From a virus: a DNA stretch of 29,962 bases. The notes below the pieces were generated by a model. That model saw nothing but the letters and a program-made list of their open reading frames with translations, searched no databases and was not told where the DNA came from. The stretch spans positions 1 to 29,962 of the IMG/VR virus record IMGVR_UViG_3300044678_001021; one strand, written 5' to 3'. The translations under genes were made by a program, and so were the position numbers. Of this stretch, positions 1-29,962 are shown in pieces (position 1 is the first letter of the stretch; the number at the start of each line of letters is the position of its first letter).

Positions 1-22
1 ACTGCGTTGTCGTGCCCGCCAT
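1..22 (-). CDS. Possible start of the next gene, cut by the window edge
   Basis: An ATG at position 22 opens seven codons (MAGTTTQ) that run off the window. It begins two bases after the TAA stop of the secreted-protein gene, which matches the tight packing of this genome. There is no clear Shine-Dalgarno sequence. With so little sequence nothing can be said about function. Confidence 0.3.
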
Positions 23-24
23 GG

Positions 25-486
25 TTAGGGCACCTTTCGGAAGTGCGCGCACACCTCGACGGTCGAAGCGCCGACGTCGGTGCCGCGCAGCGACACGGTC
101 GTGATGCTCGACTGCGCAGTGCCGCTCAGCACGCCACGCACCTCGATTGTTTTCGCGGTGCCAGCGTCGAGCCGAGGCGCATGCGTGGTCGACGTCGGGC
201 ACGACGCCGCAGGACCGAGGCACAGATGCGAACCGCTGCCGCCCCACGCGTCACGCGACACGAGCGACAAGCTCGACAGGAACAGCCCGCTCGACAATGC
301 GACACCCGTCGACGTGTCGAGCATGTCCTGCGACGCCAACTGAACCCACGCAGCCGAGGTTGGTGCAATGACCTTGCAGCCGTACACGTTGCCGTAGATG
401 CCGCTCGCATCCTGCGCGCGCGCGACACCGAACTGCGAGACGAGAACAAGCGCCGACATCGCGACGCGCGACAACTTGCGAACCAT
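25..486 (-). CDS. Secreted protein of unknown function in the lysis module
   Basis: The 153-residue product starts with a typical Sec signal peptide: basic residues 2-7, a hydrophobic core at about 8-20, and a VARA cleavage site at residue 24. The mature part is rich in Ser, Thr, Val and Gly, looks like beta structure, and has four cysteines (37, 89, 96, 146) that could form disulfides in the periplasm or outside the cell. I chose the ATG at 486 because it overlaps the endolysin stop (TGATG); the frame is open further upstream but those starts lie deep inside the endolysin gene. Linkage to the endolysin suggests a role in lysis or at the cell envelope, for example superinfection exclusion or a spanin-like function, but no lipobox or transmembrane anchor is seen. 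I do not recognise the family. Confidence 0.75.
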   Translation of the reverse strand: MVRKLSRVAMSALVLVSQFGVARAQDASGIYGNVYGCKVIAPTSAAWVQLASQDMLDTSTGVALSSGLFLSSLSLVSRDAWGGSGSHLCLGPAASCPTSTTHAPRLDAGTAKTIEVRGVLSGTAQSSITTVSLRGTDVGASTVEVCAHFRKVP

Positions 487-977
487 CACCCGACCTCCAT
501 GCTGATGCGCAGCGCAGTCCGACAATCGGCGGCTGCATTTGTGAACGTTTGCCACTGGTTGTCGTCGACACCCTGACCTCGCCAAAAGCGAAGCTCGCGA
601 CGGTCGTCGACGTGCACGAATGACCGATAGAGCCCGACACCGCCCGCTGGTATTTCGCGCTGCGCCATAAGCCGAAGCGCGATGAGCGCGACTTGCAGCG
701 GCGACATGCGCCCGCTGCTGATGTCGGCGGCTGCATCGAGCCCTCGTTGCGACGGGTCGCGACGCAGCGCAGGTGGCATGTGGCGCGATGATGCCGCCGT
801 TTTGCTTTCGAGCCGCTCGCCGCTGATGACGACAAGCGGGCTGCCGACCGCGTCACGCAGCGGCTCAAGCGTGCGCCGCGCAAGTCGCGTATATCGTTCC
901 TCGCTGTCGGGCTCTAGCCAGCGACGGTGTCGGCGGTCCTGAAGCTCGGCGACGGTGAAGTGCGGCGACAGTTGCAT
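486..977 (-). CDS. Endolysin, peptidase M15-like (zinc D-Ala-D-Ala carboxypeptidase/endopeptidase)
   Basis: The 163-residue protein has the motifs of the M15 family, zinc enzymes that cut peptidoglycan cross-links. The first motif is SGER near residue 52 followed by SSRH with the zinc ligand His66; then G79 and D85 (AADI); then a GGVGLY segment and VHVD with His122 and Asp124 near 112-124. The spacing between His66 and the G-x-A-x-D part is about ten residues longer than in the compact HxxGxAxD form, an insertion rich in Arg and Pro. There is no signal peptide, so it needs a holin or other release route not seen here. The ATG at 977 has no Shine-Dalgarno sequence but a good extended -10 hexamer lies six bases upstream, so the message may be leaderless. 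The stop overlaps the secreted-protein start. Confidence 0.85.
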   Translation of the reverse strand: MQLSPHFTVAELQDRRHRRWLEPDSEERYTRLARRTLEPLRDAVGSPLVVISGERLESKTAASSRHMPPALRRDPSQRGLDAAADISSGRMSPLQVALIALRLMAQREIPAGGVGLYRSFVHVDDRRELRFWRGQGVDDNQWQTFTNAAADCRTALRISMEVG

Positions 978-982
978 ATCGG

Positions 983-1017
983 CACCGTACCACAGCGGGC
1001 ACGGCGTCGCATGAATC
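983..1017 (-). promoter_or_regulatory. Candidate leaderless promoter of the lysis genes
   Basis: Read on the minus strand, an extended -10 (GTGGTACGGT) is followed by exactly six bases and the endolysin ATG, placing the expected transcription start on or next to the ATG. A weak -35 (ATGCGA) lies 17 bases upstream of the hexamer. No Shine-Dalgarno sequence is present. The same layout occurs before the portal gene and the connector gene at 22095. Confidence 0.45.
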
Positions 1018-1027
1018 AGGGCTCGGC

Positions 1028-1678
1028 TCAGCGCCTGCTGTGCCCGCGCGCAGCATGCTCGGCGTTCGGCGGGTAGACCTTGCGCCCGAGATGATCGTCA
1101 ACCGTGCTCGGTGGTTCATTCCCTCCGCGTCGGTGCCATCGGTCGCGCGCAGCACGCTCGGCGCAAAGCTTCAGGAATCTCGCGAAGTAGTCGACGCCGA
1201 CCGCGCTTGCATCAGCCGCAACGCGCTTCGCTCGCCTGCCGCGTTTCTTCGGTATCGGCAACCGCTCAAGGCAAACGGGCAGCGGCTTGCCGATACGAGA
1301 CAGCACCATATCGCGCAGCATTTGCGGGCTCTGCACCGTGCGGTTTTTGCGGGCTACAGCAATTAGCGCGCGCATCATGTCCGGGTGCATTTGCACCTCG
1401 ATGCGTGCGCGCTTGCGCCACGTGCTGTCGCGCTGCCAAAGCGCCGACATCTCAGAAGACGACACGGCGGGCGCCGAATGCCGCTGCGGGCGCACATCAG
1501 GGATGCTTGCGCCGTGGTCGTCGCGCAGCACCTGCATGACCTGCACGAGCACGATGCTCGATGCGGGATAGAATCGGCCATCGTTCTGCGTTGCCAGTTG
1601 CCACGCGCGCACGGCGTCGCGCAGTTCGTCGTCGAGCACAATGATGATCTTGCGCAGGCCGTTGTCCGTTGCGCTCAT
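1028..1678 (-). CDS. Possible DNA-binding protein with two ribbon-helix-helix-like segments
   Basis: The 216-residue product shows two stretches with the strand-helix-helix pattern of ribbon-helix-helix proteins: residues 9-52 (KIIIVLDDELRDAVRAW then a second helix) and residues 91-130 (ARIEVQMHPDMMRALIAVAR then SPQMLRDMVLSRI). A very basic patch follows at 144-153 (KKRGRRAKRV). One chain with two such units could act as a pseudodimer on DNA. The start at 1678 is favoured because its ATG overlaps the RecU-like stop (ATGA); an in-frame ATG at 1690 is also possible. It is the last gene of the replication operon before the lysis promoter, a position where a late regulator would fit, but function is inferred from pattern only. 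Confidence 0.6.
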   Translation of the reverse strand: MSATDNGLRKIIIVLDDELRDAVRAWQLATQNDGRFYPASSIVLVQVMQVLRDDHGASIPDVRPQRHSAPAVSSSEMSALWQRDSTWRKRARIEVQMHPDMMRALIAVARKNRTVQSPQMLRDMVLSRIGKPLPVCLERLPIPKKRGRRAKRVAADASAVGVDYFARFLKLCAERAARDRWHRRGGNEPPSTVDDHLGRKVYPPNAEHAARGHSRR

Positions 1679-2202
1679 GGTCGCCACCATGCTGGGCCGA
1701 CAATCAGCCGTGCGATGCTCGCGAGCTGTTCGACGTTGAGTGAGCCTGCGCCCGTCTCGCGATACGTGCTCAGCGCGCCGAACTCTACGCACCATTGCTC
1801 AGCACCCCAATCGAGTAACACCAGCGACAGCCCGCCCATCTCGTTGACGGTCTGCAGCGTGCGCCACTCAACATCTGCAGGACGCGTCGATGTCGGTGCG
1901 CCGAGAGCCTGTGCGAATGTCCACCGGTCCTGCGTGCACGTCTTGGCTTCGATTGCCACTGCGCGTCCACCGAGCAAACAGCCCACGAAATCGACAGACG
2001 CGCGACTCGCCCATGTTGCGAGAAACGCAGTGCGCCCGCGCGCGTCGGTGCGCGTCGCGCCCATGACGCGCGCCTCGGTAGGGACGCGGACGATATGCGC
2101 ACGGCGCTCTGCGCTCAGTTGCTGGTGATAGTTGTCGATGACGGTCTCCCACGCGTCGCCGCGTCGCTTCGATGCGAGACCTCTTGCCGTTGCTGTGGTC
2201 AT
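1675..2202 (-). CDS. RecU-like Holliday junction resolvase (PD-(D/E)xK nuclease)
   Basis: The 175-residue protein has the nuclease core expected of RecU-type resolvases: Glu19 in the first helix, SVDFVG with Asp71, and AIEAK with Glu85 and Lys87, followed by a Gln/His-poor helix and a GGLSLVLLDW strand (124-132) that resembles the GGI/ALLV strand of RecU. Such enzymes cut four-way junctions made during recombination and replication, which fits its neighbours RecT, SSB and helicase loader. It overlaps the upstream 127-aa gene and the downstream gene by ATGA. Other PD-(D/E)xK nucleases, such as VRR-type, remain possible. Confidence 0.7.
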   Translation of the reverse strand: MTTATARGLASKRRGDAWETVIDNYHQQLSAERRAHIVRVPTEARVMGATRTDARGRTAFLATWASRASVDFVGCLLGGRAVAIEAKTCTQDRWTFAQALGAPTSTRPADVEWRTLQTVNEMGGLSLVLLDWGAEQWCVEFGALSTYRETGAGSLNVEQLASIARLIVGPAWWRP

Positions 2203-2582
2203 GCCTCGGCGTTCTCCATAGCGTCACGCTCGACGCGAATCACGCGCAACGTGCGCTCATAGTCCCGACGCACCTGCGTTGCGCCCGTCACGCTCGACGC
2301 GTGCGCAATGGCCGACACAATGCGAGCGTCGAAGTCGACGAGCGCAAGTTGCATCGCCGCGCGCACGGTGGTCGACCTTGCGCTTTCGCCCTGCGTCGCA
2401 AGACTGTACGGCGTCCACACGCTGACGACTGCGCCGCGCTCGTCGATATGCGCCTCATAGTCGATTGCCGATGCGCCACGCTTGAACGACGCGCGCCACA
2501 CGATGCGCTCGTCATCAAGGTTCTTGAAGCCGAGACCGCGCGCTTCGGCGTGCAGCCTGAGACGTCGTTGCTCTGGCATCAT
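2199..2582 (-). CDS. Unknown protein in the replication operon
   Basis: The 127-residue product is soluble and charged, with mixed beta strands at about 26-60 (IVWRASFKR, AIDYEAHIDE) and an alpha-helical C-terminal half. It overlaps the DnaC-like gene (ATGA at 2582) and the RecU-like gene (ATGA at 2202). The first two codons are both ATG. The position between helicase loader and resolvase suggests a DNA metabolism role, but no motif is recognised. Confidence 0.7.
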   Translation of the reverse strand: MMPEQRRLRLHAEARGLGFKNLDDERIVWRASFKRGASAIDYEAHIDERGAVVSVWTPYSLATQGESARSTTVRAAMQLALVDFDARIVSAIAHASSVTGATQVRRDYERTLRVIRVERDAMENAEA

Positions 2583-3322
2583 GCCTGCCTCCCGTCAGTG
2601 CCGACGACATACGAATACGCAGTCGCCCCACGAATGCGCGACCACAAGCGGTCTCCGAGGTAGTCGGCGAGCGCTGCGTCTTCGAGATTGGTCGTCAGAC
2701 ATATCGTGCGCCTTGCGTCGAGTCGCTCTTGCACGACGAGCGCGAGTTGCTCGCGGGTCCAATCGGTCGCGTACTCGCAGCCGAGGTCATCAAGCCACAC
2801 GACTTGCGGGTCGACGATGCGCGCACGGATTGTGTGCTGGTCGATTGGTCGCCCCATTGCGTCACGGTATCGCGTGAGCCATTGGTTCCAGTGCACATAG
2901 CGCGCCGAGACGCCCCGATAAATCAGCCGCTGAACCGAGGCGCACGCGCGGGACGTCTTGTAGCTGCCGGGGTTGCCGACCATGCGCACGCCACGAGCGC
3001 CCTCGCTCCACGTGTCGACCCACTTGCGCGCACCGTCGCTGCAGTAGTCGGGACCATGATGCGCCAATGCGTAGGGTATGCGGGCAAGAGTCAGTCGCCA
3101 CGCGACTTTGATCACACGCGCGCAGCCGCACGCCACACCCGTCGACACGTCTCGTTCGTACCCGTTGCAGGCGGCGCATTTGTCGTGCGTCCATTTCGCC
3201 ACGCCGCCGTCGTTCTCGACGCGCATGTTCTCAAGCGTCAGCGCTGCGGGGCTGTCGTCATGCGTCTCGACCGTTGCCTGCTCAGACACGACGCCGCCGA
3301 GCATTTCGTCGATGCGCTTCAT
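2579..3322 (-). CDS. DnaC-like replicative helicase loader (AAA+ ATPase)
   Basis: The 247-residue protein has a Walker A loop VGNPGSYKTS (115-124, Lys122), Walker B VVWLDDLG (174-181, Asp178/Asp179), sensor-I-like TTN at 210-212, and DRLWSRI (224-230) that supplies arginines as in DnaC/IstB-type loaders. An N-terminal cysteine cluster (Cys49, Cys52, Cys65, Cys67) probably binds zinc; this occurs in phage DnaC homologues. It should deliver the host or phage hexameric helicase to the origin bound by the initiator two genes upstream. The ATG at 3322 overlaps the previous stop (ATGA). An in-frame extension to 3547 is open but lies within the upstream gene and is an artefact. Confidence 0.88.
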   Translation of the reverse strand: MKRIDEMLGGVVSEQATVETHDDSPAALTLENMRVENDGGVAKWTHDKCAACNGYERDVSTGVACGCARVIKVAWRLTLARIPYALAHHGPDYCSDGARKWVDTWSEGARGVRMVGNPGSYKTSRACASVQRLIYRGVSARYVHWNQWLTRYRDAMGRPIDQHTIRARIVDPQVVWLDDLGCEYATDWTREQLALVVQERLDARRTICLTTNLEDAALADYLGDRLWSRIRGATAYSYVVGTDGRQA

Positions 3323-3840
3323 TGCTGGTCTCCCGAGCCGTTGATGGTCGCCGACTGCAGGTATTGCACGATGCGCGTCGACGCATCGCGCAACATGTCG
3401 CCAATGGCGTCGGTGATGTGGTCGTTGCACTTGCCTCGATTGATGCCGAGCTGCCGCATCAAACTCAGCGCCATCGCAACCTGCGCCTCGGTCGCGTCGT
3501 GTAGCGGCACCGACTCGCCCGGCAATGTGCAGCCGATGCGCGACCAACGCCCCGTCGTGGTAGCGCTCGACACAAGCAGATGGGCGACCTTAGGGTCCTG
3601 CGTCGACAGGTCGGCGCCTCGAATGTCGTACTTCCACATTGACGGCGTCGTGTGGCTCACGAGCTTGTCGCCGAGCCAAACCTGCAAACACTTCGTCAGG
3701 TCGGGCGCGACGGGCGCAGGGCCGACACATTGACTCGCGCGCCAGCCGCGCATCGCGTCGAGCCACGCGTCGAACTCGGGCGCGTTGCGGTATGTGGTCG
3801 CGTGCGCATTGTCGACATAGATCGGGAAATACTCGCTCAT
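3319..3840 (-). CDS. Unknown protein between initiator and helicase loader
   Basis: The 173-residue product is soluble. The first half has aromatic residues and a Trp-rich stretch (WLDAMRGW at 26-33, QVWLGDKL near 53-60); the C-terminal part is a run of predicted helices. A strong Shine-Dalgarno (GGAGGT) sits seven bases before the ATG, and the stop overlaps the helicase loader start. It lies where some phages keep a second replication factor, but I see no motif to prove this. Confidence 0.7.
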   Translation of the reverse strand: MSEYFPIYVDNAHATTYRNAPEFDAWLDAMRGWRASQCVGPAPVAPDLTKCLQVWLGDKLVSHTTPSMWKYDIRGADLSTQDPKVAHLLVSSATTTGRWSRIGCTLPGESVPLHDATEAQVAMALSLMRQLGINRGKCNDHITDAIGDMLRDASTRIVQYLQSATINGSGDQQ

Positions 3841-3897
3841 ATTCAGACCTCCATGCGCGACACCCGTCGCGCGTCATTCGCCCGCAACCGCAGGCAA

Positions 3898-4806
3898 TTA
3901 GAAAACCATGCCGCCGTCGCCCTCGATACGTGCCCTCTGCGCGTCAGTCAAGTCTGCCTCTGCGACATAGCCCTCGCCGGGCACGCGAACCATTCGCGCG
4001 CCTTGCCGGTTTTTGGACGCCTCGACACCTGCCGCGTATACCGACGACACCTTTGCGCCGTTCGCCCGACCACGAGCCTGCTGGGCGCCTTTGCCGGGCT
4101 CGTGCACGCCGTCGCGCAGGATCATGCGCAACAGCGACAGGCTCGGGCCACCGCCGCCTGCGACCTCTGCCGCTCGGTCAATGCACCGGTTGACGTGGTC
4201 GGCACCCTTGTCGGCGACCGCCGACGTTAGCGCGTCGACATCGAGCGCACCGACGACGAGCGGCGCAGCACCTGACCGACCACGCAACGCGAGGCGCCAC
4301 CGCTCCAGCACGTGGGGCAACCCAGCGGGCAAGGTCGTCGCTGCGCGCGTAACGGCTGCGACAGCAGCCGTGTCCTGTACTGTCTCGTACTGTACTGTAC
4401 TGTAGGCCGTTACGTCGCGTTTCATGTCGTTACATTGCGTTACATCGGGCGGTGTAACGGGGTGTAACGTTTCAACCGTTACAGTCGCGCGCTTGGATTC
4501 GCGATGCTTACGCACCCGCTCGGCGCCGTTGTTGTCGCGTTGATAGGCCGACCAGTTCGCAACGACGACGTGCTCGCCGTCGTCGACCAGCAGACCCTCT
4601 TCGCGAAAGTGTGCGAGGGCTTCGGCCCATTCCTCAACCGACGGTCCCCACAGGTGCGCCATGATTCGCGGCGACAACTCGCGCGCATGAATGCGACCGT
4701 CGCCGATCTTCGCCCGGCACACGACCGCTGGCCACGCCCATGCGTGACCGCTGCCTGTGAGCCGCCCGTCCATCGGCAGGTCAATGTCGATTCTAACCCA
4801 CGCCAT
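3898..4806 (-). CDS. Replication initiator / replisome organizer (winged helix)
   Basis: The 302-residue protein begins MAWVRIDIDL and continues with an N-terminal winged-helix domain (about 1-95) ending in NWSAYQRDNNGAERVRKHRE, the signature end of phage replisome organizers (NW..YQ followed by an RxRxHR helix). These proteins bind the phage origin and recruit helicase and loader, as lambda O does. The linker (about residues 105-155) is encoded by a cluster of iteron-like repeats, so the origin is probably inside the gene. The start at 4806 is chosen because GGGAGG lies six bases upstream; an upstream GTG at 4821 is in frame but has no better signal. The C-terminal domain (about 160-302) probably contacts the loader. 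Confidence 0.82.
   Translation of the reverse strand: MAWVRIDIDLPMDGRLTGSGHAWAWPAVVCRAKIGDGRIHARELSPRIMAHLWGPSVEEWAEALAHFREEGLLVDDGEHVVVANWSAYQRDNNGAERVRKHRESKRATVTVETLHPVTPPDVTQCNDMKRDVTAYSTVQYETVQDTAAVAAVTRAATTLPAGLPHVLERWRLALRGRSGAAPLVVGALDVDALTSAVADKGADHVNRCIDRAAEVAGGGGPSLSLLRMILRDGVHEPGKGAQQARGRANGAKVSSVYAAGVEASKNRQGARMVRVPGEGYVAEADLTDAQRARIEGDGGMVF
4349..4483 (-). other. Probable phage replication origin: iterons inside the initiator gene
   Basis: Seven copies of CGTTAC or its complement GTAACG lie in 135 bases: GTAACG at 4349, 4454 and 4464, and CGTTAC at 4408, 4428, 4438 and 4477. The central four form a symmetric block: two CGTTACAT units ten bases apart face two TGTAACG units ten bases apart across an eight-base centre (4427-4469). 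Ten-base spacing puts sites on one DNA face. Location within an initiator gene copies the lambda O and lambda-like design. Adjacent is a TACTG tandem tract. Confidence 0.65.
4373..4404. repeat. Short tandem repeat of 5-base TACTG units
   Basis: Between 4373 and 4404 the plus strand repeats TGTAC/TACTG units with one interruption. The tract is less GC-rich than its surroundings, encodes AYSTVQYETVQ in the initiator, and lies between two of the iterons. It could be the duplex-opening region of the origin or a simple slippage repeat. Confidence 0.55.
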
Positions 4807-4818
4807 AACCACCTCCCA

Positions 4819-4870
4819 CACCGCCCCTGCGACGCGTCAGCATTGCACCGACTTTGTGCCGGGCGCGCAA
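4819..4870 (-). promoter_or_regulatory. Diverged copy of the cassette promoter and 5' hairpin, before the initiator gene
   Basis: On the minus strand TTGCGC (4865-4870), 17 bases, TGCAAT (4842-4847) form a plausible promoter overlapping the end of ssb. The leader then holds CGTCGC AGGG GCGGTG (4819-4834), the same loop and right arm as the hairpins of the four cassette promoters, with the left arm changed but still able to pair by G-U. GGGAGG follows before the ATG. The -10 is weak, so promoter activity is uncertain; the shared leader is clear. Confidence 0.5.
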
Positions 4871-4871
4871 G

Positions 4872-5303
4872 TCAGAACGGGATTGGGTCGTCGCCGAAGT
4901 CGGGCTCGCTTGACTGTTGCGGCTTCGCTGGCGCGTCGCCGACCCACGCCTGCTGAGCGCCGTCGTCGCGCTTGCCGCTGCCGATAAATGTGACCTTGTC
5001 GACCTTGACCTCGTATGCGACGCGGTTAGCACCCTGCTTGTCGGTGTACTCGCGCGATTCATACGAGCCCTCGACATACACGGTGCGGCCCTTTGTCAGG
5101 TGCTGCGCGCAGGTTTCGGCGAGCTTTCCCCAAACGTTGCACCGGTGCCACGTCGTGCGCTCGTTGCGCACGCCATCCTTGCCGCTCCACGTGTCGGTCG
5201 TTGCGACGCTCATCGACGCGACCGCTTGCCCGTTTTGCGTGTAGCGCAGTTCGGGCGTGGCGCCGAGGTTGCCGACGATGATGATTCGATTGACGCTGCT
5301 CAT
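4872..5303 (-). CDS. ssb: Single-stranded DNA-binding protein
   Basis: The 143-residue protein starts MSSVNRIIIVGNLGATPELRYT, the hallmark of bacterial-type SSB, and keeps the OB-fold pattern (SVATTDTWS, ERTTWHRCNVWGKLAE, KGRTVYVEGSYESREY) over about residues 1-110. The tail is short and ends in DFGDDPIPF, close to the DDDIPF tip that binds partner proteins. It protects single strands at the replication fork and works with RecT. The ATG overlaps the stop of the 208-aa gene (ATGA). Confidence 0.96.
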   Translation of the reverse strand: MSSVNRIIIVGNLGATPELRYTQNGQAVASMSVATTDTWSGKDGVRNERTTWHRCNVWGKLAETCAQHLTKGRTVYVEGSYESREYTDKQGANRVAYEVKVDKVTFIGSGKRDDGAQQAWVGDAPAKPQQSSEPDFGDDPIPF

Positions 5304-5926
5304 TGGTTATCTCCCTGCGCCCGGTGCACGGTGCGCGTTTGCTTCATGCCGAGCGCGGCTCGGTAGATGTCGACGACCGCGCGTGCGCGGGCGGCTGCTT
5401 CAATGCTGGCGGTCGGCGATGTGCTGACGATTGCGGCGAGCAACGCCGCTTCGAACGCATCAGGGACGCGCGCGCTTTCGAGCCACGCGACAACGTCTGA
5501 CGTGCGCACGCTGAGCCCGTCGCGCGTCATTCGCTCGGCGAGCTTTGATTGCCCGCCGCATTGCTCGACCGCCGTCGCGACGTGCGCGACCATGCGCCGC
5601 ACACTGTCGAGATGTGTGCGCGCAGCCTCGTAGACCATGCGCACGCCCGAGCCGCCGTTGTTGCCCGCCGTGCGTGCTCGCTGATAACGGTCGAACGCGT
5701 CACGCAGCGCGGGCATGCTGGCGCGCACCTCTTCAGTTGCCGTGCGCGTCGTCAACGGCAGGGACTGCTGCACCTCGACGGCGCGCGGTTCGGCGACCGC
5801 AGGTGGCGCACGATGCAACCCATGCTCGGCAAGGATTGCCGCATACAGCGACGATTGCTCAGCCTTTTGCAGCCCGAGCGCGTTCGCCCGCTCCAGTAGT
5901 TCAAGCGCCTTTTCGATGTTGCTCAT
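5300..5926 (-). CDS. Unknown protein with a YdaS/Cro-like helix-turn-helix
   Basis: The 208-residue product is largely helical. Residues 117-166 (CGGQSKLAERM, then DVVAWLESARVPDAF) follow the pattern of YdaS/Cro-type HTH domains, where a GGQ..LA start leads to a recognition helix and a W-L-x-x-x-R-V-P turn. The N-terminal part (1-40) is a short amphipathic segment and 65-115 another helical region. One base separates its ATG from the previous stop, and it overlaps ssb by ATGA. It may be a regulator or a replication accessory factor; the HTH assignment is by pattern. Confidence 0.65.
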   Translation of the reverse strand: MSNIEKALELLERANALGLQKAEQSSLYAAILAEHGLHRAPPAVAEPRAVEVQQSLPLTTRTATEEVRASMPALRDAFDRYQRARTAGNNGGSGVRMVYEAARTHLDSVRRMVAHVATAVEQCGGQSKLAERMTRDGLSVRTSDVVAWLESARVPDAFEAALLAAIVSTSPTASIEAAARARAVVDIYRAALGMKQTRTVHRAQGDNQ

Positions 5927-5927
5927 G

Positions 5928-6254
5928 TCAACGCCCTCTCAGTTGTTCAATGATTTGTTCGACGCGTGCTCGCGTCATGCGCGGCATGATGTCGACCCAC
6001 ATGCCACGCCGCTCCATCCAGACGCTGTAGACACTCCATCCGCCACGAAACCCCGGGTAGCCGTCCCACTGCTGGGCCGCTTCGCTCGGCGTGTGGTCGG
6101 CTTCGACATGTAGCTCGACTTCGTGCTCGCCGCCGAGGTCGAGCGAAACCTCATAGCCGAAAGGAACCCACGAGAAATAGGACGGTCGACCCGCTGCACA
6201 TAGCGCGTCGAGTCGCTTTGCGCGTCGGCGCAACTCTCGCTGCGTCGACGTCAT
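5928..6254 (-). CDS. Unknown phage protein
   Basis: The 108-residue product begins with a basic helix (TQRELRRRAKRLDALC), followed by beta-rich sequence (FGYEVSLDLGGEHEVELHVEA) with an acidic, His-containing strand pair, and an aromatic segment (WSVYSVWMERRGMWVDI). The ATG overlaps the previous stop (ATGA). The strongly patterned strands support a folded domain, but no family is recognised. Confidence 0.7.
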   Translation of the reverse strand: MTSTQRELRRRAKRLDALCAAGRPSYFSWVPFGYEVSLDLGGEHEVELHVEADHTPSEAAQQWDGYPGFRGGWSVYSVWMERRGMWVDIMPRMTRARVEQIIEQLRGR

Positions 6255-6694
6255 CGCGCACCGCCGTCAGGCATGCCGTCAGGGTCGGGCGTGCGAAAAT
6301 AATCAGGGCTGTTCCAGTCGGTCGGTGCCGGTGTCTGCACCTTGAACGGCTGCACGTTGCGCGTTTTCGCGACCCGCAACCGCTCGACACTTGGCACCGA
6401 CAGCACGCACCGGTCAGCCAGCCGGTCGAGGGCTTGCCGCTGCATCTCGATACGGTGCAGCGCGTCGGCTTGCATGTCCCAGCATGCTGCCGCCGAGTCT
6501 GCGTTGCGCACGCCTAGCTCGGCGACACACGACTGCGTTGCCGTCTCGATGCTGCGCCCGACCGTGTCGCCATTTTGCGAGCCGATGCCAAAGGTAACCG
6601 TCGCGCCGAGGCATGCGCCGAGGGTGATGCTGATCCAGTCGAAGCCGCGTGGCTCCTTGTCGCCGACGATGAGGTCAGACATGGTCGGCACCAT
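6251..6694 (-). CDS. Unknown protein with one transmembrane segment
   Basis: The 147-residue product has one likely transmembrane helix at about residues 19-38 (WISITLGACLGATVTFGIG), then a helical stretch with several cysteines (about 50-100) and a proline-rich C-terminus. The ATG at 6694 has AAGG five bases upstream and overlaps the preceding gene; the ATG at 6682, four codons later, is the alternative. The topology would place the long C-terminal part outside the cytoplasm. It sits among DNA metabolism genes; its role is unknown and spanin-like or host-takeover functions cannot be told apart. Confidence 0.62.
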   Translation of the reverse strand: MVPTMSDLIVGDKEPRGFDWISITLGACLGATVTFGIGSQNGDTVGRSIETATQSCVAELGVRNADSAAACWDMQADALHRIEMQRQALDRLADRCVLSVPSVERLRVAKTRNVQPFKVQTPAPTDWNSPDYFRTPDPDGMPDGGAR

Positions 6695-6935
6695 TCGCAC
6701 CTTGCGTCGTGCCCGACGCGTCGAACTTGTCGCGCAACTCTGCAAGCTCGGCGACCAGACGGTCACGCGTCGGGCCTTCGTCGGCTTGGTACAGCATGCC
6801 GATGATGACGCCAGCCTGAAACGTATACAGCGTGTGCGGCAATCCATGCGCACCGCGCGCCCACGCATCGAGCGCCGACTGAAACACGTCGCGCCGAAGC
6901 GACGAGACGCACTCGTACTTGTCGACGATCTCCAT
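6675..6935 (-). CDS. Unknown small protein downstream of recT
   Basis: The 86-residue product (MEIVDKYECV...) is mostly helical and ends in an acidic tail. GGAGGG lies just upstream and overlaps the end of the recT-like gene, whose stop is two bases before the ATG. The frame is open further upstream to 7007, but that part is inside recT and lacks a start signal. Its place between recT and ssb-linked genes suggests a recombination accessory role; no motif is recognised. Confidence 0.68.
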   Translation of the reverse strand: MEIVDKYECVSSLRRDVFQSALDAWARGAHGLPHTLYTFQAGVIIGMLYQADEGPTRDRLVAELAELRDKFDASGTTQGANGADHV

Positions 6936-6937
6936 GC

Positions 6938-7786
6938 TCAGCCCTCCCCGTGCTCGGTCGTGTAAACAACGCCCGCATCGAGCGCAGCCTCGCGCTCGTC
7001 GCGCCACGATTGAATTGCCGCACGACCACGCGCCGTCACCATAAAGTCGGCGGCGCTGCGCAGCCGAGCGGTCGGCGCGGTTGCGAGGTCGTGACCGCTG
7101 CGCGACAACTGCGACTCGACGAAGTCGGGCACGTCATCGCCGATGCAGAGCAACTCGCCGATAATGCTGCGCCGCTCGCCGTCGTCGCCGACAACAACCG
7201 CGACATCCTGCGACATGCCAACCGGCACAGACGCCTCGACGCGCACGTTCGGCACGGGCGCAGGCTCTTGACGCGGTGCCGACTCGATAGGCGTCGCGAG
7301 TTCGTCAGGGTCATAGATGCCAGCCACGAGGTCGGGATAGACAACCCGCGCAAGCGCCGACGCACACCGCGCCCGCAGCATTGCTTCGGGGTACGAGCGC
7401 CAGCCCTGCCCGCCCGTCAACCCCGCGCGCTGCGCCTGCTCGATGGTCCACGTCAGCGTGGTCGGCTCGGTGTCGCCCTTGCGTCGCGTCATGTACGTAG
7501 CGCGCTGCGCGGTGGTCTCAACGAGTCGCCATTCGACGCATTCGCCAGAACGACGGACGAGAGCGACGGTGGCGTCTGCGGCGAGCGTGACCTTGCCTTT
7601 GATTACGCTGAGCATGCGCATCGACTGCATGGGCGCCAACCCGAGTTCGCGCCCAGCCATCAACACGATGAGCGCGTCCTGTGGTCGACCGCGCAGAGCG
7701 TCAGGCGCAAGACTCGATGCCGCTGCAATGAGCGCAGTGCCGCCGAGAGGGTCGGCCTGCCGAACGATGTCGGTGTTGATGTTCAT
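6938..7786 (-). CDS. recT: RecT-like single-strand annealing protein
   Basis: The 282-residue product has the RecT-family pattern: a helical N-terminus ending in AGRELGLAPMQSMRMLSVIKGKVTLAADATVALVRRSG (about 45-82), YMTRRKGD and WTIEQAQRAGL (about 95-125), and WRSYPEAMLRARCASALARVVYPDLVAGIYDPDEL (about 130-165). RecT proteins anneal complementary strands and with SSB repair or restart replicating phage DNA. The ATG at 7786 overlaps the preceding stop (ATGA); an in-frame GTG at 7798 would add four residues. No partner exonuclease (RecE or YqaJ-type) is recognised in the window. The C-terminal third is variable and may bind SSB or other partners. Confidence 0.88.
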   Translation of the reverse strand: MNINTDIVRQADPLGGTALIAAASSLAPDALRGRPQDALIVLMAGRELGLAPMQSMRMLSVIKGKVTLAADATVALVRRSGECVEWRLVETTAQRATYMTRRKGDTEPTTLTWTIEQAQRAGLTGGQGWRSYPEAMLRARCASALARVVYPDLVAGIYDPDELATPIESAPRQEPAPVPNVRVEASVPVGMSQDVAVVVGDDGERRSIIGELLCIGDDVPDFVESQLSRSGHDLATAPTARLRSAADFMVTARGRAAIQSWRDEREAALDAGVVYTTEHGEG

Positions 7787-8031
7787 GCTGCACCACACTT
7801 CGGGCAGAACGCGAACACTCTGTCACCGTTCGGGTACTGCGCACTGACGAACCCGTAAAACTCCCAACCCGCCTTGATGCACAGCGCGCGCGCCGCGTTC
7901 TCGGCGTTCTCGTCTGCGCTGAGCGCGTAGTCGTAGGGCACCGAGATACGCCACGCCCCAGACGTTGCCGCCCAGCGCGAACCTCGCGTGTCGGTGGGTC
8001 CGCGATACTTCACCACAATCACCTGAGCCAT
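7783..8031 (-). CDS. Unknown conserved-type phage protein after hammerhead ribozyme A
   Basis: The 82-residue product starts MAQVIVVKYRGPTDTRGSRW, has a central VPYDYALSADENAENAARAL helix, and ends YPNGDRVFAFCPKC. This layout (KY.GPT.TRGSR, VPYDYAL, then an NGD-V-F end) is familiar from short early phage proteins without assigned function. The final CPKC could bind a metal. Its leader contains hammerhead ribozyme A, a second hairpin at 8047-8060, and AGGAG before the ATG. It overlaps recT by ATGA. Confidence 0.75.
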   Translation of the reverse strand: MAQVIVVKYRGPTDTRGSRWAATSGAWRISVPYDYALSADENAENAARALCIKAGWEFYGFVSAQYPNGDRVFAFCPKCGAA

Positions 8032-8046
8032 CTTTCTCTCCTGTGC

Positions 8047-8060
8047 GCTGCACCTGCAGC
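8047..8060 (-). promoter_or_regulatory. Leader hairpin downstream of ribozyme A
   Basis: On the minus strand GCTGC AGGT GCAGC forms a five-base-pair stem with an AGGT loop, followed by AGGAG and the ATG at 8031. After ribozyme cleavage this stem lies about 16 bases from the new 5' end, as the promoter-proximal hairpins lie near the transcript starts. The homologous hairpin after ribozyme B is at 9352-9367. Confidence 0.6.
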
Positions 8061-8072
8061 ACGTCGTTGCTT

Positions 8073-8121
8073 CCCAGACGCCTTGCGGCGTTTCGACTCG
8101 TGCCCGAGTCTCGTCAGTGGG
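8073..8121 (-). ncRNA. Hammerhead ribozyme A (type I)
   Basis: Read 5' to 3' on the minus strand: stem I strand CCCA, core CUGACGA, stem II GACUCG-GGCA-CGAGUC, core GAA, stem III ACGCC-GCAA-GGCGU, then C and stem I strand UGGG. All invariant hammerhead bases are present (C3 U4 G5 A6 N G8 A9, G12 A13 A14, A15.1-U16.1, C17). Cleavage is expected between 8077 and 8076. Both closed loops are on stems II and III, so the form is type I. It begins immediately after the TAA stop of the 73-aa gene. Confidence 0.92.
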
Positions 8122-8343
8122 TTAGTAGATGTTCCTCCAGTGCCACTGTATGCGGTAGACGATGCAGGCGCCGCAGTGCATCTGAACCGTCACTACGTTC
8201 CGCTCGTGAGCGCACAGCGCGCGCAGCGCTTCGACAAGCTCATGGTTCTCGCTGTTCGACTTCTGAAGCTCGGTCGCTGTACCTGCCACGATGAGGCTTC
8301 CGGTTTCTACGGTGACCACTGCGAGCACGATTTGGTCCGCCAT
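8122..8343 (-). CDS. Unknown small protein, cassette 4
   Basis: The 73-residue product starts MADQIVLAVVTVETGSLIVAG, has a charged central helix (about 25-50) and ends VQMHCGACIVYRIQWHWRNIY with a CGAC pair and an aromatic C-terminus. The ATG at 8343 follows AGGAG in a leader with the shared hairpin, under promoter copy 1. The stop codon directly abuts hammerhead ribozyme A. The frame is open to 8553, but only by reading through the promoter. Function unknown; a short gene with its own strong promoter suits early host takeover or counter-defence. Confidence 0.78.
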   Translation of the reverse strand: MADQIVLAVVTVETGSLIVAGTATELQKSNSENHELVEALRALCAHERNVVTVQMHCGACIVYRIQWHWRNIY

Positions 8344-8357
8344 CTTCTGTCTCCTGT

Positions 8358-8375
8358 GCACCGCCCCTGCGGTGC
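8358..8375 (-). promoter_or_regulatory. 5' leader hairpin, cassette 4
   Basis: The leader forms GCACCGC AGGG GCGGTGC, seven base pairs with an AGGG loop, about 10 bases from the predicted transcript start and shortly before ACAGGAG. Identical stems occur in the other cassettes. It may protect the 5' end from decay or set ribosome access. Confidence 0.7.
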
Positions 8376-8390
8376 GTCGTTGATGTGGTG

Positions 8391-8445
8391 ACTCTATCAC
8401 GCATCGCGCACGATGCAACATCTTTTTTCGATGCCCGCGCTTTTT
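8391..8445 (-). promoter_or_regulatory. Cassette promoter copy 1
   Basis: TTGCAT (8413-8418), 16 bases, TAGAGT (8391-8396) on the minus strand. Two A-tracts lie upstream (about 8423-8428 and 8441-8445), placed like proximal and distal UP-element subsites. Only the promoter-side half of the GATGTTGCA palindrome is kept, so operator binding should be weaker here than in copy 2. The distal A-tract overlaps the stop codon of the 66-aa gene. Confidence 0.82.
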
Positions 8446-8644
8446 AGGCGTCGGCGAGGTCGTCGCACAGGACCGCGTCGACGAACCACTCGGCGTCTTC
8501 TGCGGTGATGAACATTGCCCAGCCCGCGAGGTCGGCGCGCAACTGCGTCGCAATCTTGCGGGCGCTGACGGTGCGCGACATCGAACGGATACGGCGGCAG
8601 AGCTTCTCGTTGTTCATCAGGCGGGCAATCGTCGTGCTGTTCAT
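8444..8644 (-). CDS. Unknown small protein, cassette 3
   Basis: The 66-residue product (MNSTTIARLMNNEKLCRRIR...) has a basic N-terminal half and an acidic C-terminus (DAEWFVDAVLCDDLADA). It is probably all helical. The ATG at 8644 follows the shared leader, where the usual AGGAG is changed to AGGGG. It is the only cassette gene not followed by a ribozyme; its TAA runs into promoter copy 1. The frame is open to 8740 through the promoter, which is not used. Function unknown. Confidence 0.75.
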   Translation of the reverse strand: MNSTTIARLMNNEKLCRRIRSMSRTVSARKIATQLRADLAGWAMFITAEDAEWFVDAVLCDDLADA

Positions 8645-8658
8645 CGTCGGTCCCCTGT

Positions 8659-8676
8659 GCACCGCCCCTGCGGTGC
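8659..8676 (-). promoter_or_regulatory. 5' leader hairpin, cassette 3
   Basis: GCACCGC AGGG GCGGTGC, seven base pairs, identical to the cassette 4 hairpin, between promoter copy 2 and the ribosome binding site of the 66-aa gene. Confidence 0.7.
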
Positions 8677-8691
8677 GTCGTTGATGAAGTG

Positions 8692-8750
8692 ACCTTACCA
8701 CACTCAGCGCACGATGCAACATCTTTTTTCGATGTTGCACGCTTTTCTTT
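8692..8750 (-). promoter_or_regulatory. Cassette promoter copy 2 with A-tracts
   Basis: TTGCAT (8714-8719), 16 bases, TAAGGT (8692-8697) on the minus strand, with A-tracts at about 8724-8729 and 8743-8750 upstream. The -35 region overlaps the complete palindrome at 8715-8739. It starts just after the stop of the HTH gene and drives the 66-aa gene. Confidence 0.85.
8715..8739. promoter_or_regulatory. Palindromic operator candidate, copy 2
   Basis: TGCAACATC, seven bases (an A-tract), GATGTTGCA: a perfect nine-base inverted repeat overlapping the -35 box. A dimeric HTH protein bound here should block RNA polymerase. The HTH gene at 8750-8956 ends eleven bases away. Confidence 0.7.
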
Positions 8751-8956
8751 TATACGCCGAACGCGCGCAGCAAGTCGACGACCGAGACGCCTGCAATCTC
8801 AGCGAGTTGCTTGACGTGTCGAGAGCTTGGCAACTTGCCGCCAGCCCAGCGGGTGATCGTCACCGAGGTGACTCCCAGCGTTGAGGCTAGCTGCGAGCGT
8901 CCCTGAGCGTTTGCGGCAGCGCAGTGGACGATGATGCTTGGCGTGAGGGTTTGCAC
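8750..8956 (-). CDS. Small XRE/Cro-like HTH regulator
   Basis: The 68-residue protein is essentially one HTH domain: RSQLASTLGVTSVTITRWAGG at about 20-40 is a textbook XRE helix-turn-helix, followed by a helix pair (VKQLAEIAGVSVVDLLRAF). The GTG at 8956 follows the previous TAA directly and has CGGAG six bases upstream. It is the last gene of cassette 2 and lies beside the palindromes in promoter copies 2 and 4, so it probably represses the cassette promoters as Cro or an Aca protein would. The link to that palindrome is inference. Confidence 0.85.
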   Translation of the reverse strand: MQTLTPSIIVHCAAANAQGRSQLASTLGVTSVTITRWAGGKLPSSRHVKQLAEIAGVSVVDLLRAFGV

Positions 8957-9340
8957 TTAGTACTCCGAGGAAAGCATGATGGTTTGATTGAAGTCTGTGA
9001 GGTCGCCGACAACGTAGATGTCGACGCTCTGAAGCGGGAAGTCCGTGTACGGGATGCGCTGCTGAGCGAGCACCAAGCCGTTGCCGTCGGTGCACTTCGC
9101 GACGGCGCCACTGCCGCGTTTGTTGCGGGTCAGCGTCCAACTCTGGAACATCTGCACACCGTGGCGCCGACGGACGCCCCATTGGTGCGAGATCACAAGG
9201 TCGACGAGCCACCAGCACTCGGCATTGTGGGCGAGCAGTTTGACGCCATCTGTGATCCACGCTCGCCCGTAGGCGTGGCGCTCTTCCGAACCGCCGCACA
9301 GAGCCAGAATCGTCCCGAGTTGTTGCGCATCCATCATCAT
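8957..9340 (-). CDS. DUF6876-like protein of unknown function
   Basis: The 127-residue product has the pattern I know from DUF6876: TDGVKLLAHNAECWWLVDLVISHQ (about 30-53), FQSWTLTRN (65-73), CTDGNGLVLAQQRIPYTDFPL (83-103) and an end of IMLSSEY. Proteins of this kind are found in bacteria, phages and plasmids without known activity. Three in-frame ATGs start the gene; AGGAG is four bases before the first at 9340. The leader contains hammerhead ribozyme B and a hairpin. The frame is open upstream to 9562 through the ribozyme, but that is not coding. The TAA is followed at once by the HTH gene. Confidence 0.8.
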   Translation of the reverse strand: MMMDAQQLGTILALCGGSEERHAYGRAWITDGVKLLAHNAECWWLVDLVISHQWGVRRRHGVQMFQSWTLTRNKRGSGAVAKCTDGNGLVLAQQRIPYTDFPLQSVDIYVVGDLTDFNQTIMLSSEY

Positions 9341-9351
9341 CGCTCTCCTGT

Positions 9352-9367
9352 CGCTGCACCTGCAGCG
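9352..9367 (-). promoter_or_regulatory. Leader hairpin downstream of ribozyme B
   Basis: CGCTGC AGGT GCAGCG, six base pairs with an AGGT loop, between the ribozyme B cleavage site and the ribosome binding site of the DUF6876-like gene. It matches the hairpin after ribozyme A. Confidence 0.6.
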
Positions 9368-9381
9368 TGTCGTTGTTGCTT

Positions 9382-9430
9382 CCCAGACGCCTCGCGGCGT
9401 TTCGACTCTCGCCAGAGTCTCGTCAGTGGG
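9382..9430 (-). ncRNA. Hammerhead ribozyme B (type I)
   Basis: CCCA, CUGACGA, stem II GACUCU-GGCG-AGAGUC, GAA, stem III ACGCC-GCGA-GGCGU, C, UGGG, reading the minus strand. Compared with ribozyme A, stem II has a G-C to U-A compensatory change, and both stem III loops are GNRA. Cleavage is expected between 9386 and 9385. The UGA stop codon of the 65-aa gene (9423-9425) is part of the catalytic core. Confidence 0.92.
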
Positions 9431-9620
9431 CGAGCGGCCGGCACAGGTGGCACGATTGCGGCCGGCGCTGCGTTCGGCCGGATTCCCACCGAACGATAAA
9501 CGATCGCGGTCCTGCGGCCGTAACGAGACCATAAAGCACGGTCCCATAAAGCCCGTCGTCATACCACGTGGACACCTGCTGCCCGACGTTGAATCGTTGC
9601 TCTGAGTTGTTCGCCTTCAT
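9423..9620 (-). CDS. Unknown small protein, cassette 2
   Basis: The 65-residue product (MKANNSEQRFNVGQQVSTWYDD...) has alternating strands and glycines (VGQQVSTW, LYGTVLYG, RSFIVRWESG) like a small SH3-type barrel, then a C-terminal CHLC pair. Its ATG at 9620 lies in the shared leader under promoter copy 3. Its UGA stop is shared with the core of hammerhead ribozyme B, so gene and ribozyme overlap. The barrel idea is by pattern only and the function is unknown. Confidence 0.75.
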   Translation of the reverse strand: MKANNSEQRFNVGQQVSTWYDDGLYGTVLYGLVTAAGPRSFIVRWESGRTQRRPQSCHLCRPLAH

Positions 9621-9634
9621 TGTCTCTGCCTTTC

Positions 9635-9650
9635 CACCGCCCCTGCGGTG
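9635..9650 (-). promoter_or_regulatory. 5' leader hairpin, cassette 2
   Basis: CACCGC AGGG GCGGTG, six base pairs, in the leader between promoter copy 3 and GGAAAGGCAGAG before the ATG at 9620. Confidence 0.68.
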
Positions 9651-9666
9651 CGTCGTTGATGAGGTG

Positions 9667-9722
9667 ACCTTATCACGCCGTCGTAATAACGCAACATCTT
9701 TTTTTCAACGTGCGCTCTTTTT
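9667..9722 (-). promoter_or_regulatory. Cassette promoter copy 3
   Basis: TTGCGT (9689-9694), 16 bases, TAAGGT (9667-9672) on the minus strand, with A-tracts at about 9699-9705 and 9718-9722. The palindrome is imperfect: the promoter-side half GATGTTGC is kept and the far half is changed. It lies 19 bases after ribozyme C and drives the 65-aa, DUF6876-like and HTH genes. Confidence 0.83.
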
Positions 9723-9741
9723 GTTCGGCGGTCGTTTGCAT

Positions 9742-9790
9742 CCCAGACGCCTCTCGGCGTTTCGCCTACTGCCGCAGGCTCGTCAGTGGG
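9742..9790 (-). ncRNA. Hammerhead ribozyme C (type I)
   Basis: CCCA, CUGACGA, stem II GCCUGC-GGCA-GUAGGC (one G-U pair), GAA, stem III ACGCC-GAGA-GGCGU, C, UGGG on the minus strand. Stem II differs from copies A and B but still pairs. Stem I can extend past an internal loop through GGUUG (9798-9802) with CGACC (9730-9734). Cleavage is expected between 9746 and 9745. It follows the 81-aa gene by six bases and has no gene directly after it; promoter copy 3 comes next. Confidence 0.9.
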
Positions 9791-9796
9791 TTTGGC

Positions 9797-10042
9797 TCAA
9801 CCTGCGGCAAGCGCCACGTCGACGACGTATGCGTAAGCAATGGAGATGATTTGCCGAGTCTCGACCGCGCCGAGGTCAAAGAAACCGTCGTTGCTCAGGT
9901 GCGCATGGACAGCGCGAGCAACCGCGTCGCGACCATTGCCACGCTTGCTCGCGTCGTCATGCACAACGCACAACTGCGCCATGCGGCTCTCGCTTGTCAT
10001 GATGCTCTGAAGCGCGGCGACGAATTGATTGCTGTTGTTCAT
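9797..10042 (-). CDS. Unknown small protein, cassette 1
   Basis: The 81-residue product (MNNSNQFVAALQSIMTSESR...) is probably helical, with a hydrophobic C-terminus (ISIAYAYVVDVALAAG) that could be a short membrane or packing helix. The ATG at 10042 lies in the shared leader under promoter copy 4, with GGAAAGGCAGAG as ribosome binding region. The UGA is six bases before ribozyme C and falls within its outer stem. No family is recognised. Confidence 0.75.
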   Translation of the reverse strand: MNNSNQFVAALQSIMTSESRMAQLCVVHDDASKRGNGRDAVARAVHAHLSNDGFFDLGAVETRQIISIAYAYVVDVALAAG

Positions 10043-10056
10043 TGTCTCTGCCTTTC

Positions 10057-10072
10057 CACCGCCCCTGCGGTG
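10057..10072 (-). promoter_or_regulatory. 5' leader hairpin, cassette 1
   Basis: CACCGC AGGG GCGGTG, six base pairs, identical to the cassette 2 leader hairpin, before the ribosome binding site of the 81-aa gene. Confidence 0.68.
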
Positions 10073-10088
10073 CGTCGTTGATGAGGTG

Positions 10089-10144
10089 ACCTTATCACGC
10101 CGTCGTAATAACGCAACATCTTTTTTTCATGTTGCGCGCTTTTT
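10089..10144 (-). promoter_or_regulatory. Cassette promoter copy 4, with palindrome
   Basis: TTGCGT (10111-10116), 16 bases, TAAGGT (10089-10094) on the minus strand. The palindrome CGCAACAT (10112-10119) and ATGTTGCG (10129-10136) has eight-base arms around an A-tract, and a second A-tract is at 10140-10144. From -10 to the proximal A-tract the sequence is the same as copy 3. It is the first promoter after the tail genes and begins the cassette region. Confidence 0.85.
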
Positions 10145-10167
10145 ATGCGCCACGCCTCAAGCCCGCG

Positions 10168-13158
10168 TCAGCCAATGACCTGCGAGCGGTCGAGGTATGC
10201 CCATGCTCGGGCGGTCGCACTTGCCGCGCCGTAGCTCGTTTGGTCGATGTCGTCGCCCGCCGATAGGCTGTGCGCGCCGTCAAGCGTCACGACGTCGCCG
10301 ACGATGCTGACGACCACGCGCTCGACCGACACGCCCCAGTCGCCAGCAGGGATGCACCGCACGACGTCGCCCGCTGCGAAGTAGTCGAGCGACGCGCGTC
10401 CGAGGTCGATCTGTACCTCGCCTGTGCGCGGCTCGGTTGCGAGCGTGTACGTGTTCGCCTCGACGCGCACGGCGGTCGGCGACGTGACCGACAGCACGCG
10501 CAGCGACGGTGACCAGCCCGTCGACGCCGAGCCCGATGACGCAAGCGTCAACGACACGCGACCGCCGAGCCAGTCGCGCTCGACGCCGAGCACGCGACAC
10601 GCCTGCGCGACGATGCCGATGCTGCCATTGATGCCGACCGCACTTGAACACGTCAACGTCACGACGTCGCCGAGTCCGACCTCTAGCGCGCCGACGTGGT
10701 CGACCGACACGGCGAGTTGATAGCGCACGCGCGGCAGCCCGGCGCGGCGTCGCAAGTGCTGCACGATTGGCAGGATGGCAACGGCGACGTCGGCGGGGTC
10801 GCCCTCTAGTTTGATGCCGCGCAAGTCGAGCACCATTTGCTCGCCCGCGTCACCGCCCGCTGCGCCGACCGCATCGCTGTCGACGTATGTCGTGATGCGC
10901 TGCGCGACGCCCGCAGCATCGTGGTCGCTTTCGAGCCGATAGGCGCGCACGACGCGACCGTCAACCGACGACGAGCACTGACCGTCGGCGATGATGTCGG
11001 CATCAGTGATGCTCATCACGCTTTCAACCTCGGGCGCGGGTCCGAGGCTTGTCAACGTCAACCGCTGCCGACCATCAACCCAGCGCTGCACGACCGCACC
11101 GCCGAGCAGGGTCAACACGTCGCGCAGCGAATCGTCGACGGTTTTCGTCGGGTCAATGTCGAAGTCGGAACCCTGCAGCGCGTCGGGTATCGCGAACGAA
11201 AGGAAGGCCGACTCGGCGACGTCGCTCGCGTCGAGGTTCGCCCCGTATGCGAGCACGTCATGCGTGCCATTCGTACCGGTGCCGACGCCCGACTCTAGCA
11301 ACCGCAAAAGCAACTCGGTCGGCGACACGCCCAGCGACCGCGCGCGCGGCGTCACCGTGACCGGTTCGCCGTGGTCGAGCGCGTATAGGTCGCCACCACC
11401 CTGCGCGCCCGTCACGGTCAGCAGGTAGCCGATAGCCTCGCCGGTGTCGGGGTCGAGCGCGGGCGTCGATGCCGACACCAGAACGTCAAACTCGCCGGTC
11501 GAGAAGTTGACCTCGCCGCCCGCGATGCGCATGACCTGCGGCCCACCGCCCGCAAACACGTTGTCGACGACCAGCAAGGCGGGCTCGACGCTGTGAAACC
11601 ACGCGAGCGCAGGGCCACGGCATGGAATGCGCGCGCGTGCCTCTGCAGTTGCCTCGCTTATTGCCTCGCGCCGTATGCCAACGCTCTGCGCTTCGATGTC
11701 GACGAATGGGCGCGCATCGTCTGGCGCGCGATAGTCGACGCCGACGCAAACGCGCGACGATGACGGCACCCAGCGCAGCGCGAGCGTTGACCCGCTCATG
11801 CCGGGTTGAATCAAGCCCGCGCGCCATAGCCAACCCGCGCCATCTTGCGATAACTCGACTGACGCCCATCGGCCGAGCTGACCCTGATTCGTTATCACGC
11901 GCCAACGGTCGCACGCATTCCACGTCGCATTCCACGCGACTGCCGCTGGAAGCGCGCCGCTGATAACCTGCAGCGCGCGGTCAGGCCAGCGCACCAATTC
12001 GGCCGAGCCTGCGGGGTCGACGAGCGACAACGTGCAAGCCTCTTCAATGTACGGCGTCGTCAGGTCGCCGAGGTCGCCGACGACTGGGAGCGCGATAGGG
12101 TCGACGTCGAGCCGGTCGTTGCCGATGTAACCTGCGACGCGGTGCACGATGCGCAGCGTACCATTCCATAGCTCGACGTCACCTGCGCGCGGGTGTCCAA
12201 GCGGCAGTGACACGTCAAATATGCGCTCATGTGCGAATCGCGCGGCGGGAGTAGTTTCAGCGTTGGCGCCGTTCTCGTCATACGCAGCCGAAACCGCTGC
12301 GCCGCGTTCCCAGATTTGATCGAGCCGAATCTCCGAACCGACACGAGGCGTGAAGTAGTGCCAGCCGCGCACAAGCGTCGTCGACACCGCGCCCGACGCA
12401 AACCGCTGCCGCATCAACGCCGACATCGGCGCGATGCGCAGGGTCAGCGTCATGCCGTCGCCCGACAACTCAGGCTCGCGGTCGAGCACGCCGCGCCAAA
12501 TCTCAGCATACCCGCCGACGACCACACCATCGACAACGGGCGCTGCGTGAATCGTCGCGCGACGACCGCGCCAGAATGTCGGCTCGGATGTGACGACGGG
12601 CTGCTGTCCACGCGTCGGCTGGTATAGGTGCCGGGCGATGCGCGTGCCCGCTGCGCCCCGTGCGCACGTCTGCAGTTGCGTGCCCACAGTCGCGACCGCA
12701 TACACCGACTCAAGCCCGATGTGATAGAGCCCTGCTGGCCACGCGCCGACATCGTCGACGACGTCGATGTCAGTTGGCCCCAACTCGTGCGCGACGGTTC
12801 CCGCAATCTTCGTGCGCAGCGTCGCGCCCGCTGGGCCGATGCGACGAAGCGCGCGCACAGGGTCAGCGGTGTATGTGCTACCCGTCACGGTCGCCGCCGA
12901 TATAGGCGCATCGCGCGCAGCAAGTTGCACCGTGACCGGCGATTGCGTGACCGAGCAGTCGACCTCGTCAATGCTCGACGATTCAGGGCCGACCGTCAGC
13001 ACGGCTTGAATGTCGCGATATGTCAGCGCGCCACCGGTGCCCGGTATTCCGTCGACGGTCGGCGCGGGTCCAGCAAAGTACCGGTCGCTCAGCCCGGCAA
13101 TCGTAACCACGACTGCAAGCCGCCGACCGCGCAACGCGTCGAGAACAGGGATGGTCAA
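10168..13158 (-). CDS. Large tail protein, probable tail tip/fibre component
   Basis: The 996-residue product is the largest in the window and is rich in beta-forming Val, Thr, Gly and Asp residues throughout, as expected for a tail tip, hub or fibre. It follows three other tail genes after the tape measure, where tip and receptor-binding proteins are encoded. The start is a TTG at 13158: it overlaps the previous stop (TTGA) and has GGGGAG six bases upstream. An ATG at 13206 in frame would overlap the previous gene by 52 bases and lacks such a signal. No catalytic motif is recognised. The C-terminus is followed by the cassette region. Confidence 0.78.
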   Translation of the reverse strand: MTIPVLDALRGRRLAVVVTIAGLSDRYFAGPAPTVDGIPGTGGALTYRDIQAVLTVGPESSSIDEVDCSVTQSPVTVQLAARDAPISAATVTGSTYTADPVRALRRIGPAGATLRTKIAGTVAHELGPTDIDVVDDVGAWPAGLYHIGLESVYAVATVGTQLQTCARGAAGTRIARHLYQPTRGQQPVVTSEPTFWRGRRATIHAAPVVDGVVVGGYAEIWRGVLDREPELSGDGMTLTLRIAPMSALMRQRFASGAVSTTLVRGWHYFTPRVGSEIRLDQIWERGAAVSAAYDENGANAETTPAARFAHERIFDVSLPLGHPRAGDVELWNGTLRIVHRVAGYIGNDRLDVDPIALPVVGDLGDLTTPYIEEACTLSLVDPAGSAELVRWPDRALQVISGALPAAVAWNATWNACDRWRVITNQGQLGRWASVELSQDGAGWLWRAGLIQPGMSGSTLALRWVPSSSRVCVGVDYRAPDDARPFVDIEAQSVGIRREAISEATAEARARIPCRGPALAWFHSVEPALLVVDNVFAGGGPQVMRIAGGEVNFSTGEFDVLVSASTPALDPDTGEAIGYLLTVTGAQGGGDLYALDHGEPVTVTPRARSLGVSPTELLLRLLESGVGTGTNGTHDVLAYGANLDASDVAESAFLSFAIPDALQGSDFDIDPTKTVDDSLRDVLTLLGGAVVQRWVDGRQRLTLTSLGPAPEVESVMSITDADIIADGQCSSSVDGRVVRAYRLESDHDAAGVAQRITTYVDSDAVGAAGGDAGEQMVLDLRGIKLEGDPADVAVAILPIVQHLRRRAGLPRVRYQLAVSVDHVGALEVGLGDVVTLTCSSAVGINGSIGIVAQACRVLGVERDWLGGRVSLTLASSGSASTGWSPSLRVLSVTSPTAVRVEANTYTLATEPRTGEVQIDLGRASLDYFAAGDVVRCIPAGDWGVSVERVVVSIVGDVVTLDGAHSLSAGDDIDQTSYGAASATARAWAYLDRSQVIG

Positions 13159-13799
13159 AGCACGTCTCCCCAAACCGGCAAATATGCGACCGCATGAATG
13201 CGGCATGACGACGTCACGACGCGCAGCACAGCGACCGACCCTCGCACGTCGCCGCTCGTGGTCGACGTTTCAAGCGCGCGCGGGCTCGACGGCGTGGCGC
13301 CAACGGCAAGCCCCGCGCGACGCACGTCGCCAGTGACTTGCCAACGCGGCTCGATGCGTCGAGTATTTGCCTGCGATAGTCGCGGCAATTCCACCGCCGC
13401 AAGCGTGCCCTCTGCGCGCGACCATACGCAGCCGATGTCGACGACGTTACCCGCAAGGTCGTCGAGCGTCACCGTGACAGACGGCGCACCGCTGCCGCCC
13501 GTTTCCATAGCGCTGACGAGGACCGCCAGCTGAATTGCCGAGTCAAGCGGCCCAATCGTGACCGGGCAAAACGCCGCTTGGCTGATTCCGTCAGTCGCGT
13601 GGACGTAGCCCTGCAGGTTGTCGGGATCCGTCTCGACGCGTTGCGCGACGTGCACCGTGTACCAATGCCGCGCATATATTCCGGCGACGGTGTTGATTGC
13701 GCCCGCATGACCGGCGAGCGTTTGCCCGACGACGGGACGCGCGCTGAACTGTTCAGCCGCTGTCGGCACCTTGCGCCGTGCGCCGTAAGGCACGCTCAC
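13155..13799 (-). CDS. Tail-associated virion protein, unknown role
   Basis: The 214-residue product has a helical N-terminus and a beta-rich body (VTVTLDDLAGNVVDIGCVW near the middle). The GTG at 13799 is chosen because it overlaps the preceding stop (GTGA) and has GGAG six bases upstream; the frame is open to 13910 without a signal. It is coupled to the large tip protein gene by TTGA, so the two are probably made in proportion. Function is inferred from place only. Confidence 0.7.
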   Translation of the reverse strand: MSVPYGARRKVPTAAEQFSARPVVGQTLAGHAGAINTVAGIYARHWYTVHVAQRVETDPDNLQGYVHATDGISQAAFCPVTIGPLDSAIQLAVLVSAMETGGSGAPSVTVTLDDLAGNVVDIGCVWSRAEGTLAAVELPRLSQANTRRIEPRWQVTGDVRRAGLAVGATPSSPRALETSTTSGDVRGSVAVLRVVTSSCRIHAVAYLPVWGDVL

Positions 13800-14857
13800 G
13801 AAAAGCTCCACATGAGCAAGCCATGCGTCGCGTCGACGGTGCTCATGTATGCGCGCTCGGCGTAATACGTGCTCGGGTCGGGCTGCGGCCACATGCCCAC
13901 ACCTTGCCACTCAATCCCGAACGGTTGCGGCGATACGGTCGCGCGAGACTGACGGGCGATTGTCGTGACGACGATGTCGCGCACCTTGCCTGCTGCGACA
14001 TCGACCTGCTGCACCGACCCGCCGAGCCCGTCGCCGTTGAATCGCAGCAGCACCTCGCCAGCGGCAACGGTCGAGACGCGCAATCGCAGCGCGACGTCGG
14101 CGAATCGGTCAGCAGCGTCGGGCATGCGTGGCGCGAGCCAAGCGTGCCGATACGGCGGCAGTCTATCCTGACCCGGCGAGACGACGTTGCGCAGGTCGCT
14201 CACGTTTGCGTGGACGTGCGGCAACGCAGGCAACGCCGTCGCGTTTGCGCGCCACTGCGCACCGACGCGCGCAGACAATGGTCGGTCAGCGTCGAGTTCG
14301 GCGTCGTCAAAAGCAACGCGCCCGTCAGACGTGCGACCCGCAGGCAGCGAGGTCAGCGCAGGGTAGCGCACCAGCACGGCGACGCATTCGACAGCCGTCG
14401 CGCCGTCGCCACTTAGCCGCAGCGTAATCGTCTCGATGCCGGAAACGAATGCGACCGGCAGCGAAGTCGAAAAGGATTGCAACGTGGTCGTCAGGCTCGG
14501 CACGGTCAGCGAGTAGGTACCTGACCCGTTCGTCGTCTTGAGTTGCACGCGATGCGTCGCGTTGGCTGGACCCGCCACGACGCGCGCGACGATGACGACA
14601 TCGACTGATGTCGCGCCGACAAGCTCAGGCATATCCCACTGCGCAACGTCGGCGAGCGTGTTGTCGACGCGTCGGCATTCACTAACGCCACCAGTCTGCG
14701 GCCATGCCTGCGCGACGACCGCGCACCGCGCGACATGAGCGAGCAGATAGTTGTGCGCCTCGCCGAGCGGTGCGGTTGCAGCCGACGTCAACGGCTCGCC
14801 GGTCAGCAACGTCTGCGGGTCGACGGGCGAGAATGCAGCGGGAATCGTGCGCGCCAT
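13796..14857 (-). CDS. Tail-associated virion protein, unknown role
   Basis: The 353-residue product is Ala, Val and Thr rich with alternating strands (TYSLTVPSLTTTLQSF, ETITLRLSGDG, RVSTVAAGEVLLRFNGDG), resembling a carbohydrate-binding or jelly-roll type structural protein of a tail tip. It starts in a TAATG overlap with the 413-aa gene. No motif is decisive. Confidence 0.7.
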   Translation of the reverse strand: MARTIPAAFSPVDPQTLLTGEPLTSAATAPLGEAHNYLLAHVARCAVVAQAWPQTGGVSECRRVDNTLADVAQWDMPELVGATSVDVVIVARVVAGPANATHRVQLKTTNGSGTYSLTVPSLTTTLQSFSTSLPVAFVSGIETITLRLSGDGATAVECVAVLVRYPALTSLPAGRTSDGRVAFDDAELDADRPLSARVGAQWRANATALPALPHVHANVSDLRNVVSPGQDRLPPYRHAWLAPRMPDAADRFADVALRLRVSTVAAGEVLLRFNGDGLGGSVQQVDVAAGKVRDIVVTTIARQSRATVSPQPFGIEWQGVGMWPQPDPSTYYAERAYMSTVDATHGLLMWSFS

Positions 14858-16098
14858 TACGGTTCCTCGGCAAGCGTCAACGACACATCGCCTGACCGAA
14901 CGCGTGCGCCATCGAGGGCGAACGTCTGCACATCGGCGCTCGATGCGGCGACGCGCGCGACGACGCGACCGCGAAGGTGCTGCGTCGTGTAGTCAGCCGA
15001 GAATTGCGGCACGGCTGTGCCGTCATAGAGCGACTCAATCCACCTATGCCGACGCGGGTCGCCGCTATCAAGTTGCAGCGAACACGGTTGCCCGCGCCCG
15101 ATGCCGGGCCAAAACGACGCAAGCGCCTGACCCTCTTGATCCAGTTGCGATGTAGGGCCGCGCAACGTGTAGCTCAACTCGTGCAAGGTCGCCGAGCCGA
15201 TGTGCCGACCACGCGCGCGACCATCGGCGAGCGTGACCGTACCGTCGAAGTTTTGCGCGCTGCATTGGTAGCGCGTCAGCCCTCGGTAGAGCATCAACAC
15301 GAGCGGGCAGGGATAGGTTGCCGTGACGGTCGTTTGCAGGCTCGCCGCGATGCCGACCTCGTCGCCGGTGAAGCCGAGCAGCCGACGCCACGCGAGCCCC
15401 GATGGCGCACCCCAAAACGAGAACGCCGGGCATACCGTAGGAGACGAAACCCACACGCGCCCGGTCGAGTCGACACCCCATCTGACGCGACGCGTGACGG
15501 CATCAGCGACGAGGTTGTCAAACGTCTCAAGCGACTGCAGCGGCGACGTCGTGCCGTCGAAGCTCGTCGACGGTCGCAGCGCAGTCGGGATGCTGTGCAC
15601 GCGCGACCGAGAGAACATCATGCTCGTCGTCGTCGTGCCCGCCGATATGGTCACGACGTTGGGCGCAATGCTGGGATACTGGTTACCACGCGCCCACGCG
15701 TTCGGCGCCGTGACCGATTGATATGCGCCGACCGTGCTCGACGCCGTGCTGCCCGACGCGAAGCCCCAGCAATTGCCAGCGCTCGCCGACAATGTGAAAC
15801 CAGCGAGCGATGCGGTCGGCACGCGCACAAAGATTCGGTCTGCGTTGTCGATGCCGACCTCCCATGCAAACACGCCACCGCCAGCGCTCGACCACGAGGC
15901 GCTCAATTGCTCGCCGACGCTGTTGCCGGGCTGTGATGCGTAGCCGTGCAGGAACGCGAGGACGTCAGGGTATCGACCGCCGTCGTGTAGGCCCGACGTC
16001 GTGCCGAGGTCGACTGGATTCGCGCCACGATAAAAGACGGTTTCGCCCGCGAGGTCGAGCACGTCGCAAGCGCGCAGCAAGCTCGGCACTGTTGCCAT
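14857..16098 (-). CDS. Tail-associated virion protein downstream of the tape measure
   Basis: The 413-residue product is beta-rich with many Ser, Thr, Gly and aromatic residues. It starts in a TAATG overlap with the tape measure stop. In siphophages the genes just after the tape measure encode the distal tail (Dit-like) and tail-tip proteins, so this is a candidate distal tail or tip protein. I do not recognise a family. Confidence 0.7.
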   Translation of the reverse strand: MATVPSLLRACDVLDLAGETVFYRGANPVDLGTTSGLHDGGRYPDVLAFLHGYASQPGNSVGEQLSASWSSAGGGVFAWEVGIDNADRIFVRVPTASLAGFTLSASAGNCWGFASGSTASSTVGAYQSVTAPNAWARGNQYPSIAPNVVTISAGTTTTSMMFSRSRVHSIPTALRPSTSFDGTTSPLQSLETFDNLVADAVTRRVRWGVDSTGRVWVSSPTVCPAFSFWGAPSGLAWRRLLGFTGDEVGIAASLQTTVTATYPCPLVLMLYRGLTRYQCSAQNFDGTVTLADGRARGRHIGSATLHELSYTLRGPTSQLDQEGQALASFWPGIGRGQPCSLQLDSGDPRRHRWIESLYDGTAVPQFSADYTTQHLRGRVVARVAASSADVQTFALDGARVRSGDVSLTLAEEP

Positions 16099-17903
16099 TA
16101 CGCCACCGCCAATCTTGACGAGGTCAAACCACCCGCTCGCGCATCGCGCTGCGATTGTCGCACGAGCACGTTGCTCACTTCATCGACGCCGAGAATGACG
16201 GTCACCTGCGTCGGTTGCGTCGCCGGTCGCGCGCTACTCAAACTCGCGACGCGGTCGCCACCTCCACCAGACGGCGATGCGCCCGACGACGCCGCGCCCC
16301 TGCCCGACGACCCCGCACCGAGCGCGCGCGCCGTGCCAGCAAGCGCCACACCGACGCCGCCCATAATCGCAGCAGCGGTGCCCAACTGCACCGGGTTCCA
16401 GCCGGGAATCACGAGCCCGCCAGTGACCGCCGAAATCGCTGCAGCCGCGCCGAGGAAAAGCGAATACGCGAACGCCTGCGCCGACAACCCTGCGGCGACT
16501 TCGCCCGCAAGTTTCGAGAACGACTTGCCCGCCTTGCCTCCGTCGATGATGAGCGACGCGAGCGACGCGCCAGCGGCTTGCGTGAATTGCTGCAACGCCG
16601 ACACGCCGAGCGAACCGAGGTCTTGCGCCGATGCCGTAAGGCTCTGCAATTGCGCCGCGCCGTTGCCCGCGAGGTCGTTCGCGAGCTTGGCCGTGTCGAG
16701 CCCCTGCTGTGCCCGTTCGGCATTCTTTCGCGCGCGATCTTCGGCAGCCCTGTCCATCTCGTCGAACTCGGCTGCAAGGTCTTCGGCACCACCGCTCAAC
16801 ACGTCGCGCACGCTTCGCGCTTCGGTCGGGAACAGGCTGTCGCTGACCTTGACTTGACCCGACTCAACACCGCGCCCGAGTCGAGCCGCGCGCGCTTCAT
16901 CGCCCGCTCGCTTGACCAGCGGGTCGATGGCTTCGAGCGCCTTTTTCAATCCGCCGATGCTGTTCGTTTCTGCCTCGACCGCACGCGTTCGCTGCACGCT
17001 CGCCGTCGTCGCAGCGGTCGTCGCCGCCGTCGTCGCTTTTGTTGCTTCGGCTGCAGCTTTTTCGGCGTCGGTCTTCAGCCCGAGCGATTTGCGAATCTGG
17101 TCGCGCGTCTTTCCGAGCCTGACCTCGGCTGCTTCAAGCGTCGACGTCGTGCCGCCAATCAGCGCCTCGATGTTCGCAAGGTTTGCCTGCAACGCGTCAC
17201 GGTCTGCGCCCGCACGCTGCGCTTGCTCAAGCAACCGGCGACGCGTCCCTGCGCCACCCGCCTGCTGGGCCTGCAACGCCGACTCGGCGACGTCGCGCTG
17301 CGATTGCTCAAGCAGCCGTCGCGTCTCGTCACGTTGCGCAATCAGGCTGCGAAGTTCGGCGCGCGACGCTTCAATGTCCGACTCGATAGATGCGATCTGT
17401 TGACCCGCCTGCTCAATCGCCAAACGCTGCGCCGATGATGAACCGGCACCGCCAGCCTGCGCGCCGACGGCTGCATACAATGCCGACACCTCGGCTTCGC
17501 TTGTCTTAGCAGCCCTGCCAATGCCCTCGATGGTCGTGCGCAACGACGCCGCGCGCGTGACGAAAAGGTCACTCGATGCAGCGGCATCGAATGCTGCCTT
17601 GCCGAAGTCAACCAACTGCCCAATGACCTGACCGAGCGGACCCGCGAGCCCGACGCCTAACGCGACGCTGGCAATGTCGAGCGCGCCGTTGAACGCGCGC
17701 ATCGGTCGCTCGACCTTGTCAACCGCGTCATCGAGCTTGCGCGTTTGCGCCTCGAACTTGCCGAGCAAGCCGCCCGATTGCTCGGCTGCTTGCCCTGTTT
17801 GCTTCGCGGCTTTCGCGACCTTAAACAGCCCGTCTTCGACCTGCGCGACGCCGTCGAGCGTAACCGAGAAGGCAACCTGCCCTGCGCTTTGCGACACCGC
17901 CAC
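16098..17903 (-). CDS. Tail tape measure protein
   Basis: The 601-residue protein has the features of a tape measure: long Ala/Gln/Arg-rich coiled-coil (about 160-290), repeated AATKATTAATT-type helix, hydrophobic segments near 75-100 and 480-540 (FAYSLFLGAAAAISAVTGG, AAAIMGGVGVALAGTARAL), and a place right after the G/GT chaperone gene. At about 1.5 angstrom per residue it would set a short tail of around 90 nm. The GTG at 17903 has GGAGGTGA just upstream overlapping the T-frame stop. Confidence 0.9.
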   Translation of the reverse strand: MAVSQSAGQVAFSVTLDGVAQVEDGLFKVAKAAKQTGQAAEQSGGLLGKFEAQTRKLDDAVDKVERPMRAFNGALDIASVALGVGLAGPLGQVIGQLVDFGKAAFDAAASSDLFVTRAASLRTTIEGIGRAAKTSEAEVSALYAAVGAQAGGAGSSSAQRLAIEQAGQQIASIESDIEASRAELRSLIAQRDETRRLLEQSQRDVAESALQAQQAGGAGTRRRLLEQAQRAGADRDALQANLANIEALIGGTTSTLEAAEVRLGKTRDQIRKSLGLKTDAEKAAAEATKATTAATTAATTASVQRTRAVEAETNSIGGLKKALEAIDPLVKRAGDEARAARLGRGVESGQVKVSDSLFPTEARSVRDVLSGGAEDLAAEFDEMDRAAEDRARKNAERAQQGLDTAKLANDLAGNGAAQLQSLTASAQDLGSLGVSALQQFTQAAGASLASLIIDGGKAGKSFSKLAGEVAAGLSAQAFAYSLFLGAAAAISAVTGGLVIPGWNPVQLGTAAAIMGGVGVALAGTARALGAGSSGRGAASSGASPSGGGGDRVASLSSARPATQPTQVTVILGVDEVSNVLVRQSQRDARAGGLTSSRLAVA

Positions 17904-17906
17904 TCG

Positions 17907-18694
17907 TCACCTCCGCAACGCGCATTCAGTCTCGTAGTTTTCGGCGCCGCGTAGTTCGCGCGTCAGCAACAACACGCCGTCAACGATTGCCGCCGACGGC
18001 GATGGTACCACGTCATCAATTCGCTGCCCGCGCCCCGTCCACTCGTAAGCATCGAGCACCGCGCCGACCCATTCGCTCGACGCCTCGCAAACCGGGCACG
18101 CAATGAGCCCGTCGTGCTGGTCGGCGCCGATGCTCATCGTCAGGGCTTGCGCGTCGTGCGGGATGCCTGCGCGTTCGGCACACGCTGCGCACCCGTCGAC
18201 GTGGCAGCGATAGCCCTGCCGCTGCGCGACGCCTCGCCACGCGAGGGCACGGATGGCGAGGCTTGCGGTTTTCCCAGCGTAGACACCGCGACGACGTGCC
18301 CGACGACTTCGCTGATTAGCGCAACGACGAGTGAGCCATGCATGCGCGCGTATAGCTCGCGCACCGGGTAGCCGTCGGCGGTGCGGTGCAGGTCGGCAAA
18401 GTCGCTGATGGATTCGATGACGTCGGCGGCGATTGCTTCAAGCCTCGACAACCCGCGCGCGATGTCGTCGCCGACGAACGCCTGCGAGCGCAGGTCGTGC
18501 AACACAAGCGCGCGACGGTCGAGCGGTCGAGCTGCGACCCACGTCGCATCTTCGGGAATCGACAATGTCGACCAGTCCCGAGTGCGCTCGTATTCGGCGA
18601 CCACGTCGGCACCATTCGCCGCGCGCAATGCGTCGTCACACGCCAGCACAAAGCGCGTTGGCACAGCCGTCGTCGTTGCAATCGCGAGCGCCAT
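17907..18694 (-). CDS. Tail assembly chaperone GT, made by -1 frameshifting
   Basis: At G GGA AAA (18269-18275, zero-frame codons CTG GGA AAA CCG) a -1 slip moves ribosomes into a frame that stays open to the TGA at 17907. The joined product (18694 to 18269, then 18269 to 17907) would have 262 residues: 142 from G and 120 from the T frame. The T part has clustered cysteines (YRCHVDGCAAC and CPVC) that could bind zinc. In lambda the G/GT pair loads the tape measure for tail tube assembly, and the gene order here (tail tube, G, T, tape measure) is the same. An ATG at 18137 lies in the T frame, but separate initiation is less likely. Confidence 0.8.
18140..18694 (-). CDS. Tail assembly chaperone G
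   Basis: The 184-residue zero-frame product is made when ribosomes do not slip. It is mostly helical and acidic up to about residue 140, and the last 42 residues after the slippery site are Ser/Arg rich and disordered-looking, as is usual for the non-shifted tail. The ATG at 18694 overlaps the TAA of the tail tube gene (TAATG). In family terms it acts as a chaperone on the tape measure and is absent from the finished tail. Confidence 0.82.
   Translation of the reverse strand: MALAIATTTAVPTRFVLACDDALRAANGADVVAEYERTRDWSTLSIPEDATWVAARPLDRRALVLHDLRSQAFVGDDIARGLSRLEAIAADVIESISDFADLHRTADGYPVRELYARMHGSLVVALISEVVGHVVAVSTLGKPQASPSVPSRGEASRSGRAIAATSTGAQRVPNAQASRTTRKP
18269..18275 (-). other. -1 ribosomal frameshift site
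   Basis: GGGAAAA on the minus strand, in phase as G GGA AAA, fits the X XXY YYZ rule and is nearly the lambda G-T site (GGGAAAG). The -1 frame is open from here for 120 codons. Confidence 0.85.
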
Positions 18695-19986
18695 TAGGAT
18701 GCAAACGCCAGCAGGAAGTACGCACCAGCCGCAGCCGTCGGCGTGCCCGTCGTCGACGTGTACGGGCTTGACGCAGCGGCAATCGTAACCGTCGAATAAG
18801 AACGCTCGTCTTCGATGGTGTCGCCGGGCAATTCGGTCACGTAACCGGCCGGGATGATGAGCGCCGCGCCCTTGCCCTCTTGGCCCTGCAGCGGCAATAC
18901 CCACGTGTACGTCGAGCCGAGCCGAAGCCAATCGCGCAGCGTGTTGCGCGCGAAGTTGGCAAACGTCAGCGACACCGTCACCTGCGCGCTAACCGTCTCG
19001 ACGTCAGCAGCACCGACAATGCTCGTCGTCGCCGAGCCGACGTTGTCGAGCCCGAGCGCAATGTTCGCCGTCCAACTGCGCAGCGTTGCCACCGTGCGCG
19101 CACCCGTCGACGTGTCGCCATACACAGCCTCGCCCCAGCGCTTCAACGCGACACCGGTCGCAAGGTTCGCGGGTGCGCCGAGGCTTGAAGCGTTGACGTC
19201 GGTTTCTTTGAAGAGCGGCGCAAACGTAAACGCAAGCTCTGCGGTGCGCGTGTCGTCGCCCGCGAAGTTGAGCGCGATAGCCGACGGGCGGCAACCAGTG
19301 GCGAGCACGTACCGGGCGCGGTCGCGATAGCGCACCGCAAGCGACGTCGCGCCGAGCGACCCGACCTCGGGATACGCGACCGAGCACAGGCGCAGCACGT
19401 CGCCGACCTGCGGCGTGCCGCTGAATGCCGGGCGCACGGTCACTTGGTTCGTGCCGAGGTTGACGCTCTGCACAAGCGCAAACTCGGTCATTCGAGACGC
19501 ACCGACCCACGCGACAACGTCGCCCGGATTCGCGTCGCCAATCTCGCCGACGGCGACCTGATAGACCGTCGCGCTGACTGTAGCCGTTACCGTCTGCGTC
19601 GTTGCAGCCGACTTCGCGACGACGCCGAGCCCTGATTGCAGCAGTTCACACAATCGGGTCGACGCAAAGTTCAGGTCGTTCGCCGCCTCGGCTTTGAACG
19701 TCAAACCAAAGTCACCGAGTTCGCGAATGGCAGGGTCGTCGCTCGCATCGTATGGCGCCTCGACTTCAGGCACCTGACCCGCGCCCGACGTCGACACGCT
19801 CGGCACGTTGTAGAGCGGGATGGTCGCCGATTCGGCGATTGACGAGGACGAGGCGCGCGTCGGCTTGACCGCGTAGAACGTCAGCCCCGAAACATCAACC
19901 GCAGCATAGTCGGTCGCACTCGGGCTGCCCGTCGTGCTTTCAACCGCGATGGCAACATCCTGCCCGCCCAATCGTCCTGCGCTCAT
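18694..19986 (-). CDS. Major tail tube protein
   Basis: The 430-residue product starts MSAGRLGGQDVAIAVESTTGSPSATDYAAVDVSG, the usual N-terminal form of siphophage tube proteins, and continues as a Val/Thr/Ala-rich beta protein with a central domain (about 130-200) and a C-terminal domain that may be surface exposed. It lies between the tail terminator and chaperone genes as expected. The ATG overlaps the previous stop by ATGA. Confidence 0.82.
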   Translation of the reverse strand: MSAGRLGGQDVAIAVESTTGSPSATDYAAVDVSGLTFYAVKPTRASSSSIAESATIPLYNVPSVSTSGAGQVPEVEAPYDASDDPAIRELGDFGLTFKAEAANDLNFASTRLCELLQSGLGVVAKSAATTQTVTATVSATVYQVAVGEIGDANPGDVVAWVGASRMTEFALVQSVNLGTNQVTVRPAFSGTPQVGDVLRLCSVAYPEVGSLGATSLAVRYRDRARYVLATGCRPSAIALNFAGDDTRTAELAFTFAPLFKETDVNASSLGAPANLATGVALKRWGEAVYGDTSTGARTVATLRSWTANIALGLDNVGSATTSIVGAADVETVSAQVTVSLTFANFARNTLRDWLRLGSTYTWVLPLQGQEGKGAALIIPAGYVTELPGDTIEDERSYSTVTIAAASSPYTSTTGTPTAAAGAYFLLAFAS

Positions 19987-20435
19987 ACCGTTACCCTCGC
20001 CGTAAGTTGCACGCGCAAAACCCGCGCGTAATCCTGCTGCTCGTCAGAGAGAATCTCTGATGTCGTGTCCGGTAAAACCGCCACATCGTTTGCGTGCGAA
20101 GCCCACACCGACGCGGGTCGAAGTGCTCGCATGATGGCGACCGCATCCTCGCGCATTGCCGTCTCTGCGTCGGGCATTTCGCCGATGCGATAGAGCACCG
20201 TGACCTGCAGCGCGTGCGCGACCTCGTCGACGGTGTCGCCTGCGATGAGCCCAGTGTCGACCGGTGCGCCCGCGCCGACGTACACGCTTCGCTGAGCCGC
20301 CACAGTCACGAGCCCGAGCAGGTCGCTTTCACTTGTCAGCTGGTCATACACGACGAACCGAACGCCGGGCGCCGTCGTCGGCACAATCGCCGCGAGCGCG
20401 TCACCGATTGCCGCGAGCAATCCACCGATGCTCAT
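19983..20435 (-). CDS. Tail terminator-like protein
   Basis: The 150-residue product (MSIGGLLAAIGDALAAIVP...) has an N-terminal hydrophobic helix then alternating strands and a C-terminal strand RVLRVQLTARVTV, the layout of phage tail terminators that cap the tube. It sits just before the tail tube gene and after the head-tail completion gene. It overlaps both neighbours by ATGA. Assignment relies on size, fold pattern and position. Confidence 0.65.
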   Translation of the reverse strand: MSIGGLLAAIGDALAAIVPTTAPGVRFVVYDQLTSESDLLGLVTVAAQRSVYVGAGAPVDTGLIAGDTVDEVAHALQVTVLYRIGEMPDAETAMREDAVAIMRALRPASVWASHANDVAVLPDTTSEILSDEQQDYARVLRVQLTARVTV

Positions 20436-21052
20436 TGCACCGCACCGCCCGTCTGCTGCTCGACGAACGCGCGCAGGATGTCGGCGACCGCTTGCCGCAC
20501 GAGCACCTGATCCTCGGGCGACAGCCCGAAGAATGGGCGCTTGCGATTGACGTGCGCCGCATACTTGAGTGCACCGCCCGACACCTGCACAACCGCATAA
20601 TTTTCGCGCACATTCGTCACGCGAATCGAGCGCGATAGCTGCCCGCTCAAGGTCAGGTCGACCTCGACCGAACCACCGACGAATCCCTTTCGGCTGTCGC
20701 GCTTAAACTGCGCATAACCGCCCTCGTATCGGCGACCGATGAGCGTGCCGAGCGGCAGGTATTTCGCCGTTATCATGTAGCCCGACTGCGACCCGCGCCG
20801 CCTGTAGGGTCGTTTGCGGTACAGCGGTGCACCGCCTTTCGGCTTCAGACGTCGCGCAGTTTCGCTCGGGAAATATACTGACATCGGCTGCGTGCCGTAC
20901 CGTCGCAGCGGTCGGTCGTCGGTGCCAAGCCCCTCGCGAAACGCGCGCTGCACCACCTGCGCTTTGCACATCTCGCCGACGGCGCGCATGACCGCTGGCG
21001 TCGCAATGTCGCGCGGCCATTTGCCAACGTCAACGCGTGCCTTGATGCCCAT
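20432..21052 (-). CDS. Head-tail completion protein (gp10/virion morphogenesis-like)
   Basis: The 206-residue product is basic, with KPKGGAPLYRKRPYRRRGS near 70-90 and a C-terminal LSGQLSRSIRVTN...YAAHVNRKRPFFGLSPEDQ segment. Phage tail completion proteins often show this S-G-x-L-x-x-S-I then AAxHxxG/R-RPFxGxS order. The ATG at 21052 overlaps the previous TGA (TGATG); a GTG at 21055 is in frame. It probably joins head and tail. Confidence 0.75.
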   Translation of the reverse strand: MGIKARVDVGKWPRDIATPAVMRAVGEMCKAQVVQRAFREGLGTDDRPLRRYGTQPMSVYFPSETARRLKPKGGAPLYRKRPYRRRGSQSGYMITAKYLPLGTLIGRRYEGGYAQFKRDSRKGFVGGSVEVDLTLSGQLSRSIRVTNVRENYAVVQVSGGALKYAAHVNRKRPFFGLSPEDQVLVRQAVADILRAFVEQQTGGAVQ

Positions 21053-22095
21053 CACCGCTCGTCCGAGATGCGCGTGCGCATCGTCGCAATGGGCGCGTCG
21101 TCGGGCAGGTAAGCAACGACGCTCGCATTGTTGAGCGTGCTCGCGATGCTCGACAGCACCGCCGACCCACGCGCACCCGCATCGGCTTCGCCGTCATCGA
21201 CGACGCCGTCGAGGTCGATGTCGGCCCAATCGACGAGCGCGAGTTGTTGCTCGACCATCTCGACCGCGAGCCCTCGCAGATAGGTTGCCTGCGCGCTGAA
21301 ATCAGGACCGGCCGAAAGCCGACCATCGAGCACGCGAGCAGCCGTCAGGTATGCGTGCGCGTTCGCGTATGGTCGACCCGGCAGCACGTCTTCGACGCGC
21401 GGTGCGATGCGCTTGCGAATGATGCCCATGAGTTCGTCGAGCGCGGCTTCGCGTTGCGCGCGCCACGTACCCTGACCCGAGGGTCGCGCCTTCAAGTCGG
21501 GCACAACCTCAAGCAGTTCGGCGTCGGTCAGCCCTGTCGCGAACGGCATCGAAACCGTGTGCAAAACGTCGCGGTCGCGCAGGTACTCAATCGGCCCTGC
21601 ACCGCTCGGGTGCTGGCTATCGTAATCGACCGTCCAGCGAATGTTGCGCGTCGTGCGCGCAGGCTGGTCGACGGCTGGAACGAACGCCGTGCGCGCCGAC
21701 CAATGCAGCGACAACGGCGACAATGCGTCGATGAGCACGACATGCGGCAACGGCTCGGCAAGCTCTAACGTGCCCGCGATAAGCGTCTGCGATGCGACGC
21801 GCACAACCCGCACCGCAGCGCCCGACACACCGACACCAGCGAGCACAGCGGGCGCAGGTTGGTCGGTGTCGCTGACGACGCTCGGCGACCCGCTAAGCCC
21901 CCACGTCACGCTCAGCGTTCGGCGGTCGGCGCTGATTGCGGTGACGGTATCCGGCTCGCGCGTCGCGTCGAGTTGATACGCACTCGACCCGCTCGGCCAG
22001 TCGATGACGAGCAACGGCGAACCGGTGATGACGCCCTCGGCTGGTGTCCACCAAAAGACGCAGTCACGACCGTTGATGAGCTTGCGTGCGGGCAT
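21052..22095 (-). CDS. Head-tail connector region protein with an EF-hand loop
   Basis: The 347-residue product has a beta-rich N-terminal half (1-150) and a helical C-terminal half with the sequence DIDLDGVVDDGE at 292-303, a perfect EF-hand calcium loop (D-x-D-x-D-G-x-x-D-x-x-E). A calcium site would stabilise the connector or gate DNA. The ATG at 22095 has no Shine-Dalgarno but a -10-like GTGGTAGCGT six bases upstream, suggesting a leaderless message. It overlaps the next gene (TGATG). The exact role (adaptor or stopper) is not clear. Confidence 0.68.
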   Translation of the reverse strand: MPARKLINGRDCVFWWTPAEGVITGSPLLVIDWPSGSSAYQLDATREPDTVTAISADRRTLSVTWGLSGSPSVVSDTDQPAPAVLAGVGVSGAAVRVVRVASQTLIAGTLELAEPLPHVVLIDALSPLSLHWSARTAFVPAVDQPARTTRNIRWTVDYDSQHPSGAGPIEYLRDRDVLHTVSMPFATGLTDAELLEVVPDLKARPSGQGTWRAQREAALDELMGIIRKRIAPRVEDVLPGRPYANAHAYLTAARVLDGRLSAGPDFSAQATYLRGLAVEMVEQQLALVDWADIDLDGVVDDGEADAGARGSAVLSSIASTLNNASVVAYLPDDAPIATMRTRISDER

Positions 22096-22100
22096 GTCGC

Positions 22101-22133
22101 CACGCTACCACATGCGCGCCTCTGCGTCACCCG
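22101..22133 (-). promoter_or_regulatory. Candidate leaderless promoter before the connector gene
   Basis: Extended -10 GTGGTAGCGT, six bases, then ATG at 22095. A weak -35-like GTGACG lies 17 bases further up, inside the end of the gpF-like gene. The 31-base gap is otherwise empty. Confidence 0.4.
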
Positions 22134-22966
22134 CGCGCGGCTGCGTTCGCTCGTCGAACCGTCACGTCGGTCGCCTTCGAATAGCCCCAGCGCTGCGCAA
22201 CCGACCACGGCACAGCCAGCCATGAATGCCTGCAGTTGTACCCGCCGCCGCTGTCGAGCGGGTGCGGCAACCCCGAAACGTCGTTGTCGAGCTTGGCAGC
22301 GAGCGCGGGCGTGAACCAATGGTCCACGCACTCTGCGCAGAACGGTCGTGTTAGCCCGTCCTCGGGCCCGCCGTAAGCGTAGCCGATAGAGCCGGGCGCC
22401 TCATCGGCCCATGCATTGCCGACTGCGCGCGCATAAACAGCGGTCTGCGTGCGCGCTTCGGTTGCCGCTCTTTCAAGCGACACGCCGAGCCGCTCCGACA
22501 TTCGCGTCGACAACTCAGTCAGGGTTTCTAGCCGGTAGCCCTCGCGCAGCAGTGGCATGAGGTCAGTTGCGGTCGAGAGCCCGATGCCGCGAAACGCGTC
22601 GCGCGCGTCACGCCTCGCGGCGTCGATTACGGCGCTCAATGCTTCGACGTCGACGACGTCGTCAGGCTCAAGCCCGACCGAGCGAAGATAGGCGGGCGTG
22701 GCGCGCTCGATGTCGTCGAGTCCGTCGAGCCATTCGTCCTGCACTTCGCCGGTTAGGTCGCGCACCGCAGCAGCAACCTCGTCGAGTTGCACGGCGAGAA
22801 TCCCAGCGCGCCAATCGCCTGCGCCCTCCTTGTCGATGAGGTCAACAAGCGCTGTGCGCAGTTCGTCGCGCAACCCAACGAGCGCAGCAGAGATGCGCGA
22901 ACCAAGTCGCTCGATGTCTGCCTGCCGACGTCGCAACGCCGCACGGATGTCCGCAGGCAGAGACAC
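22127..22966 (-). CDS. Mu gpF-like head morphogenesis protein
   Basis: The 279-residue product has a helical N-terminal two thirds and the signature C-terminal domain of the Mu gpF/SPP1 gp7 group: YAYGGPEDGLTRPFCAEC (about 198-215), then GLPHPLDSGGGYNCRHSWLAV (about 233-255) with paired cysteines and His. In these phages the protein enters the procapsid with the portal and is needed for infectious particles. The start is a GTG at 22966, one base after the preceding TAA, with AAGG upstream. Confidence 0.85.
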   Translation of the reverse strand: MSLPADIRAALRRRQADIERLGSRISAALVGLRDELRTALVDLIDKEGAGDWRAGILAVQLDEVAAAVRDLTGEVQDEWLDGLDDIERATPAYLRSVGLEPDDVVDVEALSAVIDAARRDARDAFRGIGLSTATDLMPLLREGYRLETLTELSTRMSERLGVSLERAATEARTQTAVYARAVGNAWADEAPGSIGYAYGGPEDGLTRPFCAECVDHWFTPALAAKLDNDVSGLPHPLDSGGGYNCRHSWLAVPWSVAQRWGYSKATDVTVRRANAAARG

Positions 22967-22967
22967 G

Positions 22968-23219
22968 TTAGACCTTGCGGCGCTTCGCCTTCGCGGGCGG
23001 CGACGTGGTCGGTTCGATGATGTCGGTCGGCGCGTCGGCAGTCAGCGCGTCGATGACCTCGACGACATCGGCGGGCGCAACGTAGTCGAGCAGGATTGCA
23101 TCCGTCCCGAGGTCGCGCTGTGCCGATAGCCATTGCTCGCGCGTCAGGTCGACAACGACGGGCGCGTTGTAAAACCCGAGGCGCGGCAGTGGTCGCATGA
23201 GCCGGACGCGCGCGCTCAT
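22968..23219 (-). CDS. Small virion-module protein of unknown role
   Basis: The 83-residue product (MSARVRLMRPLPRLGFYNAP...) has a short beta N-terminus, a helix (TREQWLSAQRDLG) and a basic tail (KAKRRKV). Small proteins of this kind between the capsid and connector genes may be head completion proteins. It overlaps the capsid gene stop (TGATG). No family recognised. Confidence 0.65.
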   Translation of the reverse strand: MSARVRLMRPLPRLGFYNAPVVVDLTREQWLSAQRDLGTDAILLDYVAPADVVEVIDALTADAPTDIIEPTTSPPAKAKRRKV

Positions 23220-24277
23220 CAGCTGACGACCGCCGTGACGAGATAGCCCAAGTTGGCGTCGAGCACGATTTCGTCCGAGTAGACCTCGGCGGCGACGATG
23301 GTGCCGACCGCCTGCGGAGGGGCCGTCTCGTAAGACCGCACCGAGATGGGCAGCGCGATGCCGTCCATGCTCAGACCCTGCCCGCTGAGCCCGTCCTCGA
23401 CGATGAGCAACGCAGCGACCGCGCGCGCCATGATGTCGCCCGCGCCGTTGCTCGCCGTGTCGGCGCCCTCAAGACAGCCCATCCAGAGCGACTTGCCCCA
23501 GACGTAGTCGGACGCGTGCGCGGCCCCGGGCGCGCTGGTCTGCGCACGCTGGTTGCCGATGAGCAGGCGCAGGCCCAACTCTCGCCGAATGAGGTCGACG
23601 AGATAGGCGTCCGTGGCGATCTGCTGCGACACGACAGCAGCGCCGCTCGTGACGACGCGCATGCTGCTCGCCGCAAACGAATCGGCGAACGCATCGGCGA
23701 CCTGCCGACCCATGATGAGCGTATCGGGCGCGCGACCATACGCCTGCTCTCGCGTGATGGTCTTGACCTTGTGGAGGTCTTGCATGGGCGTCGCCGTGAC
23801 GGTCGTGTCCCACTGCGAGCCCGTGCCGGGCACGGCGGCGAGCGCGGCGTTCGCCCAATTGCCTGTGCCGAAGAACAGCGACGCGACACGGCGCTCCATG
23901 TCATAGGCGAGCTTGCGACCGATGCCACCCGCCTGCCGCTCTTCCAGCGGCGTCGGGAACTGACTGCGCTGCGTCAACTTCTGCGGGATGATCTCGGACG
24001 CGAGCTTGTACTCGACGCACTCGTAATCGACCGTCGTCGGCGTGCCCATCGACGCGCGCGGGTAGTCGGCGCCGAGCGCCGTCTGCACGACCTGCGGGCT
24101 GCCCATGTACGAGGTCGACGACTCGACCCACACCTTGCCCTTGTAGGCATTGGGCGCCACGGCCTGAATCGGCAGGAAGGGGAAAACGAGCCCGCCAGCG
24201 GACTGCGCCGCACCGATTGCAGCGCCCGAAAGAATCGGGCTAACCGGCGCGAGTTGCGAAAGGTTCGATGCGCTCAT
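23219..24277 (-). CDS. Major capsid protein (HK97-like fold expected)
   Basis: The 352-residue protein has no long N-terminal delta domain, consistent with a separate scaffold. Typical regions are FPFLPIQAVAPNAYKGKVWVESSTSYM (about 32-58), an extended E-loop-like stretch, YKLASEIIPQKLTQRSQFPTP near 90-110, and DTLIMGRQVADAFADS (about 185-200). AGGAGG lies six bases before the ATG at 24277, the strongest such signal of the head genes. Neighbouring decoration and protease/scaffold genes support the call. Confidence 0.88.
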   Translation of the reverse strand: MSASNLSQLAPVSPILSGAAIGAAQSAGGLVFPFLPIQAVAPNAYKGKVWVESSTSYMGSPQVVQTALGADYPRASMGTPTTVDYECVEYKLASEIIPQKLTQRSQFPTPLEERQAGGIGRKLAYDMERRVASLFFGTGNWANAALAAVPGTGSQWDTTVTATPMQDLHKVKTITREQAYGRAPDTLIMGRQVADAFADSFAASSMRVVTSGAAVVSQQIATDAYLVDLIRRELGLRLLIGNQRAQTSAPGAAHASDYVWGKSLWMGCLEGADTASNGAGDIMARAVAALLIVEDGLSGQGLSMDGIALPISVRSYETAPPQAVGTIVAAEVYSDEIVLDANLGYLVTAVVS

Positions 24278-24291
24278 TGTTGCCTCCTAAC

Positions 24292-24702
24292 TCAAAGGGC
24301 TCGGTTGATGCCGAGGATGACGATGCATTCCTCGTTGTTGTTGCTCGACCCGTCGGAATCCTTGCCCGAGATGAACCGGCCGATAGCGACGTCACCGCCG
24401 ACGGCGTGCGCGAACTTGCCCGCGCCGTCTGTCGTGACGAGACGCCCCGGCGTCAACGCGCCAGCGGCGATGCCGAAGCTGCAGAGCCCGTCAATCTGAA
24501 TGTCGATGATGTCGCCCGCGACGCCGCTCGTCAGCGCAACGGCGGCGTTGTTGTGACCCGTCGCAGCCGTGGCGTCAGTCGCCTGCACGACGACGGGAAT
24601 GCCACCGCTGAACGAGCCATCAAACCGAACGATTCGCCCGCGCGTCACCGTGGCGGTGAGCTTGGCGCTGATGACGTTGCCCTGACCGTGAATGCTCGCC
24701 AT
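24292..24702 (-). CDS. Capsid decoration (cement) protein
   Basis: The 136-residue product is Gly/Ala/Val rich (MASIHGQGNVISAKLTATVT...) and has the small beta-barrel pattern of phage capsid cement proteins, with ALTSGVAGDIIDIQIDG and GALTPGRLVTTDGAGKFAH typical of the DUF2190-like group. It lies directly before the capsid gene. GGGAGG is just upstream of the ATG at 24702; an upstream in-frame TTG at 24708 is not favoured. Confidence 0.8.
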   Translation of the reverse strand: MASIHGQGNVISAKLTATVTRGRIVRFDGSFSGGIPVVVQATDATAATGHNNAAVALTSGVAGDIIDIQIDGLCSFGIAAGALTPGRLVTTDGAGKFAHAVGGDVAIGRFISGKDSDGSSNNNEECIVILGINRAL

Positions 24703-24704
24703 GT

Positions 24705-26213
24705 TCAACCTCCCTTGACGGCGCGGAAGCGCGCCAGCATCTCGTTTGCCCGCGACACCTCGACGGTGCGCGGGTCGGTGTTGCGCTCAATGTCAGCCGT
24801 CGCGCCGTGCCCGAGCGCCTTGCCGACCGTCGCCATGACGGGCAAGTCAGCGAGCATGCCGCGCACCTCGTCGACGCCGAGCCGCTCGGCTCGCGCGACC
24901 CACGCGTCACGCGACGCCTGCGGGATGCGCGTCTCGACGATAGCCTGCTCGACCATCGCGACCGCGTCGCGTCGCACGATGTCGGCGCGCGCCGTTTCCA
25001 GCTGCGCCCGCATCGCTTCCAGTTCCTGCCGCAGCGCGTCGACCTGCGCCGCATCGACGGCGGTCGCCGTCACATTCTGCTCGCCCATGTCGAGCGCCTC
25101 CATATTGCCGCCGGGGGTAGACGCAGGGACCGTGGCGGGCCGGACCTTGCGCACGTAGTTCGCGGGCATTGACCCGCCGAGAAACATCCAGTCGTCATCG
25201 TTGCTGGCGATGCGGTCAGCCATGCCGCGCGCAACGGCTTCGTCGGCGGCGTATGTCGACCCGTCACCGAGCGCGCTCGCATCAACGCCTCGGCCGGTCG
25301 CGATGTCGTCGAGCATGACGGCGGCGAGCTTGTCGACGCGCTGCTGCAGCGCAGCCATGTAGTCGCCGTCGCCGACGTTTTGCCGCTTGCGCGGCGTCTG
25401 CGAACTAACGACCTCGACGACGTCGTCATCCGTCTGCGCAAGCGTGACGACCACGCCGACCGAGCCTAACTGCGCAAGCGGCGACAGCACGACCTCGTCA
25501 GCCGCCGACGCTATCCAATACGCTGCCGAGCACGCCATGCCCGAGACATACGCAACGACGTAGATGCCCGACGCTTGCGCTTGCGCAATCGCGCGACGCG
25601 TCTCGCGCACGCCCGCCACATAGCCGCCCGGCGAGTCGACCTGCAGCACGACGACGTTCTCGCCTTGCAACGCCGCTGCGCGCAGTTCTAGCCGCGCGGC
25701 GTGGTAGTCATAAGGGTACAGCCCGCCTTCCAAATGCACGACGCCCACGGCGCCCGGTAGCGCGGCTCGCGCACTTCGCTCGCGCGACAACTGCGCGACG
25801 AACGATGGCTCGACGGCAAGCGCCGCAACCCCTGTTGCGGTGCGTGCTTCGGTGTCGTCATTCATCTCGTCAGCCCTCCGCTCATCATAGACCTCGCGCA
25901 ACCGCTCGACCCACTTGCGACCCGCGTCGCCGCCCCATAAAAGCCACGCCACAAAGCCCGGTGTCTCTTCGCCCGGTCGGTCGTCTTCGCCGCGTTGCCA
26001 GTCGCCCTCGTGACGGGCAAACCAAGCGGGCGCCTCGATGGTCGCCCACTCTTCCGACTGCGGCTCGCCCGCTGCGATTGAGTTCGCACGGCGCACCGTT
26101 TCAGCCTTGAGGCCGTCGCCCGACTTGCCAGCCTCGTGTAGCTCGACACCCTTGCTCGCGGCATCGCGCACGGCGTCGGGCGGCGTCAATTCGCCCTGCG
26201 TCAATAGCGGCAT
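24705..26213 (-). CDS. Head maturation protease (S49/ClpP-like) fused to a scaffold-like tail
   Basis: The 502-residue product has three parts. Residues 1-115 carry a helical domain (KSGDGLKAETVRRANSIAAG, then WFARHEGDW and WLLWGGDAGRKW). Residues 155-335 are a serine protease with DSPGGYVAG (193-201), the nucleophile Ser229 in MACSAAYWIAS, and SSQTPRKRQNV (270-280) where Lys276 is the likely general base. Residues 375-500 form a coiled-coil, probably the scaffold, removed on maturation. The ATG at 26213 overlaps the portal stop (TGATG) and GGAGGG is upstream; a GTG at 26216 is the alternative. It should build and then clear the procapsid. Confidence 0.87.
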   Translation of the reverse strand: MPLLTQGELTPPDAVRDAASKGVELHEAGKSGDGLKAETVRRANSIAAGEPQSEEWATIEAPAWFARHEGDWQRGEDDRPGEETPGFVAWLLWGGDAGRKWVERLREVYDERRADEMNDDTEARTATGVAALAVEPSFVAQLSRERSARAALPGAVGVVHLEGGLYPYDYHAARLELRAAALQGENVVVLQVDSPGGYVAGVRETRRAIAQAQASGIYVVAYVSGMACSAAYWIASAADEVVLSPLAQLGSVGVVVTLAQTDDDVVEVVSSQTPRKRQNVGDGDYMAALQQRVDKLAAVMLDDIATGRGVDASALGDGSTYAADEAVARGMADRIASNDDDWMFLGGSMPANYVRKVRPATVPASTPGGNMEALDMGEQNVTATAVDAAQVDALRQELEAMRAQLETARADIVRRDAVAMVEQAIVETRIPQASRDAWVARAERLGVDEVRGMLADLPVMATVGKALGHGATADIERNTDPRTVEVSRANEMLARFRAVKGG

Positions 26214-27592
26214 CACAGCCCTCCGGGAAGCGCGCTAGGTCGCTCGGCTTGTGCGACCACGCCTGCGACGCGTGCGCGTTCGCCACGCGCCTGCGCAGCG
26301 TCGGTGGGCGCGGGTAGCTCAAGCGCAGCACGCATCGCCCGCTCGTCATCGGCGCTCGGCGTAATCAACCCCTGACCGAGCAACGAGACGACATCGCCAA
26401 CGCGCTCGGTCCAAAGCGGCGAACGAATGCCCGCATAGGTTAGGCGCGGCAACTCGGCAAGCGGCATCGGCCCAATGTTCAGCGCGATGATGGCGCGCAC
26501 GTAACCGGCGAGCCCTTCGGCGACCCACTGACAAAGGTCGCCCGCAAGTTGCGCGGCGAGTTCGGCGTGCACCTGCGCGGTCGCGTATGCGCCCGAAGAC
26601 GACGCCGAGCCAACGGTCAAATGCTGCACGTAGAACGCTTGAAAGATCTGGCGCTCAAGGTCGCCGATGACTGCGTTTGTTGGAAAGGCGGCGTCGGGAC
26701 GTCCCTCCCACGACAGCGTCGCCCATGACGGCAGAATTAGCGCCGCCTCTTCGTGCACCGACCACTTGCGCAGGATTCCGAGCAGTTCGTCGCGCGCCGT
26801 GGCAATGTCGGCGGGCGACGGCATCGTGCCGAGTTCTCGCCCATATGCCTCTGCGTTGATTGTTATCGTCGGCGTCGGGCTCGCCGTGCGCGACATCATC
26901 ACGGCGCGCAGGCGCATCGTCTGGTCATAGTCGCGCGCCAGCGGCTCGACGTGGCGCATGATGCCGAGCCCCTCGACGCCCGACGCGGGCGACGGGTACA
27001 CGAGGTGAACGAGCCGCTCGTAGGGCAAGCGCAGCGAGCCCATCGTCGAGATGCCGCCCGGCAATCGCTGCCACTGGTCGACGGCGACGATGCGCCCGCT
27101 GACATCATAGACCCACTGCCGCACGCTCGACTGGTCGCGCGGCTCAAGGTCGACATACGTCGTGCCCTCGTATGGATACGCGACAAGTTCGGCAAGCGAG
27201 AAGCCAATCAAAGCGCCGCGCAACAGGTCGCGCAGTCGCGATTCCCATGAGGGCAACGCGACAATGCGACCCTCCCACTCGATGACCGGCGACGCAAAGC
27301 CGCCGAGCCCGAGCACGCGTCGCACGACATCAGCCGCGCGCGCGCTTGCCTCCGAATCGGGCGCGGGCTGCACGTCCCACGTCGCCGACGTTGCGAGCCC
27401 TGACAATGCCTGCCAACCGACGCGCACGGGCGCGAGCCGCTCGGCGCGAGCATAGTCGGCGACGCGCTGCGACAGCGCGACGAACCGCTTTGAGTGCTCG
27501 CCGTCGTTGAGTGCGAGCGACGGCGAACCGACGCCGCGCCCGTCAACGGGCTCGGGTGCGGTGTAGCCTGTAACGCGTACAGTCTGCGGCAT
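26213..27592 (-). CDS. Portal protein (DUF935/Mu gp29-like)
   Basis: The 459-residue protein has portal-type segments: ALIGFSLAELVAYPYEG near 130-145, RLPYERLVHLVYPSPASGVEGLGIMRHVEPLARDYDQ near 188-225, and YVQHLTVGSASSSGAYATAQVHAEL near 322-345, the last being characteristic of DUF935 portals. It forms the dodecameric DNA channel and docks terminase. The ATG at 27592 has no Shine-Dalgarno; GTGCTACGCT lies six bases before it. Confidence 0.88.
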   Translation of the reverse strand: MPQTVRVTGYTAPEPVDGRGVGSPSLALNDGEHSKRFVALSQRVADYARAERLAPVRVGWQALSGLATSATWDVQPAPDSEASARAADVVRRVLGLGGFASPVIEWEGRIVALPSWESRLRDLLRGALIGFSLAELVAYPYEGTTYVDLEPRDQSSVRQWVYDVSGRIVAVDQWQRLPGGISTMGSLRLPYERLVHLVYPSPASGVEGLGIMRHVEPLARDYDQTMRLRAVMMSRTASPTPTITINAEAYGRELGTMPSPADIATARDELLGILRKWSVHEEAALILPSWATLSWEGRPDAAFPTNAVIGDLERQIFQAFYVQHLTVGSASSSGAYATAQVHAELAAQLAGDLCQWVAEGLAGYVRAIIALNIGPMPLAELPRLTYAGIRSPLWTERVGDVVSLLGQGLITPSADDERAMRAALELPAPTDAAQARGERARVAGVVAQAERPSALPGGL

Positions 27593-27597
27593 GCGCG

Positions 27598-27630
27598 GAG
27601 CGTAGCACGTTGCGACAGCAAACGCACGAC
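27598..27630 (-). promoter_or_regulatory. Candidate leaderless promoter before the portal gene
   Basis: Extended -10 GTGCTACGCT (27599-27608), six bases, ATG at 27592. The -35 is poor (GTGCGT at 17-base spacing). It would let head genes be expressed separately from terminase. Confidence 0.4.
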
Positions 27631-27632
27631 CC

Positions 27633-27753
27633 CGTCAGGATGTGCACGATCTGGATTGAAAGCGCTCGGCGCAGCCGCCTACCGGCGACCGGGTCGAGCT
27701 TCGCGAACTTTGTCCTGACCTCACGACCCTTGTCGCGCGTGCACATCCTGACG
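27633..27753 (-). ncRNA. Candidate structured RNA (four-way junction) between terminase and portal
   Basis: A perfect 16-base inverted repeat, CGTCAGGATGTGCACG and CGTGCACATCCTGACG (27738-27753 and 27633-27648), encloses three further stems lying nearly end to end: GGGTCG/CGACCC (27724-27729 with 27691-27696), GTCGCC-GGTA-GGCGGC (27674-27689) and GCGC-CGA-GCGC (27662-27672). As RNA this folds as a four-way junction. The orientation is inferred from the surrounding genes. A recombination or packaging site, or a tiny mobile element, would also explain the inverted repeat. Confidence 0.5.
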
Positions 27754-27882
27754 AGGTTTGCTCAGATGGTTGGTGCCGCGCACGCGTCACGCCGTCGCGA
27801 ACCATTCGCAACGCCCGCAGCGCGTGGTTGACTCGCTGGGCCTAGAGCAAACGCACTAGGTCGGCACCGTGGCGGGTCATAA

Positions 27883-27899
27883 CGTGCACAATGTACACG
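27883..27899. promoter_or_regulatory. 17-base imperfect palindrome after terminase
   Basis: CGTGCACAATGTACACG has eight-base arms with one mismatch around a central A, directly beside the terminase stop. It shares the CGTGCACA arm with the inverted repeat at 27633-27753. It could bind a dimeric protein. Confidence 0.45.
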
Positions 27900-27900
27900 G

Positions 27901-29304
27901 TCAACGGTCGCCAGACCACGGCGCCTCAAAATCAATGCGGCGCTCGGTGCGCGGTGTCGCAGGCCGGTGCGGGTCGGGCAACGACCACAGCACTTCGCGC
28001 ACCGCGTACCGTAGAGCGTCGGCATGATGGTCGTGCGTGCCATCCTTTGCGGGTCGACCCGGCATGCGCACATCCCAGCGATAACCGGTCACGGCGCGAG
28101 CTAGCGTGCGGCGTGTCGCCGGTGCGCGCAGCCCTGAATCGAACAACGACCGCTCGACGGTCAATGCGCCACGCTCCAGCGCAAGGTTGACGCGTGTGCA
28201 CCCCGCGACAATGTCGCGCCGCTCAGGGTCGCGCTCGATGCGCGGGATGATGCCGAGCCCCAGCGGTGCGTGCCGCGCAATCAAGTCGAGGTCGGCGATG
28301 CCCGTCTGCGCCGAGCGCGCTGCGCCAGCCGGGTCGCACACGACGACATCAAGCGGCACCCTGCGGTCACCCTCCTGCCAATGCCGACGCGCAACGCATT
28401 CGACCGACAACCGCGCAAGCAGGTCGGGCAGCGTCTCATCATCGGGCGCCCATTCGCGGCACACGACCCACGCGCCACGAGCCCGCTCGACGAGCAGCAA
28501 ACAGGCCGGATGCCGCAGGCCGAAATCCATCGCGAGCATTGTTCGCTGCATCGAGTAGTCGGGCGCGAAGTCGACGACGCACCGCTCTGGCGACCACGAA
28601 TGGAAGACGGAACCGGCGGGCGGCAGTGGTCGGTTTTCGACGAGGGCTGCAAAGTCGCGGTCGCTCAGCGTTTCGCGCATGCGGGCGAGCCACCCGTCGC
28701 CGAGGTGCTGCGCGTTGTCGGCGCTTTGCGGCAGGTATAATGCGCCGCCGATTTCGCGCGTGCGCTCGATCCACCATGCTGGCTCGACAGGAATGCCACA
28801 CGTCACGACGACCGGTCGACGCATGACGCCTGATGCATCGCGCACCGGCACGCGTGCACGCGACCGCGCAACGTCGAGCACATCGGGTCGCAACACTTGG
28901 CATTCGTCAATCAACACGGCATGCGCGTTGACGCCTTCAATCGGCGACGACCCCGGCCCTGCACTTGCGGGCGTGTCGAGATGCGCGAGCAACAGCCGCG
29001 ACCCGCTCGACCACACGAACGCCTGCTCGCCCGCGCTAAACGTCACCGCTGACTCAGCGAGCAATGCGTGCAGGTGCGGCAGGTGCACGTCGCGCAATCG
29101 CCGATAGCTGTCCATGCCGACGATGACAAGCGCGCCCGGTCGCGACTCGCAAATCAGGACGGCGAGCACGCACAAAGCGAGCGACTTGCCTGAGCCCAAA
29201 CCGCCACGCACAGCGGCAATGTCAGACGACCATGCGCCAGCCAAGCCCGCCCGCACGAAACTCCCCTGCCACGGCAGCGGGTCGAAGTCGGCGACGGTCG
29301 GCAT
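27901..29304 (-). CDS. terL: Terminase large subunit
   Basis: The 467-residue protein has the packaging ATPase and nuclease. Walker A is GGLGSGKS (34-41), Walker B AVLIDEC (129-135, Asp133 and catalytic Glu134), with a CGIP coupling segment near 169-172. The nuclease has Asp260 (AMDFGLRHP), Asp324 (VCDPAG) and Asp425/Asp429 (DHHADALRY). It cuts concatemers and pumps DNA through the portal. The ATG at 29304 overlaps the small subunit stop (TAATG). Confidence 0.95.
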   Translation of the reverse strand: MPTVADFDPLPWQGSFVRAGLAGAWSSDIAAVRGGLGSGKSLALCVLAVLICESRPGALVIVGMDSYRRLRDVHLPHLHALLAESAVTFSAGEQAFVWSSGSRLLLAHLDTPASAGPGSSPIEGVNAHAVLIDECQVLRPDVLDVARSRARVPVRDASGVMRRPVVVTCGIPVEPAWWIERTREIGGALYLPQSADNAQHLGDGWLARMRETLSDRDFAALVENRPLPPAGSVFHSWSPERCVVDFAPDYSMQRTMLAMDFGLRHPACLLLVERARGAWVVCREWAPDDETLPDLLARLSVECVARRHWQEGDRRVPLDVVVCDPAGAARSAQTGIADLDLIARHAPLGLGIIPRIERDPERRDIVAGCTRVNLALERGALTVERSLFDSGLRAPATRRTLARAVTGYRWDVRMPGRPAKDGTHDHHADALRYAVREVLWSLPDPHRPATPRTERRIDFEAPWSGDR

Positions 29305-29732
29305 TAGGCTCTGCCTTTCGGCTCCCCATCGCCGCGCGCGTCAATCGGAAAAGCAGCGAGCCGCGTAAGCAACGGCGCAATCTCTGCGCCCTGATGAACG
29401 TGCGTCGACACCTGCACGTCGGCATCCTTGCGGCCCCACGTGTCAGGCCGTCGGCGTTCAAGCCACCATCGCGCAGCAGCCTCGTTGCCTTCTTTCGCCG
29501 CCTTCGCGACGACCGCTGCATACCGCACCTCAGCGGCATCGCGTGCGCGCGTTGCTTCCTGCAAAAACTGCTCGTAGGGCTTCTCGCCACGGCGACCACG
29601 CTCGCACCAATCCATGACGCACCGCTCGCTTAATCCTGCATGGGCGGCAGCAGCAGCCCACGAAACGCCGAGCGCCAATGCCTCGCAGATTCGCGCTTGC
29701 CGGTCGGCGTCAAGCTTAGTCGGTCGCGCCAT
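29304..29732 (-). CDS. terS: Terminase small subunit
   Basis: The 142-residue product has an N-terminal HTH (MARPTKLDADRQ, then SWAAAAAHAGLSERCVMDW at about 24-42) followed by a helical oligomerisation region (YEQFLQEATRARDAAEVRYAAVVAKAAKEG at about 53-82), as in small terminases that bind the packaging site. GGAGG precedes the ATG at 29732. It is directly coupled to terL. Confidence 0.88.
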   Translation of the reverse strand: MARPTKLDADRQARICEALALGVSWAAAAAHAGLSERCVMDWCERGRRGEKPYEQFLQEATRARDAAEVRYAAVVAKAAKEGNEAAARWWLERRRPDTWGRKDADVQVSTHVHQGAEIAPLLTRLAAFPIDARGDGEPKGRA

Positions 29733-29962
29733 GAGCGCCTCCGCCTGATTGTTGGAGCCCGCCGGTCAGATTGGAACTGCCATCTCCCGTCTGGATGACG
29801 GGCGCATCAACAATGCTTGACGGGCGCTGCGAACGGTACATGGACGCGCCCCGTTGTTCAATCGCAGAATATGGCATCACGGGCACGGTCAGCCGCTCGC
29901 GCACGCCATCCCGCAGGGGTTTGACGTATCGGAGCATGAATCCGGGCACGACCTTGAAGCCG
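29716..29962 (-). CDS. 3' end of an unknown gene, cut by the window edge
   Basis: The frame is open to the window end (GFKVVPGFMLRYVKPLRDGVRER...) and closes with TGA at 29716, overlapping the terS start by 17 bases. Inside the window about 81 codons are seen. A GTG at 29949 and an ATG at 29937 are possible internal starts, but the frame before them reads well, so the gene probably continues beyond the window. The C-terminus is Gly/Ser/Gln rich and disordered. Function unknown. Confidence 0.55.
   Translation of the reverse strand, partial: GFKVVPGFMLRYVKPLRDGVRERLTVPVMPYSAIEQRGASMYRSQRPSSIVDAPVIQTGDGSSNLTGGLQQSGGGAHGATD

Follow-up and report, generated by a model that had tools for sequence, protein, structure and literature searches.

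Described hammerhead arrays and related systems

Hammerhead ribozymes of prophages are, according to the available text of Perreault et al. 2011 (PMC3088659), clustered and flank single genes or short gene blocks. In the same text, three of these arrays are reported to cleave in vitro and one in E. coli, and processing of long phage transcripts into mRNAs of operon or gene length is proposed. A 2017 review (PMC6155905) noted the link to phages and treated the roles of prokaryotic hammerheads as an open question. An engineered insulator, RiboJ (Lou et al. 2012; described in PMC6206723), combines a hammerhead, a hairpin and a ribosome binding site and, as outlined there, yields a uniform 5' leader after cleavage. 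Many start sites of cluster K mycobacteriophages are preceded by the repeated SAS/ESAS element, frequently accompanied by an inverted repeat; for ESAS, the authors saw little support for RNA pairing (PMC3203893).

The Streptomyces phages R4, phiELB20 and Spernnie have 8–9 type II hammerheads each, distributed along consecutive small genes; a promoter-like sequence directly precedes at least one of these ribozymes. In the early mRNA of T7, RNase III sites cut between early genes and leave structured ends. Phage morons are extra small genes with their own promoters, inserted between conserved genes.

Here we analyse the viral IMG/VR record IMGVR_UViG_3300044678_001021, the full stretch of which (29,962 nt) is called the window. 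Its locus resembles the prophage clusters, as far as the available text of PMC3088659 describes them, in that neighbouring hammerheads border genes and transcript processing is proposed. On the other hand, a promoter and leader hairpin for each cassette and a shared leader are not among the features described in that text, and the clusters reside in prophages, whereas bacterial genomes almost entirely lack the tight hammerhead pattern (one match). The original prediction that no such array had been described was too strong, since the available text already contains clustered phage hammerheads flanking genes; a promoter–leader–gene–ribozyme–leader cassette was not found described in it. The cassette and its shared leader appear to be new.

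Three type I hammerheads

The pattern CTGANGA..CGAAA..TCTGGG has exactly three matches in the window, all on the minus strand (8073, 9382, 9742), and none in 100 dinucleotide shuffles. A stem-checking descriptor recovers HHR1, HHR2 and HHR3 (Table 1) and nothing else in the window, with no strict matches in 300 shuffled windows. The CUGANGA and GAA elements, the A-U closing pair and H17 = C are present in all three cores, each surrounded by three helices, open at stem I and with loops on stems II and III. When each hammerhead is folded alone, the minimum-energy structure is the full hammerhead. A covariance model built from 40 other viral hammerheads, the window's own family being left out, scores the three at 60.8–64.5 bits (E about 1e-18), the next-best match in the window having 7.8 bits. 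In the source alignment of this model 100% of cells are paired, and the covariation score is 0.48 against 0.10 for shuffled data; stem II changes on both sides with the pairing kept. Pattern, descriptor, folding and covariance model thus confirm the sites, at the sequence level, as complete type I cores predicted to self-cleave, ending small genes and with the same cut sites as originally proposed.

Table 1. Features of the cassette locus (window coordinates)
Feature	Position	Strand	Details
gA, 81 aa	9797..10042	-	no known family
gB, 65 aa	9423..9620	-	stop codon UGA shared with the HHR2 core
gC, 127 aa	8957..9340	-	DUF6876, E 6.8e-28
gD, 68 aa	8750..8956	-	Cro/CI-like HTH
gE, 66 aa	8444..8644	-	promoter-proximal gene without hammerhead
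gF, 73 aa	8122..8343	-	UAA stop abuts stem I of HHR1
gG, 82 aa	7783..8031	-	phrog_3199; overlapping RecT-like gene follows
Putative promoter P1 (TTGCGT-16-TAAGGT)	10089..10116	-	A-tract upstream; 95% identity with P2 across 112 nt; no E. coli 9/12 match
Leader hairpin after P1 (CACCGC-AGGG-GCGGTG)	10057..10072	-	
HHR3, type I hammerhead	9742..9790	-	predicted cut 9746/9745; 64.5 bits; directly upstream of P2; end of gA has a 9-nt competing complement
Putative promoter P2 (TTGCGT-16-TAAGGT)	9667..9694	-	
Leader hairpin after P2	9635..9650	-	
HHR2, type I hammerhead	9382..9430	-	predicted cut 9386/9385; 60.8 bits
Leader hairpin after HHR2 (CGCTGC-AGGT-GCAGCG)	9352..9367	-	followed by SD
Putative promoter P3 (TTGCAT-16-TAAGGT)	8692..8719	-	
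Leader hairpin after P3	8660..8675	-	
Putative promoter P4 (TTGCAT-16-TAGAGT)	8391..8418	-	
Leader hairpin after P4	8359..8374	-	
HHR1, type I hammerhead	8073..8121	-	predicted cut 8077/8076; 62.9 bits
Leader hairpin after HHR1 (GTGCTGC-AGGT-GCAGCGC)	8045..8062	-	followed by SD

In an Rfam search all three fall below the gathering cut-off (18–20 bits against 34 or 48.5), which is a curated threshold and not a biological definition: HHR1 has 19.1 bits against the RF00163 cut-off of 34 bits, while HHR2 and HHR3 are assigned to RF00008 at 18–20 bits. Since Rfam misses all type I hammerheads in ten other descriptor-positive viral loci, we rejected it as an arbiter. The original prediction would have yielded to sub-threshold scores combined with a lack of homologues; the Rfam scores are indeed sub-threshold, but homologues do exist.

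Stem I has only 4 bp and disappears from the minimum-energy structure of 150-nt context folds, where stems II and III persist in HHR1 and HHR2. In HHR3 the context fold loses stem II, the competing complement being located in gA. Viral hammerheads as a group show enrichment for a candidate contact between loop II and the stem I tail (mean run 3.17 vs 2.52), but in the window's family it would comprise only 2–3 bp. The weak stem I, along with the absence of the hammerhead from some relatives, would fit decayed or inactive relics. However, the invariant core positions are intact and the pairing is retained in all nine members of the window's family, and we consider such decay very unlikely.

Promoters, leader hairpins and small genes

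Promoter and leader together form a 112-nt repeat with four copies (8340, 8641, 9616, 10038), and a 33-nt leader repeat has six copies in the window. The candidate promoters P1–P4 share the -35 box TTGCGT or TTGCAT, a 16-nt spacer, the -10 box TAAGGT or TAGAGT and an upstream A-tract. A scan for E. coli consensus promoters found none, P1–P4 not reaching 9/12. Their promoter status is suggested by the repetition and by the relatives, in which TTGACA-17-TARGGT precedes the same leader. The modular anatomy proposed at the outset (four promoters with matching -35/-10 spacing, A-tracts and the leader hairpin) is thus upheld by the four repeats and strengthened by the relatives.

The 6-bp leader stem forms in all 15 leaders examined (promoter-made, ribozyme-made and one internal), and three of its pairs have changes on both sides, that is, they covary. 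Both SAS/ESAS (PMC3203893) and this leader are repeated upstream of genes; in the window's leader the stem covaries. The hairpin lies about 14–18 nt past the predicted cut of HHR1 and HHR2. HHR3 precedes promoter P2 and not a leader hairpin; its downstream product enters P2, the nearest hairpin being about 95 nt away. Hence the claim that each downstream message would have a hairpin near its 5' end holds for HHR1 and HHR2 but fails for HHR3. No terminator-like sites were found on the coding strand.

PHROGs and Pfam yielded no convincing function for gA, gB, gE and gF, and the small cassette genes are mostly unrelated to each other. As the hairpins covary while these genes are mostly unrelated, the RNA parts are conserved, not the proteins.

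Gain and loss of cassettes in relatives

Among related uncultured phages, L124 has the cassette three times: a promoter with its leader hairpin, then a small gene that ends in a hammerhead, then another leader hairpin ahead of the next gene. Three others (L130, L132, L166) have single hammerhead–hairpin units. The leader hairpin follows all eight gene-proximal hammerheads of the window lineage (HHR1, HHR2 and six in relatives). Outside this lineage it follows 8 of 123 hammerheads, with about 4% in shuffled tails; the idea that it generally accompanies viral hammerheads was rejected.

The cassettes, with their own promoters (identified by comparison only), differ in presence between relatives. 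On the side of the tail genes, L166, whose capsid is 98% identical, carries a single cassette and the window two. The small genes L124_s3 and L132_s are homologous (E 7e-24), and both end in a hammerhead, at different places. In L125, L129 and L133 the RecT leader hairpin is kept and the hammerhead is absent; the ribozyme is therefore dispensable at the RecT junction. Compared with named phages, the window's capsid and tail-side gene have no match, and its RecT and terminase have distant matches only.

Own promoters and presence or absence between relatives make the cassettes similar to morons. The difference is that a hammerhead replaces the terminator, the coding strand having no terminator-like site, and transcription is expected to continue.

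Since cassettes are gained, lost and moved among relatives, and the P1 and P2 blocks are nearly identical, the promoter/leader and hammerhead blocks might act at the DNA level as homology linkers for swapping small genes, the cutting being incidental. This seems rather unlikely: linkers would preserve sequence and not structure, whereas stem II and the leader hairpins vary on both sides with the pairing kept, and unrelated phages place hammerheads in the same geometry.

Viral hammerheads and upstream stop codons

We collected 132 non-redundant viral hammerheads, with the upstream gene assignable in 124. The stop codon of this gene is just before the core or forms the core UGA in 105 of the 124, being at positions -13..-7 in 80 cases and coinciding with the core UGA in the other 25. 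The median distance from the cut site to the start codon is 32 nt for the whole set. The downstream genes are diverse (RecT, RecE, anti-restriction, ribonucleotide reductase, mostly unknown), and no common function was found among their protein families. A search of bacterial genomes for the TGGGANGC-tail hammerhead subtype found none. Competing helices as a general switch were rejected, there being no enrichment (5.44 vs 5.38 expected).

As the stop codon abuts or falls within the core, a terminating ribosome might mask the ribozyme, so that cleavage would report upstream translation; the ribosome could possibly also remove the competing helix of HHR3. We regard this as unlikely, given that tight packing of compact genomes accounts equally well for the observed stop spacing, and given the above result on competing helices.

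Proposed role of the cassettes

We consider it probable that in these accessory cassettes the ribozymes cut the operon RNA between genes, giving downstream genes the promoter-type leader in a RiboJ-like manner. Each unit would consist of a promoter, a standard leader (CAACGAC, a 6–7 bp hairpin and a Shine-Dalgarno sequence), a single small gene and, at the usual place of a terminator, a type I hammerhead. Because the coding strand has no terminator-like site, RNA polymerase is proposed to continue into the next gene, with self-cleavage of the nascent RNA by the hammerhead. The upstream message would end in stems II and III, and the downstream one would begin with 5'-UGGGA(A/U)GCAAC..., followed by a short spacer, the promoter-type hairpin and Shine-Dalgarno. 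In the cell, such cleavage would leave 5'-OH and 2',3'-cyclic phosphate ends and may alter stability or translation. Ribozyme-made and promoter-made 5' ends would thereby be standardised, so that insertion of a small, independently promoted gene would leave its message separate from that of the next gene. Several observations count against this scheme: stem I is short and lost in context folds, the loop II contact would be slight in this family, the gE cassette has no hammerhead, HHR3 has a competing helix and no following leader hairpin, and three relatives have the RecT leader hairpin but no hammerhead.

It is plausible, by analogy, that the purpose is to separate messages and set their stability, as RNase III sites do in T7. 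Both devices cut between genes; T7 requires a host enzyme, and the end chemistry differs. The evidence points more specifically to downstream genes receiving a promoter-type leader, as in RiboJ. In comparison with RiboJ, as far as PMC6206723 describes it, a ribozyme followed by a hairpin and a ribosome binding site before the gene is seen for HHR1, HHR2 and the six hammerheads of relatives, and not for HHR3. Unlike RiboJ, located between promoter and gene, the window's ribozymes are natural phage type I hammerheads between two genes, and the hairpin sequences differ.

Some genes are flanked by two or more hammerheads, and paired hammerheads could in principle cut and religate to form a circular RNA of the intervening gene. 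This is hardly credible, as the conserved leaders and Shine-Dalgarno sequences favour linear mRNA, and as a search for circular or spliced products by Perreault et al., in the available text (PMC3088659), was negative.

The chances are about even for a broader claim, namely, that the locus is a natural counterpart of RiboJ, with a covarying leader common to promoter-born and ribozyme-born mRNAs and the hammerhead fused to the preceding stop across many viruses, and that self-cleavage is a general operon-dividing device of phages. Multiple hammerheads among small genes are also a feature of the above Streptomyces phages, although theirs are permuted (type II), are called by Rfam and belong to another phage lineage. 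Thus, the locus offers a concrete, testable role for hammerheads, operon division with standardisation of leaders, and a natural parallel to the engineered insulator, and the cultivated Streptomyces phages are an immediate place to test the operon-dividing idea.

Hammerheads of the window

The minus strand of the window carries three predicted hammerheads (HHR1–HHR3). Their stem II arms are GACTCG/CGAGTC, GACTCT/AGAGTC and GCCTGC/GTAGGC, that is, the sequence varies and the pairing is kept; the loop closed by stem II is GGCA/GGCG, stem III is ACGCC-GNRA-GGCGT, and stem I is CCCA/TGGG. Folded in isolation, each has the hammerhead as its minimum-energy structure. The Rfam check suggested originally gives no match at the gathering cut-off for any of the three, the scores being 18–20 bits, under the threshold; Rfam is likewise blind to ten further viral loci with descriptor-found cores. 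A covariance model was built on 40 diverse viral hammerheads, excluding the family found in the window; in this alignment every pair is formed in all sequences, with covariation of 0.481 versus 0.105 after shuffling. HHR1–HHR3 score 60.8–64.5 bits, the next-best match in the window 7.8. Shuffled versions of the window contain no such core. The original prediction of three complete type I hammerheads is upheld.

Features of the window and of three Streptomyces phages
Feature	Location	Strand	Remark
Terminase, portal, protease, major capsid genes		minus	first block in gene order
1012-aa gene	10168-13206	minus	after capsid block, before cassette region
HHR3	9790-9742	minus	full type I hammerhead
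HHR2	9430-9382	minus	full type I hammerhead
HHR1	8121-8073	minus	full type I hammerhead
RecT-like, SSB, DnaC-like, Holliday-junction resolvase, endolysin genes		minus	after cassette region
R4 (L180, NC_019414) hammerhead array	1611-6928		
phiELB20 (L179)			
Spernnie (L178)			

Cassette structure

This viral record has 29,962 bases, and the genes assigned in it are all encoded on the minus strand; the capsid and 1012-aa proteins have no match in named phages. Four promoter-leader units had been proposed at first; run blind, a repeat finder recovered them as four 112-nt repeats, along with the leader in six copies and the hammerhead in three. With promoters P1–P4 and genes gA–gG, the minus-strand order is P1–hairpin–gA–HHR3, P2–hairpin–gB–HHR2–hairpin–gC–gD, P3–hairpin–gE and P4–hairpin–gF–HHR1–hairpin–gG–RecT. 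The UAA of gF directly adjoins stem I of HHR1, the core UGA of HHR2 doubles as the stop codon of gB, and no terminator-like sites are seen on the coding strand. The claim that each next message would again have a hairpin near its 5' end holds for HHR1 and HHR2 (hairpin, then gG and gC, respectively), but not for HHR3, the exception, whose predicted product begins at 9745 and continues into P2.

A 9-nt complementarity links the final gA codons (TGCCGCAGG) with the stem II/loop part of HHR3 (window 9742–9815), and hence HHR3 may be inactive except when a ribosome covers gA.

At P1 and P3 (window 10111–10150 and 8714–8745) the inverted repeat GCAACAT/ATGTTGC flanks the A-tract and overlaps the −35 box. 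It could be an operator, perhaps one bound by the HTH protein gD.

Relatives of the locus

The RecT search yielded about a dozen close loci. One of them, L124, has the cassette three times: promoters TTGACA-17-TARGGT or near variants are followed by the leader CATCAACGA(C/G)G, as in the window, a small gene and the hammerhead, after which GATGCAACGAC, a hairpin and SD precede RecT and two other genes. L130, L132 and L166 have a single cassette each. All six hammerheads of the relatives score 52–58 bits. The leader stem is formed in 15 of 15 aligned leaders, with both-sided changes at three pairs, and the post-ribozyme hairpin follows all eight gene-proximal hammerheads of this lineage, being rare elsewhere. 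L125, L129 and L133 retain the RecT leader hairpin and lack the hammerhead. In L125 and L133 another hairpin (CCACCGAGCGGTGG or CCCACTAAGCGGTGG), at about 7940–8001, occupies a place similar to that of the missing pre-RecT hammerhead.

The small genes are mutually unrelated, save L124_s3 and L132_s, which both end at a hammerhead and differ in location. Next to the tail-side gene, where the window has two promoter cassettes, the L166 contig, whose capsid is 98% identical to that of the window, has a single one; its small gene differs, and gC is present only as a remnant. Judging by these comparisons, the RNA shell of the cassette is conserved and its gene contents are swapped.

Hammerheads in other viruses

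One strict pattern matches at least 118 viral stretches versus one in bacterial and archaeal genomes totalling 257 Gb. The geometry was considered in 132 non-redundant hammerheads, a subset of viral ones since the collection pattern fixes stem I; in 124 of them an open frame of at least 50 codons lies upstream. Its stop lies 7–13 nt ahead of the core in 80 of the 124 (only 4 in this range on the opposite strand) and is the UGA of the core in 25. The core's UGA necessarily ends one of three frames in any case, and compact packing alone could explain the spacing. When every upstream protein family is counted once, there is agreement in 73 of 91, the grouping being approximate as families derive from stop-to-stop frames. 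The median distance from the predicted cut to the start codon is 32 nt (quartiles 28–39). Two viral contigs (L034, L049) each have five type I hammerheads separating successive genes.

HHR3 as a query in named phages led to Streptomyces phages. In the fetched parts of their genomes, Rfam type II hammerheads (8 in R4, 9 in phiELB20, 8 in Spernnie) are located between small genes. One in R4 (L180:5260) directly follows a promoter-like sequence; several in these phages overlap gene starts whose annotation may be wrong.

Possible role of the cassettes

An array of this kind had been thought undescribed; passages of Perreault et al. (2011, PMC3088659) report clustered hammerheads bordering genes in prophages, with demonstrated cleavage, and already propose processing of long phage RNAs. 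Within the limits of a search spanning open-licence papers, no description was found of a promoter-leader-gene-ribozyme-leader cassette that is repeated, of its shared and covarying leader, or of the stop-codon geometry.

The simplest account that fits the sequences is co-transcriptional cutting: the nascent RNA would be cut at the hammerhead, between the small gene and the following gene, and the following message would be left with the same leader as a promoter-made one. RiboJ (hammerhead, 23-nt hairpin, RBS) was engineered on the same plan, and genes insulated by it yield more mRNA and more protein (PMC6206723). As R4, phiELB20 and Spernnie are cultivated, a laboratory test of the idea is possible; for the phage of the window, we infer that the cassettes may affect the stability or translation of the messages.
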